The translations under genes and the position numbers were made by a program. Below, piece by piece: positions 1-62,042 of a stretch of DNA of 62,042 bases. The stretch's first letter is position 1, and every line of letters starts with the position of its first letter. Source of the DNA: a virus; the IMG/VR virus record IMGVR_UViG_3300027969_000107, positions 1 to 62,042 of that record, one strand, 5' to 3'. Under the pieces are notes generated by a model, which saw only the letters and a list, made by a program, of their open reading frames with translations, did no database searches and had not been told where the DNA came from.

Positions 1-507
1 AATGGAGACTTTCTACAGGCTTTGATGGACTATCAAGAGAAATCCAAAGAAGCTAAGAAGAATAAAACTACACCTCCTCCTATTCCAAATTATATTGGTG
101 AGTGCTTCATGAAGATAGCAGAAGGTCTATCACATAAACCCAATTTCATTAACTATACTTACCGTGATGAAATGATATCGGATGGTATTGAAAACTGTTT
201 AATGTACTTTAGTAACTTTGATCCTACCAAATCCAAGAACCCTTTTGCATATTTTACCCAAATCATTTACTATGCTTTCCTCCGTAGGATCCAAAAGGAG
301 AAGAAACAGTTATATGTGAAGTACAAAGCCACACAGCAAATGGGCATACTTGACGAAATGGAACTAATGGAGTTTGAAGATGGTACTTCCAAACAATTCG
401 AACTCTATGATAACATTGCAGAATTTATTGAGAACTATGAAGATGCCAAAGAAAAGAAGAAAGAGGTAAAGAAGCCTAAAGGTATTGAAAAGTTCTTAGG
501 TGAGTGA
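1..507 (+). CDS. 55: Late-transcription sigma factor gp55 (5' truncated)
   Basis: T4 gp55-like sigma factor that directs host RNA polymerase to late promoters (TATAAATA). The frame is open from base 1, so the true start lies left of the window; 168 residues are visible. The visible start (NGDFLQALMDY) resembles the region of T4 gp55 shortly after its N-terminus. Diagnostic stretches are IAEGLSHKPNF, EMISDGIENCL and FDPTKSKNPFAYFTQI, the sigma region 2-like core, followed by a charged tail ending GIEKFLGE. It lies just upstream of gp47/gp46. Its presence fits the late promoters seen at 9649, 14978 (minus) and 30285. Confidence 0.93.
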   Translation, partial: NGDFLQALMDYQEKSKEAKKNKTTPPPIPNYIGECFMKIAEGLSHKPNFINYTYRDEMISDGIENCLMYFSNFDPTKSKNPFAYFTQIIYYAFLRRIQKEKKQLYVKYKATQQMGILDEMELMEFEDGTSKQFELYDNIAEFIENYEDAKEKKKEVKKPKGIEKFLGE

Positions 508-511
508 TATA

Positions 512-679
512 ATGTATAGAGTATCTTTCTATTTAAATGGTGGCGGAACTCTTAAATATAAATTTTTTGAAACTCTACATGAAGCCACCTCGTTTTCAAA
601 TGAACAACCTATTAATTCGGTAACTGAGATAAAACTATATGAAAATAGCAGTAATAACAGACCAGCACTTTGGAGCTAG
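512..679 (+). CDS. Small conserved-type protein between gp55 and gp47
   Basis: A 55-residue ORF (starts MYRVSFYLNGGGTLKYKFFE, ends NRPALWS) that begins 4 bases after the gp55 stop and overlaps the start of gp47 by 41 bases in another frame. The length, tight spacing and beta-rich, lysine/tyrosine-rich sequence look like a genuine small T4-like gene. No domain is recognised and no function is assigned. Confidence 0.6.
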   Translation: MYRVSFYLNGGGTLKYKFFETLHEATSFSNEQPINSVTEIKLYENSSNNRPALWS

Positions 680-1715
680 AAACGATTCACCCCATTTTTT
701 GGACTACTATGAGAAGTTCTATAAGCACACATTCTTTCCTACTCTTGACAGTAATGGTATTGATACTGTTCTCATACTTGGGGACACTTTTGACCGCCGT
801 AAGTATGTAAACTTTTACTCCTTGAAAAGAACCAAGGAAATGTTCTTTGATGAGTTGGCCAAACGGAACATTCAGGTTCATATGTTGGCAGGTAATCATG
901 ATACCTATTTCAAAAATACCAATGAAGTTAATTCGGTAGACCTATTACTCAAAGAGTATACAAATATAAATGTAATTGATAAACCAACCACAATATGGTT
1001 GTGTGATGAGAAGTATCCTATTTGCATGATGCCTTGGATTTGTCCAGACAATCATGATGATTCAATGTTTGTATTATCTGATACTGATGCGAATATTTGT
1101 ATGGGTCATTTTGAAATTGCCGGCTTTGCCATGCACCGTGGTATGCCATCACAAGAAGGATTAAACCGTGGAATATTTAAAAAGTTTGATATTGTTTTTT
1201 CAGGTCACTATCACCATCGTTCAAATCAAGATAATATCCGTTATCTTGGCAATCCTTACGAACTCACCTGGCAGGATTATAATGATCCGAGGGGTTTTCA
1301 TTTGTTTGATATTGATACTCTTGATTTGGAATTTATTGTCAACCCCAACATAATGTTTCATCGTATTACATATGATGACAAAGAAACTGCCATTTCAGAG
1401 ATGTTATCCAAAGATTTAGACAAGTATACCGGAACATATGTAAAGGTTGTGGTAGTCAACAAAACTAATCCACATCTATTTGACCGGTTCATGGACAAAT
1501 TATACAAGGCTAATCCGGTCGATATTACCATTGCGGAAGACTTTGCTGACTTGACAGAAGGCGTAGATGATGATATGATTAATGAAGCTGAAGATACTAT
1601 CACAATTATTAACAAGTTTGTGGATGGTATTAAAGAAGAACATATTGATAATGACAAACTCAAAACGGTATTAAAAGAACTGTATGTTGAGGCATTGAAC
1701 CTAGAACAGGCATGA
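639..1715 (+). CDS. 47: Recombination endonuclease subunit gp47 (Mre11/SbcD-like)
   Basis: Calcineurin-like phosphoesterase subunit of the gp46/gp47 complex, which resects DNA ends for recombination-dependent replication and degrades host DNA. Metal-binding motifs appear in family order: D-x-H (ITDQHFGA, residues 6-13), GDTFDRR (about 47-53), GNHD (about 86-89), GHFE and the late GHYHHR (about 194-199). At 358 residues it is close to T4 gp47. The start at 639 gives the canonical MKIAVITDQH beginning. Its stop overlaps the gp46 start by four bases, indicating translational coupling. Confidence 0.96.
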   Translation: MKIAVITDQHFGARNDSPHFLDYYEKFYKHTFFPTLDSNGIDTVLILGDTFDRRKYVNFYSLKRTKEMFFDELAKRNIQVHMLAGNHDTYFKNTNEVNSVDLLLKEYTNINVIDKPTTIWLCDEKYPICMMPWICPDNHDDSMFVLSDTDANICMGHFEIAGFAMHRGMPSQEGLNRGIFKKFDIVFSGHYHHRSNQDNIRYLGNPYELTWQDYNDPRGFHLFDIDTLDLEFIVNPNIMFHRITYDDKETAISEMLSKDLDKYTGTYVKVVVVNKTNPHLFDRFMDKLYKANPVDITIAEDFADLTEGVDDDMINEAEDTITIINKFVDGIKEEHIDNDKLKTVLKELYVEALNLEQA

Positions 1716-3427
1716 TTATATTTCAGAAAGTCCGTTGGAAGAACTTCTTATCCACCGGCAACGCATTTACCGAAATCAACTTTCAAAAATCACCAAACAC
1801 TCTTATCATTGGTCATAATGGTGCGGGTAAGTCTACTATATTGGATGCCTTGTGTTTTGGTCTTTTTGGTAAACCATTTCGTAAAATCAACAAACCACAA
1901 CTTATAAACTCCATCAATCTTCAAGCGGCTGTTGTAGAGATTGAATTTGCCATTGGTAAAAAACAATACAAGGTAATTCGTGGTATTAAACCAAACACAT
2001 TTGAAATTTATTGTAATGATGTTCTCGTTAATCAAGATGCAAAAGCGGTAGATTACCAAGAACATTTAGAGAAGTTCATTCTCAAACTAAATTATAAATC
2101 CTTTACTCAAGTGGTTATTCTTGGCTCGGCCTCGTTTGTTCCATTTATGCAATTATCACCGGCAGACCGCAGAGCAATCATTGAGGACTTATTAGACATT
2201 CAAATCTTCTCTTCCATGAATGGTGTTGTCAAAGAGAAGATGTCTATTATAAAAGACATTTCTTCCAAAAACAAATATGAAATGGATTTAACCTCTGAGA
2301 AGATTAACTTCCAGAAGCAGAGTATTGAAGAACATAAGAGCCGTTCTGATGAGGAGATTACCAAGAAACGCAAAGAGATTGCCGATTCTGTTGACCAAAT
2401 CTTTACCTTAGAAAGAGATATTGATTTAATACAAAAACATATTAATGTATTGCAGAGTAAAATTGCCGACCAAATGTCGGTTCAAAAGAAAAGTTCCAAA
2501 CTATTACAGTTGGAGTCTAAACTAGAATCTAGAATCAAAAAGATTGATAAAGAGGTATCGTTCTATGAAGAACATTCTGATTGTCCAACCTGTAAACAAG
2601 GAATCGAAGAAGAATTCCGAACTGAACAAGTTTCTACTCTCACAAATACAAAGTCAGAGGTCACTACAGCCTTATTAGATATCAATACTCAAATTGCTAC
2701 AACAAGCAAACGAATCGAACAAATTCAAAGTGGTCTTAAACACATCACGGAACACAACAACGAAGTGGTCAAACACAATTCAACAATATCGGCAATTAAT
2801 AAGTTTGTTACAAAACTTCAAAGAGAAGTAGAAGAACTTACCAGTCACAAAGATAGTCTTGAAGATGAAAATGCCAAGTTGAAAGAACTCAGAGAAGAAC
2901 TTGGTGTATTGATTAAGAAACAAGAAGAACTGTCCACAGAAAAACAATACTATGAGTTTGCCGGAGCTTTATTAAAAGATACTGGTATTAAAACAAAGAT
3001 TATTCGTCAATACTTACCTATTATGAATAAGTTGATTAACAAGTATTTAAGTGCAATGGACTTCTTTGTTAACTTCAACATCAATGAAAACTTTGAAGAA
3101 ACCATTAAGAGCAGACACCGTGATGAATTTGGTTATGCCAATTTCTCCGAAGGTGAGAAGATGCGTATTGACCTGGCCTTGTTGTTTACATGGCGTCAGA
3201 TTGCTAAACTAAAAAACTCCACTAATACCAATCTATTAATTTTAGATGAAGTGTTTGATTCTAGTTTAGATACAGTAGGCACAGAAGAATTCTTGAAGTT
3301 GATTCATGAAATGGGAACAGATACTAATGTGTTTGTTATCTCACACAAAGGCGACCAACTATTTGATAAGTTCCGTTCGGTCATTAAATTTAAGAAAGTA
3401 AATAATTTTAGTCAGGTTGAAAAATGA
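1712..3427 (+). CDS. 46: Recombination endonuclease subunit gp46 (Rad50/SbcC-like)
   Basis: SMC-type ATPase partner of gp47. Walker A GHNGAGKST is at residues 34-42, followed by a long coiled coil with a central zinc hook CPTC near residues 291-294. The ABC signature (FSEGEKMRIDLALLF) and Walker B (LLILDEVFD) are near the C-terminus. The length of 571 residues is typical for phage gp46. Overlap with gp47 (ATGA) and with the downstream deformylase suggests a single coupled operon. Confidence 0.96.
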   Translation: MIIFQKVRWKNFLSTGNAFTEINFQKSPNTLIIGHNGAGKSTILDALCFGLFGKPFRKINKPQLINSINLQAAVVEIEFAIGKKQYKVIRGIKPNTFEIYCNDVLVNQDAKAVDYQEHLEKFILKLNYKSFTQVVILGSASFVPFMQLSPADRRAIIEDLLDIQIFSSMNGVVKEKMSIIKDISSKNKYEMDLTSEKINFQKQSIEEHKSRSDEEITKKRKEIADSVDQIFTLERDIDLIQKHINVLQSKIADQMSVQKKSSKLLQLESKLESRIKKIDKEVSFYEEHSDCPTCKQGIEEEFRTEQVSTLTNTKSEVTTALLDINTQIATTSKRIEQIQSGLKHITEHNNEVVKHNSTISAINKFVTKLQREVEELTSHKDSLEDENAKLKELREELGVLIKKQEELSTEKQYYEFAGALLKDTGIKTKIIRQYLPIMNKLINKYLSAMDFFVNFNINENFEETIKSRHRDEFGYANFSEGEKMRIDLALLFTWRQIAKLKNSTNTNLLILDEVFDSSLDTVGTEEFLKLIHEMGTDTNVFVISHKGDQLFDKFRSVIKFKKVNNFSQVEK

Positions 3428-4023
3428 GTGATACAATTATATTTGATACAGAAGCAGCGGTACAAAACAAACCTTTAATGCAACAGGTAAAAACATTTAC
3501 CTTGGTGCCAGAGAATCATCCAGCACTACATGAGGTTTTACCAGAATTTGATTTTAGTAATCCGCCTGTAAATACAAATGAATTTGCTTCCACACTGGTA
3601 GAAACTTGTAAATTAAATAAAGGTATTGGTTTATCTGCCAACCAATGTGGATTTAAACATAGAGTATTTGTAATGGGTGCTGGTGATGAGTATGTGGCAT
3701 TCTTTAATCCGAAAGTTATTTCCTTATCGGATGAAATGGCATTGATGGATGAAGGATGCCTTTCTTATCCTTTACTCTCATTGAAGATTAGTAGACCAAA
3801 AGAAATTATGGTTGAATACCAAGACTTCAATGGAGAGATTAGAAATACCAAACTAGTTGGTATATCTGCTCGTTGTTTTCTCCATGAGCTTGACCATATG
3901 AATGGAATAGTGTATACTAGTCGTGTTAAACCTTTGGCATTTCAGGTAGCCATGAAGAAAAGAGATAAACTCTTTAAAATGGTTAAGAAGATGCAGAAAA
4001 ATTTGAGTAAGATTAAAAAATAA
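3424..4023 (+). CDS. def: Peptide deformylase
   Basis: Removes the N-terminal formyl group from nascent proteins. All three family motifs are present: GIGLSANQ (motif 1), EGCLS (motif 2, metal Cys) and HELDH (motif 3, metal His and catalytic Glu). The protein has 199 residues and a basic C-terminal tail. It overlaps gp46 by four bases and abuts the next gene (TAATGG). Phage deformylases are known from cyanophages, where they are thought to help maturation of short-lived host proteins; the role in this host is inference. Confidence 0.93.
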   Translation: MSDTIIFDTEAAVQNKPLMQQVKTFTLVPENHPALHEVLPEFDFSNPPVNTNEFASTLVETCKLNKGIGLSANQCGFKHRVFVMGAGDEYVAFFNPKVISLSDEMALMDEGCLSYPLLSLKISRPKEIMVEYQDFNGEIRNTKLVGISARCFLHELDHMNGIVYTSRVKPLAFQVAMKKRDKLFKMVKKMQKNLSKIKK

Positions 4024-5288
4024 TGGCAACACCTATAGAATTCGTTGAGAAACAATGGCAAGCTTGGCAAGAAAAAAATTCTGCCGATAAGTTTGAACAT
4101 ATTGATGAAGATAATATGAAAGAAGTCCTGATTAAGGATTTAACATATGCTTCTCAAATGGATGTTCGTGAATATACTTTATATCAAAAATGGTGCGAAG
4201 TAAAAGAAAGATATCCCGTTCATGAAGTATCCACATTGTTTGGTACTGAAGTTCAAATGGTGGATCCTGAGCAAAAGAAACTAGTTGATAAAGTCAAAGC
4301 AAACTTTTGGGTACCACAATCACCTGATGATTATGAAAATTTAAAACCTAAAATGGTTCTCTCAAATGGTCCTGATGCCGAAACTTGGAATGCCGTTAGG
4401 ACATTTTCTTCAACAATGAAGAACAATAGTAACATTGGTCGCAATCTATTTTACATTCTTACCGATGAAGTTACCAAAAAATATCTTGGTGTTATCTGTA
4501 TCTCCTCAGACTTTCTGGACTTGACTCCGAGAGATAATGCAATCGGATGGTCAAGAGATGTTAAGACACAGCAACACATGATTAATCACACCGCAATTGG
4601 ATCCACCATCGTTCCGTTGCAACCATTAGGTTTTAATTACATGGGAGGCAAACTGCTTGCCTTAATGTGTTTATCTGATACAGTTCAAAAAGATTGGAAG
4701 CGTCAATATGGAGACACTCTTGTTGGCGTTACTACAACGTCACTCTATGGAAAAACAAAAGCCGGAGGCCTCTCGCAGTATGATGGCCTTGAACATTGGA
4801 ATCCTATGGGTTTTTCTTCTGGTTCTGTGGCTTTCGAACCATCTAGGTCAACCAAGAAATTAGTCTTTGATTGGATTAAAGAAAATCATACTCGTAAATA
4901 TTTTGAATGGTGGGAAGCCAAGAATACACAAGGACTTCCACTTAAGCGTGACCATAAGAATCGGTCTTTAAATTTTGCATATTCTAAATTGCAAATACCA
5001 AAAGAATTGATTCGTACCGAACATCAGCGTGGTATCTATTTTAGTCCACTCTATAATAATACCTTTGAATTTCTCCGCAAGGAGATTACCGATTCTGAAC
5101 TGGTAAAGTCTTTTGATACCAGTGAAGAAACCCTTGCTAATATTTGGAAACAAAAATATGCTAAGGGTCGTATTAGGCAATTACAGAAAAAGAATACCGT
5201 TTCATACGATTCTTTATTCTATGATGACCTAATATACTTGTCTTGGGAAGATACCAAGGCAAAATATTTGCCACAAGTTGGCAGATAA
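4023..5288 (+). CDS. DruA/DUF4338-like protein, copy 1
   Basis: A 421-residue protein whose middle third matches the DUF4338 (DruA, PF14236) pattern as I know it: LGVICISS, then PRDNAIGWS, GFNYMGGKLLALMCLS and DWKRQYGDTLVGVTTTSLYG. DruA is a component of the Druantia anti-phage system, and the domain also occurs beside transposons. The first ~100 residues are unrelated to the core and the C-terminus is rich in Lys/Arg/Trp. A divergent paralogue lies at 21598, after gp41. Nothing of a complete Druantia system (no DruE-like helicase) is present, so a direct defence role is not supported. Confidence 0.65.
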   Translation: MATPIEFVEKQWQAWQEKNSADKFEHIDEDNMKEVLIKDLTYASQMDVREYTLYQKWCEVKERYPVHEVSTLFGTEVQMVDPEQKKLVDKVKANFWVPQSPDDYENLKPKMVLSNGPDAETWNAVRTFSSTMKNNSNIGRNLFYILTDEVTKKYLGVICISSDFLDLTPRDNAIGWSRDVKTQQHMINHTAIGSTIVPLQPLGFNYMGGKLLALMCLSDTVQKDWKRQYGDTLVGVTTTSLYGKTKAGGLSQYDGLEHWNPMGFSSGSVAFEPSRSTKKLVFDWIKENHTRKYFEWWEAKNTQGLPLKRDHKNRSLNFAYSKLQIPKELIRTEHQRGIYFSPLYNNTFEFLRKEITDSELVKSFDTSEETLANIWKQKYAKGRIRQLQKKNTVSYDSLFYDDLIYLSWEDTKAKYLPQVGR

Positions 5289-5289
5289 A

Positions 5290-5336
5290 GTATCATATAT
5301 GTTACATAAACCGCTTTAATGGCACATATATGATAC
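5290..5336 (+). repeat. Perfect 13-bp inverted repeat downstream of copy 1
   Basis: GTATCATATATGT at 5290-5302 is exactly mirrored by ACATATATGATAC at 5324-5336, with a 21-base spacer. No T-run follows, so it is not a standard intrinsic terminator. It sits 26 bases before the -35 of the next promoter and could be an operator or an RNA hairpin protecting the upstream mRNA. Confidence 0.7.
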
Positions 5337-5361
5337 ATTAACAAGTATACCGCAAATATGC

Positions 5362-5391
5362 TTGACTTACACACATACATAATGATATACT
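5362..5391 (+). promoter_or_regulatory. Sigma-70-type promoter for the 5454 gene
   Basis: TTGACT (5362-5367), an 18-bp spacer and TATACT (5386-5391). It lies about 60 bases upstream of a well-spaced ribosome-binding site (GGAG) and the start at 5454. Confidence 0.7.
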
Positions 5392-5453
5392 ATGTGGACT
5401 CGTTGAAGATGTTGACGAGATTTTATTATTAACTTTACTATGGAGTATTAAAA

Positions 5454-5723
5454 ATGGCTAAATTATCAGCTAAACAAAAAATGTTGAACGCCTTGACACA
5501 AACAGAAGGCTACAACACATTCACAACCAAACAAGCTCAACGCCGTTTTGGTATCACCAATGTTTCTGCTCGCATCTCTGAGTTGCGCCAAGAAGGTTAT
5601 GCTGTTTATGGTAACAAGAAAAACATCGGTGGCGAAGTGCAGACTGTGTATCGTTTAGGTACACCAAGCAAGTCTTTCAAGGCACAATGCCGTGCTAACG
5701 GTGTTCGTGTTCAATCAGTTTAA
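5454..5723 (+). CDS. Small winged-helix/HTH DNA-binding protein
   Basis: An 89-residue basic protein. Residues about 24-50 (TKQAQRRFGITNVSARISEL followed by REGYAVYG-like residues) form a convincing helix-turn-helix with a wing. Similar small HTH proteins are frequent in T4-like marine phages; the target is unknown. It is monocistronic: its own promoter at 5362 and a strong terminator at 5738, so it is expected to be expressed early and abundantly. The start is fixed by GGAG at 5442-5445. Confidence 0.8.
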   Translation: MAKLSAKQKMLNALTQTEGYNTFTTKQAQRRFGITNVSARISELRQEGYAVYGNKKNIGGEVQTVYRLGTPSKSFKAQCRANGVRVQSV

Positions 5724-5737
5724 TCTGATTTGATGTG

Positions 5738-5773
5738 AGGGGTTTCCACGAAAGTGGTTACCCCTTTTTTTTA
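5738..5773 (+). terminator. Intrinsic terminator after the HTH gene
   Basis: The stem AGGGG...CCAC pairs with GTGG...CCCCT around a GAAA tetraloop (5750-5753), with a small internal T/T mismatch, followed by a run of eight or more T. Confidence 0.88.
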
Positions 5774-5788
5774 TTTCTCGGAGAACAA

Positions 5789-6607
5789 ATGGAAATTTCA
5801 ATTAAGAAAGAAGAACTACAAACAAAAAGCCTATTTGTCGCCACACCAATGTATGGCGGTATGAATCATGGCCTATACATGAAAGCCTGTTTAGATTTAC
5901 AAGGACTGTGTATACAATATGGCATTCAGATTAAATTTTCATTTCTTTTCAATGAATCATTAATTACTCGTGCAAGAAACTATTTGGTCGATGAATTCAT
6001 TCACCGTTCAGAATGTTCACATATGCTATTTTTAGATTCGGATATTTCATTTAATCCACAAGATGTGATTGCTTTATTGGCACTAGACAAAGAAGTTTCA
6101 GGTGGTCCTTATCCAAAGAAAGCAATTAAGTGGAAATCAGTCAAGAAAGCACTAGAAAGAAAACCTGATATTGAAGCACAAACACTAGAAAAAGTTACTG
6201 GTGATTATGTGTTTAATCCTGTCAAAGGCACGGCACAATTCTCAGTTACAACTCCGTTAGAGGTTCTGGAGATTGGTACTGGATTCATGATGATTAAGCG
6301 TGAAGTGTTTGCTAAGATGGAACAAGCATACCCGATGATTCGTTATAAGCCAGACCATGTTGGCCAAGCCAATTTTGATGGCACAAGATATATTCATGCT
6401 TTCTTTGATACAGTCATTGATACAAAAGATAGTATTGTTGGTGGCGGCTCGGATCGTTACCTATCAGAAGATTATATGTTCTGTCAGATGTGGCGTAAAA
6501 TGGGTGGTTCAATTTGGTTATGTCCGTGGATGAGAACAGCACACATTGGTACCTATCATTTCCAAGGAGATATGCCAGCTGTTGCCAATTATGTTGGAGA
6601 AATGTAA
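5789..6607 (+). CDS. GT-A-type glycosyltransferase-like protein
   Basis: A 272-residue protein starting MEISIKKEEL; an upstream in-frame start would fall inside the terminator stem, and the GGAGA site at 5780-5784 supports 5789. It has the pattern FVATPMYGGM, SLITRARNYLVDEF, MLFLDSDISF (DxD-like), GGPYPKKAIKW and a GTGFMMIKREVF segment, as in nucleotide-diphospho-sugar transferases of T4-like cyanophages. The acceptor is unknown. Its stop overlaps the next start (TAATG). Confidence 0.8.
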   Translation: MEISIKKEELQTKSLFVATPMYGGMNHGLYMKACLDLQGLCIQYGIQIKFSFLFNESLITRARNYLVDEFIHRSECSHMLFLDSDISFNPQDVIALLALDKEVSGGPYPKKAIKWKSVKKALERKPDIEAQTLEKVTGDYVFNPVKGTAQFSVTTPLEVLEIGTGFMMIKREVFAKMEQAYPMIRYKPDHVGQANFDGTRYIHAFFDTVIDTKDSIVGGGSDRYLSEDYMFCQMWRKMGGSIWLCPWMRTAHIGTYHFQGDMPAVANYVGEM

Positions 6608-6957
6608 TGAACAAGCTTGTTGATGAAGCACCTTATCATCCAGGTTATGAAGATGCTTCCTTTGAAACCAAGGGTCGTAAGTTTGATGGTGGTAAACTAG
6701 AATATGGTCTGGTTCCACCACTTGCATTAAAATCTCTTGCGGAAGTTTTAACTTTTGGTGCTCAAAAGTATGAAAGAGATAATTGGCAAAAAGTACCAGA
6801 TTCAAAGCGTAGATATTTTGATGCCTTACAACGCCATGTATGGGCTTGGAAAGAAGGCGAGAAGTTTGATACCGAATCTGGATTACATCACTTGGCACAC
6901 GCCATGTGTTGTTTGATGTTTTTATATGAACACGATGTTAAGTATTCCAAAGAATAA
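6607..6957 (+). CDS. dATP/dGTP diphosphohydrolase-like protein (DUF5664 family)
   Basis: A 116-residue protein with the sequence GRKFDGGKLEYGLVPPLALK, then EVLTFGAQKYERDNWQ and an HHLAHAMCCLMFL helix. This is the all-alpha nucleotide pyrophosphohydrolase type related to MazZ, which converts dATP/dGTP to monophosphates in diaminopurine phages. The start at 6607 overlaps the previous stop; the longer upstream reading frame overlaps a real gene and is not used. It would act in nucleotide pool control; no PurZ homologue is in the window. Confidence 0.75.
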   Translation: MNKLVDEAPYHPGYEDASFETKGRKFDGGKLEYGLVPPLALKSLAEVLTFGAQKYERDNWQKVPDSKRRYFDALQRHVWAWKEGEKFDTESGLHHLAHAMCCLMFLYEHDVKYSKE

Positions 6958-6958
6958 C

Positions 6959-6987
6959 TTGACAATGTATTTTGGATGTAGTATGAT
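6959..6987 (+). promoter_or_regulatory. Sigma-70-type promoter for the clamp operon
   Basis: Perfect TTGACA (6959-6964), a 17-bp spacer and TATGAT (6982-6987). It drives gp45 and probably the gp44/62/regA run. Confidence 0.85.
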
Positions 6988-7016
6988 AAAAGGACTTTTA
7001 CATAATGGAGAATCAA

Positions 7017-7691
7017 ATGAAGTTAACCAGTGAAACACTATCCGTATTAAAAAACTTTGCCAGTATCAACCAAGGCATTGAGTTTAAAAAAGGCAATACA
7101 ATTCGCACCATGTCATCAGGCAAAACTGTTCTTGCCAAAGCCACTCTGAAAGATGAATTTCCACAAGACTTTTGTGTATATGATTTGAATCAATTTTTGT
7201 CGGTACATTCAATGTTCGATAATACTGAAATTGAATTTGATGATAAGAATGTCATCTTCAAAAGTGGTACTAAAAAATCCACTAAGTATCGTAAGACAGC
7301 AAAAGAAATGATTGTGACCGCACCAGACAAAGAATTATCTTTGCCATCGGTTGATGTTGCTTTCACTCTCACCAAAGAAGATTTCTCTGATTTGTTGAAG
7401 ATTGCCTCTATTCTTCAATCACCTCATATTGCTGTTGAATCACAAGGTGATAAAATTTCTTTGACTACTTTCAATGCCAAAGATGATTCATCACATACGA
7501 ATTCTATTGAAGTTGGCGAAGGCAACGGCAAAAAATTTAAGATGGTGTTTTTGACAGACAACCTTAAAATGATTCCCGGTGGTTATGATGTTGAAATTTC
7601 TGCTAAAGGATTGGCAACATTTAAAAACAAAGCTGTTGATATTCAATATTGGGTTGCAACCGAATCTAAAGAATCTAAATTTGAAGGATAA
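7017..7691 (+). CDS. 45: Sliding clamp gp45 (DNA polymerase processivity factor)
   Basis: A 224-residue homologue of the T4 trimeric clamp, which tethers gp43 and also activates late transcription with gp55. The N-terminus MKLTSETLSVLKNFASINQG and the VYDLNQFL motif closely follow T4 gp45. An in-frame ATG at 7005 exists, but GGAG at 7007-7010 lies six bases before ATG 7017, so 7017 is chosen. The next gene begins two bases after the stop. Confidence 0.95.
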   Translation: MKLTSETLSVLKNFASINQGIEFKKGNTIRTMSSGKTVLAKATLKDEFPQDFCVYDLNQFLSVHSMFDNTEIEFDDKNVIFKSGTKKSTKYRKTAKEMIVTAPDKELSLPSVDVAFTLTKEDFSDLLKIASILQSPHIAVESQGDKISLTTFNAKDDSSHTNSIEVGEGNGKKFKMVFLTDNLKMIPGGYDVEISAKGLATFKNKAVDIQYWVATESKESKFEG

Positions 7692-7693
7692 TT

Positions 7694-7885
7694 ATGTTAG
7701 TATATTTTACTGATGCAACCAATCAACAAAAAGTTGCCATTAATCCAAAATATGTTGTAGTTGTATTTGTTTTACCTGACGGTGAAATGAAAGGCAAAAC
7801 AGTTGTTGGATTAACAAATGGTAACATTGTTGTGGAAGAATCACAAATTGATGTTGTTGGTGTTCTGCAAGGACAAATTGAGTAG
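7694..7885 (+). CDS. Small conserved protein between gp45 and gp44
   Basis: 63 residues (starts MLVYFTDATNQQKVAINPKY, ends VVGVLQGQIE), beta-rich with no transmembrane segment. Comparable small genes occupy this position in T4-like cyanophages. The function is unknown; the location suggests a replisome-linked role. Confidence 0.75.
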   Translation: MLVYFTDATNQQKVAINPKYVVVVFVLPDGEMKGKTVVGLTNGNIVVEESQIDVVGVLQGQIE

Positions 7886-7921
7886 TATTTTTGTTATATA
7901 TTATATTATGGAGTATGTGAA

Positions 7922-8854
7922 ATGGAACATTTATTATGGGTCGAAAAGTATCGACCAGCTAGAATAGAAGATTGTATTCTTCCAGATGCGCTCAAAGAAA
8001 CTTTTCAGGAGTTCGTTAAGAGAAAAGAAATACCAAATCTTCTTTTATCTGGTACGGCTGGTGTTGGAAAAACAACAGTTGCTAAAGCATTGTGTAATGA
8101 GGTTGGTTGCGATTACATTATCATCAATGGCTCTGATGAGTCTGGCATTGATGTCCTTCGCAATAAAATTAAAAACTATGCTTCATCAGTTTCTCTTATG
8201 GGTGGCAGAAAGGTTGTCATCATTGATGAGGCCGATTATCTTAATCCTAATTCAACTCAGCCTGCATTACGGGGAGCAATTGAAGAATTTGCATCAAATT
8301 GCTCATTCATCTTCACTTGCAATTTCAAAAATAGGATCATCGATCCAATCCATTCTCGTTGTTCTGTTATCGATTTTAAAATCAATGGTTCTAAACCAAA
8401 ACTGGCAGCACAACTTTTCAAAAGAGTGGAAAACATCCTTTCGCAAGAAGGCATTACATACGATAAAGAAGTTGTCGCAGCCGTCATCACAAAACACTTT
8501 CCAGATAATCGTAGGATTCTTAATGAACTTCAGAGATACTCAATTTCTGGTACAATTGATAAAGGCATTCTTGCTAGTGTTAGTGATATACAACTTGCTG
8601 ATTTACTTCGAGCCCTCGCAGAAAAAGACTTTGCCTCTGCCAGAAAATGGGTCACAAACAATCTCGATAACGACCCAGCCAGAATCTTTCGGAAACTATA
8701 CGACAACTTATATGAATCGTTGAAATCACAATCTGTTCCACAATTGGTTTTGATTCTTGCTAAGTATCAATATCAGGCAGCTTTTGTTGCCGATGCGGAG
8801 ATTAATCTTATTGCTTGTTTGACAGAGATTATGGTGGATTGTGAGTTTAAATAA
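7922..8854 (+). CDS. 44: Clamp loader large subunit gp44
   Basis: AAA+ ATPase that loads gp45 with gp62. It starts MEHLLWVEKYRPARIEDCIL, as clamp loaders do, with Walker A GTAGVGKTT (about residues 44-52), Walker B VVIIDEADYL and a sensor/arginine-finger region DPIHSRCSVIDF. The length of 310 residues matches T4. The stop overlaps the gp62 start (TAATG). Confidence 0.96.
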   Translation: MEHLLWVEKYRPARIEDCILPDALKETFQEFVKRKEIPNLLLSGTAGVGKTTVAKALCNEVGCDYIIINGSDESGIDVLRNKIKNYASSVSLMGGRKVVIIDEADYLNPNSTQPALRGAIEEFASNCSFIFTCNFKNRIIDPIHSRCSVIDFKINGSKPKLAAQLFKRVENILSQEGITYDKEVVAAVITKHFPDNRRILNELQRYSISGTIDKGILASVSDIQLADLLRALAEKDFASARKWVTNNLDNDPARIFRKLYDNLYESLKSQSVPQLVLILAKYQYQAAFVADAEINLIACLTEIMVDCEFK

Positions 8855-9237
8855 TGCCGGATCTATTCAAGGAGATTATACCCTCAATACTTCAAACTAA
8901 AAAATCTGTAATACATGACGATATCGACCTAAAAGACTATACTCCCTTTGTGGTCAATCGTGCTTTGTCATATCATATGGATTGTGTCCTATATGCCAAC
9001 GAGATGAACCTTCATCCAGAGTTGGAAAAAGACCTTCAATATCAATATCTTCTAAATACCATCAGGTCAATGAAACGGAAATTTCAACCGTGGCAGAAAT
9101 CAGAGACCGATAAGAACATAGATTGCGTAAAGACCTACTTCGGTTACTCTAACCAGAAGGCTAAAGAAGCTTTACGAATTCTTAATGATGACCAAATCGC
9201 TGAAATAAAAAGAAGAACAGATAAAGGCGGAGTATGA
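8854..9237 (+). CDS. 62: Clamp loader small subunit gp62
   Basis: A 127-residue protein that is the only non-ATPase member of the 4:1 gp44/gp62 loader. The sequence (DLFKEIIPSILQTKK, FVVNRALSYHMDCVLYANEM) follows gp62 proteins, which are shorter in this branch than in T4. It is sandwiched between gp44 and regA with overlapping stop/start codons on both sides. Confidence 0.9.
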   Translation: MPDLFKEIIPSILQTKKSVIHDDIDLKDYTPFVVNRALSYHMDCVLYANEMNLHPELEKDLQYQYLLNTIRSMKRKFQPWQKSETDKNIDCVKTYFGYSNQKAKEALRILNDDQIAEIKRRTDKGGV

Positions 9238-9641
9238 TTAACATTACTGATTTAGTTGAAGTGACTTTGAATGAGAATGATGATTTCCTCAAAGTCCGTG
9301 AAACCCTTACACGCATTGGAGTGGCTTCAAAGAAAGACCAAACCTTATTCCAATCGTGTCATATACTACATAAAAGAGGTCAATACTACATTGTCCACTT
9401 TAAAGAGTTGTTTGCCTTAGATGGTAAACCAACCGACATTACCGAAAACGACTTATCTCGTAGGAATGCCATAGTAAAGTTGTTAGAGGATTGGGGTCTG
9501 GTAACTGTTGTCCGAAAACAACAGATTGAAAACCCACCACCTATATTCCTCAGTCAGATTAAGATTCTTTCCCATAAAGAAAAGGATGACTGGCAATTAG
9601 TACCAAAATATAATATTGGTAAAAAAACACAGGACTATTGA
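9234..9641 (+). CDS. regA: Translational repressor RegA
   Basis: RNA-binding protein that represses early mRNAs, including those for clamp and clamp loader, at their initiation regions. Residues FLKVRETLTRIGVASKKDQT, LFQSCHILHKRGQYYIVHFK, LLEDWGLV and the C-terminal LVPKYNIG are near-identical in layout to T4 RegA. The 135 residues include an extra stretch around positions 58-75. Confidence 0.95.
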   Translation: MINITDLVEVTLNENDDFLKVRETLTRIGVASKKDQTLFQSCHILHKRGQYYIVHFKELFALDGKPTDITENDLSRRNAIVKLLEDWGLVTVVRKQQIENPPPIFLSQIKILSHKEKDDWQLVPKYNIGKKTQDY

Positions 9642-9666
9642 CAAGTCGTATAAATAATAGTATACT
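9638..9666 (+). promoter_or_regulatory. Overlapping sigma-70 and late promoters upstream of hsp20
   Basis: TTGACA (9638-9643), a 17-bp spacer and TATACT (9661-9666) form a complete sigma-70 promoter. A perfect T4 late promoter box TATAAATA (9649-9656) lies inside the spacer. The two are mutually overlapping, so the gene could be made both early and late. Confidence 0.82.
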
Positions 9667-9731
9667 TATGGTGTGGTGCTCATTTGAGGCCACAGTTTTA
9701 TTGACTAACTCGCTTAATTAAGGAGAAATCT

Positions 9732-10193
9732 ATGACAAGCACAAATCTATTATTCCCACAATGGGCTTCACTATCCAAATCTTTGGATCCTTTCTCGGTT
9801 GGTTTCGAGGATGTATTGGACCAAATCCGTGATATCTCAGAAACAGTAGCCAAAGCATCACCCGGTTATCCTCCATACAATATCAAACAAGTAAAAGAAA
9901 ACAAGTATGTCATTGAAATGGCAGTTGCTGGCTTTGCTAAGACCGACATTGAAGTTACTTTAGAAGGTAACAAACTGGTAATCAAAGGTGCTGTAGTTGA
10001 TAGTTCTGATGATGATAACTATCTCTACAAAGGTATTGCTAACCGTAATTTCAATCGTGCTTTTACTCTTGCCGACAAGGTAGAAATTAAAGATGCCGAA
10101 ATTACAAATGGTATGCTTAAAGTTTGGTTGGAGAACATGGTAAAGGTTCAAGATGCGGTAAAGAAAATTACTGTAAAATCAAAAGATGAGTAA
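9732..10193 (+). CDS. hsp20: Small heat-shock protein Hsp20 (alpha-crystallin family)
   Basis: A 153-residue ATP-independent chaperone. The N-terminal arm is followed by an alpha-crystallin domain (about 49-140) with YVIEMAVAGFAKTDIEVTLE, NKLVIKGAVVD, YLYKGIANRNFNRAFTLAD and the conserved ADKVEIKDAEITNGMLKV. Hsp20 is common in cyanophage T4-likes. The start is preceded by AAGGAGAA. Confidence 0.93.
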   Translation: MTSTNLLFPQWASLSKSLDPFSVGFEDVLDQIRDISETVAKASPGYPPYNIKQVKENKYVIEMAVAGFAKTDIEVTLEGNKLVIKGAVVDSSDDDNYLYKGIANRNFNRAFTLADKVEIKDAEITNGMLKVWLENMVKVQDAVKKITVKSKDE

Positions 10194-10251
10194 TTGGTGG
10201 CCTGTATCCGATGAGGAATGGGAACAATTGAACTACCCAAACGGTAGGTAA
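10186..10251 (+). CDS. Possible 21-residue peptide after hsp20
   Basis: MSNWWPVSDEEWEQLNYPNGR starts within the last codons of hsp20 (ATGAGTAA) and stops five bases before the terminator stem. The composition (three Trp, acidic) looks coding-like, but the ORF is too short to be sure. Confidence 0.3.
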   Translation: MSNWWPVSDEEWEQLNYPNGR

Positions 10252-10255
10252 TATA

Positions 10256-10281
10256 GGGGGCTCTTGACAGCCCCCTTCTTT
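10256..10281 (+). terminator. Intrinsic terminator after hsp20
   Basis: GGGGGCT (10256-10262) pairs with AGCCCCC (10269-10275) around CTTGAC, followed by TTCTTTT. The loop and 3' arm also carry the -35 of the next promoter. Confidence 0.85.
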
Positions 10282-10292
10282 TGTGTTACAAT
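10264..10292 (+). promoter_or_regulatory. Sigma-70 promoter embedded in the terminator
   Basis: TTGACA (10264-10269) lies in the terminator loop, followed by a 17-bp spacer and TACAAT (10287-10292). Initiation about seven bases downstream would fall at the ATG of the next gene (10299). Confidence 0.65.
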
Positions 10293-10298
10293 TATATT

Positions 10299-10541
10299 AT
10301 GAAAAACTGGAACAAAACTAAACCTTCTCGACCTGGTTATATTGCCACCACAACTGGTGGTAAAGCCATTCTCAAAAAAGTTCGTTCAAAAACAAACCAA
10401 GACATTTATTACACATATTCAAATTGGGCAACCAATGAAATTGATGGCATAACTTTCATTCCTGTTGTTAAGAGTTCAAGTCAAACTGAAAATCAAGTAA
10501 TTCATTATATGCGTAAAGATAATTTGGAGTATGTGAAATGA
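10299..10541 (+). CDS. Hypothetical protein, possibly from a leaderless mRNA
   Basis: An 80-residue basic protein (starts MKNWNKTKPSRPGYIATTTG, ends MRKDNLEYVK) with no recognised domain. There is no Shine-Dalgarno sequence before the ATG, and the predicted transcription start coincides with it. It overlaps the next start by four bases (ATGA). Confidence 0.65.
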   Translation: MKNWNKTKPSRPGYIATTTGGKAILKKVRSKTNQDIYYTYSNWATNEIDGITFIPVVKSSSQTENQVIHYMRKDNLEYVK

Positions 10542-10741
10542 GTAAATTACTTCAATTACAAATATTGGGTAATCCAAAATATTTGTTTGATCCAAAAAAT
10601 AAGTACCACATAAACTTATTAAGATGTTTTTTAAATGAAAACAAGTGGGGAGCTCCTTGTCCATTTATATTAGAAGAACCATATCTAACAATACCAGATA
10701 TGTTGAAAGACAAATATATTAAATCACAATTGGGTATATAA
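10538..10741 (+). CDS. Hypothetical small protein
   Basis: 67 residues (starts MSKLLQLQILGNPKYLFDPK), coupled by overlap to both neighbours (ATGA, TAATG). No domain is recognised. The run of three overlapping small ORFs supports a real operon. Confidence 0.6.
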   Translation: MSKLLQLQILGNPKYLFDPKNKYHINLLRCFLNENKWGAPCPFILEEPYLTIPDMLKDKYIKSQLGI

Positions 10742-10914
10742 TGATTAATTGGATAATGTATTCCGGATGTAACATTACTTTGAAATTAAATCCATTTCAT
10801 TGGAGAATTTCTTGTGCATATAATAAAACCAATGAAGCATGGGAACAAGATGCCTTGGTCATTGAGTTATTGCCTATCACTATTCGTGTATGGTTTGATA
10901 ATGGTGAGTGGTAA
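10741..10914 (+). CDS. Hypothetical small protein, Trp-rich
   Basis: 57 residues (starts MINWIMYSGCNITLKLNPFH, ends ITIRVWFDNGEW). Its start overlaps the previous stop. Proteins with an NPFHWRI / VWFDNGEW layout are common small phage ORFs of unknown function. Confidence 0.6.
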   Translation: MINWIMYSGCNITLKLNPFHWRISCAYNKTNEAWEQDALVIELLPITIRVWFDNGEW

Positions 10915-10925
10915 TAAATTTTTTT

Positions 10926-10965
10926 GATAACGCTCATTAAAATATATCATATATCAGATAACGCT
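10926..10965 (+). repeat. Direct repeat GATAACGCT upstream of rubrerythrin
   Basis: Two exact 9-mers GATAACGCT at 10926-10934 and 10957-10965 (31-base period, about three helical turns) flank an AT-rich stretch with TATATCATATAT. No confident -35/-10 pair is visible here, so this could be an activator or repressor site for the rubrerythrin operon. Confidence 0.5.
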
Positions 10966-11013
10966 TAATTTATTGATTTGAGAGATACATAATATTTTAA
11001 CTATGGAGTAAAT

Positions 11014-11463
11014 ATGTCTATTACAATTAAAAACCTTGAAAGTGCATTGGCTGGCGAATCAATGGCTCATATCAAGTATCGTTATTTTGCTAAGATTGCT
11101 CGTGAAGAAGGATTTGAAGATGTTGCAAAACACTTTGAACACACGGCAGACCAAGAGATTCTACACGCTTGGGGTCATCTTGAATTATTGGTTGGTAAAC
11201 CATCTACAAAAGAATGTTTAGAAAAAGCAATTGAAGGTGAAACATATGAGTTTACTACAATGTATCCGTCATTCTTAAAAGAAGCTCATTTAGAAGGCGT
11301 TGATAATTTTGTAAAAGAAATTAATGAACAAATTGCTGAATCTAAAGAGCACGCAGAACAATTTCAGTCAATTCTTGAAAAAGCAGAAAAACGATTTGCT
11401 GCTCTTGCAAAAGTAGAAAAGCGTCATGCCGAATCATATCAACAAGTATTGGAGAAACTATAA
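11014..11463 (+). CDS. Rubrerythrin-like diiron protein (ferritin-like domain only)
   Basis: 149 residues. Rubrerythrins reduce peroxide in the cytoplasm. The start MSITIKNLESALAGESMAHIKY and the pair E48-x-x-H51 (QEILHAWGH) match the first iron-binding helices; a distal Glu/His set is visible around 109-113 (ESKEHAEQF). The rubredoxin domain normally fused at the C-terminus is missing but is encoded as the next gene. The start follows GGAG at 11005-11008. Confidence 0.88.
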   Translation: MSITIKNLESALAGESMAHIKYRYFAKIAREEGFEDVAKHFEHTADQEILHAWGHLELLVGKPSTKECLEKAIEGETYEFTTMYPSFLKEAHLEGVDNFVKEINEQIAESKEHAEQFQSILEKAEKRFAALAKVEKRHAESYQQVLEKL

Positions 11464-11594
11464 TGGAACAACATATTTGTGTAGTTTGTGGCCATGTCCA
11501 CGATGAACAGACAGAAGGTAAATGGAAAGATTTACCTGAAACTTTTGAATGTCCTGAATGTGGTGTAGGTAAAGAAGATTATTACATTTTATAA
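11463..11594 (+). CDS. Rubredoxin-like protein
   Basis: A 43-residue protein with C-x-x-C-G (CVVCGHVHDE) and C-P-x-C-G (FECPECGVGKEDY), the iron-binding knuckles of rubredoxin. It begins on the last base of the rubrerythrin stop and its own stop overlaps the dCMP deaminase start. It is the likely electron donor to the adjacent rubrerythrin, as the fused domain is in classical rubrerythrin. A small zinc ribbon is the alternative. Confidence 0.8.
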   Translation: MEQHICVVCGHVHDEQTEGKWKDLPETFECPECGVGKEDYYIL

Positions 11595-12082
11595 TGAAAC
11601 AAAAATTTATTGATGCTTATATGGATGTGGCAGAAAGATTTGCTAAGTTATCTTCTGCCAAACGATTGCAGGTGGGCGCCATTGTGGTAAAAGAAGATAG
11701 AATCATATCTATTGGATACAATGGTATGCCTGCAGGCTGGACAAATGAATGTGAAGAAAAAGAGTATTTTATTGGTAATATACCAGAAAAATATAGTACC
11801 GACCCATGGATATTCAAAGACGAAGATGGTGGTGTTGGACGCATTAAAACCAAAACGGAAGTGATTCATGCAGAAGCCAATGCAATCGTTAAGTTGGCCA
11901 AAAGTAATGATTCTGGAGATGGTTCTACCATGTTCCTAACCCATGCACCTTGTGTAGACTGTGCCAAACAGATGTATGCCATGGGTGTCAAATCGGTATA
12001 TTACCGCCATTCCTATCGAGATAATGACGGCTTGACATTCTTGGAGAAGTGTGATATAATGGTATCTAAGGTGGAGAAGTAA
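11594..12082 (+). CDS. cd: dCMP deaminase
   Basis: A 162-residue zinc enzyme converting dCMP to dUMP for thymidylate supply. It shows the N-terminal RLQVGAIVV and GYNGMPAGWTNECE, the zinc/catalytic HAEANAI motif and the second zinc motif PCVDCAKQ. It is translationally coupled to the rubredoxin gene (TAATG). Confidence 0.94.
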   Translation: MKQKFIDAYMDVAERFAKLSSAKRLQVGAIVVKEDRIISIGYNGMPAGWTNECEEKEYFIGNIPEKYSTDPWIFKDEDGGVGRIKTKTEVIHAEANAIVKLAKSNDSGDGSTMFLTHAPCVDCAKQMYAMGVKSVYYRHSYRDNDGLTFLEKCDIMVSKVEK

Positions 12083-12099
12083 TTTCACCAGGTGAAATT
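12081..12099 (+). repeat. Perfect palindrome after dCMP deaminase
   Basis: AATTTCACC and GGTGAAATT with a single central A; it includes the last base of the deaminase stop. It could be an operator or a minimal hairpin; no T-run follows. Confidence 0.6.
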
Positions 12100-12108
12100 G
12101 ATGCAGGT

Positions 12109-12116
12109 CATAAATA
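12109..12116 (+). promoter_or_regulatory. Possible late promoter variant
   Basis: CATAAATA, one mismatch from TATAAATA, 39 bases before the SprT-like gene. Confidence 0.35.
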
Positions 12117-12154
12117 TGCTTTGTATTGGGTCAATTTACTAAGGAGAAACCCAA

Positions 12155-12658
12155 ATGCAGCTAAGTATAGTTGGTTGTCCCGATAAAAAGCGATTTAGAC
12201 CGTTCGTTAAAAGGGCTGCTCAGTTTTACGCAAAAGAATTAATATCCGAGAAAATGTTGGAAAACATATTTGTTAGGATAAAATTCAATAAGGATATTCC
12301 AGCCTACGGTTATGCCTCTGTTGAAGATTATAACGAAAGTGGTAAACCAAGAGAATTTGAAATTGAAATTCATTCTGGTATTAGTGGTTATGATATATTA
12401 AAAACACTAGCTCATGAAATGGTTCATATTAAACAATATGTTTATGGAGAAACCAACGAAAAATTAACTCGTTGGAAAGGTGAAAGGGTTGATTCTGATA
12501 CGATTGATTATTGGGTTCAACCTTGGGAAATAGAAGCACACGGATATGAAGCTGGATTATTTACCAAGTTTGCTATTAAAGAAAAACTTTGGAATGTATT
12601 TCAAGGTGTTCAAAATCCAGATTCAGATATTATTCCAGAACCACTAGGGTGGAAATAG
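12155..12658 (+). CDS. SprT-like zinc metalloprotease domain protein
   Basis: 167 residues with the zincin motif HEMVHIKQY near residue 89 and a downstream third-ligand glutamate region (WVQPWEIEAHGYE). SprT-like phage proteins are widespread; the substrate is unknown. AAGGAG precedes the start and an intrinsic terminator follows, so it may be monocistronic. Confidence 0.8.
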   Translation: MQLSIVGCPDKKRFRPFVKRAAQFYAKELISEKMLENIFVRIKFNKDIPAYGYASVEDYNESGKPREFEIEIHSGISGYDILKTLAHEMVHIKQYVYGETNEKLTRWKGERVDSDTIDYWVQPWEIEAHGYEAGLFTKFAIKEKLWNVFQGVQNPDSDIIPEPLGWK

Positions 12659-12680
12659 ACTATATAAGTGGCAAACATTC

Positions 12681-12706
12681 AACCCTAGTTTTTACTAGGG
12701 TTTTTT
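12681..12706 (+). terminator. Intrinsic terminator after the SprT-like gene
   Basis: AACCCTAG (12681-12688), loop TTTTTA, CTAGGGTT (12695-12702), then T-rich sequence. Confidence 0.9.
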
Positions 12707-12710
12707 ATTT

Positions 12711-12726
12711 GTTGTTTTGGTACAAC
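12711..12726 (+). repeat. GTTGT-N6-ACAAC hairpin, copy 1
   Basis: GTTGTTTTGGTACAAC is the exact reverse complement of the 16-mers at 51413 and 55640 and can itself fold as a 5-bp hairpin. It lies six bases upstream of a promoter. Confidence 0.75.
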
Positions 12727-12732
12727 AGCCAC

Positions 12733-12760
12733 TTGACATATTGTATGGTTCGTGTATAAT
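12733..12760 (+). promoter_or_regulatory. Sigma-70 promoter of the tRNA array
   Basis: TTGACA (12733-12738), 16 bp, TATAAT (12755-12760). The block GGTTCGTGTATAATGGT is repeated exactly at the promoter near 55677. Confidence 0.88.
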
Positions 12761-12772
12761 GGTTCACTTAAT

Positions 12773-12847
12773 GCACCTATCGTCTATCGGTTAGGACACC
12801 GCCCTTTCACGGCGGGAAGAGGAGTTCGATTCTCCTTAGGTGTACCA
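12773..12847 (+). tRNA. tRNA-Glu (anticodon TTC)
   Basis: Full cloverleaf: acceptor GCACCTA/TAGGTGT, anticodon arm with CTTTCAC, T arm GGAGTTCGATTCTCC and an encoded CCA at 12845-12847. Confidence 0.95.
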
Positions 12848-12848
12848 C

Positions 12849-12932
12849 GGAGCAGAAGAATCAATGGTGATTCAGCGGACTGTAAATCCGCCGCCTCTGG
12901 CACGCTTGGTTCGATCCCAAGATGCTCCACCA
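12849..12932 (+). tRNA. tRNA-Tyr (anticodon GTA)
   Basis: Acceptor GGAGCA/TGCTCC, D stem GAATC/GATTC, anticodon stem GCGGA/TCCGC around CTGTAAA, a long variable region as expected of class II tRNA-Tyr, T arm CTTGGTTCGATCCCAAG, encoded CCA. The seventh acceptor pair is mismatched. Confidence 0.9.
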
Positions 12933-12981
12933 AATTTAACTTTACAATAATTTTAAAAAACTTTACAATCGGGAGAGTATT

Positions 12982-13143
12982 ATGAAAAAGAAAACTACTC
13001 CTCAACCACGAAACTATCTTGTCAAATTGGCATTGTTTCGTAAAGCAGGAGTTCATCGTAAGAGTAACAAAGCAGTAAGGCGTTCCGAGAAGTCTAAAAA
13101 ATTGTATCCTATTATGTGCATTAACTTAGGCTATTGTCTATAA
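12982..13143 (+). CDS. Small basic protein inside the tRNA array
   Basis: 53 residues, strongly basic (starts MKKKTTPQPRNYLVKLALFR; then KSNKAVRRSEKSKK). GGGAG precedes the start. PRN..LV..ALFRKAG.HRKSNKA.RR is a pattern I associate with small conserved phage proteins of unknown function; nucleic-acid binding is likely from charge alone. Confidence 0.7.
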   Translation: MKKKTTPQPRNYLVKLALFRKAGVHRKSNKAVRRSEKSKKLYPIMCINLGYCL

Positions 13144-13154
13144 TAGGATACAAT

Positions 13155-13229
13155 GTGAGAGTGGCAGAGTGGTCCAATGCAACGGCCTGCAAAGCCGTAA
13201 ATCCGTGAGTTCGAATCTCACCTTTCACT
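13155..13229 (+). tRNA. tRNA-Cys (anticodon GCA)
   Basis: Acceptor GTGAGAG/CTTTCAC, anticodon stem ACGGC/GCCGT around CTGCAAA, T arm GTGAGTTCGAATCTCAC. CCA is not encoded (TCA follows), so end addition by the host would be needed. Confidence 0.88.
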
Positions 13230-13252
13230 TCAAAATATACCACACAAAGTTG

Positions 13253-13281
13253 TTGACAAAGTAACATAAGTAGTGTATTAT
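13253..13281 (+). promoter_or_regulatory. Internal sigma-70 promoter in the tRNA array
   Basis: TTGACA (13253-13258), 17 bp, TATTAT (13276-13281). The predicted start lies at about 13288, immediately before the tRNA-like RNA at 13291. Confidence 0.82.
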
Positions 13282-13290
13282 GGTTTAAAT

Positions 13291-13357
13291 GCGGTGTGTG
13301 ATAGCACGACAGAAGATACCCTCTTTTGTTATCTGAGCAAAGCAGACCACCGCTCCA
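13291..13357 (+). ncRNA. Candidate tRNA-like RNA
   Basis: A 67-base segment closed by GCGGTG (13291-13296) and CACCGC (13348-13353) followed by T and an encoded CCA, as in a tRNA acceptor end. Inside are a GTG/CAC mini-stem and an AGATA/TATCT stem with an 11-base loop. There is no T-loop TTCGA and no 7-base anticodon loop, so it is not a normal tRNA; a decayed tRNA or a tRNA mimic are both possible. It lies five bases upstream of tRNA-Gly and directly downstream of a promoter. Confidence 0.5.
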
Positions 13358-13362
13358 AATTT

Positions 13363-13436
13363 GCGGGATTAGTTTAATGGTAAAATTAGAGTTTTCCAAA
13401 CTCCAGTCATTGGTTCGATTCCAATATCCCGCTCCA
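13363..13436 (+). tRNA. tRNA-Gly (anticodon TCC)
   Basis: Acceptor GCGGGAT/ATCCCGC, a D arm typical of tRNA-Gly (TAGTTTAATGGTAAAA), loop TTTCCAA giving TCC, T arm TTGGTTCGATTCCAA, encoded CCA. Confidence 0.93.
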
Positions 13437-13662
13437 TCATTGAGAATGTGAAAGAAAGAATAAGCAATCCCAACTGTTAGGGAAATCACTATCTCAGAAA
13501 CCGTGTCCGCTATAAGGAGATTATCTAACAACGCAAAAGTTAGATTGAAAACGCAAAGCTGAGAGAACGACTGACGAGTGGTAACGCATAAAGATAGGCG
13601 CCTATACTTTATGATAATTCCACCCATTAGTTCTTAAACACGAAACAGTATTCTCAATAATG
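13434..13662 (+). ncRNA. Candidate ~225-nt structured RNA
   Basis: A non-coding stretch between tRNA-Gly and the co-chaperonin gene with extensive pairing. The outer helix CCATCATTGAGAAT (13434-13447) pairs with ATTCTCAATAATGG (13649-13662 region) with one mismatch. Inner helices are TCCC/GGGA (13468/13480), TCTCAG/CTGAGA (13492/13559), ATCTAAC/GTTAGAT (13523/13539), GTGG/CCAC (13578/13620) and CATAAAG/CTTTATG (13587/13607). Three AACGCA-A motifs recur at about 13530, 13550 and 13584. No ORF with a ribosome-binding site is seen. It recalls the stable RNAs C and D in T4's tRNA cluster by position only. Confidence 0.6.
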
Positions 13663-13694
13663 GACTATATACTAATTTGATTGAAAGGTAAATT

Positions 13695-13952
13695 ATGGTT
13701 TTGCAACCTATGAAAGATAAGATTATTGTTTCACGAATTGCTGGAGAAAAACAAACTGAATTTGGTATTATTCTCAAATCATCAGAAGGTCCTGATAGAG
13801 CATTAGTTGAATCTATTGGTCCTAAAGTTGATGAAGTTTCTGTAGGTGATGAAGTTCTAATTAATTGGAATGGCGCAGTTAAAGTTTCTGGTAAAGAAAT
13901 TGAAAAAGAATTGTATGTTGTTGCTATCGAACACGTAATATTAATTTTTTAA
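13695..13952 (+). CDS. GroES-like co-chaperonin (gp31 analogue)
   Basis: 85 residues with the Cpn10 layout: MVLQPMKDKIIVSRIAGEKQ, the mobile-loop segment EFGIILKSSEGPD with the hydrophobic GIIL tripeptide that binds GroEL, then VSVGDEVLINWNGAVKVSG and ELYVVAIEHVILIF. T4 gp31 and similar phage proteins replace host GroES to fold capsid protein; the same use here is inferred. AAAGGT precedes the start. Confidence 0.85.
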   Translation: MVLQPMKDKIIVSRIAGEKQTEFGIILKSSEGPDRALVESIGPKVDEVSVGDEVLINWNGAVKVSGKEIEKELYVVAIEHVILIF

Positions 13953-13957
13953 TCTAT

Positions 13958-14031
13958 AGCGGGTTGGTGAAAAGGAATCACAGAGGACTCATAATCCTCA
14001 GTTCTTGGTTCGAGTCCAGGATCCGCAACCA
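13958..14031 (+). tRNA. tRNA with CAT anticodon (Met or Ile2)
   Basis: Acceptor AGCGGGT/ATCCGCA with a mismatched first pair, D stem GTGA/TCAC, anticodon arm GAGGA CTCATAA TCCTC, T arm CTTGG/CCAGG, encoded CCA. The CAT anticodon could read AUG or, if lysidinylated, AUA; the sequence alone does not decide. Confidence 0.9.
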
Positions 14032-14044
14032 CTAAGGAGATGTT

Positions 14045-14167
14045 ATGACTGAACAAAAGAAACCAGCAGTAATCAAACCAATTCAAAAAGCACCACAACA
14101 ACCAAAACCAAAACAAACATTTGTTCCTAAGATGACTGTGCAACGCAAAGCAGGTAGGGGAAGATGA
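14045..14167 (+). CDS. Small proline/lysine-rich protein
   Basis: 40 residues, low-complexity PKP/QQ rich and basic (starts MTEQKKPAVIKPIQKAPQQP). AAGGAG precedes the start. The function is unknown; it overlaps the next start by four bases. Confidence 0.55.
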   Translation: MTEQKKPAVIKPIQKAPQQPKPKQTFVPKMTVQRKAGRGR

Positions 14168-14277
14168 CACAAGAACATGATCCTGTTCAAGAACAGGACG
14201 ACAAAAATTTGGATGACGAATTCAAACGAATTGAAGCCGAACAGAAACTAAAAGAAAAACAAAACCAATCGAGTTAG
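14164..14277 (+). CDS. Small acidic helical protein
   Basis: 37 residues (starts MTQEHDPVQEQDDKNLDDEF), highly charged and predicted helical. It overlaps its upstream partner (ATGA), and its stop overlaps the stop of a minus-strand ORF, making a convergent junction. Confidence 0.5.
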   Translation: MTQEHDPVQEQDDKNLDDEFKRIEAEQKLKEKQNQSS

Positions 14278-14360
14278 TGTTTTGCTAAAACTTCTAGCGT
14301 CATGATTATAAGACTGCCAATTAAACATATGGTAAAAATTATTTGAGGCAATTTATTCAT
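14274..14360 (-). CDS. 28-residue membrane peptide, minus strand
   Basis: Starts MNKLPQIIFTICLIGSLIIM and ends EVLAKH: a single transmembrane segment with short charged ends. It is the third ORF of the minus-strand late operon. Too short for family assignment. Confidence 0.45.
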   Translation of the reverse strand: MNKLPQIIFTICLIGSLIIMTLEVLAKH

Positions 14361-14378
14361 AGTTATCTCACTTTCAGT

Positions 14379-14468
14379 TTATTTAAATACTGCTCCCGAT
14401 TCTACTACCATTAGTGTTAAACAGAGAATCAAAACGGCTACGAATATGAATGGTTGCACATCTTTCAT
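14379..14468 (-). CDS. 29-residue membrane peptide, minus strand
   Basis: Starts MKDVQPFIFVAVLILCLTLM and ends ESGAVFK: one transmembrane helix. Its ATG overlaps the stop of the upstream minus-strand gene (ATATGA), which supports translation. Confidence 0.5.
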   Translation of the reverse strand: MKDVQPFIFVAVLILCLTLMVVESGAVFK

Positions 14469-14908
14469 ATTTTATACAACTTAAAAAAATAAGTTATTAA
14501 TGCTGAAGCAGTCATGCACCACCAAAAAACTTGAATTTGTTTTTGACGGTCTTTGTCTACTAATTTGTTTTCTTCTTCTCTTTCCTTTTGTAGTTTAGAC
14601 TTTAATGCCTCCACTTCAGTCCAAGCATTTTTTCCATGTTTTCGGATAGTATCTTGTTTGAGTTTTTCTAACTCTCGTTCATGTGCCTTTTGCTGTTCGT
14701 ATTTTTCCACAGCACGAACTTCCAACATAGTAGCCCGTCTTTCTTCTGCGAGCTTGGCTTGAACCCGTGCCTTATGTTGTTGTTGAACGGCTCTTTCCAT
14801 GTCGGCTTGTTGGTCACCGACCACGGCACCCAATTGTTTACCAACATTTTGAGCACTTTTTAAAGAGGAAACAGCGGTCTGTCCGCCAGCAGATATTGGA
14901 TCAGGCAT
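14465..14908 (-). CDS. Late protein of the minus-strand operon, coiled coil plus TM
   Basis: 147 residues. The N-terminus MPDPISAGGQTAVSSLKSAQ is glycine/alanine rich, residues about 30-120 are a highly charged coiled coil, and the C-terminus has one hydrophobic segment (FWWCMTASALITYFF). It is transcribed against all neighbours and is preceded by a perfect late promoter on its own strand (14978-14985). A virion or envelope-associated late role is inferred; no named family is recognised. Confidence 0.75.
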   Translation of the reverse strand: MPDPISAGGQTAVSSLKSAQNVGKQLGAVVGDQQADMERAVQQQHKARVQAKLAEERRATMLEVRAVEKYEQQKAHERELEKLKQDTIRKHGKNAWTEVEALKSKLQKEREEENKLVDKDRQKQIQVFWWCMTASALITYFFKLYKI

Positions 14909-14928
14909 CTAAGTATACCATTAAAGTG

Positions 14929-14957
14929 TTGACAAAAAAGACAAAAAATAGTATACT
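14929..14957 (+). promoter_or_regulatory. Sigma-70 promoter for the polymerase operon
   Basis: TTGACA (14929-14934), 17 bp, TATACT (14952-14957), upstream of the 15001 gene and gp43. Confidence 0.85.
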
Positions 14958-14977
14958 GTAACTCAAATCATTATAGG

Positions 14978-14985
14978 TATTTATA
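14978..14985 (-). promoter_or_regulatory. Late promoter for the minus-strand operon
   Basis: TATTTATA on the plus strand, i.e. TATAAATA on the minus strand, 70 bases upstream of the 14908 start codon. Divergent to the plus-strand promoter at 14929. Confidence 0.78.
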
Positions 14986-15000
14986 TTAAAAAGGAATAGT

Positions 15001-15312
15001 ATGAAAATTTTAGCACTTAAATTGGTAACTGGTGAAGATGTTCTTGGTGAAGTAGAATCTGAATCTGAAACAGAACTGGTACTAACTAATCCGGTTGGTA
15101 TTGCAGTAGTTCGAGGTCCTGATGGTAAACCTTCTGTTGGTTTTGCACCATTTCCGATTCATGCCCAACAAAAAACTGATGCCACGGTTGCCTTGGCTAA
15201 GAAGAATATAGTATACTCATATACACCAGCAGAAGATTTTATTACTAACTATAATTCAATCTTTGGTTCAGGTATTGTTCTTCCACCAACAAAACAACTA
15301 ATTACAGGTTAA
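15001..15312 (+). CDS. Conserved small protein upstream of gp43 (Sm-like fold possible)
   Basis: 103 residues: LALKLVTGEDVLGEVE, ELVLTNPVGIAVVRG, VGFAPFPIHAQQ, NIVYSYTPAEDFITNYNSIF. The short beta strands with a conserved G-E-D/V-x-G turn recall Sm/Hfq-like proteins, which is only a structural guess. It ends one base before the polymerase start, so co-translation is likely. Confidence 0.7.
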   Translation: MKILALKLVTGEDVLGEVESESETELVLTNPVGIAVVRGPDGKPSVGFAPFPIHAQQKTDATVALAKKNIVYSYTPAEDFITNYNSIFGSGIVLPPTKQLITG

Positions 15313-15313
15313 C

Positions 15314-17851
15314 TTGGCAAATTTCTATACAAATGTTCAGAGTATTGGCGGCAATATTCTGTATCGTGGCATCAAAAATGGTCAACGAATAAAAGAGAAA
15401 ATTGAGTATTCGCCTTCTCTTTATTTGCCATCCAAAAAGATTACAAACGTCACTTCACTCGATGGTGATTATCTCGACCAAAAAATCTTTGGCACAATTC
15501 AAAAGGCAAAAGATTTCATCAAACAATTTGATGGCGTTTCTGGTGCCTCCAAAATTTATGGTCAAACACGATTTGAGTATGCCTATATTGCAGATGAACA
15601 TAGAGGTATGGTTGATTATGATTATGATAAAGTATCTGTCGCTGTAATCGATATTGAGGTAGGTTCTGAGAATGGATTTCCTGACCCATATCAAGCAAAT
15701 GAACCTATCACAGCAATTTGTATTCGCTTCACCAATAGTGAATCGTATGTGTTTGGTTGTGGTGAGTATGAAGTAAAAGGCAAAGAAATTTATTTCCGTT
15801 GTAAAGATGAATATAATCTCTGTAAATCATTTGTGAACTTTTGGAAAGACCACTATCCTGATATTATCACAGGATGGAATACTAAGTTCTTTGATATACC
15901 ATATCTTGTAAATCGTTTTAATAAAATTCTTGGTGAACCAGAAACTAAAAAACTTTCACCTTGGAATTATATTACAGAACGCAAGGCCATCATCAATGGT
16001 CGTGAAATGACTTCTTATAGTCTTGTTGGTGTTGAATCGTTGGACTATATTGAACTATACAAATGGTATGCGCCAGGTGGTAAGTCACAAGAATCGTATC
16101 GTTTAGATAATATTGCTCAAGTAGAACTTGGTGAAGGTAAGATTGCATATGATGATTATGATAATCTACACTCACTCTATCGTTTGAATTATCAACTGTT
16201 TATTGAGTATAACATTAAAGACGTTGAACTCATTATCAAACTGGAAGAAAAGTTAAAGTTACTTGAATTGGCAGTAACCTTGGCATATGATACCAAAACA
16301 AACTTTGAAGATGTCTTTGCACAAACTCGTATGTGGGATTCTTTGACATATGCTTATTTGTTTGAGAAAGATATTATTGTTCCGCCAAGAGTTACCAAAG
16401 ATAAAGATTCTGCATTTGAAGGTGCATATGTTAAAGTGCCACAAACTGGACTACATGATTGGGTTGCCTCATTTGACTTGAACTCTTTGTATCCACATTT
16501 GATGATGCAATATAATATCAGTCCTGAAACTTTGATTGAACCTGAGAACTACACAGATGAAATGCGTGAGGTTCTTTCTCAAGGTGTTTCTGTTGATAAG
16601 ATGTTAAGTAAATCAATCAATACCACCAATCTTCAAGATGTAACTCTTACTCCAAATGGTCAATTCTTCCGTACCGACATTCAAGGTTTCTTGCCTAAGA
16701 TGATGGAAGAAATGTATACAGATAGAAGTAAGTTCAAACAGTTGATGTTAAAAGCAAAACAAGAATATGAAAATGAAAAAGATTCTAACAAACTTTATGA
16801 AATTGAAAAGCGAATTGCTAAGTATAACAACATACAATTGGCCAAGAAAGTATCTCTTAACTCTGCCTATGGTGCTTTGGGTTCTCAGTATTTTCGTTTT
16901 TATGACCTACGCATGGCCTTGGGTGTTACAACAGCAGGCCAGTTATCCATAAGATGGATTGAAAACAAAATTAATGCTTGGATGAATAAGATTCTTGGTA
17001 CAGATGATAAAGACTATGTGATTGCATCTGATACCGATTCAATCTATCTCCGTATGGGAGAATTGGTTAATAAGTTCATTAAAGATACCTCAGATAAACA
17101 AAAAGTAATTTCTCTCATGGATAAAATCTGTGAAGAAAAGATACAACCATATATCGATAAGTCTTATGATGAATTGGCTGAATATGTTCATGCGTATGAA
17201 CAAAAGATGCAGATGAAGCGTGAAGGCCTTTCTGATAAAGGTATTTGGACTGCCAAGAAACGATATATTCTCAATGTGTATAACAATGAGGGTGTTCAAT
17301 ACAATGAACCACAAATGAAGGTGATGGGTTTGGAAATGATTAAATCTTCCACACCATCCGCCATTCGTGAAAAAATGAAAGAGGCAATTCAGTTAATGGT
17401 GAATGGAACTCAAGATGATATTCATACCTTTATTGCAGATTTTAGAAAAGAGTTTAAGAAGTTGCCTGTGGAAGAAATTTCTTTTCCCCGTGGTCTCAAT
17501 GGCCTAAATACCTATTCTGATGCGGTTAACCTTTATAAAAAAGGTACGCCAATTCATGTTAAAGGTGCAATTATCTATAACAACAATCTAAAACGATTGG
17601 ATCTCACCAAAAAATATCCACTCATTCAAGAAGGTGAAAAGGTTAAGTTTACTTACCTTAAAATGCCAAATCCATTTAAAGATACAGTTATCTCGTATCC
17701 ATCTCGTTTACCAAAAGAGTTTGAACTGCAACAATATATCGACTATGATATGCAGTTCGATAAGGCATTCTTGGAACCAATCAAAGTTATTCTTGATTGT
17801 ATGAAGTGGTCAACAGAAAAAACAAGTTCAATAGAGGATTTCTTCTCATGA
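15314..17851 (+). CDS. 43: DNA polymerase gp43 (family B), TTG start
   Basis: 845-residue replicative polymerase with proofreading. The start codon is TTG: MANFYTNVQSIGGNILYRG aligns with the T4 N-terminus, and no ATG gives this. Exonuclease motifs: AVIDIEVGSENGFPDP (Exo I), ITGWNTKFFDIPYLVNR (Exo II), YNIKDVELI (Exo III). Polymerase motifs: DLNSLYPHLM (A), KVSLNSAYGALG (B), ASDTDSIYL (C). It is uninterrupted by introns. The stop overlaps the next ATG. Confidence 0.97.
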   Translation: MANFYTNVQSIGGNILYRGIKNGQRIKEKIEYSPSLYLPSKKITNVTSLDGDYLDQKIFGTIQKAKDFIKQFDGVSGASKIYGQTRFEYAYIADEHRGMVDYDYDKVSVAVIDIEVGSENGFPDPYQANEPITAICIRFTNSESYVFGCGEYEVKGKEIYFRCKDEYNLCKSFVNFWKDHYPDIITGWNTKFFDIPYLVNRFNKILGEPETKKLSPWNYITERKAIINGREMTSYSLVGVESLDYIELYKWYAPGGKSQESYRLDNIAQVELGEGKIAYDDYDNLHSLYRLNYQLFIEYNIKDVELIIKLEEKLKLLELAVTLAYDTKTNFEDVFAQTRMWDSLTYAYLFEKDIIVPPRVTKDKDSAFEGAYVKVPQTGLHDWVASFDLNSLYPHLMMQYNISPETLIEPENYTDEMREVLSQGVSVDKMLSKSINTTNLQDVTLTPNGQFFRTDIQGFLPKMMEEMYTDRSKFKQLMLKAKQEYENEKDSNKLYEIEKRIAKYNNIQLAKKVSLNSAYGALGSQYFRFYDLRMALGVTTAGQLSIRWIENKINAWMNKILGTDDKDYVIASDTDSIYLRMGELVNKFIKDTSDKQKVISLMDKICEEKIQPYIDKSYDELAEYVHAYEQKMQMKREGLSDKGIWTAKKRYILNVYNNEGVQYNEPQMKVMGLEMIKSSTPSAIREKMKEAIQLMVNGTQDDIHTFIADFRKEFKKLPVEEISFPRGLNGLNTYSDAVNLYKKGTPIHVKGAIIYNNNLKRLDLTKKYPLIQEGEKVKFTYLKMPNPFKDTVISYPSRLPKEFELQQYIDYDMQFDKAFLEPIKVILDCMKWSTEKTSSIEDFFS

Positions 17852-18849
17852 TATTTTTAACACTACTATCCGCATTATTACTATCAGGCATTGCAGCCTA
17901 TTATTCCGTTATTGGTTTGGCTGCAATCTTTACTGGTGCATTTTGGCCAATCGTTTTTATGGGCTCGGTTTTAGAACTAAGCAAATTAGTTACTACATCA
18001 TGGTTATATCGTAATTGGAAAACCTGCCCACTTTTATTAAAATCATATTTGACCTTCTCTGTGGTCATTTTGATGATTATTACCTCGATGGGTATTTTTG
18101 GTTTCCTATCAAAGGCACATATTGATTCGACAATGGATGCCGGTGCCAATACACTTGAAGTCAAAACTTTGGTGCAACAAGAAAAGATTACTAAAGAAAG
18201 ATTAGATTATTTGTTGGCTCGTGCTAAAGATCCATCAACGGCAAGTAACCGACTCGACAAACAAATTCAAGATACCCAAAAAGAACTTACCGAAATTAAT
18301 AAAAGAAAGTTACCATTACTTAAAGAATCAAATAAACTTACCGCAGAAGTTGGTCCTATCAAGTATATTGGTGATATGGTATATGGTACTGACGATGAAG
18401 ATGGCTTAGATAAGGCTGTAAGATTGGTAATCATGTTGATAATGGTTGTATTTGACCCGTTAGCTGTGTTATTATTGATAGCAGCGAATATGTCGATGGT
18501 GAAAGGAAATGGTAGACCCATCATTGAAAATGGTACGATTGTTGGACTATCAGCAAGCGATATTCCTATATTCACAAAGAAAAAAACTGAGCCTGTCAAG
18601 CCTGAAGAGCCACAAGATCCGGTTAAAAAAGAAGAACAAACAGTAGAAGTGAATAAAGAAAATATCACCGAAATACAAGTTGAAGAAAATATTGTTATTA
18701 GTGAAGCTTCAGGTGAAACTATACCACCAATAACAAAAAGCAAACGAGGATTTCCTGTTAGAAAGACTAAAACAGAAGATATAAGTAAATATGATGAGAA
18801 AGCAGAATTGGCTTTCAAAGAAAAAAGATTAGATGGTGGTGACTTTTAA
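17848..18849 (+). CDS. Membrane protein with coiled coil (DUF4407-like layout)
   Basis: 333 residues from ATG 17848 (overlapping the gp43 stop). Hydrophobic segments cover residues about 2-38 and 64-88, a charged coiled coil about 100-175, a further membrane segment about 197-220 (LVIMLIMVVFDPLAVLLLI), then a long acidic/lysine-rich tail. The TM-TM-coil-TM arrangement resembles DUF4407 proteins and is recurrent next to polymerase/uvsX genes in cyanophage-type genomes. The function is unknown. Confidence 0.7.
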   Translation: MIFLTLLSALLLSGIAAYYSVIGLAAIFTGAFWPIVFMGSVLELSKLVTTSWLYRNWKTCPLLLKSYLTFSVVILMIITSMGIFGFLSKAHIDSTMDAGANTLEVKTLVQQEKITKERLDYLLARAKDPSTASNRLDKQIQDTQKELTEINKRKLPLLKESNKLTAEVGPIKYIGDMVYGTDDEDGLDKAVRLVIMLIMVVFDPLAVLLLIAANMSMVKGNGRPIIENGTIVGLSASDIPIFTKKKTEPVKPEEPQDPVKKEEQTVEVNKENITEIQVEENIVISEASGETIPPITKSKRGFPVRKTKTEDISKYDEKAELAFKEKRLDGGDF

Positions 18850-18860
18850 AAGGAAAAATT

Positions 18861-19943
18861 ATGAGTATACTTGACAAAATTAAAAAGAATAGTAGTATTA
18901 AAGAATCAGCTATTCTTTCCAAATCAAAATTCTTCACACAGAAGGATATGATTCCAACCTCGGTGCCTATTATCAATGTGGCACTTTCAGGTAAATTAGA
19001 TGGTGGTTTAACACCAGGTCTTACAATGTGGGCAGGTCCATCCAAACATTTTAAGACTGCGTTTTCGTTATTGATGGCCAAATCTTACTTGGACAAATAT
19101 CCCAATGCAGCACTTTTATTCTATGATTCGGAGTTTGGTACTCCGCAATCTTACTTTGATTCCTTTGGTATTGATACTGAGCGTGTTCTTCATACACCAC
19201 TTACTGACATAGAACAACTCAAGTTCGATATCATGCAACAACTTACGAACCTTGATAGGGACGACAAATTAATTATCATCATTGATTCTATTGGTAACTT
19301 GGCATCTAAGAAAGAAGTTGACGATGCACTTGAAGGCAAATCTGTTGCAGATATGTCCAGAGCAAAACAAGTTAAATCATTATTCAGAATGGTAACACCT
19401 CATTTGACGATGAAAGATATTCCAATGGTTGTAGTCAACCATACTTACAAAGAAATTGGAATGTTCCCTAAAGATATCGTGGGTGGTGGCACAGGTTCTT
19501 ATTATTCAGCCGATAATATTTTCATTCTTGGTCGCCAACAAGAAAAAGAAGGCACAGAGGTTGTAGGTTATAACTTTATTATTAATGTGGAAAAATCTCG
19601 ATATGTTAAAGAAAAATCTAAAATTCCTGTTTCTGTATCTTTTGATGGTGGTATTAGCCGTTGGTCAGGCTTACTTGATATCGCACTTGATTCCGGCCTC
19701 GTTATCAAACCATCTAATGGTTGGTATTCAAGGGTAGATGTAACCACCGGTGAAGTAGAAGATAAAAAATGGAGAATTAAAGATACAGATACCAAAGATT
19801 TCTGGATGCCACTAATTACAAGTGAAAAGTTCCAAAATTATGTTAAAGACAAATACCAAATTGCTACTGGTGCCATCATGCAAGGCGGTGAAGAAGAATT
19901 ATTTGATGAGGTTGTAACCATGAATGGTGCTGAAAATGACTGA
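18861..19943 (+). CDS. uvsX: Recombinase UvsX (RecA-like)
   Basis: 360-residue strand-exchange protein. Features are PIINVALSGKLDGGLTPGL, a Walker A-like loop AGPSKHFKT (a known UvsX variant of GPxxxGKT), Walker B LIIIIDSIGNLA and the VVVNHTYKEIG segment. AAGGA precedes the start. It overlaps the next gene by eight bases. Confidence 0.95.
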   Translation: MSILDKIKKNSSIKESAILSKSKFFTQKDMIPTSVPIINVALSGKLDGGLTPGLTMWAGPSKHFKTAFSLLMAKSYLDKYPNAALLFYDSEFGTPQSYFDSFGIDTERVLHTPLTDIEQLKFDIMQQLTNLDRDDKLIIIIDSIGNLASKKEVDDALEGKSVADMSRAKQVKSLFRMVTPHLTMKDIPMVVVNHTYKEIGMFPKDIVGGGTGSYYSADNIFILGRQQEKEGTEVVGYNFIINVEKSRYVKEKSKIPVSVSFDGGISRWSGLLDIALDSGLVIKPSNGWYSRVDVTTGEVEDKKWRIKDTDTKDFWMPLITSEKFQNYVKDKYQIATGAIMQGGEEELFDEVVTMNGAEND

Positions 19944-20256
19944 AGGCCTTGATTACTGTTTCATTTATCCCAAAGATGATGATACTGCGGTAAACATTCG
20001 TCTATTGGCTGGACCATATAAAGATACAATATTTAAATATGGTAAGGTAAAGTTCAAAGAAGAAAATGAACAAATGTATTTACTTTTTGCTTATGATGTG
20101 TTAGAATCTACAGTAGATAAACCCAAGAATTTGGAAAAAGATGACAAGTTTAAAAATTACCTTGGTGATTTACTTGTTGAGTTGATGTCAAACAATATTG
20201 AGCAGGAAATAGTTGATGAAACTGGAACAGACGATATTAAAAACCCTGATTTATAA
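19936..20256 (+). CDS. Conserved small protein between uvsX and gp41
   Basis: 106 residues from ATG 19936 (MTEGLDYCFIYPKDDDTAVN). IRLLAGPYKDTIFKYGKVKF and KNYLGDLLVELM are features I recall from proteins at this position in T4-like cyanophages. Function unknown; replication-linked by position. Confidence 0.75.
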   Translation: MTEGLDYCFIYPKDDDTAVNIRLLAGPYKDTIFKYGKVKFKEENEQMYLLFAYDVLESTVDKPKNLEKDDKFKNYLGDLLVELMSNNIEQEIVDETGTDDIKNPDL

Positions 20257-21601
20257 TGATGACTTTCTACGGAAAGTTTTACCATTTTTAAAGACGGAAT
20301 ATTTTGGTGATAATGTAGAGAAAGTATTATTTAATGAAATCACATCGTTCACGGAAACTTACAATAATTCGCCATCGATTGAGGCAGTTGGACTTGCCGT
20401 CAAAGAAAGGCGTAACCTTACGGATGACGAAGTTAAGAGATGTGAAGATTATCTTAAAGAAATTGAGGCAAATCGTCAAACAGAAACCGAGATTCAATGG
20501 CTTGTTGACAAGACGGAAAAGTTTTGCCAAGAGAAGGCCATATATAATGCTGTATTGGGGTCTATTTCGATTCTCGATGGTAAAGACAAAACAAATGACA
20601 AAGGTGCGATTCCCAAGATATTATCGGACGCCTTGGCAATCTCATTCGACAACTCCGTAGGACACGATTATCTTGAAAACTCAGATGACCGATACGAATT
20701 TTATCACCGCAAAGAAGAACGAATCCCCTTTGATTTGGAATATTTTAACAAAATTACAAAGGGAGGACTACCTGCCAAAACCCTTAATATTGCTCTTGCT
20801 GGTACTGGCGTTGGTAAATCTTTGTTTATGTGCCATGTTGCTGCCAGTGCTATGGTGCAAGGCAAGAATGTCCTCTATATCACCCTTGAAATGGCTGAAG
20901 AAAAGATTGCAGAGAGAATAGATGCAAACTTATTGAATGTTACACTTGATGACTTGATGAGTTTACCTAAAGATTTATATGATAAGAAAGTAAATCGTGT
21001 AAAAGAAAAAGTAACTGGTAAACTTATTATCAAAGAATATCCAACCGCTTCTGCTTCAACAACACATTTTAGAACTTTATTAAATGAACTCAACCTCAAA
21101 AGGTCTTTCGTGCCTGATATTATCTTTGTGGATTATCTTAATATCTGTTGTTCTTCTCGTATCAAAGCTGGTGCGAATATTAACTCTTACACCTATGTCA
21201 AGTCCATTGCAGAAGAACTTAGGGGACTTGCGGTTGAATATAATGTTCCTATTGTATCTGCTACTCAAACTACCAGAAGCGGATTCACATCGAGTGATCC
21301 AGGCTTGGAGGATACGAGTGAGAGCTTCGGGCTGCCTGCGACCGCCGATTTAATGTTTGCCTTAATCTCATCTGAAGATTTAGAAGCAATGGGTCAGATT
21401 ATGGTAAAACAGTTGAAGAATCGTTATAACGATCCAACATTCCATAAACGATTTACACTTGGTGTCGATAGAGCAAAGATGAAACTGTATGATGTAGAAC
21501 AATCTGCACAACAAGGAATTGCTGATGCTGGCCATCAAGGTATTGGTGCTCACAACAAAATTAAGCATGAGAAAAAACAATTTGATGGATTCAAAGTATG
21601 A
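20216..21601 (+). CDS. 41: Replicative DNA helicase gp41
   Basis: 461-residue DnaB-type hexameric helicase that works with primase gp61. Start ATG 20216 (MKLEQTILKTLIYN) follows AGGA; it overlaps the upstream gene by 41 bases. Key segments: AGTGVGKSLF (Walker A), NVLYITLEMAEE, DIIFVDYLNIC (Walker B), YTYVKSIAEELRGLAVEYNV and SATQTTRSG (motif H3/H4 region), closely following T4 gp41. Confidence 0.95.
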   Translation: MKLEQTILKTLIYNDDFLRKVLPFLKTEYFGDNVEKVLFNEITSFTETYNNSPSIEAVGLAVKERRNLTDDEVKRCEDYLKEIEANRQTETEIQWLVDKTEKFCQEKAIYNAVLGSISILDGKDKTNDKGAIPKILSDALAISFDNSVGHDYLENSDDRYEFYHRKEERIPFDLEYFNKITKGGLPAKTLNIALAGTGVGKSLFMCHVAASAMVQGKNVLYITLEMAEEKIAERIDANLLNVTLDDLMSLPKDLYDKKVNRVKEKVTGKLIIKEYPTASASTTHFRTLLNELNLKRSFVPDIIFVDYLNICCSSRIKAGANINSYTYVKSIAEELRGLAVEYNVPIVSATQTTRSGFTSSDPGLEDTSESFGLPATADLMFALISSEDLEAMGQIMVKQLKNRYNDPTFHKRFTLGVDRAKMKLYDVEQSAQQGIADAGHQGIGAHNKIKHEKKQFDGFKV

Positions 21602-22704
21602 TGTTATCTAAAGACGATGCGGTACATTGTGCCAAGGTATTTCAAGATTACTTTGGTAACTTTGACCGCATCGATGAATATATGCGTGACCAAAAGTTGG
21701 CATCATTATCTGAAATGTCTTTGAATCCTCTATTTGCACCAGAAGATGATTTGTTTTCTGATTTCACGATGCATCCAAAAGATATGGATATTGAAGTGGT
21801 AGAAATTCATAATGATACATGGGAAACCTTACTTTCAATTACCAGTTCTCATGTTAATATCCGACCTGTTGGTCGTAGCATTCACTTGGCAGTTAAAGAG
21901 AAGAAGTCAGGAAAGTTCGTAGGTTTCATTCGGTTAGGTTCACCAGTCATCAACTGCAAACCTAGAAATGAAATGCTTGGACAAGTGTTTACGCAACAAC
22001 CTGAATGGGGTAAACGCTTCAATGATTCTGCTATGATGGGTTTTGTAATTGTGCCCTCTCAACCATTTGGTTTTAATTATCTAGGTGGTAAACTTCTGGC
22101 TGCCATCTGTACCAGTCATGAAGTCCGTGAAATGATAAACAAGAAATATAATATGAATATGTGTTTGTTTGAAACTACCAGTTTGTATGGTTCTTCTAAA
22201 TCATCTTCACAATATGATGGTATGAAACCATATATTCGTTATAAAGGCTTGACAGAATCAGATTTTTTGCCTATGATGCATGGTAAACCTTATTCAGATT
22301 TGGTTGCATTTGTTGAATCGAAGATTGGTAAGATTGTAGATGATGGAATCTCTAGTCGTAAACTAAAAATCTCCATGAAAATTATTTCATTAACTAGAGC
22401 TGCATTGAAAGGCACACCAGAACTGGTTGCTTTTGATACAACGATTGGGAATGCTAAGAAGTTGACAGAACAGAAACGATATTATATTTCCGATTATGGT
22501 TTTAAGAATATGGTAGACTATGTAACCTGTAAAACAGATACTCTTTTACCTGGTGAAAACTATGAAAAATTTCATTTGAAGAATGTGATAGAATGGTGGA
22601 AGAATAAAGCCACCAATCGTTATGATACATTGAAGTCAGAAAGTCGTTTAAGAACAACACTTGAGGTTTGGACCAATGATACAAATATTGACATTATTCG
22701 TTAA
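21598..22704 (+). CDS. DruA/DUF4338-like protein, copy 2
   Basis: 368 residues. It shares with the 4023 protein the core: VGFIRLGSP, a variant of the PRDxxIGWS region (PRNEMLGQVF), GFVIVPSQPFGFNYLGGKLL, CLFETTSLYGSSK and a final YDGMKPYIRYKG block. The PRD-IGWS motif is eroded, so it is more divergent from DUF4338 than copy 1. The start overlaps the gp41 stop. A long Lys/Thr-rich C-terminus ends in WWKNKATNRYDTL. Confidence 0.62.
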   Translation: MMLSKDDAVHCAKVFQDYFGNFDRIDEYMRDQKLASLSEMSLNPLFAPEDDLFSDFTMHPKDMDIEVVEIHNDTWETLLSITSSHVNIRPVGRSIHLAVKEKKSGKFVGFIRLGSPVINCKPRNEMLGQVFTQQPEWGKRFNDSAMMGFVIVPSQPFGFNYLGGKLLAAICTSHEVREMINKKYNMNMCLFETTSLYGSSKSSSQYDGMKPYIRYKGLTESDFLPMMHGKPYSDLVAFVESKIGKIVDDGISSRKLKISMKIISLTRAALKGTPELVAFDTTIGNAKKLTEQKRYYISDYGFKNMVDYVTCKTDTLLPGENYEKFHLKNVIEWWKNKATNRYDTLKSESRLRTTLEVWTNDTNIDIIR

Positions 22705-22715
22705 ATGTGTATAAT
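22688..22715 (+). promoter_or_regulatory. Sigma-70 promoter within the end of the 21598 gene
   Basis: TTGACA (22688-22693), 16 bp, TATAAT (22710-22715). It lies across the stop codon and serves the 22742 gene. Confidence 0.8.
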
Positions 22716-22741
22716 AAATACTCTTACTTAACGGAGATAAT

Positions 22742-23845
22742 ATGGCTTATACTTTCTTTCCAACATCGGCAATCGAGGTTTCTAAAACACTCAAACCGAA
22801 AAATGTTAGCGAAAAAACTAAAATACAAGAGATAAATGCTCTTTTAAGTTATTTACAAAATAATGCAAAAACAAAAAAAGTTATTGCTACACCTATTAAT
22901 ATTGATCCAACTAACATTAGTATGGTAAATATTTCCAGAAAAATAAAAGGAATACTTACCGAAAAACAAATAGCAACAGCAGTAGGACTAAAAACACTTA
23001 AAATCAAATTTGGTGACGGTTCTGCTGGTGGGCGAGGTGTTAATAATAAAGGAAATAAGTTTGAGAAAGATTTGGGTCCAGCATTTAAATCTTGGTGGTC
23101 AGGCAAAAAAGTAACAGATGCTGATTTAAATTATTCAATAGACGAAGTTTACGATATAACAAATCTAAAAAATTTTTCCACTTTAGATGTTGATGCTGAA
23201 GCTGGAGCAAAAAATACAAAAAGACCAATACAATACACACCAAACATTCATTTATATTCGACATCAGCAGACAATAATATTGGCGATATGCTTACTGATA
23301 TTACACTAATTGGTACTGTTGGCAATAAAAAACAAAATATATATTTGAGTTTAAAAACAACATCAACCGTAACTTTTTTTAATGTTGGTATTAAAGAAGT
23401 ATTACCAACATCAGAAATTAAATCAGGAAACATTTCAAATAAAAATGGATTAAAATTATTAAAAATGTTTAGTATAGATCCTTCAGTTTTTTGTGATGTT
23501 TATAATCAAAAAAGTTTTAAAGGTTATTCTGAAGATATTAATTTGACCGCATCACAAACCTCAAATATACAAACATTTTTAGAATCTGGTATTGGTTACG
23601 GGTATACTGTTGTGCATCAAATACGAAAAGGAAATGTTAAAGTTTTTAATGTTACTAAAAAATATATGCAAGATGCTGCAAAACCAAATTCATTAAAAAT
23701 ATATTATGGTGGAAAAACTGGTACAGGCAAAAGAGTTGATATGGAAATTATTACCAACAAATATCTTTTAAAATTGAACATTAGAGATACACAAGGCAAA
23801 GATGGTTACCCCACTCGTTTAATGTGTGACTTTTCTTACTTATAG
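22742..23845 (+). CDS. Possible PD-(D/E)XK nuclease-like protein
   Basis: 367 residues, lysine/asparagine rich and more AT-rich than its neighbours. GVNNKGNKFEKDLGPAFKSW is a helix typical of the start of restriction-endonuclease folds, and DITLIGTVGNKKQNIYLSLK gives a D...(S/E)xK arrangement, with S at the usual E position. The end (KIYYGGKTGTGKRVDMEII) is unassigned. It has its own promoter. Function inferred only from these patterns. Confidence 0.5.
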   Translation: MAYTFFPTSAIEVSKTLKPKNVSEKTKIQEINALLSYLQNNAKTKKVIATPINIDPTNISMVNISRKIKGILTEKQIATAVGLKTLKIKFGDGSAGGRGVNNKGNKFEKDLGPAFKSWWSGKKVTDADLNYSIDEVYDITNLKNFSTLDVDAEAGAKNTKRPIQYTPNIHLYSTSADNNIGDMLTDITLIGTVGNKKQNIYLSLKTTSTVTFFNVGIKEVLPTSEIKSGNISNKNGLKLLKMFSIDPSVFCDVYNQKSFKGYSEDINLTASQTSNIQTFLESGIGYGYTVVHQIRKGNVKVFNVTKKYMQDAAKPNSLKIYYGGKTGTGKRVDMEIITNKYLLKLNIRDTQGKDGYPTRLMCDFSYL

Positions 23846-23854
23846 GATTAAATT

Positions 23855-24136
23855 ATGGCACTAGTTGATTTTGATAAATTGGCAAAAGAATATGCCAATA
23901 TACAGGATGATTTTGGATTTTCTGCGGTAAGTGAGGCTGAGTATAATGCAGTTATCAATAAGACTGCTGAAACAGCCGATGACTACAAAGTTCGTTTAAA
24001 AGAAGTAGAAAAGATGATTATTCCTTTTCTTCAGAAATTACATTCTACTGGAGATAAAGAATATATATATTGGCCAAATCGTAAACCAATGATTGAAAAA
24101 CAAATAGAGAAAATTTTAAAACTGACTAGAGATTAA
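23855..24136 (+). CDS. Conserved small T4-like protein
   Basis: 93 residues (starts MALVDFDKLAKEYANIQDDF; contains DKEYIYWPNRKPMIEKQIEK near the C-terminus). This layout is familiar from cyanophage T4-likes. Function unknown. It is followed three bases later by the glycosyltransferase cluster. Confidence 0.75.
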   Translation: MALVDFDKLAKEYANIQDDFGFSAVSEAEYNAVINKTAETADDYKVRLKEVEKMIIPFLQKLHSTGDKEYIYWPNRKPMIEKQIEKILKLTRD

Positions 24137-24139
24137 ATT

Positions 24140-24862
24140 ATGACTGCTACTGTGATTATACCGACCACCGGTTCGGCTGAGGTTCACACCGCTATTAAAT
24201 CTGTATTGAATCAAACATATGATACCAAATGTTATGTTGTTTGTGATGGTCCTGAATATGTTCATGCTGTTAAAAATCATGTAAAGATTTTTGAGAGCCA
24301 TCCGAAATACAAAAATATTATGGTTTGTAATTTGCCTTTGAATGTGGGTGCCAGAGGTTTCTATGGCCACCGAGTTTATGCAGCTTTTACACACTTGATT
24401 GATACAAAATATGTAATGTGGTTAGACCAAGATAATTGGTTATATGAAAACCATGTTAAAAGTTGTATTGACACTATCGAAGCAACTAATCTAGACTGGT
24501 GTTATTCCCTACGACAAATACATAATAAGACCGGTGATTTTGTTTGCTTTGATGATTGTGAATCGTTAGGCAAATGGCAAACCTATCATGGCATACATCA
24601 CATAGATACAAATAGTTATTGCGTTAAGACAGAAATTGCAATAAAATTAGCAACCGCTTGGCATGGTGGTTGGGGTCAAGATAGAGTATTTTTGGCAACA
24701 ATTGCTCAACACTTCCCTAAATGGGATTGCACAGGCAACTATACAGTCCATTATCGTGTTGATGGTGGTCAAGGTTCTGTTACGGCAGATTTTTTTGAAA
24801 ATGGCAATAAAGTAATGTTTGAAAAATATAATGGAGTTTACCCATGGCGTCAAAAAGTTTAA
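24140..24862 (+). CDS. Glycosyltransferase family 2-like protein
   Basis: 240 residues. The N-terminus MTATVIIPTTGSAEVHTAIK and SVLNQTY are the GT2 nucleotide-sugar fold; MWLDQDNWLYENH provides the DxD-like metal site. First gene of an eight-gene glycan cluster with overlapping ends; it overlaps the next ORF by 19 bases. Confidence 0.82.
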   Translation: MTATVIIPTTGSAEVHTAIKSVLNQTYDTKCYVVCDGPEYVHAVKNHVKIFESHPKYKNIMVCNLPLNVGARGFYGHRVYAAFTHLIDTKYVMWLDQDNWLYENHVKSCIDTIEATNLDWCYSLRQIHNKTGDFVCFDDCESLGKWQTYHGIHHIDTNSYCVKTEIAIKLATAWHGGWGQDRVFLATIAQHFPKWDCTGNYTVHYRVDGGQGSVTADFFENGNKVMFEKYNGVYPWRQKV

Positions 24863-25692
24863 TAATCGGTGCATTTACTAATTACAACTACAATCAATTA
24901 AAACCATGGGTTGAATCGATTGATGAATGTGGTTTTACTGGCGATAAAGCCATGGTTGTTGGTAATGCTTCAGAAGAAACAATCGGTGAGTTAATCAAAC
25001 GAGATTTCATCATCATTAAGATGCATGATATTAAAGCACCAATTCATGTGGCTCGCTTTCTTTCAATCTACGACTTTCTTAAAAACACTTGGCAGAATTA
25101 TAGTCATGTGGTAACCACAGATGTCAAAGATGTTTACTTCCAAACAAATCCAATTGTATGGTTAGAATTAAATCTTAAAGGTAAAAAACTTGTTGCCGGT
25201 TCTGAAGGTATGAGATATGCAGACGAACCATGGGGTAATGAGAATCTTATGCAATCTTATGGACCATATGTTCATGAGCAGTTCAAAAATAATGAGATAT
25301 ACAATGTAGGAACAATCGGTGGTGTATCTGAGTATGTAAAAGATATGATGTTCAATATTCTATTCAATGCAATCAACCGACCCATTCCTATTTGTGACCA
25401 AGCGGTCTATAATGTTCTCATTCAGACACAACCATTCAAAGGTGTAACTTACTTTGCTAAACAATTAGATGGTTGGGCTTGTCAGGCTGGCACAACAGTT
25501 GACCCATCCAAGATTGAATCATTTAGACCACATCTATTAGAACCAGAACCAAAGTTTGAAGATGGCATTGTTAAGACATCATTAGGCAGAACATTTGCAA
25601 TTGTTCACCAATATGACCGAGTACCTGCATGGAAAGAACATATCAAACAAAAATATCAACAAGAAGAAATATTAACTTTTAGGACCGAATAA
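24844..25692 (+). CDS. Glycosyltransferase-like protein
   Basis: 282 residues. IIGAFTNYNYNQLKPWVESI, a VVTTDVKDVYFQTNP segment (DxxD/V site) and WGNENLMQSYGP are a pattern seen in bacterial and phage hexosyltransferases. Acceptor unknown. The start at 24844 lies inside the 3' end of the preceding gene. Confidence 0.72.
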   Translation: MASKSLIIGAFTNYNYNQLKPWVESIDECGFTGDKAMVVGNASEETIGELIKRDFIIIKMHDIKAPIHVARFLSIYDFLKNTWQNYSHVVTTDVKDVYFQTNPIVWLELNLKGKKLVAGSEGMRYADEPWGNENLMQSYGPYVHEQFKNNEIYNVGTIGGVSEYVKDMMFNILFNAINRPIPICDQAVYNVLIQTQPFKGVTYFAKQLDGWACQAGTTVDPSKIESFRPHLLEPEPKFEDGIVKTSLGRTFAIVHQYDRVPAWKEHIKQKYQQEEILTFRTE

Positions 25693-26219
25693 TGGACTTT
25701 GAAAAAGAATATCAAGATGCCTGTGTAAGAGATACAGACATACACGAACATTTACCAACAATATCCGTTTTAACTTCAGAGTGTAATCATGTAACCGAAC
25801 TTGGTGTTGGTTGGGCTCAAAGCACCCGTGCATTTCTACGACATGATATAGAATTGCATAGTTATGAATTTATGCCTCAACCGGGTATTCGTGAATTCTT
25901 TGAAGAAGCCAAAAATGCTGGTCGTAATGTAACGCTTCATGTTGATGACACTCGTAAAGTAGAAATTGCAGAAACCGATTTGATGTTGGTGGACAGTCTA
26001 CATATCTATGAGCAGGTACAAAAAGAATTAGAATTACACGCAGGTAAAGTTCGTAAATATCTTTTATTTCACGACACCACATTATTTGCTGACCGTGGTG
26101 AATTTGGTGGCAAGGGTATTTGGCCAGCGGTTCAAGAATTCATTGATTCTCATCCTGAATGGCAATTAGTTGAAAGACGGCACAATAATAATGGATTAAC
26201 TATTTTAAAGAGAGTATAA
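25692..26219 (+). CDS. Class I SAM methyltransferase-like protein (Methyltransf_24 type)
   Basis: 175 residues. ELGVGWAQSTRAF replaces the glycine-rich SAM loop, with LMLVDSLHIYEQVQKEL and LLFHDTTLFADRGEFGG as in cephalosporin-hydroxylase/methyltransferase-24 relatives. In a glycan cluster it may methylate a sugar. A second member of the family is at 57266. Confidence 0.72.
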   Translation: MDFEKEYQDACVRDTDIHEHLPTISVLTSECNHVTELGVGWAQSTRAFLRHDIELHSYEFMPQPGIREFFEEAKNAGRNVTLHVDDTRKVEIAETDLMLVDSLHIYEQVQKELELHAGKVRKYLLFHDTTLFADRGEFGGKGIWPAVQEFIDSHPEWQLVERRHNNNGLTILKRV

Positions 26220-27220
26220 TGAAAATCTTTATCACGGGAATTGCAGGTTTCCTAGGTAGTCACCTTGCAGATAGAATGTTGGAATTGGGACACGAAGTTA
26301 TTGGTAACGATACACTTATTGGTGGTTATCGTGATAATGTTCCAAAGAAAGCAAAGTTGTATGTTGTGGATTGTTGCGATATAGAAAAAATGACTTACAT
26401 CATGGAAGGTTGTGATATTGTTATACACTCAGCCGCTACTGCACACGAAGGACTTTCTGTATTCAGTCCTAGTTTTATTACCAAAAATATATTTGAAGCT
26501 TCTGTTGCAACAATCTCAGCTGCGGTACAAAACAAAGTAAAACGATTTGTATATTGCACATCGATGGCAAGATATGGTAATCAACCTCATCCTTTCACCG
26601 AAGATATGGCACCGAAACCAGTAGACCCTTATGGTGTTGCAAAAGTTGCTGGTGAAGATGTATTAAAGATTCTTGCTGAAACGCATGGCATGGAATGGAA
26701 CATTGCGGTGCCACATAACATCGTTGGTCCTCGTCAAAAGTTTGATGACCCTTTCCGTAATGTTATGAGTATCATGGCTAATCGTAATCTCCGTGGTTTA
26801 CCTGCAATCATCTATGGTGACGGCAATCAAACTCGTTGTTTCTCATATGTTGCTGACTGTATCAACTGTTTAGAGAAGATGGCATTGGATCCCAAAGTTG
26901 TTGGTGAGATTATCAACATTGGTCCTGATGACGGCACAATCTCAATCAAAGACTTGGCAGTATTGGTAGCCAAAGAAACCGGATTTGAAGGTAAAGCAAT
27001 TCATATGCCAGACCGACCAAGAGAAGTTAAACACGCTGATTGTTCTGCTGACAAGGCAAGATGGTTATTGCAATATGAAACTAAAACCACATTAGAGAAA
27101 TCTATCCAAGAAACTGTGGCATATATTAAGAAAAAAGGACCTAGACAATTTGATTATTCTTATCCTTTAGAAATCATTTCTGATAAAACTCCTAAAACTT
27201 GGAAAGATAGGTTAATGTAA
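26219..27220 (+). CDS. NAD-dependent epimerase/dehydratase (extended SDR)
   Basis: 333 residues. Rossmann motif TGIAGFLGSHLADRM (GxxGxxG), a CTSMARYGN catalytic Ser/Thr strand and catalytic Y-x-x-x-K in DPYGVAKVAGED. It is closest in layout to UDP-glucose 4-epimerase/GDP-mannose epimerases and probably supplies an activated sugar to the neighbouring transferases. Confidence 0.9.
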   Translation: MKIFITGIAGFLGSHLADRMLELGHEVIGNDTLIGGYRDNVPKKAKLYVVDCCDIEKMTYIMEGCDIVIHSAATAHEGLSVFSPSFITKNIFEASVATISAAVQNKVKRFVYCTSMARYGNQPHPFTEDMAPKPVDPYGVAKVAGEDVLKILAETHGMEWNIAVPHNIVGPRQKFDDPFRNVMSIMANRNLRGLPAIIYGDGNQTRCFSYVADCINCLEKMALDPKVVGEIINIGPDDGTISIKDLAVLVAKETGFEGKAIHMPDRPREVKHADCSADKARWLLQYETKTTLEKSIQETVAYIKKKGPRQFDYSYPLEIISDKTPKTWKDRLM

Positions 27221-27999
27221 TGGCATCTATATCATTTCTTCATTTGGCTTCGGCTGGTAAATCAATATCAACAGAAAAAGTTGTTAGTAACATTAGACAA
27301 TATCATCCAGATGCTTATTATTTTTTGGGATCTGATGCTGCTGATGATTTATCGGATATTGCCAAACAATACAATTTAGATTATCATTATTTCGATGATA
27401 AGTTGGGATATCCAACACAACCTTTTGGTTACAGAAAAGAAAAGGTATTATTGTGGTTGGAACGATTTCATTATGCCTGTGAAAATTGTAACACATCACA
27501 TATAATGATGGTAGAAGATGATGTTTGGATTAAAAAACCTATTACAGTAAAAGATGAATGGGAGATGTCTTGCCATAAGATTAGTCATGGTAATCGTTTT
27601 CCTCCTGCTGTATTAGATATCATGGAACAATTTTCTGGTGTAAAACCTAAAACCGATTTCTATGGTGGCGGCGGTGGTTCAATTTACAATGTCAAAACAT
27701 TTTTAAAGAACTACACAAGAATGACCGCATTGATTGATGATAAGTGGGATTACATACAAGACAATCATTATCCTACGATTGGTTGGATGGACTGTTTAAT
27801 GGTCGCATACTATTTCTTTTGTGGTAAAAATTATACAGAGAATCCTCATATGACAGATACACACCATCACCAAAAAGGATTTGATTTTGATAAATTTGTA
27901 GAAGAACAGCCAGAACACATTGAAATAGTTAATAACTATAAAAAGTATTACTGGCCTAATGAAAATGAAGTTATAACATTTAATACAGAATCAATATGA
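27220..27999 (+). CDS. Glycosyltransferase-like protein
   Basis: 259 residues. MMVEDDVWIKKPI gives an acidic metal motif, followed by FYGGGGGSIYNV and TIGWMDCLMVAYY. Consistent with a GT-A fold enzyme; no precise family. Overlaps the next gene by four bases. Confidence 0.65.
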   Translation: MASISFLHLASAGKSISTEKVVSNIRQYHPDAYYFLGSDAADDLSDIAKQYNLDYHYFDDKLGYPTQPFGYRKEKVLLWLERFHYACENCNTSHIMMVEDDVWIKKPITVKDEWEMSCHKISHGNRFPPAVLDIMEQFSGVKPKTDFYGGGGGSIYNVKTFLKNYTRMTALIDDKWDYIQDNHYPTIGWMDCLMVAYYFFCGKNYTENPHMTDTHHHQKGFDFDKFVEEQPEHIEIVNNYKKYYWPNENEVITFNTESI

Positions 28000-28793
28000 A
28001 CGACATAACAATAGTCACCGCTTTCTTTGATATTGGTCGTGGTGATTGGACACCAGACAAAGGATTACCACACTATTTACATAGAACGACCAAAACATAT
28101 CTTGACCGATTTAGTCATATGGCTAAATTGGAAAATCCTATGGTTGTTTATACATCAAAAGATTTGGTTGATGAGGTAAAATTTCTCAGACAGGATAGAC
28201 CTACTGACATACTCACAATTGATTTTCCTAATAGTTTTCAAAAACTAAGAGATGAGATTACCAGAGTTCAAAAAGACTCAGAATATCAAGCTAAAATAAA
28301 TCCCGCACAAGCAAAAAATCCAGAGTATTGGAATGCTGACTATGTTCTCGTCAATTTTTTAAAGTCATCTTTTGTTACAAGAGCTTTACAATCTAATCTT
28401 ATTAATACTGATTTGGTTGCTTGGATGGATTTCGGATACTGTAGAGACCTATCTACACTTAATGATGTTAAACATTGGCAATATCCTTTTGCCAAAGATA
28501 AAATACACTTTTTCAATTTAAAAGATTGGCAAGAAGGCACATTCATTGAGAATGTTATTTTCAATAATGATGTTCACATTACAGGTCCATGTATTGTTGC
28601 GGGTAAAGATATGTGGCAAACACTAGAGCATTTAGTTCACCATAGTGTAGACCAATTACTTAAAAATAATTTAATAGATGATGACCAAACCATCTTATTG
28701 ATGTCGTATTTACAAAAACCAGAATTGTTTGAATTGCATAAAGTATCAGCTGATGATTGGTTTGTTGCTTTTAAGGATTATAATGAAAATTAA
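27996..28793 (+). CDS. HtrL/YibB-like glycosyltransferase family protein
   Basis: 265 residues. The start MNDITIVTAFFDIGRGDW and the core TDLVAWMDFGYCRD, then ITGPCIVAGKDMW match the HtrL_YibB family linked to lipopolysaccharide and surface glycans. Overlaps its neighbours on both sides. Confidence 0.75.
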   Translation: MNDITIVTAFFDIGRGDWTPDKGLPHYLHRTTKTYLDRFSHMAKLENPMVVYTSKDLVDEVKFLRQDRPTDILTIDFPNSFQKLRDEITRVQKDSEYQAKINPAQAKNPEYWNADYVLVNFLKSSFVTRALQSNLINTDLVAWMDFGYCRDLSTLNDVKHWQYPFAKDKIHFFNLKDWQEGTFIENVIFNNDVHITGPCIVAGKDMWQTLEHLVHHSVDQLLKNNLIDDDQTILLMSYLQKPELFELHKVSADDWFVAFKDYNEN

Positions 28794-29514
28794 AATTGAT
28801 TGTACCGCCAATCTAGGTGATTTTTGTAATGCACTACCTGTAATCTCAGGTATCTCAAAATATAAAAATGAAAAGATTCATCTCATTATCAGACCAGAGA
28901 TGCGTAAGTTTAATGGTATTAAAGAGTTTTTAAAATATCAACCAATGATTGAAGATGTCGATTTCTCCGATGATTTATTGACTTTTGGTGACATTATGAC
29001 TATCAGTTCATGGACACGCATGGACCAAGAAGATTCAAATCGTCCTATTGAGACCTGTCGTTATGAGAATTGGGTAAATGATAATTACAGAATGTTATTT
29101 GAAGTTGATGATGATTTTGAGATTCAAGTTTTCCCAATGTTTGTTGATGATTTCAATGATAAAACTATTATTGGTGATAGATGGTCTGCAAAACAAGATC
29201 CTAGTGTTGATGCAAGACGATACACCAATGTAATTGAGAATGGTGCAAATCTTGATAAAGACAAAGTTGTATATATGGACTACTCAAAGCCATTAATGTA
29301 TAATTGCAATCTTATCAAACAGAATCCTAATCCATTTATTACTACATTCACAGGCATTGGTATTATTGCTGACCTAATGAATAAAGAAACAATCGTTGGT
29401 TGGGACGAAGATATGAGGACTTGGGATGGCCATCCTGTTGAGTTTGATTTTAAACGACACTATTATGGTAATCGTAAATCAAAATTAGTTTATGTGAAAG
29501 ATATTACACTATGA
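28783..29514 (+). CDS. GT9-like protein (N-terminal half type)
   Basis: 243 residues from ATG 28783 (MKIKIDCTANLGDFCNALPV). LGDFCNALPVISGISKY recalls the LGD...LP start of heptosyltransferase-type GT9 enzymes. Overlaps the previous stop and the next start. With the 29511 product it may act as a split or paired transferase; that is inference. Confidence 0.55.
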   Translation: MKIKIDCTANLGDFCNALPVISGISKYKNEKIHLIIRPEMRKFNGIKEFLKYQPMIEDVDFSDDLLTFGDIMTISSWTRMDQEDSNRPIETCRYENWVNDNYRMLFEVDDDFEIQVFPMFVDDFNDKTIIGDRWSAKQDPSVDARRYTNVIENGANLDKDKVVYMDYSKPLMYNCNLIKQNPNPFITTFTGIGIIADLMNKETIVGWDEDMRTWDGHPVEFDFKRHYYGNRKSKLVYVKDITL

Positions 29515-30227
29515 TTATCAATATTGAACCTGGAACTTTTGGCACAGTTCGAAATGGAGATATGATTGCTGTTGCGAATGTCTTGGAACATATCAGAAAA
29601 ACAAATAACAATCCTACAATACAGTTTCATTTGAAACCAGGAAATGTTAGCTCAGACACACATTGTCAAACATTTTATGAGATAATGTTGAAGATGACTA
29701 ATTATTTTTCAACAGAACCGGGTGAACAATCATTGCCTTGGAGAAAAGTAAATGTTTGGGATTTCAGAGATATATGTGGTGATTTGATAAAAATACCAAA
29801 TAATGCACCGATGGAAAAGAAGATTGCTGTATTTCCATTATTTGATGCACCATATAATCAATGGCGTAACTGGCCAAAGAATGTATATGAACAGATTATT
29901 GCCAAGTATTCTACTGAAGAATATAAAGATTATGAAAAAGTAATCTGTAAAAAAGGCGAATCAACCGAAGGTTGCCCATTTGAGGGTTGGCGGTATTCTA
30001 CCAATTTTGTGCAGAATTATTACCACATTACCACAGCGGAAATCTTTGTTGGTGGTGATACTGGTTCTAGCCACTTTGCATGGGCGCTTGACAAAGGACC
30101 TAAAGACCTGATATACTATGGATCCAGTCGAGCATTAGTTCATACCCTACCATTCTATTTACTTCAAGGAAAAGGTCGTATGGCCAATTATTGGTTGGAT
30201 TTTGAAGGTACAAAATGGAATAATTAA
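29511..30227 (+). CDS. GT9/heptosyltransferase-like protein
   Basis: 238 residues. GTVRNGDMIAVANVLEHIR at the N-terminus and AEIFVGGDTGSSHFAWAL near residue 190 correspond to the sugar-nucleotide binding GDTGxxH motif of GT9. Last gene of the glycan cluster; no obvious terminator follows before the late promoter. Confidence 0.62.
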   Translation: MIINIEPGTFGTVRNGDMIAVANVLEHIRKTNNNPTIQFHLKPGNVSSDTHCQTFYEIMLKMTNYFSTEPGEQSLPWRKVNVWDFRDICGDLIKIPNNAPMEKKIAVFPLFDAPYNQWRNWPKNVYEQIIAKYSTEEYKDYEKVICKKGESTEGCPFEGWRYSTNFVQNYYHITTAEIFVGGDTGSSHFAWALDKGPKDLIYYGSSRALVHTLPFYLLQGKGRMANYWLDFEGTKWNN

Positions 30228-30279
30228 GCCACTATGTATCGAAGCCAATCTTTCTAAGAATTGAGCTCAAGAACCAAGA

Positions 30280-30299
30280 AGTTGTATAAATAAGCAACT
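30280..30299 (+). promoter_or_regulatory. Late promoter TATAAATA within an inverted repeat
   Basis: TATAAATA (30285-30292) is bracketed by AGTTG (30280-30284) and CAACT (30295-30299). It opens the block of putative capsid-targeted proteins. Confidence 0.82.
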
Positions 30300-30336
30300 G
30301 GCAATCAAAGTGTATTGCAAATCAGAAGGAAATTCA

Positions 30337-31527
30337 ATGTTATCATTTAAGTCATTCTTAACGGAGGAATCTGAACAAGGTTCTGAACTTAAACATATTC
30401 ATCATGCGGAAGATAGGCCTTTGATGCACGGCCACGCAGGTTTTGAACACGCCCATGCAGCTTTGATGAAAGCTCATGCACACATGACTGGTGGTCATAA
30501 GAATACCAATTTAACGATGAAATATGATGGTTCTCCATCAATCGTTTTTGGTCATCACCCCAAAAATGGTAAATTCTTTGTTGCAACCAAATCTGCTTTT
30601 AATAAGAATCCAAAGATTAACCATACAGAAAAAGATATTGACAAGAATCATGGTCATGCTCCTGGTTTAGCAAAAACACTCAAACACGCATTAAAACATT
30701 TACCAAAAGTAACACCAAAAGAAGGTGTATTCCAAGGTGACCTAATGCATCATGCTGATACAAAGCATTTACATGAAGGTTATATTGTAGAAGCGAAAGG
30801 TGATGTTTCTTTTACTCCAAATACAATCACTTATACTGCCAAAGGTAAAGAAGCAGAAAAAATAAAACGCTCTAAGGTTGGTGTGGTGGTTCACCACCAG
30901 TATAGTAATGATATGAAACACGCTTCACCTCATGTAGATACGTCAAAGTTTAAAGAACATCCAGATGTTCATATTCACGGTGCAGAACATGATACAAGTA
31001 AAGTAAAACATTCTGCTGAGAATGAGAAACACTTTCAAAAACACATGGCTGCAGCTAAAGAAATCCACGACACTCATGGTCACAAGATGTATGATGCGAT
31101 TCATCCAAAACATGGCGGAGAAACTGGCCACCTGTCAACCTACATAAACAAGACAGTAAGACATGACGAAGTGCCAAGTGTTAAAGGCTTTAAAGAACAT
31201 TTACACGACATTCATGCAAAACAGGCTGCCAAAGTAAAAACTGAGAAATCCAAGTCTGAAAAGACCAAAGAAGGTGCCTCACAGATTGCTCATGTTGAAA
31301 AACACAAAGCACATTATGGTAATTTGTTTGCTATGCATCACCATTTACATCAAGCTAAAAATGCTTTGGTTAAATCACTAGAAACACATGAAGGACATTA
31401 CCAACATCACATTGAAGGTAAGAAGTCTAAACCTGAAGGTTTTGTAGTTCACCACGATAATCAACCAACCAAATTGGTTAATCGTGCTGAGTTTGCTAAA
31501 CAAAATTTATTAAAAGTTAGAAAATGA
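30337..31527 (+). CDS. His-rich protein with nucleotidyltransferase/ligase-like motifs; CTS-like N-terminus
   Basis: 396 residues from ATG 30337 (AGAAGGA ribosome-binding site). The N-terminus MLSFKSFLTEE resembles the T4 capsid-targeting sequence with an L-x-E cleavage site. TMKYDGSPSIVFG contains K-x-D-G, the adenylation motif of covalent nucleotidyltransferases; GVFQGDLM may be motif III, and EGFVVHH...KLVNRAEF resembles motifs IV-V of RNA/DNA ligases. Histidine content is extreme. Late expression and the CTS suggest a packaged internal protein; ligase activity is untested. Confidence 0.7.
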   Translation: MLSFKSFLTEESEQGSELKHIHHAEDRPLMHGHAGFEHAHAALMKAHAHMTGGHKNTNLTMKYDGSPSIVFGHHPKNGKFFVATKSAFNKNPKINHTEKDIDKNHGHAPGLAKTLKHALKHLPKVTPKEGVFQGDLMHHADTKHLHEGYIVEAKGDVSFTPNTITYTAKGKEAEKIKRSKVGVVVHHQYSNDMKHASPHVDTSKFKEHPDVHIHGAEHDTSKVKHSAENEKHFQKHMAAAKEIHDTHGHKMYDAIHPKHGGETGHLSTYINKTVRHDEVPSVKGFKEHLHDIHAKQAAKVKTEKSKSEKTKEGASQIAHVEKHKAHYGNLFAMHHHLHQAKNALVKSLETHEGHYQHHIEGKKSKPEGFVVHHDNQPTKLVNRAEFAKQNLLKVRK

Positions 31528-33317
31528 AATCGTTTTTAGAACTAGTCGAAGAAACAAAACAAGGTGAAAAACACCATGTGATGACCTTTGGTCGCATGAA
31601 TCCTCCAACCACAGGTCATTTGAAGTTAATTGACAAGGTTAAGGAAGTAGCAGCTAAACACAATGCCTCACATTCTGTTGTAACTTCACACTCCCAAGAT
31701 TCTAAGAAGAATCCATTATCAGCTGAACAGAAAATTAAACACCTTAAAAGGTATTCTCCAGGTACACACTTTGAGGCATCTTCCAAAGAACATCCAACAT
31801 TCCTACATCATGCAGCCGAATTACATAAGAAAGGTGTAACACATCTTCATATGGTTGCTGGTTCTGACCGTGTTGATGAGTATAAAAAGAAATTACACCA
31901 ATACAATGGTACACACAAAGGTGCGTTGTACCATTTCAAAAAGATTACTGTCCATTCAGCAGGTCAAAGAGATCCTGATGCCGAAGGTTCAACTGGTATG
32001 TCTGGTACCAAAATGCGAGCTCATGCCGCTTCTGGTAATGCAAAAGAATTCAAAAAAGGTGTGCCAGAACACGTTTCAGATAAACACGCAAAAGAACTTA
32101 TGCATGATACCCGTAAGGGTATGGGGTTACATGAAAACTTTAATCGTGGTCTATTCAAAGCCATCTTTGTAACCGGTGGACCTGGTTCTGGCAAAGATAT
32201 CATTATCCGTGAATCAATACCAGAAGCTCGTGCCGTGGAACTTAACGCCAATCAAGCCTATGATTACCTTGCTGATAAACAAAAACTATCTGAAAAAACC
32301 AGTGATTTCCGCAGAGAAGCCATTCGGAATCGTGGTCCTTTAATTATCAACGGACCAGCAGATAGTATTGACAAAATCAACTATATCAAAGAGGAATTAG
32401 AAGATTTAGGTTATTCCAGTATGATGATATTTGTGAATACCACAAATGAAGTAAGTCAAGAAAGAAATACTAAACTGTCCCGTATGATGGTCGAATCCAT
32501 TCGATACGACAAATGGACACAAGCTCAGAAAAATAAAAATCTCTTTGCCGAATCTTTTGACAATTTCGTGCAGATAGACAATACGGGCTCACTTGAATCC
32601 ATTGAGGAAGATATAACTCAAACTTACCTAAATATTCATAACTTCATTGAAGGTAGGACCTATGGAGATGTGTCTTTGTCGTGGTTAGAAAAGCACGGTA
32701 AGTTAAATAAAAGTGATAATTTAATTAAGGAAGAAAAAAATGTTCAAAGCGCTAGTAAATTTACTAAAATTAAAACCAATCCAGAACTCAAAGCCCCTGG
32801 ACTCGACAGCATCCCAGCCGACAACAGACCAAACGACTCCAACGGAGATGACATCAAGTGGAACTCCAACAGTAAGCGAAAAACCTTCATCTTCCGCACC
32901 TACAGCGAAGCCCAAGAACCAACGCTCACCGTCAACCCGCAGCCGAAAGAAACCAACTTCTCCAAAGACAAAGAGCAAGTAAAGAAGAAACGAATAGTAG
33001 ATGCTCCAACCGTAAGTCAAAGACTACGGAACACCGCAGGTGTGGGGCCAGAATTTGATACACGCCAACAAGGAACAGTATATCCTATGTCAGGTCTAGG
33101 CGATGTAACATACAGAGAACAAAAAGAATTTAGTAGTTTTAGAAAAACAATTAAAGAATATAATGGTTTTCAAAATGACATTTCTATACCTGACATGGGT
33201 GTAGGTGGAACTTTGAATGGCGCTACTAATTTTGAACCAATGCAATCATATAAAGATGCAAATAGAAATATTGGCACCCAAATAAAAATTAAAAAGAAAA
33301 AGAAACAGGAGAAATAA
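31524..33317 (+). CDS. NMNAT/cytidylyltransferase-like domain fused to P-loop kinase; CTS-like N-terminus
   Basis: 597 residues. After MKSFLELVEE, a nucleotidyltransferase domain (about 15-190) shows FGRMNPPTTGHLKLI (HxGH variant TTGH) and STGMSGTKMRAHAASG (ISxTxxR-like). A P-loop domain (about 210-370) has FVTGGPGSGKD. The C-terminal 220 residues are unassigned, with EFDTRQQGTVYPMSGLGDVT. NAD-related or nucleotide chemistry is inferred. Overlaps the preceding gene by four bases and is under the same late promoter. Confidence 0.78.
   Translation: MKSFLELVEETKQGEKHHVMTFGRMNPPTTGHLKLIDKVKEVAAKHNASHSVVTSHSQDSKKNPLSAEQKIKHLKRYSPGTHFEASSKEHPTFLHHAAELHKKGVTHLHMVAGSDRVDEYKKKLHQYNGTHKGALYHFKKITVHSAGQRDPDAEGSTGMSGTKMRAHAASGNAKEFKKGVPEHVSDKHAKELMHDTRKGMGLHENFNRGLFKAIFVTGGPGSGKDIIIRESIPEARAVELNANQAYDYLADKQKLSEKTSDFRREAIRNRGPLIINGPADSIDKINYIKEELEDLGYSSMMIFVNTTNEVSQERNTKLSRMMVESIRYDKWTQAQKNKNLFAESFDNFVQIDNTGSLESIEEDITQTYLNIHNFIEGRTYGDVSLSWLEKHGKLNKSDNLIKEEKNVQSASKFTKIKTNPELKAPGLDSIPADNRPNDSNGDDIKWNSNSKRKTFIFRTYSEAQEPTLTVNPQPKETNFSKDKEQVKKKRIVDAPTVSQRLRNTAGVGPEFDTRQQGTVYPMSGLGDVTYREQKEFSSFRKTIKEYNGFQNDISIPDMGVGGTLNGATNFEPMQSYKDANRNIGTQIKIKKKKKQEK
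32740..32982 (+). CDS. Possible overlapping reading frame
   Basis: An 80-codon frame inside the 31524 gene with its own AAGGAAG site 8-13 bases before ATG. The product is Ser/Thr/Pro-rich with a basic tail (ends KKPTSPKTKSK). The region is conspicuously C-rich compared with flanks, which can result from dual coding. The alternative is a by-chance open frame in a low-complexity linker. Confidence 0.25.
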   Translation: MFKALVNLLKLKPIQNSKPLDSTASQPTTDQTTPTEMTSSGTPTVSEKPSSSAPTAKPKNQRSPSTRSRKKPTSPKTKSK

Positions 33318-33318
33318 A

Positions 33319-34560
33319 ATGTTTGTCAATAAACTTAAAATGAATTCAGTTGCTGATGCTGTAAGTAAAATTACAGATGAAACTATTGCTGAAGCAGAAA
33401 AGGTAACCACTTCAACTGGCATGAAAGTTTATGGTTCTTCTTATGGTGATTCGGCCAAAGCACGCCGTGACCAAGTTAAGAGAGATATCGACACAATTAA
33501 AGGTCCTACAACTAAAGAGTTGACTGGTAAAGACAAAAAAGATTACGAGAAAACCAAAAGTAGATATGATGAAGCTGCCAAACCAGACTTCTTGGACATG
33601 GATAAAGATGGCGACAAGAAAGAGCCAATGAAGAAGGCAGTTGCTGATAAGAAAAAGAACGAATCGACTGAATTTAAAGCCAAACTAATTGAAGCTCTTA
33701 AAGGCAATCAACATAAGATTGACAAAAATAAAAATAATAAAATTGATTCTCAAGATTTTAAAATTCTTCGTGGCCAAAAAAATGTAGCAGAAGATTCATG
33801 TGAAGATGAAGCCAAACAAGAAGTAAAAAAGCATGAAAAAAGATTACATGGTAAAGATGGTGAAGTTTCCAAACACGTAGATAAAATGCACAAAGAAGAA
33901 GTTGAGTCAATTGAAGAAAAACACATGACTGACGCTGAAATGGCCAAGCGTGAAAAAATTGTTAAGTCAATGAAAAAAGGTTTTGCTGGATTTAGACAGC
34001 GTTATGGAAAAGATGCAAAATCTGTAATGTATGCCACAGCAACAAAACAGTCAATGAAAGAAGATGCTGTTGAAGAAGAAATTGATCCTAAAGTTCGCAC
34101 CAAAGATACACTAAAAGGTCAAGAACGAACAGCACAATCTGATGATGTTGGTCCTAATTCAAATGGTAGATCCACAAAAGTAAAATTTCGTGGAGGTCCA
34201 ATGAAAGAAGAAGTAAAAAAGTCTGACATTCCAGCTTTCTTGCGTAAGGCTCGTGGTGATAAACCATTGACAGTTGCTGATGCAAAAGCTGGAAATAAAG
34301 ATTCAATTTCTTCAAAAGAAAATTTAGCCAAAGCTCGTGGCGTTCAAGAAGGTAAACAACCTGAATCTGATACAGTTCCTTTTGTAACAAATGCGGAACA
34401 ACCTCCTTTTGATAAACCATACAAAAAAATTAGTGCTTCAGTAACAGATAAATCTGGTGCAAAACACACACCAATGTCCCGTGCTAAAGATTTGGCTCGT
34501 TCAGCTATGAAAAGAATTAAAACAGAGATGTTAGGTAAAGCTCCAGGAAATAACGGTTAA
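33319..34560 (+). CDS. Late structural/internal protein with EF-hand-like loops
   Basis: 413 residues, highly charged. DMDKDGDKKEPMKKA (about 94-108) and DKNKNNKIDSQDF (about 135-147) look like calcium-binding EF-hand or dockerin-type loops. The block MTDAEMAKREKIVKSMKKGF, RQRYGKDAKSVMYATATKQS is one I associate with virion proteins of T4-like cyanophages. IAEAE near residue 25 could be a gp21-type cleavage site. CAGGAGA precedes the start. Role inferred as virion-associated. Confidence 0.65.
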   Translation: MFVNKLKMNSVADAVSKITDETIAEAEKVTTSTGMKVYGSSYGDSAKARRDQVKRDIDTIKGPTTKELTGKDKKDYEKTKSRYDEAAKPDFLDMDKDGDKKEPMKKAVADKKKNESTEFKAKLIEALKGNQHKIDKNKNNKIDSQDFKILRGQKNVAEDSCEDEAKQEVKKHEKRLHGKDGEVSKHVDKMHKEEVESIEEKHMTDAEMAKREKIVKSMKKGFAGFRQRYGKDAKSVMYATATKQSMKEDAVEEEIDPKVRTKDTLKGQERTAQSDDVGPNSNGRSTKVKFRGGPMKEEVKKSDIPAFLRKARGDKPLTVADAKAGNKDSISSKENLAKARGVQEGKQPESDTVPFVTNAEQPPFDKPYKKISASVTDKSGAKHTPMSRAKDLARSAMKRIKTEMLGKAPGNNG

Positions 34561-34569
34561 GGTAAAAAC

Positions 34570-36537
34570 ATGGATGCAAAAAAATTAAAAATGATTGTTA
34601 AGGGTGAAAAGAAACCCACCTTTGGTACAGACCCTAATGAACCATGGTCTGTTCGTGCAGGTATCACCGAAAGTCAAAAAGGTGAACTACACGATTATCT
34701 TAAATCTCGTGGTATTAATCCAGATTTCGTCAGCAAAGACACAAAAATATCTCATGCAAAATCTTCTGAGTTTCATAAATGGAGGCGTGACCACCAGTTT
34801 GATGATCCAATTAACTATGTTTCAACTACTGTTGCCGACAAAATGAAAACACAACGGGCACAAACAGAAGAAGTTGAGCCTATCGATGAAAAAAATGTAC
34901 CAACAAGTCCAGAAAAATGGGCTCGTGCCAAGGCTGCGGCTAAATCCAAATTTGCAGTATATCCATCCGCATATGCAAATGGTTGGGCATCTAAGAAATA
35001 TAAAGCAATGGGTGGTGGATGGAAATCGGTATCTGAAAAAACGGAACAATCTGATGAATTGACATCAGAGGCATGGGACAATAGTGCAACTAAAATTAAA
35101 AAAAGTTTGAGTGCCGGTACATATAATACCAAACCAACCGCATTAGAAAGATTTCGTGCAGCTGCAGCAGTCCGAGCAAAGAAACACGATGAGATTGAGA
35201 AGAACCAATCTAAAGATGGTTCTGATATGACATCTGCTATTGACCGTTTAGAGAAACATTTAAACAAAGAAGAAACTGTCAATGAAGTTTCTGATTCAGA
35301 AGTTCAACATCACTTTGATAATTGGACAAATTCCGACCACGCTCCTTATAATAGTGATGCTGGAGATGATAATAAAGTTCACCAGTCAGCTTTAAGATAT
35401 TTGAGAGGTACCAATGTGCCAAAAGAAAAGCATGAAAAGTTGGCCATGCACATTGCTCACAAATATCATGGAAGTGGTATTGATGAAGCATCTGGTATTA
35501 GTAAAGCTAAAGAAACTTCATTTCATAAAAACTTAGATACTCTTGTTCATAAGACTTTTGGTAAAAGAAAAGATGAACTGAAAATGAAAGAGGAAGTTGT
35601 TACTGAAAAAAATGATTCTCATACACACGCTGCACATTACGAAGATCCAAAAACAGGTGAGTGGACAGGAATGAATTTGTTGATTGCAAAAGACGATGAG
35701 GATGCAATTCGTCAAGCAAATGAAAAATGTAAAGAAGGTTGCCGCCTAACAAAAGTGGAACGACACATTACTGTTAAAGAAGATGTTGAGATAGAAGAAG
35801 GTGAACATCGTCCTGGTCATCCAATGTATAAATCGGATCCTTCATTGTATAAAAAAACTCCAAAGGGTATAGCAAAAAGCCTTGCAACTCACGGAGCCAA
35901 ATATTTCTCAAATACAGATAGTGGAAATTACAGAACTACGGATAAAGAAGCACCACGATATAGAAATGAAGAAGTGGAAGAAATTGATGAACTCAAAAAG
36001 ACCACAGTATTTTCTTGGTTGAAAAAACAACCAGTTGTACCTGAGAAAAAACCAGGTATGAGTAGAAAAGACCATAACCAAAAAATTAAAACTCATAATA
36101 AGAGTTGGAATAGAGCTCTAGACCGTTTGTCTGGTTACAAACCAACATCAGAAGATGTGTTCCAAGACACACAAGCTGCAACACAAACTGCTTTTGATAT
36201 GGGAACTCAAGCTGACGATAGAGAACCAGTTTATTCCAAGAAAAAAGAAATGTCCAAATCAGCTCGTATAATTAAGTCATTATACAAGAAACACAAGATG
36301 GTCAAAGAAGATTTGTATGACCACGAAAAAGAAGATAAATCAGTAGCAAGTTATGGTAAAAAACCAAAGATGGACAAACAAGAGGTTTATGGTGATGATG
36401 ATAATCAAGCCGCTATGGTTTTAAAGGGTGGAACAACATTAACAGGTCAACCAAGAGATACTTTAGAAATCGATCCTATAATGAGAAAATCAGTAAGACC
36501 TGATAATAAAATCAGCAATCAGAAAACAGATAAATAG
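34570..36537 (+). CDS. Large charged late protein with a DUF5872-like segment
   Basis: 655 residues, Lys/Glu/His-rich and probably largely unstructured. SPEKWARAKAAAKSKFAVYP, then SAYANGWASKKYKAMGGGWK resembles the short DUF5872 motif. No enzymatic motif is found. The neighbourhood and composition match internal/scaffold-type proteins. The 5' gap to the preceding stop is nine bases. Confidence 0.62.
   Translation: MDAKKLKMIVKGEKKPTFGTDPNEPWSVRAGITESQKGELHDYLKSRGINPDFVSKDTKISHAKSSEFHKWRRDHQFDDPINYVSTTVADKMKTQRAQTEEVEPIDEKNVPTSPEKWARAKAAAKSKFAVYPSAYANGWASKKYKAMGGGWKSVSEKTEQSDELTSEAWDNSATKIKKSLSAGTYNTKPTALERFRAAAAVRAKKHDEIEKNQSKDGSDMTSAIDRLEKHLNKEETVNEVSDSEVQHHFDNWTNSDHAPYNSDAGDDNKVHQSALRYLRGTNVPKEKHEKLAMHIAHKYHGSGIDEASGISKAKETSFHKNLDTLVHKTFGKRKDELKMKEEVVTEKNDSHTHAAHYEDPKTGEWTGMNLLIAKDDEDAIRQANEKCKEGCRLTKVERHITVKEDVEIEEGEHRPGHPMYKSDPSLYKKTPKGIAKSLATHGAKYFSNTDSGNYRTTDKEAPRYRNEEVEEIDELKKTTVFSWLKKQPVVPEKKPGMSRKDHNQKIKTHNKSWNRALDRLSGYKPTSEDVFQDTQAATQTAFDMGTQADDREPVYSKKKEMSKSARIIKSLYKKHKMVKEDLYDHEKEDKSVASYGKKPKMDKQEVYGDDDNQAAMVLKGGTTLTGQPRDTLEIDPIMRKSVRPDNKISNQKTDK
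36529..36536 (+). promoter_or_regulatory. Possible late promoter variant
   Basis: GATAAATA, one mismatch to the late box, overlapping the end of the 34570 gene, 33 bases before the 36569 start. Confidence 0.4.
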
Positions 36538-36568
36538 TAACACAACCCAAGGTTAAAAGGAGAAAAAA

Positions 36569-37189
36569 ATGCCATTATGGGGAAATAACGATAGAGCAAA
36601 CAGCGAACCACTCTTTCCAGAAAATAGAGAAGTTATTCCTGTAGCTACATTAGTAACTGCCAATGCGACAGCATTAGGCACCAATGAAATTATATTTACA
36701 ACCAATCCAACCACATCCGGTATTGCAAACGGAATGTATGTTTATGCAACCGCAAATAACGGATTATCTCGTTTCTTTGATACATCTATCATTGACCAAC
36801 AAGATATTTCCTTTAAACGTGGTAACAATAGCGTTGCAGTAATCAGAACTGGTGCGGCCAACATTCGTGTTCAGTTTGCAAACAACACAGTAGCTCCAAT
36901 CGCCGCTGGTGAAACAATCTACTTTGCTACCGCAATTAATCACGGCACAAATGCAGCTTCACGTTTTGCTAACGACACAATCTTGGTAACATCCACTCGT
37001 TTAGCAAATACTTTGATTGCTGGTGCAAACAACGGTGTTCATACTGGTTGGAATCGTTTTACATACAAAGTAAACAACGATGGTACTAAGCGTCAATTAA
37101 GAGAAACTTTAGTTGTTATTGCAGCTCCAACTGCATTGAACGTAAGTTCTGGTAACACAAGCACAAACTCTGTGTTCCAAGGTGTTTAA
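36569..37189 (+). CDS. Putative virion structural protein
   Basis: 206 residues starting MPLWGNNDRANSEPLFPENR. The W-G-N-x-D-x-A-N-S opening is typical of a family of virion proteins in cyanophage/pelagiphage T4-likes. The remainder is Asn/Thr/Ala-rich beta structure without lysine-rich segments, unlike its neighbours. A strong AAAAGGAGAAAA site suggests high expression. Its stop overlaps the next start. Confidence 0.75.
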   Translation: MPLWGNNDRANSEPLFPENREVIPVATLVTANATALGTNEIIFTTNPTTSGIANGMYVYATANNGLSRFFDTSIIDQQDISFKRGNNSVAVIRTGAANIRVQFANNTVAPIAAGETIYFATAINHGTNAASRFANDTILVTSTRLANTLIAGANNGVHTGWNRFTYKVNNDGTKRQLRETLVVIAAPTALNVSSGNTSTNSVFQGV

Positions 37190-37650
37190 TGTTGGGATTT
37201 AAACAATTTGTTGTAGAAGGAAATGATTTAATAATTCCTACTGCACAGATTATGAAAAGTGGTTCGAACTTGGCGGACAAGATAACCCGCCAAGAATTGA
37301 ACCGCAACCTAGCGTTAGCTGTAAGTGGAAATCATATGAATCCATATTCTGCTTGGGTTCGTGCAAGTAAAGTATTAGTTTTATATGGCATTACTCTCCC
37401 AAAAGTAGTATTTCATGATTTAGATGCTGGTGAAGAAATTATTCATATCGACCAATTCGGTGCTCGCTCGGGTGCCGAATTGAATGGTACAGTAGAGAAG
37501 TTGAATAATTTAGATGAAGTTAAACATTATTTTTATTTTTCATATGAAACAGATGATAATGGTTATTACGATGTTGAAGCGATGATTTCTGATGAAAATG
37601 AATTAGATGATTATCTTTCTTCAGAGGAACCAGACATAGAAGAAGAATGA
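37189..37650 (+). CDS. Hypothetical protein with CTS-like N-terminus
   Basis: 153 residues. MLGFKQFVVEG matches the capsid-targeting pattern M-x-x-F-K-x-F-V-x-E. The central region (MNPYSAWVRASKVLVLYGIT) is conserved-looking; the tail is acidic and ends EEPDIEEE. Function unknown. Confidence 0.7.
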   Translation: MLGFKQFVVEGNDLIIPTAQIMKSGSNLADKITRQELNRNLALAVSGNHMNPYSAWVRASKVLVLYGITLPKVVFHDLDAGEEIIHIDQFGARSGAELNGTVEKLNNLDEVKHYFYFSYETDDNGYYDVEAMISDENELDDYLSSEEPDIEEE

Positions 37651-37654
37651 CAGA

Positions 37655-38041
37655 ATGATTGATAATTTAAATGATGATAATTTTTTGATATATGCAATGA
37701 AATGTTATAATTCACCACATTGTATCATGTCTGAATTTGAAAGTGATATTAAACGAACCAAATATTTGAAGCGTTTATTTCGTAGATATAAAATTACCAA
37801 ATCTCTCAAAGAGAGGTTGATATTAAATCATATCATTTTATTGAATAATGTTTTTGGTCCAGAACACACGGCAAGAATATTATTTTATAAAATAGACGAG
37901 AGAGATTATGATATACTCAAAACTTTCTTGTCATATTTAAATATTGTACCAGAAATGGTTTATGGAATTAGAGATAAAAACATTTCGATTGTAGAAATAC
38001 CAATAGACGTTAATGTCGCAGAGATATTGAGGCAAATATGA
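37655..38041 (+). CDS. Conserved T4-like protein (DUF7207-like)
   Basis: 128 residues, helical: DNFLIYAMKCYNSPHCIMSE, TKYLKRLFRRYKI, LILNHIILLNNVFG, ILFYKIDERDYDILKTFLSY. This layout is recurrent in cyanophage T4-likes near internal proteins. Function unknown. It overlaps the next start (ATGA). Confidence 0.72.
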   Translation: MIDNLNDDNFLIYAMKCYNSPHCIMSEFESDIKRTKYLKRLFRRYKITKSLKERLILNHIILLNNVFGPEHTARILFYKIDERDYDILKTFLSYLNIVPEMVYGIRDKNISIVEIPIDVNVAEILRQI

Positions 38042-38358
38042 AAACATTTAAACAGTTTGTAACCGAAGAATACTTAGACGAAAAATCTCCAGCATGGCAA
38101 CGAGCCGCCGGTAAAGATCCAGAAGGTGGTTTAAATCGTAAAGGTATTGCCTCTTATCGTAGAGAAAATCCAGGTTCTAAATTATCGATGGCTGTTACAA
38201 CAAAACCATCTAAACTAAAACCAGGTTCTAAATCAGCCAATCGTAGAAAATCATTTTGTGCTAGAATGGGTGGCATGAAGAAACGATTAACATCCGCTAA
38301 GACAGCAAATGATCCGGATAGCCGCATCAACAAAGCTTTAAGAAAGTGGAATTGCTGA
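38038..38358 (+). CDS. Small basic protein with CTS-like N-terminus (DUF6321-like)
   Basis: 106 residues. MKTFKQFVTEEYLDE is almost the T4 internal-protein CTS (MKTYQEFIAE). It is followed by GKDPEGGLNRKGIASYRREN and RRKSFCARMGGMKKRL, a basic Arg/Lys/Cys segment known from phage DUF6321-type proteins, suggesting DNA association in the capsid. Confidence 0.75.
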   Translation: MKTFKQFVTEEYLDEKSPAWQRAAGKDPEGGLNRKGIASYRRENPGSKLSMAVTTKPSKLKPGSKSANRRKSFCARMGGMKKRLTSAKTANDPDSRINKALRKWNC

Positions 38359-38966
38359 TGAAATCATTTAAACAATATCTTGGTGAAGATTTACGCCAAT
38401 GGTTTAAACAGAAGTGGGTTCGTATGGACACCAAAGGTAATATTAAAGGTGACTGTGCAAGAGAACCGGGTGAAGGCAAACCAAAGTGTTTACCTCAAGC
38501 AAAAGCTCATGCAATTGGTAAAGAAGCTCGTGCTAGTGCTGCTCAAAGAAAGCGTAGAGAAGATCCAAATCCAGAACGCCGTGGTGCACCAATCAATGTA
38601 AAGACCGAAGAAACTTTCCTTGAGAAGTGGTCACAAAAATACAAAAAAAGTATTAACTGTAATAATCCTAAAGGATTTTCTCAAAAGGCACATTGTCAAG
38701 GTCGAGAAAAAAATGAAGAAGTTGATGAAGCCTGTTGGGATGGATACACAGCAAAAGGTATGAAGAAAAAAGGCAACCGTATGGTACCTAATTGTGTCAA
38801 AGAAGATGGTGCGATGGGTGGTTCTGCTGGTCCAACGAATGTGGTTAGTAGCGGTGCAATTGCTGGTACAGGACGACCCAATGGTGGAGAACCAGGTGTT
38901 TATTTACCCCGTAGAAAGAAAAGTCCTGTTATGATGTCTATCAGGAGAAAATCTCCAAAGGCTTAA
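38358..38966 (+). CDS. Basic protein with CTS-like N-terminus
   Basis: 202 residues from ATG 38358 (the upstream GTG reading is rejected because ATG overlaps the previous stop). MKSFKQYLGED is CTS-like. LRQWFKQKWVRMDTKGNIKG, then CAREPGEGKPKCLPQAKAHA and an AAQRKRREDPNPERRGAP stretch form a conserved Cys/Arg-rich unit; a second Cys region (CWDGYTAKGMKKKG) follows. Probably an internal DNA-binding protein. Confidence 0.72.
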   Translation: MKSFKQYLGEDLRQWFKQKWVRMDTKGNIKGDCAREPGEGKPKCLPQAKAHAIGKEARASAAQRKRREDPNPERRGAPINVKTEETFLEKWSQKYKKSINCNNPKGFSQKAHCQGREKNEEVDEACWDGYTAKGMKKKGNRMVPNCVKEDGAMGGSAGPTNVVSSGAIAGTGRPNGGEPGVYLPRRKKSPVMMSIRRKSPKA

Positions 38967-38967
38967 T

Positions 38968-39465
38968 ATGTGGTTTTTATCATTCATACCTGATTTGATT
39001 TTACAATGGGCAATACATGGTCTAGTCATTCTTGGACTTGTATTAACATTTATAGGATCACTTGTTAGATTTATACCTGTTATTCAACCATATGCTTTGA
39101 TTGGTAGACAGTTAGGTATAGTGTTGTTGATAGTTGGTGTATTCTTTGAAGGAGGATATGCAACTGAAATGTCGTATCGTGCTAGAATAGCCGAAATGCA
39201 AGCAAAAATTAAAGAAGCAGAAATTAAGTCTGCTAAAGTTAATCAAAAATTAACAAATGAATTAGATAAAAAAAGAAGTGAAATTAAAGATAGGGTGAAA
39301 AACAATGCAAAAGATATTCAAGCGCAACGGCAAAATATTGATGCTGAGTGCCGTCTGTCTGATACTGCTTGGATGCTCTACAACCGTTCCATTGACTCAA
39401 AAGTTTCCACAGGCACCACAAGTCTTGATGGAACCACCACCAAGTCTAAAACAACTCCCCGATAA
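38968..39465 (+). CDS. Putative i-spanin (inner-membrane spanin)
   Basis: 165 residues: two hydrophobic segments (about 5-30 and 47-66), then a charged coiled coil (about 70-120) suited to the periplasm. The o-spanin frame starts inside its 3' third, the classical embedded/overlapping arrangement of Rz/Rz1. Two rather than one TM helix is unusual. Confidence 0.62.
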   Translation: MWFLSFIPDLILQWAIHGLVILGLVLTFIGSLVRFIPVIQPYALIGRQLGIVLLIVGVFFEGGYATEMSYRARIAEMQAKIKEAEIKSAKVNQKLTNELDKKRSEIKDRVKNNAKDIQAQRQNIDAECRLSDTAWMLYNRSIDSKVSTGTTSLDGTTTKSKTTPR

Positions 39466-39598
39466 TAAAAAAACACTAACAGATTTGTTAGACAATGCCA
39501 ATGAAAATTATGGCATTTATTTTGACGTTCTGGAAAGATATAAATCTTGGCAAGAGTGGTATATTCAACAAAAACAAATTTACGAAAGTGTGAAATGA
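39305..39598 (+). CDS. Putative o-spanin lipoprotein
   Basis: 97 residues. A signal sequence with lipobox LILLGCST (Cys about residue 24) is followed by a Pro-rich stretch and a short helix. It overlaps the i-spanin gene in another frame by 161 bases and ends on the ATGA of the nuclease gene. It would anchor in the outer membrane and fuse membranes at lysis. Confidence 0.68.
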   Translation: MQKIFKRNGKILMLSAVCLILLGCSTTVPLTQKFPQAPQVLMEPPPSLKQLPDNKKTLTDLLDNANENYGIYFDVLERYKSWQEWYIQQKQIYESVK

Positions 39599-40032
39599 AA
39601 AAACTATTAATTGCATTAATGTTGATTACTTCAACAACAGTATTTGCACAGAAACAAAAAGAAGGCGTAACCTATAATGCAACCATCACCAGAGTTATTG
39701 ATGGCGATACTGTTGCATTTCAAGCATTATGGTTACCAGATCCATTGAAGAAAGAATTGTCAATTCGTGTATTTGGTGTAGATACACCAGAAAAAGGATT
39801 CAGAGCACAATGTCCATCAGAAGATGCTCGTGGGCAAGCAGCAACGGCATTTACCAAGAGTTTGATTAATGGTGCCACTACACGACAGGTTGTATTGATG
39901 GATTGGGACAAATATGGTGGTCGAGTATTGGGTGATGTATTGTTAGATGGTAAATCATTACGCAGTATGTTGATACAACAAGGTTATGCAAGAGAATATT
40001 ATGGTGAAGCTAAAACAAGCTGGTGTAACTAA
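39595..40032 (+). CDS. Secreted staphylococcal-nuclease-like thermonuclease
   Basis: 145 residues from ATG 39595. A Sec signal peptide (MKKLLIALMLITSTTVFA) precedes an SNase domain: ATITRVIDGDTVAF, RVFGVDTPEKG (catalytic Arg and Glu) and DKYGGRVLGDVLLDGKSL (second Arg). It probably acts in the periplasm, degrading DNA or RNA during lysis. Overlaps the o-spanin stop. Confidence 0.88.
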   Translation: MKKLLIALMLITSTTVFAQKQKEGVTYNATITRVIDGDTVAFQALWLPDPLKKELSIRVFGVDTPEKGFRAQCPSEDARGQAATAFTKSLINGATTRQVVLMDWDKYGGRVLGDVLLDGKSLRSMLIQQGYAREYYGEAKTSWCN

Positions 40033-40033
40033 T

Positions 40034-40441
40034 ATGAAAAAACAACTTTTAATTTGTATTTGTGCTTTACAACTTTCTGGATGTGCATTGTTTGATGCTT
40101 ACTTTATGGCCAAATATGATACAACAGAATATTCATTGGTAAATCAAATTAAAACTAAAGCACAAGTGGCTGAAGAAAATTGTGCTAATCATATTTTAGT
40201 TATTACACAGGTAAATGACCTGTATAATAGTGCTTTAGAGTTCAAAAATTTCACAGTATATATTCCTCGAAATGAAGATGCTGCGAAATTATCTGCCAAA
40301 TTATTTACTTTAACCAAAGATGCAAGAGATTACTTCAATAAAGCTGATAAAATATCACCTATTTTTTGTAAAGTAAAACTACAACAAATTGAAAAATCTG
40401 CTGAAACCATTCAACAAGCACTAGGGAGTAAACCAAGATGA
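40034..40441 (+). CDS. Small lipoprotein
   Basis: 135 residues from ATG 40034 (earlier in-frame starts lie inside the nuclease gene). Signal peptide with lipobox LQLSGCAL, then a helical domain. It lies within the lysis cassette; function unknown. Overlaps the next start by four bases. Confidence 0.65.
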   Translation: MKKQLLICICALQLSGCALFDAYFMAKYDTTEYSLVNQIKTKAQVAEENCANHILVITQVNDLYNSALEFKNFTVYIPRNEDAAKLSAKLFTLTKDARDYFNKADKISPIFCKVKLQQIEKSAETIQQALGSKPR

Positions 40442-40644
40442 ACCCACAAGAACTACAAAACTTATGTGACCAGTATAAAGCCATGGTGGACGCTGGAAGT
40501 ATCACTAAGGAAGAGTATCTCCAACTACTTTTAGGTATAAATATCATGGAGGGAATTAACGAGGATGCAGAAGGCCTCCAGTTAAAAGAAACCTTGAATA
40601 CTATTTTAAACGCTGCCGTAGCGGCCGCATCATTAATGGCTTAA
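40438..40644 (+). CDS. Small helical protein of the lysis cassette
   Basis: 68 residues: MNPQELQNLCDQYKAMVDAG, SITKEEYLQLLLGI and an alanine-rich end (LNAAVAAASLMA). It resembles small phage proteins with an EEYxQLLxG motif found next to endolysins. Function unknown. Confidence 0.6.
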   Translation: MNPQELQNLCDQYKAMVDAGSITKEEYLQLLLGINIMEGINEDAEGLQLKETLNTILNAAVAAASLMA

Positions 40645-40645
40645 A

Positions 40646-41269
40646 ATGGAACTGACAAAAGAACAACTAAAACAATTATTACCAAAGAATCCATACATTG
40701 ACAACTGGTATGGTGCTCTTTCACAATTGTTGCCAGATTACGAAATCAATACACCACAACGTATTGCGGCCTTTATTGCCCAATGCGCTCACGAATCTGG
40801 TGAGTTCACCACACTCAAGGAAAATCTAAACTACAGAGCAGTTACACTCCGTAAGATATTTCCAAAGTATTTCCCTACTGATGAGATTGCCAATCATTAC
40901 GCCAGCCTTCCAAACAAACAGGAAGCGATTGCCAATAAGGTCTACGCTAATCGTATGGGTAATGGAGATGAAGCGTCTGGTGATGGTTTCCGTTACTGTG
41001 GTCGTGGTTTAATCCAATTGACTGGTAAGAGTAATTACCAATCGTTTGCAGATAGTCTGGAAATGAATGTTGAAGATGTGCCAGAATATTTACAAACATT
41101 TGAAGGTGCTGCACAATCAGCTTGCTGGTTTTGGGAATCAAACAACCTAAACCAATGGGCGGATAAAGAAGATATCTTAACATTAACTAAACGTATCAAT
41201 GGTGGTACGATTGGACTTGATGATAGAATTGCACATTATGAGCACGCTAAACATATTTTAGGAACATAA
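40646..41269 (+). CDS. Endolysin, glycoside hydrolase family 19
   Basis: 207 residues, no signal peptide. RIAAFIAQCAHESGEFTTLK carries the catalytic Glu (HESGEF), NLNYRAVTLRKIFPKYFPT follows, and GFRYCGRGLIQLTGKSNYQ is the GH19 signature. It cleaves peptidoglycan after holin-mediated release; one base separates it from the next gene. Confidence 0.93.
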   Translation: MELTKEQLKQLLPKNPYIDNWYGALSQLLPDYEINTPQRIAAFIAQCAHESGEFTTLKENLNYRAVTLRKIFPKYFPTDEIANHYASLPNKQEAIANKVYANRMGNGDEASGDGFRYCGRGLIQLTGKSNYQSFADSLEMNVEDVPEYLQTFEGAAQSACWFWESNNLNQWADKEDILTLTKRINGGTIGLDDRIAHYEHAKHILGT

Positions 41270-41270
41270 T

Positions 41271-41648
41271 ATGGAATTGGAACAAATCAAAGAAAAGATG
41301 AGTGCTGGCGAAGCCAAAGGTGCGCTGATTGAAAAGGTAACATTTGCAGTATTGCCCATCATGTTTGCCTGTGTGGTATACTTGATGAACGCTTTGTCTA
41401 GTGTCAATCATCAGTTGACCATTCTCGAAAGCAAGATGCAGTTGGTGGTGACATCAGACAACAAACAAGCACCAAACATGGGTGCTGAACTGGCTCGTGA
41501 AAAACTACGCCAAGACTTTATGCAACAGAATACAGAAGCACTAGCAAGAAGCGGTGCCAACAAAGCAGTGCTTGACACATTGGTATGGCGTGTTCAAGAG
41601 TTGGAAAAGCACAAAGAAAAACAAACTGCCAATGTTGGGAAGAAATAA
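41271..41648 (+). CDS. Membrane protein of the lysis cassette
   Basis: 125 residues. A single TM segment (about 25-44, FAVLPIMFACVVYLMNALSS) precedes a coiled coil (ESKMQLV ... ELEKHKEKQ). It may be a holin partner or antiholin; two bases separate it from the 3-TM holin gene. Confidence 0.62.
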   Translation: MELEQIKEKMSAGEAKGALIEKVTFAVLPIMFACVVYLMNALSSVNHQLTILESKMQLVVTSDNKQAPNMGAELAREKLRQDFMQQNTEALARSGANKAVLDTLVWRVQELEKHKEKQTANVGKK

Positions 41649-41650
41649 TC

Positions 41651-42034
41651 ATGGCCGATATTAAAAAAGACGAAGATTGGATGCAAAAAAGATGGCGTCC
41701 TGCCATGGGTTGGATGTATATGATTGTTTGTATGATGGACATGGTTATATTTCCTATTTTGTGGAGCATACTACAAGCATTAAATCACGGCCAAGTCAAC
41801 AATCAATGGCAACCATTAACACTACAAGGTGCAGGATTATTTCATCTTGCTATGGGTGCAGTTCTTGGTATTGCTGCTTTTGGTAGAACACAAGAGAAGG
41901 TGGCTGGTACTGCTGCAAACAATATGCAGACACCCGCACCCGTATCAAGTTTTGTTGCACCAACACCTACGCCAATGCCAACAACCATGAGTGGAAAGTT
42001 TGCTCCACCACCGGCATCACAACCTGAACTATAA
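41651..42034 (+). CDS. Holin of the 3-TM GTA-type family
   Basis: 127 residues from ATG 41651. WMQKRWRPAMGWMYMIVCMM is the hallmark opening of the GTA_holin_3TM family, followed by hydrophobic segments (VIFPILWSILQAL, GLFHLAMGAVLGIAAFG) and a Pro-rich tail. It would permeabilise the inner membrane for the GH19 endolysin. Confidence 0.8.
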   Translation: MADIKKDEDWMQKRWRPAMGWMYMIVCMMDMVIFPILWSILQALNHGQVNNQWQPLTLQGAGLFHLAMGAVLGIAAFGRTQEKVAGTAANNMQTPAPVSSFVAPTPTPMPTTMSGKFAPPPASQPEL

Positions 42035-42043
42035 GGAATCAAA

Positions 42044-42688
42044 ATGAAAAAATTATGTTTATCTCTATTGATGTTTTTTAGTGGTTTAACTTTTGCACAA
42101 ACCACTCCTACGATTGCCTTGTGTGATGGTGATTATGCTCTTTGTGCAGCTTCTACTTGTAGACTTACAGGTAATAAAATTCAAACTAATGATGGAAAAT
42201 CTTGGCCAGAAGTTATTTGTACCTGTCCTATTCTAAAAGGTAAAGCAATTGCAGATTTGACTGGTGGTAATATGAAAGGTTCTTGTGCTGCTCCAACAGG
42301 TCAAGTATGGAGTTTATTTGCACCAAAAGTATATTATCCACAAGAAGCTAGTAACTTTGTAACTACTCCAAAATCTGCAACTAGAGCATCAGTTCAAGCT
42401 TGCTCTGGACAATTTGCACAGGGGTCAACAAATTGCTGGAGTATGATTTGCACAATTGGAAAAACAATTAATGGTTCACCTACTGCTGAGTGTAAGTGTC
42501 CTATTGGTCAAATTCAACACGGCACCGAGTTCTTAACAGAAGCTGGTCAAAGCAATCAATCTGCTTGCACCGAACATCCTGTTGCAGCACCTGACTTTTT
42601 ATCATCATCATTATTGGAAAAACTTGATAAACCTGAAAATGATGAAAGTTTAATAAGAGAAATTGTAAAGAAAAGAAATAAAAAATGA
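42044..42688 (+). CDS. Secreted cysteine-rich protein
   Basis: 214 residues. Sec signal peptide (MKKLCLSLLMFFSGLTFAQ) and about twelve Cys in pairs (LCDGDYALCAASTC, VICTCPI, CKCPIG), forming two similar halves: CTCPILKGKAI and CKCPIGQIQHG. Disulfide-bonded periplasmic or surface protein. No family recognised; unusual for a phage. Confidence 0.65.
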   Translation: MKKLCLSLLMFFSGLTFAQTTPTIALCDGDYALCAASTCRLTGNKIQTNDGKSWPEVICTCPILKGKAIADLTGGNMKGSCAAPTGQVWSLFAPKVYYPQEASNFVTTPKSATRASVQACSGQFAQGSTNCWSMICTIGKTINGSPTAECKCPIGQIQHGTEFLTEAGQSNQSACTEHPVAAPDFLSSSLLEKLDKPENDESLIREIVKKRNKK

Positions 42689-42846
42689 AATCATTAATCT
42701 TAGCCCTAACATTAGTATTTGCATTACCAACCTTTGCATCCGAAACAAAAAAAGTTTGTGTTAAAGATTCTAAAGGTAAAGAAACTTGCAAAACAATTAA
42801 GGTGCATAAAAAATTAGAAGGTACGAAAGTACCAGAAAAAAAGTAA
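42685..42846 (+). CDS. Small secreted two-cysteine protein
   Basis: 53 residues: signal peptide MKSLILALTLVFALPTFAS, then a lysine-rich mature peptide with CVKDSKGKETC. Its ATG overlaps the previous stop and its stop is immediately followed by the next ATG. The mature peptide is about 34 residues. Confidence 0.65.
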   Translation: MKSLILALTLVFALPTFASETKKVCVKDSKGKETCKTIKVHKKLEGTKVPEKK

Positions 42847-43275
42847 ATGGCAGACAAATCACAAGAATGTGTTGATGTTTTAATAGACGTTGGCATATTA
42901 AAGACCCAAGTGTTGACATTATCAGCACTTTGTAATAAAATGGACCAAGTCATCGAAAAACTTGTGGACCAACACGACCGACATTTATCAAAGGTGTATG
43001 AATCAATGGACAGTCAAAGAAAAGAAAAAGATGATGATATTGCCGAAATACATCAAAGGGTGGATATGGTATTGGATAAAGTGCAACAATCCGAAAATCG
43101 TATTATGGCAGAAATTAAAGATTTGAAAGAAACCATGGCTAACCATGTGGATTCATCCAAATCACAATATGAGAAATTAAATCAATGGAAGTGGTCAATT
43201 GCCGGTGGTATTATTGTCATAACATGGTTGATTTCTCACTCAAGTTTTGATACAATACTGAAAGCATTGCGTTAA
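42847..43275 (+). CDS. Coiled-coil protein with C-terminal TM segment
   Basis: 142 residues: a coiled coil from about 20 to 115 and one C-terminal TM (WSIAGGIIVITWLIS). Tail-anchored topology. It ends the lysis/envelope block; function unknown. Confidence 0.65.
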   Translation: MADKSQECVDVLIDVGILKTQVLTLSALCNKMDQVIEKLVDQHDRHLSKVYESMDSQRKEKDDDIAEIHQRVDMVLDKVQQSENRIMAEIKDLKETMANHVDSSKSQYEKLNQWKWSIAGGIIVITWLISHSSFDTILKALR

Positions 43276-43300
43276 ATAATTTTTTTATAATTGGTATATA

Positions 43301-44314
43301 ATGAGTATTTTTATTGATAGGCAGTTTTTGCTTAGGATTTCTCCTAAGCTTCAACGATTTACACAGAAAAAGGATGACCTGTATAATTTCAGGTGTCCTC
43401 TCTGTGGAGATTCACAAAAAAATAAAACAAAATGTCGTGGATATGTTTATCGCAAAAAGAATGACTATTTCTATATGTGTCATAATTGTGGTGCTGGAAC
43501 AAATTTCTATAATTTCCTAGAAAAAGTTGATCCAACTTTAATTAAAGAATATTCTTTAGAAAGATATAAGAATGGAGATAACAACAGAAGCAACCACATC
43601 GAACCAGATTTTCAGGAGTGTAAGCAAGAAGCGCCCAAGTTTAAGAAAGCCTTGGAACTTCCATCACTTGACTCTTTACCAGAGGCGCATTTTGCTAAGA
43701 AGTATGTTCAACAAAGAAGGATTCCAGAGACCTTTTACTCGCAACTATACTTTGCGGAAGACTTTGCATCCTTCATACAAAATCTTGGGATTGAGAAAGA
43801 TGGACTTCATAAGGAAGACAAGCGCCTCGTTATTCCCTTTTATGATAAAGAAAAAAACCTTGTTGCCATACAGGGGCGAGCGCTAGGAGAATCAAAGTTA
43901 AGATATATTACTATCAAACTGCATGATGATAACCAGAAAGTCTTTGGTGCTGATAGGATAGACGAGGACAAGACGATATATGTGGTGGAAGGTCCTATTG
44001 ACAGTATGTTCCTAGACAATGCTGTGGCTACTGCGGACAGTAACTTGGAATCCATCACCTCTATATACGATAAGAGTAAAGTTGTTTTGGTGTTTGATAA
44101 TGAACCAAGAAATAAAGAAATAGTTAAAAAAATTGATGATGCTATAGAAAATCATTTTCATGTTGTAATTTGGCCTGAAATGATTGATTCCAAAGACATT
44201 AATGATATGGTGCTTGATGGGTTTTCACCTGACGAAATCCAAGACATTATAAGTAAATATACGTTTGTAAATTTAAGAGCCAAAGCCGAATTGGTGAATT
44301 GGAAAAAGATTTAA
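43301..44314 (+). CDS. 61: DNA primase gp61
   Basis: 337 residues. Zinc-binding N-terminus FRCPLCGDSQKNK and CHNCGAGTNFYNF (C2C2/C-H type), then a Toprim-like core with VVEGPIDSMFLDN and KVVLVFDNEPRN. Partner of gp41 in Okazaki primer synthesis. No convincing Shine-Dalgarno is seen (GGTATATAATG); the start is set by homology of MSIFIDRQFL. Confidence 0.93.
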   Translation: MSIFIDRQFLLRISPKLQRFTQKKDDLYNFRCPLCGDSQKNKTKCRGYVYRKKNDYFYMCHNCGAGTNFYNFLEKVDPTLIKEYSLERYKNGDNNRSNHIEPDFQECKQEAPKFKKALELPSLDSLPEAHFAKKYVQQRRIPETFYSQLYFAEDFASFIQNLGIEKDGLHKEDKRLVIPFYDKEKNLVAIQGRALGESKLRYITIKLHDDNQKVFGADRIDEDKTIYVVEGPIDSMFLDNAVATADSNLESITSIYDKSKVVLVFDNEPRNKEIVKKIDDAIENHFHVVIWPEMIDSKDINDMVLDGFSPDEIQDIISKYTFVNLRAKAELVNWKKI

Positions 44315-44361
44315 GTTTGTGTAGTAAAATAATAATAACGATAACACTTTAAGGCAAAAGC

Positions 44362-46167
44362 ATGACTGACTATTTGGGCATTAAAATAGATTTGGAACGA
44401 GATAAATTATTTGATGAACTTGGAATTAAACGATTACAAGAATCATACATGAAAGAAGATGAAACTTCACCACAACATAGATTTGCATTTGTATCAAAAT
44501 CATTTGGAACTAACGATGAACACGCACAAAGACTATATGAATACAGCAGTAAGCATTGGCTCTCTTATTCTACTCCCATTCTCAGTTTTGGTCGTAGTAA
44601 GCGTGGGATGCCTATATCATGTTTCCTTAATTATATTGAAGATACTGCGGAGGGATTAGTTGATAATCTATCAGAAACTAATTGGCTTTCTATGCTCGGG
44701 GGTGGTGTTGGCATTGGCTTTGGTATTCGTTCAGCAGACGATAAATCTACTGGTGTCATGCCTCACCTCAAAATCTATGACGCCAGTTCTTTGGCATACA
44801 GGCAAGGTCGCACTCGCCGGGGCAGTTATGCTGCTTACCTCGACATTTCTCATCCGGACATTATCGGGTTTTTAGAAATGCGTAAACCGACTGGTGATCC
44901 AAACCAGCGGTGTTTAAATTTACATCACGGCATCAATATTACAGATGAGTTTATGCACATCATTGAACAGTCTATGTTGGATCCTGAATTCGATGATTCA
45001 TGGAATCTAGTTGATCCAGCATCAAAAGAAATCCGTGAAACTGTATCAGCAAAGATGTTATGGCAAATGATCCTTGAGTTGCGTATGCACACAGGTGAAC
45101 CATATATTCATTATATTGATACAAGCAACAATCATTTACCGCAATGGTTGAAAGATAAAGGTTTGAAAGTTCATCAATCAAATCTTTGTTCTGAAATCAT
45201 TTTACCAACAAACGAAGAACGAACAGCCGTATGTTGTTTATCTTCATTGAATCTGGAGACTTATGATGAATGGAAAGATAACAAACTATTTCTCAAAGAT
45301 GTTGCTGAGATGCTTGATAACGTGCTTAACTTCTTCATCGATAATGCTCCTGACGCTATTGCTCGTGCTAGATACTCCGCTCAGCGAGAGCGCTCTATTG
45401 GTATTGGTGCTCTCGGGTTTCATGCTTATCTACAACGTAACGGAATTGCTTTTGAAGGTGTTATGGCCAAAGTTGCCAACAACCGCATTTTCAAATCTAT
45501 TCGAGAAGGACTAAATGAAGCTAATAAACAACTTGGATTGGAAAGAGGTGAGGCTCCTGATGCGGTGGGAACTGGCAATCGTTTCAGTCATCTTATGGCT
45601 ATTGCACCAAACGCATCTTCTTCAATTATTATGGGTAACACTAGCCCTAGTATTGAGCCTTACCGTGCTAATGCTTATCGACAAGATACTCTTTCGGGAT
45701 CCTTCTTAAATAAGAATAAATGGTTAGATGCGGTTATTCAAAATCATTTAACCAATGAAAAACATGAAATTAATACTGATGAGTATAATGACATCTGGTC
45801 ATCAATCATTGCTAATGATGGTTCAGTTCAACATCTTGATATTTTAGACCAACATGAAAAAGATGTATTCAAGACATCGATGGAAATCGACCAACGATGG
45901 GTAATTGAACTGGCTGGTGATAGACAACAATATATTGACCAAGCACAGTCATTGAATTTATTCTTTAGACCAGATGCACACATCAAATATATCCACGCCA
46001 TTCACTTTATGGCATGGAAAAAAGGACTGAAAACACTTTACTACTGCCGTTCTGAAAAGATTGGTAAGGCTGATAAAGTATCTAAGAAGATTGAAAGAAA
46101 TGTTATCAAAGAGTTAGATATGACACAAATTGCTCAAGGCAACGATTGTATTGCTTGCGAGGGATAA
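44362..46167 (+). CDS. nrdA: Ribonucleotide reductase class I alpha subunit NrdA
   Basis: 601 residues, shorter than bacterial NrdA and lacking the N-terminal ATP cone, as in cyanophage enzymes, so dATP feedback is probably lost. Active-site cysteine PISCFLN, the catalytic SNLCSEI (N-x-C-x-E), AVCCLSSLNLE and the C-terminal redox pair CIACEG are present, and the Tyr pair for radical transfer sits in TLYYCRSE. It is followed directly by iscU-like and iscA-like genes, then nrdB. AAGGCAA precedes the start. Confidence 0.95.
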   Translation: MTDYLGIKIDLERDKLFDELGIKRLQESYMKEDETSPQHRFAFVSKSFGTNDEHAQRLYEYSSKHWLSYSTPILSFGRSKRGMPISCFLNYIEDTAEGLVDNLSETNWLSMLGGGVGIGFGIRSADDKSTGVMPHLKIYDASSLAYRQGRTRRGSYAAYLDISHPDIIGFLEMRKPTGDPNQRCLNLHHGINITDEFMHIIEQSMLDPEFDDSWNLVDPASKEIRETVSAKMLWQMILELRMHTGEPYIHYIDTSNNHLPQWLKDKGLKVHQSNLCSEIILPTNEERTAVCCLSSLNLETYDEWKDNKLFLKDVAEMLDNVLNFFIDNAPDAIARARYSAQRERSIGIGALGFHAYLQRNGIAFEGVMAKVANNRIFKSIREGLNEANKQLGLERGEAPDAVGTGNRFSHLMAIAPNASSSIIMGNTSPSIEPYRANAYRQDTLSGSFLNKNKWLDAVIQNHLTNEKHEINTDEYNDIWSSIIANDGSVQHLDILDQHEKDVFKTSMEIDQRWVIELAGDRQQYIDQAQSLNLFFRPDAHIKYIHAIHFMAWKKGLKTLYYCRSEKIGKADKVSKKIERNVIKELDMTQIAQGNDCIACEG

Positions 46168-46554
46168 ATGGCATACTCAGATAAAGTATTAGACCATTAC
46201 GAAAATCCACGCAACGTTGGTAAAATGGATTCAACTGATGAAAACGTTGGCACAGGTATGGTGGGAGCACCTGCCTGTGGTGATGTAATGAAACTTCAAA
46301 TCAAAGTGCAAGATGGAATAATTACTGATGCAAAATTTAAAACTTACGGGTGCGGCTCGGCTATTGCAAGTAGTTCGCTCGTCACGGAGTGGGTCAAGGG
46401 TAAAACGTTGGACCAAGCTAGACAAATTAAGAATGCTGAAATTGCAGAGGAACTCGCACTCCCGCCGGTTAAGATTCATTGTAGTATCCTTGCGGAAGAC
46501 GCTATTAAAGCAGCAATAAAAGATTACGAACTTAAATGTTCATGTAAGGTATAA
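46168..46554 (+). CDS. iscU: IscU-like Fe-S cluster scaffold
   Basis: 128 residues, standard length. The three cluster ligands and the Asp are in place: APACGDVM (C37, D39), TYGCGS (C62) and HCSI (H104, C105). The HscA-binding motif LPPVK (98-102) is intact, so it should interact with the host's chaperone. Its ATG abuts the NrdA stop. It probably builds [2Fe-2S]/[4Fe-4S] clusters or affects iron delivery to NrdB. Confidence 0.93.
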
Positions 46555-46555
46555 A

Positions 46556-46882
46556 ATGGTTACTGTAACAGATAACGCTTTCAATAAAATTAGAGATTTA
46601 ATTGTTGAAGAAAAAGATAACGATAATTTGGCATTAAGAATGTCAGTTAAAGGTGGAGGATGTTCAGGTTTTCAATATGAATTCACCTTTGATGACAAAC
46701 AAGAAGAAGATGATTTTGTGATTGAAAAAGATTCCATTAAAGTGTTTGTTGATTCAATGTCAGCACAATACTTAATGGGAGCAACTTTAGATTATAAAGA
46801 TGAAAAATTTAATTCACAATTTATTATAACTAATCCAGAGGTTAAATCGACCTGTGGTTGTGGTTCATCAGTAGCATTTTGA
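46556..46882 (+). CDS. iscA: IscA/ErpA-like A-type Fe-S carrier
   Basis: 108 residues. Conserved cysteines C36 (GGGCSGF), C100 and C102 ([11 protein letters not shown]) are the A-type carrier set. One base separates it from iscU. Together they form a minimal assembly-and-delivery pair; the cysteine desulfurase, HscA/B and ferredoxin would be supplied by the host. Confidence 0.93.
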
Positions 46883-47517
46883 AACCTACACTTGCTTTAT
46901 TTGTATGTGATCCTAAATGTTCCATACAATCAAGTAATGGTGTAATCAAAGCATTATCTTCACACTATAATTTTAAATTATTTTCAAAGAATGAAGTTGA
47001 AGATGGATTTCTTGATGGCGTAGATATGGTTGTTTTTCCTGGTGGATTTGGAAGTTCAGATTCATATGATACTATACTTAAAAATAATACAAAATTAATA
47101 ACTGATTTTGTAAAAAACAGAGGCAGGTATCTTGGTATTTGTATGGGAGCATATTGGGCTGGTAAACATTACTTCAACATACTTGACAATGTGGATGCAG
47201 TTCAGTATATTAAACAACCTAATACTGATACAAAAAGGCCTCACGCCAAAGCAATCAACGTTACATGGAATGGCCAAAAAGAAAAGATGTTTTTTTATGA
47301 TGGTTGTGCTTTAACAGGTGAAGAATTTAAAACAATTGCAACATACGCTAACGGAGATCCAATGGCGATAATACAAAAAAGAATTGGATTGATAGGTTGT
47401 CATCCTGAGAGTGAGAAGTTTTGGTATGATAGTTATTCTTGGATGAAACCACATTGGCATAATAATAGCCATCATAAATTATTATTAGAGTTTGTCGATG
47501 AATTAATGCAGCAATAA
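46879..47517 (+). CDS. Class I glutamine amidotransferase-like protein (BPL_N type)
   Basis: 212 residues using TTG at 46879, overlapping the IscA stop; the longer TTG at 46858 would extend into isc[13 protein letters not shown] and [15 protein letters not shown] show the nucleophile elbow (G-x-C-x-G-A) of the GATase-like fold; [13 protein letters not shown] may hold the His/Glu. It resembles the N-terminal domain of eukaryotic biotin-protein ligase (BPL_N). Its role between iscA and nrdB is unknown. Confidence 0.7.
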
Positions 47518-47525
47518 AGGAAAAA

Positions 47526-48512
47526 ATGATTAAAAAAACAGAATCAAGAATGACCGATGAACGGACATATTTTAAACCTTTTAATTATCCTTGGGCTTAT
47601 GATGCATGGCTCAAGCATGAGCAATCTCACTGGTTACATACTGAAGTACCAATGCTCGAGGATGTTAAGGATTGGAAAAAGAAACTTACTAAGGAAGAGA
47701 AACAATTTCTCACACACATCTTTAGATTCTTCACCCAAGGAGATATTGACGTTGCTGGCGGTTATGTTAACAATTATCTTCCTTATTTCCCCCAACCCGA
47801 AATACGAATGATGTTGTTGGGCTTTGCTGCTCGTGAAGCCTTACATATTGCTGCTTACTCACATTTGATTGAAACTCTTGGATTACCGGATACAACATAC
47901 AATGAATTTATGGAGTATGCTGAAATGAAAGAGAAGCACGACTATGTGTTGAATATCTCCAGTCAAAATACTACCAAAGAAAATACAGCAACACATATTG
48001 CCGTGTTCTCTGCCTTTACTGAAGGTATGCAGTTGTTCTCATCATTCATTATGTTGTTGAATTTCCCACGCCATGGCAAGATGAAAGGTATGGGTCAGAT
48101 TGTTACTTGGTCTATTGTTGATGAAACGCAACATACGGAGAATATGGTTAAATTATTCCGCACATACATAGAAGAAAATCGTGAGATTTGGAACGATGAG
48201 CTCAAAGGTAGATTATACACCATTGCTGAACGCATGGTAGAATTAGAAGATAAGTTTATTGACCTGGCATTTCAGATGGGCGCCATGGAAGATTTATCTG
48301 CTGAAGATGTTAAGAAGTATATTCGTTATATTGCCGACCGCAGATTGATTTCTTTAGGACTCAAAGGTCAGTTTAAAGTGAAACGTAATCCTTTACCATG
48401 GGTAGAGGAAATGATTAACGCACCAACTCACACAAACTTCTTTGAAAATAGAGCAACCGATTACGCTAAAGGTGCCTTGTCTGGAGATTGGGGTGATGTG
48501 TGGGCCAAATAA
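47526..48512 (+). CDS. nrdB: Ribonucleotide reductase class I beta subunit NrdB
   Basis: 328 residues. Metal ligands and radical Tyr are in the EALHIAAYSH segment (E104, H107, Y111), with E166 (AFTEGMQ) and E200/H203 (VDETQHTEN); the Asp ligand is D73 or D75 in QGDIDVAGG. Ferritin-like fold with a dinuclear metal. Separated from nrdA by three genes of Fe-S/unknown function. Confidence 0.94.
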   Translation: MIKKTESRMTDERTYFKPFNYPWAYDAWLKHEQSHWLHTEVPMLEDVKDWKKKLTKEEKQFLTHIFRFFTQGDIDVAGGYVNNYLPYFPQPEIRMMLLGFAAREALHIAAYSHLIETLGLPDTTYNEFMEYAEMKEKHDYVLNISSQNTTKENTATHIAVFSAFTEGMQLFSSFIMLLNFPRHGKMKGMGQIVTWSIVDETQHTENMVKLFRTYIEENREIWNDELKGRLYTIAERMVELEDKFIDLAFQMGAMEDLSAEDVKKYIRYIADRRLISLGLKGQFKVKRNPLPWVEEMINAPTHTNFFENRATDYAKGALSGDWGDVWAK

Positions 48513-48521
48513 GGAAGTATA

Positions 48522-48707
48522 ATGACACACAAACAATTATCAGGAGAATGTTTAAGTTGTGAATCAACTTATACTGTATCATTTATGGAAGAAATGGTCT
48601 CACAAGATTTACCTGAAATGTGTCCGTTTTGTGGTGAACAAATCGAAGAATTATCCGAGGACTATATAGAGGATGATGAAGATTTGGATACTGGAGAATG
48701 GGACTAA
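48522..48707 (+). CDS. Small zinc-ribbon protein after nrdB
   Basis: 61 residues with CLSCES and MCPFCGE, two CxxC knuckles, and an acidic tail. Similar small ribbons follow nrdB in some cyanophages. It could bind zinc or iron (rubredoxin-like spacing 30+). Overlaps the next start. Confidence 0.72.
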   Translation: MTHKQLSGECLSCESTYTVSFMEEMVSQDLPEMCPFCGEQIEELSEDYIEDDEDLDTGEWD

Positions 48708-49144
48708 ACTGGCAATATGATGGTAAAGATTTTACTGAAGATTTGATTGGTAATAATTACGGGTTCGTGTATCAGATAATTAATCTGACGAATGGTAGAA
48801 AATACATAGGCAAGAAATTCTTTTATTCTGCCAAAACCAAACAAGTCAAAGGTAAGAAAAAACGATATAAAGCACCAAGTGATTGGCAAACTTACTATGG
48901 AAGTAGTGCCGAATTGGTTCAAGATGTGTTATCATTAGGGAATGAAAACTTCACTAGAGAAATACTACATCTTTGCCAATCCAAAGGCGAATGTGGTTAT
49001 CTTGAAGCTAAAGAACAATTTATCCGTGGTGTCATGGAATCAGATGACTACTACAACTCATGGATAATGGTACGAGTTAGAAAATCACATATCAAGGACT
49101 ATAATGCTAGACTTCTTAAAATATCTGAAGGAAGAACCGTTTGA
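48698..49144 (+). CDS. GIY-YIG-like nuclease domain protein
   Basis: 148 residues. GFVYQIINLTNGRKYIGKK fits the GIY-YIG arrangement (VYQI and KYIG), with a helical DWQTYYGSSAELVQD segment and a conserved Glu region (EAKEQF). Free-standing GIY-YIG (Seg-like) proteins are common in T4-likes. Possibly repair or homing; no intron is seen nearby. Confidence 0.72.
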   Translation: MGLNWQYDGKDFTEDLIGNNYGFVYQIINLTNGRKYIGKKFFYSAKTKQVKGKKKRYKAPSDWQTYYGSSAELVQDVLSLGNENFTREILHLCQSKGECGYLEAKEQFIRGVMESDDYYNSWIMVRVRKSHIKDYNARLLKISEGRTV

Positions 49145-49454
49145 CTTTTTAACCTTTTTAGAAGGTGACGAAAAAGACCAGATTACAATCATAGGACAAG
49201 AGTATGCTAATAAAGGTCTTCCAGTTGGCGGAAGCACTCTAGGTGAATCTTATCACATTGTCTTGTTCAGAGATAGTAAAGAAAAAAAAGATGAGTATGG
49301 CGACTTGGATTCGTTTGAGGCAATACTATCAGATCCATTAGAATACATTTCTGGATTAATACCATCCGGATTTTATGGTATAATTGCTAAAAGAACGACC
49401 ACATCAGAAAAAATAATTAATAAACTACTTGACAATATGAAAGAATCCATGTAA
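49104..49454 (+). CDS. Hypothetical protein with CTS-like N-terminus
   Basis: 116 residues. MLDFLKYLKEE fits the M-x-x-F-x-x-Y-L-x-E pattern of the internal proteins at 30337-38966. The rest (ITIIGQEYANKGLPVGGSTL) shows no known domain. It overlaps the GIY-YIG gene by 41 bases. Confidence 0.62.
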   Translation: MLDFLKYLKEEPFDFLTFLEGDEKDQITIIGQEYANKGLPVGGSTLGESYHIVLFRDSKEKKDEYGDLDSFEAILSDPLEYISGLIPSGFYGIIAKRTTTSEKIINKLLDNMKESM

Positions 49455-49457
49455 AAT
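49429..49457 (+). promoter_or_regulatory. Sigma-70 promoter for rnh
   Basis: TTGACA (49429-49434), 17 bp, TAAAAT (49452-49457), crossing the stop codon of the previous gene. Confidence 0.72.
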
Positions 49458-49485
49458 GGAGTTTTGAAACTATTGAAAGTTTGGT

Positions 49486-50331
49486 ATGATTCTCGTTGAC
49501 TTAAATCAAGTATTACTATCTGGTCTTATGGCACAGATATCAAATCAGAAAGGTGTAAAGCTGGATGAAAATCTAGTAAGACACATGATTCTGAATATTC
49601 TGCGTATGCACATTCGAAATTTCCGTAAAGAATATGGTGATGTTGTATTGTGTTGCGATAATCGTAAGTATTGGCGTAAAGAGTATTTTCCATTCTACAA
49701 AGCTGGCCGTAAGAAAACTCGTGAAAAATCAGATTTAGATTGGCACATGATTTTCGATATGTTGGCCAAGTTCAAGGTAGAACTCAAAGAAAACTTCCCA
49801 TATAAAGTAATTGATGTAGAAGGTGCTGAAGCGGATGATATCATTGGTACATTAACGCCAATTTATTCGGCACACGAAAAGATTTTGATTCTTTCTAGTG
49901 ATGGTGATTTTTTACAATTACAAAACTATAAAGATGTAAAACAATACAATCCTGCACAAAAGAAATATGTAATCTCCAAGAACCCAATCATGGATTTAAA
50001 AGAGAAGATTATTCGTGGTGATAAAGGTGATGGCATTCCTAATATCTTATCACCTGGAGATTGTTTTGTGCGTGACCTAAGACAGAAACCAATTACCAAA
50101 GGTACACTTGACAAACTTATGCAGGAGAGTTACCTTGAACAGGATGAAACGACCAAGGCCAATTATATGCGTAATGCTACATTAATTGACTTAACTTTTA
50201 TTCCAATTGAGATTAAAGAAAAAATTATAAATACATATGAAGAAACAAAACCGGCATCTCGCCAAAAGTTACTGAACTATTTTATAGAACATAAACTGAA
50301 AAACTTAATGGATGTAATAGAGGAATTTTAA
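49486..50331 (+). CDS. rnh: RNase H (T4 Rnh, 5'-3' exonuclease family)
   Basis: 281 residues of the FEN-1/T5 exonuclease superfamily. Acidic cluster: MILVDLN (first Asp), LCCDNRKYWRKEYFPFYKAG, VEGAEADDIIG and ILSSDGDFLQL, then KGDGIPN (helix-hairpin). Removes RNA primers at the lagging strand. It has its own promoter and its stop overlaps the next ATG. Confidence 0.94.
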   Translation: MILVDLNQVLLSGLMAQISNQKGVKLDENLVRHMILNILRMHIRNFRKEYGDVVLCCDNRKYWRKEYFPFYKAGRKKTREKSDLDWHMIFDMLAKFKVELKENFPYKVIDVEGAEADDIIGTLTPIYSAHEKILILSSDGDFLQLQNYKDVKQYNPAQKKYVISKNPIMDLKEKIIRGDKGDGIPNILSPGDCFVRDLRQKPITKGTLDKLMQESYLEQDETTKANYMRNATLIDLTFIPIEIKEKIINTYEETKPASRQKLLNYFIEHKLKNLMDVIEEF

Positions 50332-50753
50332 TGAAAAATATTTATGAAGTATTTGATGAATTTGAAGAAGCCAATGGTAAAAAAGCCAAGATGGAAGTAA
50401 TAGAGAAGAACCTATCAAAGACTTTGGTGGATGTCTTACAATTCACATTTCATCCAGATTGTAATTGGAAAATCAAGGATATGCCAGAGAACTACAAAAT
50501 TCCTGATACAAAACCAGGAATCTCACCATGTCAACTTTCTACCGAAATTAGAAAGTTGTATCTATTTCAGGAAGGACATCCTGAAGCTGAAAAATTATCC
50601 CCAAGAAGGCAAAATGAACTATTGATTCTTTTATTGGAATCTTTAGAACCTCGTGAAGCTGAAGTTATTATTGGTATCTTTAGAAAAGACCAAGGCGTGA
50701 GAGGTTTAGATTATAAATTCGTAAAGGAAGCATTTCCCACTCTCATACCTTAA
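50331..50753 (+). CDS. Conserved T4-like protein (DUF6433-like)
   Basis: 140 residues. MKNIYEVFDEFEEANGKKAK, LQFTFHPDCNWKIKDMPENY, LLLESLEPREAEVI and FVKEAFPTLIP correspond to a protein frequently found in cyanophage T4-likes. Function unknown; linked to rnh by start/stop overlap. Confidence 0.75.
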   Translation: MKNIYEVFDEFEEANGKKAKMEVIEKNLSKTLVDVLQFTFHPDCNWKIKDMPENYKIPDTKPGISPCQLSTEIRKLYLFQEGHPEAEKLSPRRQNELLILLLESLEPREAEVIIGIFRKDQGVRGLDYKFVKEAFPTLIP

Positions 50754-51124
50754 TGCAAAAAAGAGATAGAATAATTATCGTCTGTGGTGAATTCGACCCG
50801 TTAACATCGGAAGACCTCCAATTTCTAAAAAAAAGTAAACGAAAGGGAGATTGGTTGGTTGTCGGAGTTCATTCAGATTGGTGGATGATGTATGCTCGTG
50901 GAGGGTTTGTTCACAACTACGACACTCGCCGAGATATTGTAAGTAATCTTAGATGTGTTGATGAACTGTTCACTTTCAATGATTCTGATGGCACAGTCTG
51001 TCAGCTTCTCAAAATTGTAAAAATTTGTTATCCAAATACCGATATCACTTATGTGTCGGATATGGATATGCATAATATGCCGGAAACAAAAATCAGAGGC
51101 ATAACATTTGAAACCATGAAATAG
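50753..51124 (+). CDS. Nucleotidyltransferase-fold protein lacking HxGH
   Basis: 123 residues. IIIVCGEFDPLTSEDLQFLK, GDWLVVGVHSDWWM and TRRDIVSNLRCVDELFTF match the cytidylyltransferase fold, but the catalytic HxGH is replaced by TSED. Inactive or altered chemistry is likely. Starts on the last base of the previous stop. Confidence 0.7.
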   Translation: MQKRDRIIIVCGEFDPLTSEDLQFLKKSKRKGDWLVVGVHSDWWMMYARGGFVHNYDTRRDIVSNLRCVDELFTFNDSDGTVCQLLKIVKICYPNTDITYVSDMDMHNMPETKIRGITFETMK

Positions 51125-51133
51125 GAGATAGTA

Positions 51134-51316
51134 GTGACCAAGTTTGTTGGTAAGTTTAGAAAAAACAAAGAGTATAATGATGATTACATTTATACTCACA
51201 GTAAACATCGTAATGAACACGCTGAGATTAAAAAATTATTAACTCAGCATGAAGAAGAATCGTTATTGGAAGATACTGAAACATCAGAATCCGACAGTCG
51301 GTGGGAAAATAGTTAA
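51134..51316 (+). CDS. Small charged protein, GTG start
   Basis: 60 residues (starts MTKFVGKFRKNKEYNDDYIY). GTG at 51134 is preceded by AGGAGA. A basic N-terminal half and an acidic, Ser/Glu-rich tail. Function unknown. Confidence 0.65.
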   Translation: MTKFVGKFRKNKEYNDDYIYTHSKHRNEHAEIKKLLTQHEEESLLEDTETSESDSRWENS

Positions 51317-51338
51317 TTTCACCTAATGAGAAATAATA

Positions 51339-51367
51339 AGAATACCACTAAATTCTGATTTTTTTAT
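51339..51367 (+). terminator. Possible weak terminator
   Basis: AGAAT/ATTCT 5-bp stem (51339-51343, 51352-51356) followed by GA and seven or more T. Low stability. Confidence 0.4.
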
Positions 51368-51400
51368 TATAAGTATTGGTGTCCGCTTTTGAAATAAGGC

Positions 51401-51428
51401 TTTGGTACTACTGTTGTACCAAAACAAC
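51401..51428 (+). repeat. Overlapping hairpins incl. GTTGT-N6-ACAAC copy 2
   Basis: TTTGGTAC (51401-51408) pairs with GTACCAAA (51416-51423). Overlapping it, GTTGTACCAAAACAAC (51413-51428) is the same 16-mer as at 55640 and the reverse complement of 12711. The two foldings exclude each other. Confidence 0.75.
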
Positions 51429-51435
51429 AAAAGAC

Positions 51436-51464
51436 TTGACATTTCACATAAACTATCGTATAAT
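51436..51464 (+). promoter_or_regulatory. Sigma-70 promoter
   Basis: TTGACA (51436-51441), 17 bp, TATAAT (51459-51464). Serves the operon starting at 51491. Confidence 0.88.
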
Positions 51465-51490
51465 GGTTTCTCCAAGTCGGAGATTACATT

Positions 51491-51835
51491 ATGATGATAT
51501 ACGGTTACATTCCAAAATCAAAAAAACGCAAAGTTCCAAAAACCGTGAAGTTACGTCACGAAGAATGGTTAAAATCAATTTCCGAAATACCACGGATTTG
51601 CAATAAATCGATTTCCAAAACGGTAATTAAAACATTACCACTTCCAAAAATTCCTGCTGGTCGGGAAACTCCCCAATGTCTTTCCATTGATACAGGTTTT
51701 ATACCTTGTACCAAGAAAACCCAACATTCATATACAGGCGAAAAGATGAGAGGTGTGGCAACAATGCACAAGTCTAATGCTGTTCCTGTATTTACCGATA
51801 GTGAAGCAAAAGAAATTTCAAGTATGAGGAGATAA
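51491..51835 (+). CDS. Conserved T4-like small protein
   Basis: 114 residues. MMIYGYIPKSKKRKVPKTVK, RHEEWLKSI, SIDTGFIPCTKKTQHSYTGE and GVATMHKSNAVPVFTDSEAK are features of a protein recurrent in T4-like phages. GGAG (51479-51482) supports the first of two adjacent ATGs. Function unknown. Confidence 0.78.
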   Translation: MMIYGYIPKSKKRKVPKTVKLRHEEWLKSISEIPRICNKSISKTVIKTLPLPKIPAGRETPQCLSIDTGFIPCTKKTQHSYTGEKMRGVATMHKSNAVPVFTDSEAKEISSMRR

Positions 51836-51836
51836 G

Positions 51837-52007
51837 ATGGAAGCACCAAAAGGTTGGACAGTAGAAGATTGGCAAGATTATGAGGACTATTTCAATTCTT
51901 TGACTTGCCAAGAACAAGAAATTGAGTTAAAATCGATGAAAGCATTCGGTGAAGCAAAAGTGAGTGGTAAAAATGTAGTTGTTATAGACCAATATTATGA
52001 AATGTGA
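51837..52007 (+). CDS. Small acidic protein
   Basis: 56 residues (starts MEAPKGWTVEDWQDYEDYFN). AGGAG overlaps the previous stop. No domain recognised. Confidence 0.62.
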   Translation: MEAPKGWTVEDWQDYEDYFNSLTCQEQEIELKSMKAFGEAKVSGKNVVVIDQYYEM

Positions 52008-52013
52008 GAAATT

Positions 52014-52202
52014 ATGTTAATGCAATGGGAAGAAACACAGATACATAGAGGTATCGATGAGATTATGTTTAATATGCGACATATTCCAGCAGATGATGTA
52101 GCGTATTTTTTAGTAAAATTCAATCCAAAGCTTGCGGAAGAATTGGTAACATCGCTGGAACAACAAATTTTCGATAAAAATGAAGGAAGTAAGCATGAAT
52201 GA
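52014..52202 (+). CDS. Small helical protein
   Basis: 62 residues (starts MLMQWEETQIHRGIDEIMFN; AYFLVKFNPKLAEELVTSLE). Overlaps the next gene by eight bases. Function unknown. Confidence 0.62.
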   Translation: MLMQWEETQIHRGIDEIMFNMRHIPADDVAYFLVKFNPKLAEELVTSLEQQIFDKNEGSKHE

Positions 52203-52356
52203 GCAAAATCAACCATTAATTTTTGATGCCCGAGCAGATGATGATGAAATTCCTGCTTGGAAACGCTTGGATATTGTAACCCGTAAGTGGGCAACACTAA
52301 CAGGAATGGAAAAAGACCTTTCCGACTACCAAAAACGCAAGGAATTGTATCAATAA
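52195..52356 (+). CDS. Small charged protein
   Basis: 53 residues (starts MNEQNQPLIFDARADDDEIP; ends YQKRKELYQ). AAGGAAG precedes the start. Last gene of this short operon. Confidence 0.6.
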   Translation: MNEQNQPLIFDARADDDEIPAWKRLDIVTRKWATLTGMEKDLSDYQKRKELYQ

Positions 52357-52362
52357 TCGCTG

Positions 52363-52382
52363 GTGTTGCTAGGAAACAACAC
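52363..52382 (+). repeat. GTTG...CAAC hairpin, copy 3 (variant)
   Basis: GTGTTG (52363-52368) pairs with CAACAC (52377-52382) around CTAGGAAA. The flanks TCGCT and CACTTCC are shared with the element at 59890-59920. Confidence 0.65.
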
Positions 52383-52397
52383 TTCCGAACAAATTTC

Positions 52398-52425
52398 TTG
52401 ACGGATTCTAGGATTCCTGTATAAT
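52398..52425 (+). promoter_or_regulatory. Sigma-70 promoter for the VWA gene
   Basis: TTGACG (52398-52403), 16 bp, TATAAT (52420-52425). Confidence 0.82.
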
Positions 52426-52450
52426 GGTACTATATTAATACGGAGAAGCT

Positions 52451-54589
52451 ATGGAATTATTAGAATCTAAATCACTACTAGCCAAATTGATGGCAACCGA
52501 AAACCTTGTTGTAGAACAACGCAAAGTTCATACCGCTATGTTTGATGTCAAAAATCGTATTTTGACAATTCCCGTTTTAGATGAAAAAATCAATGGCCAC
52601 ACTTATGACCTTTTCGTTGGTCATGAAGTCGGTCATGCTCTCTATACTCCTATGGAAGGAATGCTCAAAGCACGAGCTGAAAAAGTAAACGCTTCCATTC
52701 TCAATGTTGTAGAAGATTCTCGCATTGAACGCAAAATCAAATCCAAATATCCTGGCCTCCGTAATTCTTTTGTCAAAGCATACAGAGAATTATCAGACAA
52801 AGATTTCTTTGGCACAAAAGGAATCGACCTCAATGAGATGAATTTTATCGACCGTGTAAACTTACATTGTAAGGGCGGTGCAATTCTTGGTATTAAATTT
52901 GATGCCGAAGAAAAGGCATTACTTAACGAAGTAGAAACTACACAGACTTATGAAGAGGTAATTGAAGTTACCAAACGTATTACTGAATTCATGAAACAAA
53001 AAGAAGAAGAACGCAAAGCAAATCAACCAGAAGAAGAATTTGATGAAGTTGATGAAGATGAAGAATTTGATGGTTTTGGTAATTCAGATGACTTTGAGGA
53101 CTTTGATGAAGAAAGCGAAGAACAAGATGATAAAGATGGACAATCTAGTCAGAGTGATTCAATCGAAGGCGAAGAAAAAAATGAAGATGATGAACTAATC
53201 AATGGTGATGACCGATTCAATTATGATGAAGTCGAAGATGATAAGGTTCGTTCTTTCACGGATGATGCCTTCAAACAAAATGAGAAAAAACTCTTTGCTG
53301 AAAATGCGAAGAATTACCTCTATGCCAACATTCCAGAATTCGACACTAAAAAAGGTATTTTCACTTATAAAGCTCTGTATAAAAAATATAGAGAACATAT
53401 CAATGAATGGCCTTCAGAAGTTACCCGTTCTAGTAATGAAAAATATCAAAAACTCCGTAAAGAAACAAATAAAGTGGTTTCTTACCTTGTCAAAGAATTT
53501 GAATTGCGTAAAAATGCCGACCAGTTAAAACGGGCTTCTACTGCCAAAACTGGCGACCTTGATATGAAGAAGATTTTCTCTTATCAATTTAGTGAAGATA
53601 TTTTCAAAAAGATTTCGGTTGTGCCGAATGGTAAATCACATGGTCTTGTAATGTTCCTTGACTGGTCTGGTTCTATGTCTGACCATATTGAGAATACTGT
53701 AAAACAATTACTCTCATTGGTAATGTTTTGCAAGAAAGTAAATATTCCTTATGAAGTATATGCTTTTGCAACACCAGAATCTCACGCATCACACGATTAT
53801 ACAATTACTCCTAAACATGGTGATTTACAAGCAAGAAATTTTTATCTGATGAATCTTTTATCAAGTAAAATGACTGCTGGTGAATTTACCTTTGCGGCCA
53901 TTTCATTGGTTCGTTGGTCTGGAAGTCCTCGTTATATTCCACATTGGATGGGAATGGGTGGCACACCATTAAACGAAGCTACTATTGCTGCTATGGAAAT
54001 TGTTCCTGAGTTTCAAAAATATTATAAATTGCAAATTGTAAATGCTGTATTTTTGACTGATGGTGAAGGACATACAATTCGTAGTAAATATGAATTTGAT
54101 CCTGTATCTGGTAGAATGGGTTCTAAAGGTCACGAATATGTTTACGGTTCTAAGGCAGAAAATGGCATGATTATTCGTGACCCTAAAACCAAACATCAAG
54201 AAATTGTGGAGAATATATATGGTTGTGCTTCACACACATCTGCTTATGTTAAACTATTAAAATCTCGAACAAATTGTAATGTGCTTGGTTTCTATGTAAT
54301 TTCTGGTCGTGAATTTAATCGTAAAATGTATGAATTCTATCCACGCTCGGTTGACTTTGAGAAAATCAAAGTGACCTTTCGTAAGAACAAATTTGCGGTC
54401 ATTGAAACTGCCGGTTTTGATGAGTATTATGTTCTCCGCTCTGAAGCCTTGAATACAGAAGAAGATGCTGGTTTTGAAGTGCGAGAAAATGCCACTACTC
54501 GTGGACTTGTTTCGGCTTTCAGTAAGTATACTGGTGGTCGAGTTGCTAACCGTGTTGTTCTAAACAGATTTATAGGAATGATATCATGA
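52451..54589 (+). CDS. CobT-like VWA-domain protein with HExxH
   Basis: 712 residues. N-terminal region with a zincin-like motif GHEVGHALYTP (about 57-67), a long acidic segment (about 195-260), then a von Willebrand A domain with the MIDAS motif DWSGSMSDH (about 413) and a MIDAS-like VFLTDGEG. This is the cyanophage 'CobT/peptidase' architecture. CobT works with a MoxR/CobS AAA+ ATPase, which is not in the window. Own promoter at 52398; CGGAGAAG site. Confidence 0.85.
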   Translation: MELLESKSLLAKLMATENLVVEQRKVHTAMFDVKNRILTIPVLDEKINGHTYDLFVGHEVGHALYTPMEGMLKARAEKVNASILNVVEDSRIERKIKSKYPGLRNSFVKAYRELSDKDFFGTKGIDLNEMNFIDRVNLHCKGGAILGIKFDAEEKALLNEVETTQTYEEVIEVTKRITEFMKQKEEERKANQPEEEFDEVDEDEEFDGFGNSDDFEDFDEESEEQDDKDGQSSQSDSIEGEEKNEDDELINGDDRFNYDEVEDDKVRSFTDDAFKQNEKKLFAENAKNYLYANIPEFDTKKGIFTYKALYKKYREHINEWPSEVTRSSNEKYQKLRKETNKVVSYLVKEFELRKNADQLKRASTAKTGDLDMKKIFSYQFSEDIFKKISVVPNGKSHGLVMFLDWSGSMSDHIENTVKQLLSLVMFCKKVNIPYEVYAFATPESHASHDYTITPKHGDLQARNFYLMNLLSSKMTAGEFTFAAISLVRWSGSPRYIPHWMGMGGTPLNEATIAAMEIVPEFQKYYKLQIVNAVFLTDGEGHTIRSKYEFDPVSGRMGSKGHEYVYGSKAENGMIIRDPKTKHQEIVENIYGCASHTSAYVKLLKSRTNCNVLGFYVISGREFNRKMYEFYPRSVDFEKIKVTFRKNKFAVIETAGFDEYYVLRSEALNTEEDAGFEVRENATTRGLVSAFSKYTGGRVANRVVLNRFIGMIS

Positions 54590-54801
54590 TTCAAGAAATT
54601 GTAACTTTTATGGGTGCCCAAGGACACCGTATTGCCGAAATTGGATTCCTTGCAACTTGTGTTGTAACACCATTTTACATTGTTGATTTTATTGATACTG
54701 TAACTGGTTCAAAATTAACTAAATTTTTTAATAATGAAGAAGAAGCCGAAGAAGCAGCCAAACTGTTTGCTTTCGATGGCATTTTAGAGGAAACAAAATG
54801 A
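54586..54801 (+). CDS. Small hypothetical protein
   Basis: 71 residues (starts MIQEIVTFMGAQGHRIAEIG). A mildly hydrophobic centre (FLATCVVTPFYIVDFID) and an acidic C-terminal helix. Coupled to the VWA gene by a 4-base overlap and to the next gene likewise. Confidence 0.65.
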   Translation: MIQEIVTFMGAQGHRIAEIGFLATCVVTPFYIVDFIDTVTGSKLTKFFNNEEEAEEAAKLFAFDGILEETK

Positions 54802-54995
54802 AACCTGATTTAATTGTAGAGAATGGAAATAGAGTTGCTGATATTTTTAATCGTAAATCACATTACACCATTGAACACTATGAGAATGGTGAATGGCGTA
54901 TGGTGAGAACTGCGGTGACATTAGATGAAGCTAAGTTAATTGCTGAACAATATGTTGGTCCATCAACCCCTACACTATTGAACGAAAATGCGTGA
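54798..54995 (+). CDS. Small hypothetical protein
   Basis: 65 residues (starts MKPDLIVENGNRVADIFNRK; HYENGEWRMVRTAVTLDEAK). Likely a beta-hairpin plus helix. Function unknown. Confidence 0.65.
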   Translation: MKPDLIVENGNRVADIFNRKSHYTIEHYENGEWRMVRTAVTLDEAKLIAEQYVGPSTPTLLNENA

Positions 54996-55254
54996 TATTA
55001 TAGAAGCGGATGATTTCAATCCAAAGAAGATTTATGATGATATGATTAAACGAGCACAACAAGCAAAAGCTTGGTATGTGCATTGTTATATCGAAGAAGA
55101 ATGGATGCCAAAAGGTGAAGCGATGCCTTTTGACCTTTCTATTAAAGATGGAGTATTTACTTGTCGTGTTGTTTGCACAACTTATACAGAAGCACAGACA
55201 ATTGTGGCAAATGTTTTGCCTGTGATTAAATTTATTGAAGATCCAAATGAATGA
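54988..55254 (+). CDS. Small hypothetical protein
   Basis: 88 residues (starts MRDIIEADDFNPKKIYDDMI). Alpha/beta, with VVCTTYTEAQTIVANVLPVI at the end; loosely similar in layout to the preceding protein (sensor-like repeats). Function unknown. Confidence 0.65.
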   Translation: MRDIIEADDFNPKKIYDDMIKRAQQAKAWYVHCYIEEEWMPKGEAMPFDLSIKDGVFTCRVVCTTYTEAQTIVANVLPVIKFIEDPNE

Positions 55255-55516
55255 CCAAACAAGAGAAGCACTACTAATTTTACAAGAAGAATGTGCTGAA
55301 GTTACCCAAGCGATATCAAAAGTATTTCGTTTTGGATTAGATACACAATGGCCAGAAGGAGCTCCATCAAATAAATGGAAATTGGAAGAAGAAGTTGGTG
55401 ACCTTTTGGCTATGGTTGATATTTTAATTGAAAACGGAACTTTATCCGATTCGTATATTAATCAGGCAAGAAAAAATAAAAGAACAAAATTAAAAACTTG
55501 GTCGAGTTTTAATTAA
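55247..55516 (+). CDS. MazG-like nucleotide pyrophosphohydrolase
   Basis: 89 residues from ATG 55247. EECAEVTQAISKVFRFG gives the EExxE helix and WKLEEEVGDLLAMVDILIEN the ExxxD helix of all-alpha NTP pyrophosphohydrolases. MazG-type phage enzymes may alter nucleotide alarmone or dNTP pools. Overlaps both neighbours. Confidence 0.78.
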   Translation: MNDQTREALLILQEECAEVTQAISKVFRFGLDTQWPEGAPSNKWKLEEEVGDLLAMVDILIENGTLSDSYINQARKNKRTKLKTWSSFN

Positions 55517-55638
55517 TGGATATTAGGGATTTATTACAACAACTGCGAAGGATTAGGTGTTGGACTTTTGAAGGAACAATGGCAAGAAAATTGCTTACCG
55601 AATTAATTGACCATCTCCAAAAGCAAGTACCACAATAG
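55516..55638 (+). CDS. Small basic peptide
   Basis: 40 residues (starts MDIRDLLQQLRRIRCWTFEG), a single amphipathic helical hairpin. Starts on the previous stop (TAATG). Confidence 0.45.
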   Translation: MDIRDLLQQLRRIRCWTFEGTMARKLLTELIDHLQKQVPQ

Positions 55639-55639
55639 T

Positions 55640-55655
55640 GTTGTACCAAAACAAC
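55640..55655 (+). repeat. GTTGT-N6-ACAAC hairpin, copy 4
   Basis: GTTGTACCAAAACAAC, identical to 51413-51428, seven bases upstream of a promoter. Confidence 0.78.
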
Positions 55656-55662
55656 AGCAGTA

Positions 55663-55690
55663 TTGCCATCCTCCGTGGTTCGTGTATAAT
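55663..55690 (+). promoter_or_regulatory. Sigma-70 promoter
   Basis: TTGCCA (55663-55668), 16 bp, TATAAT (55685-55690); shares GGTTCGTGTATAATGGT with the tRNA promoter at 12743-12763. Confidence 0.8.
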
Positions 55691-55719
55691 GGTACCAACA
55701 ATTGAGAAGGAGTTTTATT

Positions 55720-55872
55720 ATGGGTTTTTATAAAAGTATGGTAATTGACATTATTGATGATTATGCTCGTGGCGAGAGCGAATTTGAATTGGCAAAAAAA
55801 TATGATTTGCCTGTGGAGAAAATCCAAGATGTTATTGAACAATATTACAATTTTGCAGACGAGGCTGTATAA
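55720..55872 (+). CDS. Small HTH-like protein
   Basis: 50 residues, acidic. SEFELAKKYDLPVEKIQDVI looks like a helix-turn-helix (sigma-like or Trp-repressor type). AAGGAG is 7 bases before the ATG. First gene after a strong promoter; the stop overlaps the next ATG. Confidence 0.65.
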   Translation: MGFYKSMVIDIIDDYARGESEFELAKKYDLPVEKIQDVIEQYYNFADEAV

Positions 55873-56201
55873 TGACTAAAACTGGTGAAAAACTTTTAAA
55901 GATTCTTCCTCATATTGAAGAATATCAAAAACATTTAGAATCAAATTATGCTAGTTTTGGCCGTAGCTGTGAATTCAAAAATGATTTAGGATTTGCCACA
56001 GGTTTTGAAGCAGGATCCAAGTATATTAAAATATTTCATTTTTATAATAACGGTACAAGCAGCCAGAGGTCTTGCCATTCATTCGTAGATTATGAAGGCA
56101 ATATTTGGAAAGCGGCTAGTTGGAAAGCACCAGCAAAAAACTTTCCTCGTGGTAATGTAATCAATAAAGATTATGCCACAATCCGTTGGACTGGTTGTTA
56201 A
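55872..56201 (+). CDS. Conserved-type small protein
   Basis: 109 residues: MTKTGEKLLKILPHIEEYQK, SKYIKIFHFYNNGTSSQRSC, FVDYEGNIWKAASWKAPAKN and PRGNVINKDYATIRWTGC. The second half resembles a small beta domain found in many phage proteins of unknown function. Confidence 0.7.
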   Translation: MTKTGEKLLKILPHIEEYQKHLESNYASFGRSCEFKNDLGFATGFEAGSKYIKIFHFYNNGTSSQRSCHSFVDYEGNIWKAASWKAPAKNFPRGNVINKDYATIRWTGC

Positions 56202-56203
56202 TC

Positions 56204-56317
56204 TTATTTGTAGATTGACTGTGCTTCTTTGATTTTACCATTTCTGGCTAAATCAGCGGCATACTTGGCTTCTGCCATGTCAAGTAAGAATGACCAAATT
56301 TGTTTGATGAGTTTCAT
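56204..56317 (-). CDS. Small minus-strand protein
   Basis: 37 residues (starts MKLIKQIWSFLLDMAEAKYA, ends EAQSIYK). An AAGGAAG site is correctly spaced on the minus strand. The amphipathic helix resembles short peptides seen in other T4-likes. One of four minus-strand ORFs reported in the window. Confidence 0.55.
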   Translation of the reverse strand: MKLIKQIWSFLLDMAEAKYAADLARNGKIKEAQSIYK

Positions 56318-56329
56318 AATGCTTCCTTA

Positions 56330-56359
56330 TTAGTGTTAATACTATTAGTGTTTATACTA
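56330..56359. repeat. Tandem 15-bp repeat
   Basis: TTAGTGTTAATACTA (56330-56344) and TTAGTGTTTATACTA (56345-56359), 14/15 identical; each unit is an imperfect palindrome (TAGT...ACTA). Located upstream of the minus-strand ORF. Confidence 0.65.
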
Positions 56360-56415
56360 ATATATATGTTGCGGTGCATTACAGTTTGATGACAATGGCA
56401 TATATTTTTGAAAGT

Positions 56416-56445
56416 ATTGACCGTGGTCAATTTTTGTAGTATAAT
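56416..56445 (+). promoter_or_regulatory. Sigma-70 promoter with palindromic -35
   Basis: TTGACC (56417-56422), 17 bp, TATAAT (56440-56445). ATTGACCGTGGTCAAT (56416-56431) is a perfect palindrome covering the -35, compatible with an operator or a divergent promoter pair. Confidence 0.75.
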
Positions 56446-56477
56446 TTGAATGTAGTATAACCTTATGGAGATTTAAA

Positions 56478-56717
56478 GTGAAGAAGTATCTTTTGTTATT
56501 GCCCTTGTTATTATTGCCAGCTTGTGCCTCACAACCACCCCAAGTTTCAGGATATGAAAAAGTGGAAAAGATGGAACGCCGTGATGTCATTCGTGGTGTT
56601 ACTGAATGTGAAGAAGCTGATATGAAACCTTATGTCGAGTATGTTACACAAACAACTGCTCACGGCAAGGTATTAGTACCTATCAATGTGCATTGTGATC
56701 CTGTTCGTAAGAAGTAA
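56478..56717 (+). CDS. Small lipoprotein, GTG start
   Basis: 79 residues. GTG at 56478 (MKKYLLLLPLLLLPACAS); lipobox LPACAS. The mature part is hydrophilic with two Cys. GGAG at 56467-56470. Confidence 0.72.
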   Translation: MKKYLLLLPLLLLPACASQPPQVSGYEKVEKMERRDVIRGVTECEEADMKPYVEYVTQTTAHGKVLVPINVHCDPVRKK

Positions 56718-56719
56718 TC

Positions 56720-57106
56720 ATGGACTATAATCAAATTCTAACCACCTTAGGAATCACTCAAGGTAGATTAGAAACCATTATCATCTTTACGGTGATTGCC
56801 ATTGGTATAGGAATAATTGCCGTATTGTATTGGAAGTTTTTACTGGCTGGTTTCTTTGCCTTGATTGTGATATTCATTTTCTCCCGCCACGAACCAGATA
56901 TTGCCGTGGTGGCAAAATCATCTTCAACACCTATAATCGTTGAAGAACTGAATACACCACCTCCTGTGGTAGAAGTCAAACCCAATGTTAAACCTGTGGA
57001 ATCTAAACAGATAAGTAAAGCAGAACAAGAGTTTATGGAAGATTGTTTATCTCTTGCTGACAAAAAATCTATTTGTGAGGATTTATGGAAACAACGAAAT
57101 CATTAG
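56720..57106 (+). CDS. Small membrane protein
   Basis: 128 residues: two TM segments (about 21-40, 43-60), then a Pro/Val-rich linker and a C-terminal helix with two Cys (MEDCLSLADKKSICEDLW). Two bases after the lipoprotein gene. Confidence 0.68.
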   Translation: MDYNQILTTLGITQGRLETIIIFTVIAIGIGIIAVLYWKFLLAGFFALIVIFIFSRHEPDIAVVAKSSSTPIIVEELNTPPPVVEVKPNVKPVESKQISKAEQEFMEDCLSLADKKSICEDLWKQRNH

Positions 57107-57297
57107 CAGAAATCTTTAGTTTGACTTTAAGTGTAATCATACTCATTGGGTATATTACATATCACTATCAACACCAGAGTAGTGTTGTGATTTATGATTG
57201 TTCGCTTGCAGAAATATCTCCCGATTATCCTGTAAGTGTGAAAGAAGAATGTAGAAAAGTGAAAAATGACAGAAGAACAAATCAAACATCTAAATGA
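57085..57297 (+). CDS. Small membrane protein
   Basis: 70 residues: one TM (SLTLSVIILIGYITYHY) and a short periplasmic tail with two Cys. It overlaps both neighbours by more than 20 bases. Confidence 0.6.
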   Translation: METTKSLAEIFSLTLSVIILIGYITYHYQHQSSVVIYDCSLAEISPDYPVSVKEECRKVKNDRRTNQTSK

Positions 57298-57874
57298 ACT
57301 GGTAGCAAAAACCACTAAACGAGCACCCTCATATGCCATGATGTTAAGTCATGTGGCAAATATTCAAAACCCACTTATTGTGGAAACTGGATGTGCCAGA
57401 CAAGAGGACAACTTTGAAGGTGATGGAATGTCAACCGTCATCTTTGATACTCTGGTGGATTATCATGGTGGCGAGTTCTATTCTGTAGATATTAATCCTG
57501 ATAATGTAAAGTTTGCACAGAGTAATACCAAGAAGGCCAAAGTTTTCTGTGGTGATTCTGTGGCATATCTGCATAATCAAAATAAGATGTGGGTAGAACA
57601 AGGTCGTAAGATTGACCTGCTTTACCTAGATTCTTTTGACTTTGACCTTAAAGAACCCCACCCATCCTCATTACATCATATTTTAGAAATGGTTGCAATC
57701 TCTCCAAGTTTGGGACCTGGTACTATGATTTGTGTTGATGATAATTTTGTGGTAGAACAAAGTAATACAGGTGAGAGATTTGAAATTGGTAAAGGTGGTT
57801 ATGTAAAGCAATACATGGACGCTATCCATAAAGATAGAATTTTCAACGGTTATCAATGGATTTGGAAACTATGA
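57266..57874 (+). CDS. Class I SAM methyltransferase-like protein
   Basis: 202 residues. LIVETGCARQEDNFEGDG is the SAM-loop variant, then GGEFYSVDINPDNVKFAQ, IDLLYLDSFDFD and GTMICVDDNFVV: Methyltransf_24-type. AGAAAAGTGAAA precedes the ATG. Substrate unknown; compare the glycan-cluster member at 25692. Confidence 0.78.
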   Translation: MTEEQIKHLNELVAKTTKRAPSYAMMLSHVANIQNPLIVETGCARQEDNFEGDGMSTVIFDTLVDYHGGEFYSVDINPDNVKFAQSNTKKAKVFCGDSVAYLHNQNKMWVEQGRKIDLLYLDSFDFDLKEPHPSSLHHILEMVAISPSLGPGTMICVDDNFVVEQSNTGERFEIGKGGYVKQYMDAIHKDRIFNGYQWIWKL

Positions 57875-58194
57875 CAACATTCACCAGCGAAGATAGAGAA
57901 TGGGCTTATTGGGACAATTATGTTTGTCCCAAGTATACTCGACAGACAGAGATTCAATTCTTCTTTCCGCTGACTGAACAGATACCGTTAGGACTTGATT
58001 ATACTGGTTGTGCAAAACTTAACGCCACAGAGTATACTAATGGTGATACTACAGGATTTGCATTTTATCCTACTGGCACATGGGAAGGTGTCGGTACTAT
58101 CACACTCAAAGCAACAGAACTAACTATTGAAACACCGAATATGCCATGGTACAGAAAACTGGCATTCAAACTACTTGGATTTAAATGGAAATAA
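57871..58194 (+). CDS. Hypothetical protein
   Basis: 107 residues from ATG 57871. Beta-rich: EIQFFFPLTEQIPLGLDYTG, GFAFYPTGTWEGVGTITLKA. Overlaps the methyltransferase stop (ATGA). Function unknown. Confidence 0.65.
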   Translation: MTTFTSEDREWAYWDNYVCPKYTRQTEIQFFFPLTEQIPLGLDYTGCAKLNATEYTNGDTTGFAFYPTGTWEGVGTITLKATELTIETPNMPWYRKLAFKLLGFKWK

Positions 58195-58196
58195 AC

Positions 58197-58376
58197 ATGA
58201 CTATATTAGGTTTTATTGGATTTATTATTACACTACTGATTATCGTGCCGGCCTCATTGGTTGCACTTATTAAGGTATTCACCCATCCCGTCAGAGAAAT
58301 CACCAATCTTTGGATATCTCTGGCAGATGTCATTCTTGATACTATCGAAACTATTAAAAGAGAATTCAAAAAGTAA
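58197..58376 (+). CDS. Small membrane protein
   Basis: 59 residues from ATG 58197: one long TM (ILGFIGFIITLLIIVPASLV) and an amphipathic tail. An in-frame ATG 12 bases upstream overlaps the previous gene. Confidence 0.6.
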   Translation: MTILGFIGFIITLLIIVPASLVALIKVFTHPVREITNLWISLADVILDTIETIKREFKK

Positions 58377-58380
58377 TATT

Positions 58381-58644
58381 ATGCGAAACACAAAAGACAT
58401 GACAGCGAAACAGATGATCCTATTCCTATCTCTAACTGCTCTGATTTTGGCGGCGCTTTCCAGCGCTTCCGGCTTATTCGATTCCGAACCACCACCCACT
58501 ATCTCCGTAGAGAAACTCAAAGCCATGGAATCTGGCCAAATCATCTGCCTTCCAGAATATCCTTCCTCAGAGCAACTGTGGCGTTGCGAAGATGCTTATG
58601 GTAATTCACACAATAACCTCATTATCAAAAAATCATTTATATGA
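58381..58644 (+). CDS. Small exported/membrane protein
   Basis: 87 residues from ATG 58381. A TM or signal anchor (ILFLSLTALILAALSSASG), then a short domain with two Cys (IICLPEYPSSEQLWRCEDAY). Confidence 0.6.
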   Translation: MRNTKDMTAKQMILFLSLTALILAALSSASGLFDSEPPPTISVEKLKAMESGQIICLPEYPSSEQLWRCEDAYGNSHNNLIIKKSFI

Positions 58645-58661
58645 TTCTCCAATGATTCTCA

Positions 58662-58946
58662 ATGGCAATCAAAAATAATAAAGAATACGATTGGGTGGAG
58701 GGAGACCGTTTAGGTAACTATCTCTATTACGAAGTTGGTACCGGTCGTATCATTGGTGAAGTATCCCGTGTTGGTATGACTGGTACTAGAAGTCAGGCAT
58801 CTTGCTATATCGATGTCAATAACCACATCTATCTCGGTAACTATATCGATGCCACATGGGCTAAACTGGCCGTAGAGCGTAAACAACATTGGTTTGATAA
58901 CAATATCGATAATGGTATTGAATACGACCCAATAACCTCTGTATGA
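58662..58946 (+). CDS. Conserved-type small protein
   Basis: 94 residues: WVEGDRLGNYLYYEVGTGRI, IGEVSRVGMTG, YIDVNNHIYLGNYIDATWAK. The repeated Gly-Asx turns suggest a small beta domain. Overlaps the next start. Confidence 0.65.
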   Translation: MAIKNNKEYDWVEGDRLGNYLYYEVGTGRIIGEVSRVGMTGTRSQASCYIDVNNHIYLGNYIDATWAKLAVERKQHWFDNNIDNGIEYDPITSV

Positions 58947-59149
58947 TACTGAATAAGAGGAACATCCAATCTGCTCGATGGGACCACAGTAATAATAAGT
59001 GGTTAGTCGGTACAGAAGAATATCAATGGGTGGACATGAAGAACAAACCTATTTCTGCTTGGATGAACTTTGATGATGCTCTGATATGGATACAAGAATA
59101 TGACAATGGAAACTCCAATCAAAATACTGAAATACTACTGGAACGATAA
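58943..59149 (+). CDS. Small hypothetical protein
   Basis: 68 residues, Trp/Asn-rich (starts MILNKRNIQSARWDHSNNKW). Overlaps both neighbours; function unknown. Confidence 0.58.
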   Translation: MILNKRNIQSARWDHSNNKWLVGTEEYQWVDMKNKPISAWMNFDDALIWIQEYDNGNSNQNTEILLER

Positions 59150-59264
59150 ACTGGTCTCTGAGGCGGAGTACCAGCAGTTGGATGAGGAATGGAAACAGAA
59201 GTGTATAAACGAAGAATCCACACAGGACCTTCCAGAAAAAAAATCTAGGAAATCGAAGAAGTGA
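59106..59264 (+). CDS. Small charged protein
   Basis: 52 residues (starts METPIKILKYYWNDKLVSEA, ends KKSRKSKK). Overlaps the previous gene by 44 bases and the next GTG by four. Confidence 0.52.
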   Translation: METPIKILKYYWNDKLVSEAEYQQLDEEWKQKCINEESTQDLPEKKSRKSKK

Positions 59265-59497
59265 AAAGACAAAAAGCACAAGGTGTAGGGTTACACCAGA
59301 ATGATGTTACCAAGTCCCTTAATAGAGAGGCTTTCAAGAAAACTCTGTATACGGTTTCATTGAATGACAAGTATAGAGAATACCAAAAGAAGTTAGTGGA
59401 AGGTGAAAGAATGATGACCTTTCTGGAATTTAAAGAATCCATTAAACCGGTCCGCAGAAAAAAATTTCGAAACTCTAAATCTGGCTCCAGAAAATAA
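59261..59497 (+). CDS. Small basic protein, GTG start
   Basis: 78 residues, Lys/Arg-rich (starts MKRQKAQGVGLHQNDVTKSL, ends SKSGSRK). Probably nucleic-acid binding from charge. Last gene before the GC-rich island. Confidence 0.55.
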   Translation: MKRQKAQGVGLHQNDVTKSLNREAFKKTLYTVSLNDKYREYQKKLVEGERMMTFLEFKESIKPVRRKKFRNSKSGSRK

Positions 59498-59841
59498 AAA
59501 ATTGAAAAAAAGAGTTTGACCTGGTTTCACGTTTTTAGCTTAACACTTTACTCCACCCCCTCCCCCCTTACACCATATAGTCGTTTTCAGAGCAGCCCTC
59601 CGAGCAGTACCAGGCAAGCGTCCTAGAGCAGTCACGAAGCAGTCCCCACACGGCTCCAGAGGCATCCGCAGCCAGTATCCCACCCAATCCCCACACGGCT
59701 CCGGAGCTGGCTCCGCACCTCTCCGACCCTTGCCCCATCTCGGCGCCCATCGTGCCATTCTCTATATGCCATAATACTTGACCAAAATGCTAGAGTATTA
59801 TCCTCAATATAATCAACCACTTAGAAGCGCAAAATTAACGG
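59498..59841. other. Intergenic GC-rich island
   Basis: 344 bases without a supported gene. Bases about 59550-59760 are strikingly C/G-rich (39 of 60 in 59641-59700 by hand count) against the otherwise AT-rich genome. A 15-bp direct repeat TCCCCACACGGCTCC lies at 59643-59657 and 59688-59702 (45-bp period). Minus-strand ORFs here have no ribosome-binding site. It may be foreign DNA, an origin or a packaging-related element. Confidence 0.55.
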
Positions 59842-59869
59842 TTGACAATTCTACCAATTCCTGTATACT
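59842..59869 (+). promoter_or_regulatory. Sigma-70 promoter for the terminal early region
   Basis: TTGACA (59842-59847), 16 bp, TATACT (59864-59869). Confidence 0.82.
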
Positions 59870-59882
59870 CCAAGAGTAGAGA

Positions 59883-59931
59883 GATTTTCGCTCGGTGCTG
59901 TTGTTTCCATACAACACTTCCAGTGAAAATT
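59883..59931 (+). promoter_or_regulatory. Structured 5' leader with GTTGT hairpin, copy 5
   Basis: GTTGTTTCCATACAAC (59900-59915) sits inside a larger stem ATTTTCGCT/AGTGAAAAT with one G-U pair. The flanks TCGCT...GGTG and CAACACTTCC match the element at 52357-52388. It follows the promoter, so it would be the mRNA leader of the 59965 gene. Confidence 0.6.
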
Positions 59932-59964
59932 TCAGAATTTTATTATTTGAAAGTATTATAATAT

Positions 59965-60312
59965 ATGAATAACGATTTAAAAGCATTATCTAATATGAGT
60001 ATCGCAGAATTAAAACAGTTATTATCATGCGTTAATCAAGATTTAAAAAGTATTAAAAAAGCAGAGAAAATCGCTGCTGAATATGTACCAAGTGAATATG
60101 ATATATGCAATAGTATATCTAAAAGATTTACTAAAACAGTTATTATTGAGAATATCGAAAATAAAAAGATTAAACAAGATATTCAAATTCAAAAAGATAT
60201 TCTCGATTATCTGAATAGCGGCAACCATATTATTACTGCTAAACCAAGAAAATCAAGAAAATATAGTAATAAACCATTTGTAGTAGCATTATCTAATCAA
60301 GTATCACTTTAA
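59965..60312 (+). CDS. Hypothetical protein of the terminal AT-rich region
   Basis: 115 residues, helical, Lys/Ile/Asn-rich (starts MNNDLKALSNMSIAELKQLL). No recognisable Shine-Dalgarno before the ATG (ATAATATATG). The codon composition is more AT-rich than upstream genes. Confidence 0.62.
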   Translation: MNNDLKALSNMSIAELKQLLSCVNQDLKSIKKAEKIAAEYVPSEYDICNSISKRFTKTVIIENIENKKIKQDIQIQKDILDYLNSGNHIITAKPRKSRKYSNKPFVVALSNQVSL

Positions 60313-60334
60313 TATAAACTAAAAAGGAAATTAT

Positions 60335-60550
60335 ATGTTATTAATCGAAACCATCCAGTCCCTCTCATTATCTGATAAACGTGCTTTAGTTAAAACAATT
60401 AAAAGCATTATCTCTGAGGAAGTAAAAGACAAAAAGATAATGGCAGTATTTACTAAACAACAAAAAGAAAATGCTAAAAAGGCAAAAATACAAGCGCAGA
60501 TTAATGCTGCCGCTGAAAAACTTGCTAAATTACAAGCAAAACTAGCATAA
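60335..60550 (+). CDS. Small helical protein
   Basis: 71 residues (starts MLLIETIQSLSLSDKRALVK); the C-terminal half is an Ala/Lys coiled coil (AQINAAAEKLAKLQAKLA). AAAAAGGAAA precedes the start. Function unknown. Confidence 0.65.
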   Translation: MLLIETIQSLSLSDKRALVKTIKSIISEEVKDKKIMAVFTKQQKENAKKAKIQAQINAAAEKLAKLQAKLA

Positions 60551-60560
60551 TAGTGCTTAT

Positions 60561-60594
60561 AATAACCTTTGATATTACAGAGGTTATTAGTAAG
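60561..60594 (+). repeat. Intergenic hairpin with TTATTAGTAA tail, copy 1
   Basis: AATAACCT (60561-60568) pairs with AGGTTATT (60581-60588), continuing TTAGTAAGTATT. The tail motif recurs at 60931 and 61771. Confidence 0.6.
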
Positions 60595-60625
60595 TATTAT
60601 TACCACTTATTATGAAAGAGAAAAT

Positions 60626-60877
60626 ATGATTATAGAAAAAACCCGTTATTATACCATTACACAATCATTTGCGTCCCGTACCGAAAATGAATATGAAGTA
60701 TATGATATTAACCAAAATCGTGCTGGTTATATTGTAGAGAATGCTGTAGATAATACATTTGAAGTATATCATAATGCTACTAGTGATTTTGAAGATTATA
60801 CCAGTATTGACTATGCAGATAATTATAGTGATGCATTACAGATTATATTAAGAGAGTTAGAATATGATATGAATTAA
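60626..60877 (+). CDS. Small acidic hypothetical protein
   Basis: 83 residues from ATG 60626 (MIIEKTRYYTITQSFASRTE), with IDYADNYSDALQIILRELEY at the end. AAAGAG precedes the ATG. Function unknown. Confidence 0.65.
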   Translation: MIIEKTRYYTITQSFASRTENEYEVYDINQNRAGYIVENAVDNTFEVYHNATSDFEDYTSIDYADNYSDALQIILRELEYDMN

Positions 60878-60900
60878 TACCATTATCCCGATGATTTATA

Positions 60901-60940
60901 ATAATGATTGTGCTCTGAGGTGCATAGTGATTATTAGTAA
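60901..60940 (+). repeat. Intergenic hairpin with TTATTAGTAA tail, copy 2
   Basis: ATAATGATTGTGC (60901-60913) and GCATAGTGATTAT (60922-60934) pair with G-U wobbles and one mismatch, followed by TAGTAA. The remaining non-coding stretch to 61117 has a lone TATACT (61058) without a clear -35. Confidence 0.5.
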
Positions 60941-61117
60941 GTTATTGATTATATTAGATATTATTATTGTGGCATATTGAGATACTGCTCGGAATTTCTC
61001 TCAGGATTAACTAGGACGCTCTAGGATAATCAGAAACAGAAACTAAGACTCGAATGGTATACTATATTTGCGACATAATCAACGACATTATTACTAATTA
61101 TTATAAAGGAGTATTAT

Positions 61118-61264
61118 ATGAGTAAAAAGCACTATATTATCGTAGCAAAGTCACTAAATGACAATAAAGCATCATTTCAATTATGTTCCGATTTAGCAGT
61201 CCAGTTTAAAAATGATAATCGGTTATTTGATATTAACCGTTTTCTAACAGCGTGTGGTCATTAA
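61118..61264 (+). CDS. Small hypothetical protein
   Basis: 48 residues (starts MSKKHYIIVAKSLNDNKASF). AAAGGAG is well placed. Function unknown. Confidence 0.6.
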   Translation: MSKKHYIIVAKSLNDNKASFQLCSDLAVQFKNDNRLFDINRFLTACGH

Positions 61265-61265
61265 T

Positions 61266-61571
61266 ATGAATATTGTGGAAGATAATGATTTAGATAATGC
61301 GGTATTATGCGATGAGGTATTATCTATCGCCAAATCGGTATTATCTGAAAAAGAATTTGATATTCTATTAGATTATACATTAACCAGTATAACCTTTAAA
61401 GCACTAGGTGGTGATTATGGAGTATCTGGTGAGCGTATTAAGCAGATTTATGATAAATCTATTCGGAAATTAAAGGGGTCATTATCTTATACTAAAATGG
61501 TATATAATAGGCACACTGGTCGTTATAATGAAGTGAATAAAAATATATTATTTGATAGGGAGTTTATATGA
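61266..61571 (+). CDS. Sigma-70 region 4-like HTH protein
   Basis: 101 residues from ATG 61266. LSEKEFDILLDYTLTSITFK, then ALGGDYGVSGERIKQIYDKS and IRKLKG reproduce the region 4.2 helix-turn-helix of sigma-70 factors (L..KE..IL ... GVS.ERI.QI...A..KLK). There is no region 2, so it cannot melt promoters alone. It could redirect host polymerase or bind -35 elements. Confidence 0.72.
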   Translation: MNIVEDNDLDNAVLCDEVLSIAKSVLSEKEFDILLDYTLTSITFKALGGDYGVSGERIKQIYDKSIRKLKGSLSYTKMVYNRHTGRYNEVNKNILFDREFI

Positions 61572-61741
61572 GTTTATCTAATGCAGATATGGTAGCATTA
61601 TTAGAAAAAGCACAGGAATTAATCGATACTGTTATTGGTGATTATACAGATGATAATGATATTGATGATATGGATTCACCATTATCTTATCTTACTAATG
61701 CTTCTGGTGATATTCAGGACGCTATTAATCTGATAGAATAG
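61568..61741 (+). CDS. Small acidic protein
   Basis: 57 residues, Asp-rich (starts MSLSNADMVALLEKAQELID). Overlaps the previous stop by four bases (ATGA). Function unknown. Confidence 0.6.
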   Translation: MSLSNADMVALLEKAQELIDTVIGDYTDDNDIDDMDSPLSYLTNASGDIQDAINLIE

Positions 61742-61751
61742 TGATATTATA

Positions 61752-61780
61752 GTAACCATTATTATAGTGGTTATTAGTAA
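61752..61780 (+). repeat. Intergenic hairpin with TTATTAGTAA tail, copy 3
   Basis: TAACCA (61752-61757) pairs with TGGTTA (61767-61772), followed by TTAGTAA; third copy of the hairpin-tail unit. Confidence 0.55.
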
Positions 61781-61797
61781 TATTATTAGGAGTTATT

Positions 61798-61908
61798 ATG
61801 AAGTATATTGTATTATGTTTGGTTGTATCATTATCATATCATTTTAGTGATATTGATACGGAGTTTATGGTTATGAGTGGTAATTTAAATATTGAGAGGT
61901 CATTATGA
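61798..61908 (+). CDS. Small hydrophobic peptide
   Basis: 36 residues (starts MKYIVLCLVVSLSYHFSDID); the N-terminal 12 residues are hydrophobic, possibly a signal anchor. TTAGGAG precedes the ATG. Overlaps the next start. Confidence 0.5.
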   Translation: MKYIVLCLVVSLSYHFSDIDTEFMVMSGNLNIERSL

Positions 61909-62039
61909 AGTATAGTTATTTTGTTTGGATTGGTGATACATTCAGGTCGGTATTATATGATAATTATACTGAAGCGTATAATCGTTATATTTCACTGGTT
62001 AATGATGGTTTTAGTAATGCTCGTATTGAAAGGATATAA
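61905..62039 (+). CDS. Small hypothetical protein
   Basis: 44 residues (starts MKYSYFVWIGDTFRSVLYDN; ends NARIERI). Tyr-rich; coupled by ATGA to the preceding peptide. The window ends three bases after its stop. Confidence 0.55.
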   Translation: MKYSYFVWIGDTFRSVLYDNYTEAYNRYISLVNDGFSNARIERI

Positions 62040-62042
62040 TAT

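Follow-up and report, generated by a model that had tools for sequence, protein, structure and literature searches.

The internal proteins (IPs) of bacteriophage T4 carry an N-terminal capsid-targeting sequence (CTS), and these leaders are cut by the prohead protease gp21 after (L/I)-x-E (PMC9026906). IPII and IPIII start MKTYQEFIAE and IPI starts MKTFKEF (NC_000866). Mutagenesis of the IPIII tag (Mullaney and Black 1996) assigned targeting to residues 4 and 7 and processing to residues 8 and 10, and Asp at position 10 blocks processing in T4 (PMC9026906). In phiKZ and SPN3US, a gp21-type protease processes many head proteins by cleavage after x-x-E, and their propeptides contain redundant sites (PMC5694885, PMC9026906). 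Polyvalent proteins of phages and conjugative elements are described, in the accessible part of the survey by Iyer et al. (2017, PMC5512222), as multi-domain, shuffled and thought to be packaged and delivered. Finally, mass spectrometry placed an NMNAT-like protein in purified virions of the cyanophages S-SM1 (PMC3037559), S-SCSM1 (PMC9602691; record MK867354) and S-CREM2 (PMC10665884); the accessible portions of these papers report its presence in the virion and give no targeting mechanism.

Here, we describe a block of nine genes (p1–p9, all on the plus strand) in a window of 62,042 nucleotides (IMG/VR record IMGVR_UViG_3300027969_000107, positions 1–62,042), which derives from a T4-like phage in an environmental sample. 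We consider it likely that these genes form a late-expressed operon of head cargo, in which tags dock, gp21 cuts, and payloads enter the head and then presumably the host. In the proposed mechanism, a detachable 10-residue leader, aromatic at positions 4 and 7, would dock each tagged protein on the prohead scaffolding core; gp21 would cut after [LIV]-x-E (residues 8–10), taking the leader off and keeping the payload in the head; and the payloads—an RNA-ligase-like enzyme, an NMNAT/P-loop enzyme and small modules—would presumably be injected along with the DNA.

The tagging is a variant form of the T4 capsid-targeting system. The block tags and the CTSs of IPI, IPII and IPIII are N-terminal, with aromatic residues at 4 and 7, an aliphatic residue at 8 and Glu at 10, and both systems combine late expression with unrelated payloads. 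T4 IPI starts MKTFKEF and p8 starts MKTFKQF, and the T4 gp23 N-terminus, FGSFLTE/A (NC_000866), compares with FKSFLTE/E in p1. Unlike in the T4 IPs, the tags here sit on enzymes (NMNAT/P-loop, RNA-ligase-like) and domain modules, the payload set is much larger, and the block is conserved beside UvsX/gp41/primase genes in Kyanoviridae-type and other phages. The head ejection proteins of phiKZ and SPN3US differ in their motif (S/A-x-E, against [LIV]-x-E here) and have unrelated propeptides; we know of no shuffled mini-modules in those phages, nor of unrelated payloads that share one short tag. Polyvalent proteins share with the block proteins a multi-domain, shuffled architecture; the block modules, however, are small and uncharacterised, and their proposed cutter is gp21 at [LIV]-x-E rather than the built-in metallopeptidase described in the accessible part of the survey, in which the block module families were not found (PMC5512222). 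The open-access literature yielded no paper that pairs capsid targeting with cyanophages or names DUF6321, and a link between the tag and the virion NMNAT was not found in the literature searched.

Late promoter

A T4-type late promoter octamer, TATAAATA, lies at 30285..30292 on the plus strand, 45–52 nt upstream of p1 and just outside the interval covered by the preliminary description, which had placed the block under such a promoter. As the block had no megablast match among named phages, relatives were sought by protein. Among 65 distinct regions upstream of p1 relatives, the octamer is conserved in 50, and in 47 it stands at 51–55 nt (chance expectation 0.012 per upstream region). By itself, TATAAATA shows no excess in the window, where 5 copies compare with 7 expected; window counts were therefore dropped as promoter evidence, and only the conservation among relatives is informative.

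N-terminal tags

The pattern M-x-x-F-x-x-[FLY]-[LIV]-x-E begins five of the nine block genes, at the positions already reported: p1 (30337..31527; MLSFKSFLTE(E), then DUF6267, PF19782, E 9e-95), p2 (31524..33317; MKSFLELVEE, then NMNAT/cytidylyltransferase-like and P-loop (zeta/kinase-like) domains), p6 (37189..37650; MLGFKQFVVE(G), then an acidic domain of no known function), p8 (38038..38358; MKTFKQFVTE(E), a second site, YLDE, and DUF6321, PF19846, E 4e-19) and p9 (38358..38966; MKSFKQYLGE(D), then several modules; phrog_727, E 5e-20). The pattern arises by chance at a rate of 3.4e-4 per position inside proteins, and the ~95–100 ORFs of the window should yield ~0.03 such starts; the probability is ~5e-16 for five in nine block genes and ~2e-10 for five in ~95 window ORFs. 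A sixth match in the window (49104–49454) falls outside the block, and p3, p4, p5 and p7 belong to the block with no N-terminal tag. The pattern M..[FY]..[FLY][LIV].E fits all five block tags plus T4 IPII and IPIII. The small tagged products had been described as basic, which holds for p8 (pI 10.5, very basic, with its DUF6321 module) but not for p6 (pI 4.3). The positional counterparts of p6 start MKSFKDFQNVNE in HTVC008M and MKNFKNHIAEE in Melnitz; a Pfam search of these two phages for PF19846 gave no match, consistent with blocks that are differently built there. In phage DLP6, the DUF6267 protein starts MMKFTQFLAE.

The search of relatives for tag starts suggested in the preliminary description returned 183 among 2,449 distinct ORFs (160 related IMG/VR loci), with 0.8 expected. 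Since relatives inherit the tag jointly, such large totals are not independent events and the count of unrelated payloads is the better evidence: the tag occurs on more than 10 non-homologous payloads (16 tagged clusters, ~13 of them credible). Position 4 is Phe in 124 of 132 tags, position 7 is nearly always F/Y/L/I, and position 8 is L/I/V in 125 of 133. At position 10, Glu is found in 125 and Asp in 2 of 139, compared with 147 Glu and 119 Asp among 1,556 internal sites. The conserved residues are exactly those for targeting (4 and 7) and processing (8 and 10) in IPIII; position 5, previously given as K or L, is not so restricted among relatives.

The tagged genes all lie close together, their starts and stops overlapping, as would be expected if the shared N-terminus served translation initiation or the coupling of genes in the operon and had spread by recombination where genes begin, with no role as a targeting signal. 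We regard this explanation as very improbable, because the constraint acts on the peptide: a single tag peptide is encoded by as many as 11 different DNA sequences, position 8 uses many synonymous codons, and Glu is preferred over Asp at position 10. Moreover, the untagged operon neighbours are packed just as tightly, and T4 IP leaders with a tested targeting role share the pattern.

Virion proteins of relatives

The NMNAT-like proteins found in cyanophage virions are all tagged (S-SM1, MKKFSAFLNE; S-SCSM1, MKSFLQFLKE; S-CREM2, MKNFSSFLTE) and share with p2 a homologous NMNAT-like domain; those of S-SM1 and S-SCSM1 also share its synteny, between gp41/mazG and primase/nrdA genes, while p2 has an extra P-loop domain. 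Modular relatives of proteins of the p3, p4 and p9 type are likewise virion proteins (S-SCSM1 gp29 and gp92, S-CREM2 gp160), and S-SCSM1 gp92, annotated as such, has the EF-like module of p3. The untagged p5 (36569..37189), which starts MPLWGN, has as its positional counterpart the virion protein S-SCSM1 gp95, starting MALWGN, a correspondence of synteny and N-terminal resemblance only. For p7 (37655..38041; DUF7207, PF23837, E 8e-35), a conserved, untagged block neighbour, the positional counterpart S-SCSM1 gp96 has no virion-protein annotation. S-SCSM1 gp30 starts with the tag-like MKTFKQFMSE yet also has no such annotation.

These detections could reflect abundant late proteins that contaminate virion preparations without being packaged, a concern raised for the NMNAT-like protein itself by the authors of the S-SCSM1 study (PMC9602691); the cytoplasmic RegA of S-SCSM1 is likewise annotated as a virion protein. 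Contamination is nevertheless unlikely to be the explanation, given that detection was repeated in three phages by three studies and that several members of one S-SCSM1 block were found jointly when the neighbouring replication enzymes were not.

The genes for gp21, gp22 and gp23 are not in the 62-kb window fragment; gp21 occurs in a related record whose p1 shares 88% identity with that of the window, and in a further six records of relatives, and gp23 of relatives has the same LxE site. The preliminary description had proposed that the tagged products are enzymes and DNA-binding proteins packed in the head and injected with the genome. Capsid targeting is supported by four independent lines: the tag conserves the IPIII targeting and processing residues and nearly excludes Asp10, tagged NMNAT-like proteins are in the virions of three cyanophages, gp21 and the gp23 site occur in relatives, and the late promoter ahead of the block is conserved. 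We infer that gp21 removes the tags inside the prohead and probably also cuts the modular proteins there; injection, DNA binding and a host function of the payloads stay inferential.

Modular proteins and internal sites

Two untagged genes, p3 (33319..34560; EF-like and RYG modules) and p4 (34570..36537; PSAY module, phrog_27331), encode modular proteins, as does the tagged p9, in which the leader is followed by a DWF module, a GWSEK module, EEVDE, a CWxGY module, CVKE and a basic tail (architecture B-F-C). Proteins of this kind string small modules, most of them basic, together in shuffled order, and [LIV]-x-E usually stands directly before each module. In p3 the site precedes modules, as in ESIEE/KHMTDAE, and in p4 the PSAY module (net charge +8) is bounded exactly by PIDE/KNVP and SVSE/KTEQ. 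To judge from this arrangement, p3, p4 and p9 are probably polyproteins that the head protease gp21 would cut at [LIV]-x-E into small, mostly basic mini-proteins; polyproteins with protease-separated modules would, if confirmed, be new. Cleavage of this kind would give new N-termini at D11, A125 and D150 of p9 and at K108 and K157 of p4. That p3 and p4 start without a tag counts against the proposed mechanism. Absent from the preliminary description were both this probable processing of polyproteins and the two untagged modular proteins, p3 and p4, which have relatives among virion proteins.

It is also possible, though somewhat doubtful, that the tags target the head and the modular proteins stay whole in the virion, with [LIV]-x-E belonging to flexible acidic linkers; linkers such as EEVEQIDE easily contain the motif. 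Over whole proteins, [LIV]xE is no more frequent than the reversed motif in p3 (6 against 10) or p4 (12 against 12); total counts were accordingly dropped as evidence of processing, and only site location is telling. By location, the site stands just before the PSAY module in 22 of 31 cases and before RYG in 22 of 22, against 1 each for the reversed motif, and thus directly precedes modules of unrelated sequence. [LIVMF]xE precedes DUF6321 in 41 of 45 T4-like contexts but in only 1 of the 53 that lack T4-like neighbours, and DWF and PSAY modules follow the same trend. The CWxGY module, preceded by the site in no more than 14 of its 26 T4-like contexts, fits uncut linkers better; the inter-module protease-site test is strong for DUF6321, DWF, PSAY and RYG and weak for CWxGY. 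Tag-like sequences also lie inside polyproteins (ESFSDFLNE/G in P-TIM40_113, SFESFVSE/A in L122), which again argues for cleavage. Foldseek of the DUF6321 model gave no matches.

Cleavage between modules may be part of a general way of loading cargo in marine and freshwater T4-like phages, a broader reading to which we give even chances as a whole: mini-modules would be strung together as polyproteins, separated by [LIV]-x-E sites or internal tag copies and cut by the prohead protease in the forming head, and some would be traded near-unchanged with podovirus-type phages, in which they are found on their own. If so, one gene would deliver several small proteins to the host, together with NAD- and RNA-handling enzymes. 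To our knowledge, no role has been established for most proteins of marine T4-like phages. The ten-residue tag would pick out head-loaded proteins and [LIV]-x-E module borders would predict mature ends, so that many 'hypothetical proteins' of phages abundant in the ocean would become candidates, open to test, for proteins injected to take over the host or counter its defences; the tags would also offer diverse, ready-made means of loading chosen proteins into T4-type heads.

Probable enzymatic payloads

Profile matches of p2 are PF01467 (E 3e-6), PF06414 (E 2e-4) and phrog_3041 (E 3e-67); PDB sequence searches with p2 and p8 gave no matches. Assignment of p2 to the NadR type (NMNAT plus riboside kinase) was weighed, and no match backs it. 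Escherichia coli phage 121Q has an NMNAT-like gene as well, where the same block is not evident from the annotation.

The description of p1 as ligase-like holds at the level of motifs: motifs I (KxDG), IV (EGxV) and V (KxxxR) of the covalent nucleotidyltransferase (RNA/DNA ligase) superfamily are all present, and KxDGxP, EGxV and KxxxR are invariant across 20 aligned relatives. Foldseek of the p1 model gave only weak hits to ligases; the best PDB match is an RNA ligase, at an E value (0.18) that falls short of significance. With its motif set, p1 is a probable divergent nucleotidyltransferase/RNA-ligase-like enzyme. Its AlphaFold2 model (pLDDT 85.5) has residues 1–18 disordered, and in the predicted models the leader is disordered or of low confidence and the payload folded.

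The N-terminal tag and its payloads

Five of the nine genes in the block at 30337-38966 (p1, p2, p6, p8 and p9) begin with the tag, which was fixed for counting as M..[FY]..[FLY][LIV].E. The T4 internal proteins IPII and IPIII (MKTYQEFIAE in the T4 record) match this pattern; IPI begins MKTFKEF, with an ITE site farther along in the same record. At the background rate measured at internal protein positions (3.4e-4), 0.8 tagged ORFs are expected among 2,449 distinct ORFs from 160 related loci, compared with 183 observed, a number inflated by homologues. Clustering with the leader removed gave 16 tagged clusters, the first two of which lump several payloads and ~3 of which are likely due to chance. 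The payloads include DUF6267, NMNAT/P-loop, DUF6321 and other modules (small recurring domains), a HAD phosphatase, an M78-like metallopeptidase and several unknowns. The tagged HAD phosphatases (loci L107:7451-8077 and L114:3015-3629) resemble the polynucleotide kinase family phrog_415, and a 122-aa tagged protein (L133:839-1207) weakly matches M78/IrrE-type metallopeptidases. A sixth match in the window, MLDFLKYLKEEPFDFL, belongs to a 116-aa ORF outside the block (49104-49454) with no family match, and may reflect either chance or a further cargo protein.

According to PMC9026906, mutagenesis of IPIII assigned residues 4 and 7 to targeting and 8 and 10 to processing, which is blocked by Asp 10. 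Positions 4, 7, 8 and 10 are also those constrained in the present set, and position 10 is Glu rather than Asp by 125:2, versus 147:119 for the same pattern inside proteins. In its constraints the tag follows the T4 capsid targeting sequence. One peptide can be encoded by as many as 11 DNA sequences, so the constraint acts on the peptide; in structure models the leader is disordered in p1 and of low confidence in p8. Across homologues the tag is both gained and lost on one and the same payload: DUF6267 carries it in the window, DLP6 and Melnitz (from an alternative start), and is untagged in L116, L140, HTVC008M and S-SM1.

Presence in virions of relatives

The preliminary description had noted the shared N-terminus and proposed head targeting; both stand, and published virion data on relatives support them. 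Published reports place the cytidylyltransferase T4-GC190 (N-terminus MKKFSAFLNEAERS) in purified S-SM1 (Sullivan et al. 2010, PMC3037559), NMNAT (MKSFLQFLKEAAES) in the S-SCSM1 virion (PMC9602691) and ORF154 (MKNFSSFLTEADE) in the S-CREM2 virion (PMC10665884). From the syntenic S-SCSM1 block, the depositors marked gp89, 90, 91, 92, 93, 95 and 97 as virion proteins; they also marked gp29, in which the same modules form a polyprotein-like chain with DUF6321 at its end. All S-SCSM1 proteins matching the module models fall within this list, which may include contaminants since RegA is also listed. S-CREM2 gp160 (DWF, CWxGY and PSAY modules) is likewise a virion protein. The tag system is the T4 capsid targeting system in a new and much expanded form.

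The 69-aa S-SCSM1 virion protein gp93 (L197:5627-5836) has a tag-like RTFKEFLEYIE at its C-terminus. S-CREM2 gp156 (L194:8013-8726), also a virion protein, is encoded beside the tagged cytidylyltransferase and resembles a small nucleotidyltransferase, with a GGxxxYxYxxxSDID motif.

Probable protease sites and module chains

Peptidase_S77 (gp21) and gp23 occur in 7/10 related records, where the N-terminal region of gp23 contains LxE (QLNE, FLSE, FLGE); the sites are FLAE/A and LLTE/A in S-SCSM1 and S-CREM2, and T4 gp23 has FGSFLTE/A. Head genes are absent from the 62-kb window, and the presence of the protease in this particular phage is therefore inferred.

Profile models of eight mini-modules (letters denote modules) revealed shuffled orders, among them B-D-C-A, E-B-D-C-A and G-D-E, with B-F-C in p9. 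A predicted gp21 site, [LIV]-x-E, lies immediately on the N-terminal side of modules (e.g. EEVEQIDE/KNVPTSPEKW, VELDE/KQMTDDEM), and tag-like sequences also occur within chains. The reversed motif precedes PSAY in 1/31 and RYG in 1/22 cases, a control that is only partly informative because EEVEL-type linkers make it common at DUF6321. DUF6321, whose copies in different phage types mostly share 80-85% identity, offers a better, natural control: the site precedes it in 41/45 distinct contexts on contigs with T4-like neighbours versus 1/53 on contigs without. Four T4-like contexts lack the site, and two of these come from large contigs without gp21 and gp23. The site likewise precedes PSAY in 25/27 versus 0/6 contexts, and DWF in 26/29 versus 3/14, those three being 'LRE' or similar within the module itself. 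CWxGY showed no clear difference, and p3 and p4 have no more sites overall than chance controls. The site and module data fit tagged minigenes that would have fused into chains cut by gp21; these chains, probably cut by gp21, are what is new and testable.

Near relatives of DUF6321 in T4-like and other phages imply movement between phage types. In podovirus-type phages it stands alone beside scaffold and capsid genes, and in L201, L202 and L203 (Prochlorococcus and Pelagibacter phages) the stand-alone gene is next to genes for scaffold, major capsid or structural proteins. Cyanophage P-TIM40 has a single DUF6321 module behind a tag (MKNFAQYIEE/DWQKK).

Possible roles of the cargo

If NMNAT arrives with the DNA, it could replenish NAD when defence systems deplete it. 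The kinase-like, phosphatase-like and ligase-like enzymes recall RNA repair; p1 is putatively ligase-like from its motifs, with a weak fold match. DUF6267 and an NMNAT-like domain are fused in one protein at L116:4090-5877 and L140:3193-4992, suggesting that they act together. T4 IPI blocks host enzymes, and the basic modules could do so or bind DNA or RNA.

Genomic surroundings

The 62,042-base IMG/VR record is a linear fragment whose T4-type replication genes lie upstream of the block; proteins and synteny relate it closely to Pelagibacter phage HTVC008M, Methylophilales phage Melnitz, cyanophages and Stenotrophomonas phage DLP6. The late promoter octamer TATAAATA precedes p1, and lies 51-55 nt from the start in 47/65 distinct p1 relatives. 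The block is flanked upstream by a sugar-modification cluster and downstream by a spanin-like gene. The former, with glycosyltransferase-like genes, occupies 24140-30227 directly 5′ of the block; the latter is an Rz-like candidate (38968-39598; phrog_312, E 1e-4), overlapped in another frame by a lipoprotein-like ORF (39305-39598), as in nested Rz/Rz1 pairs.
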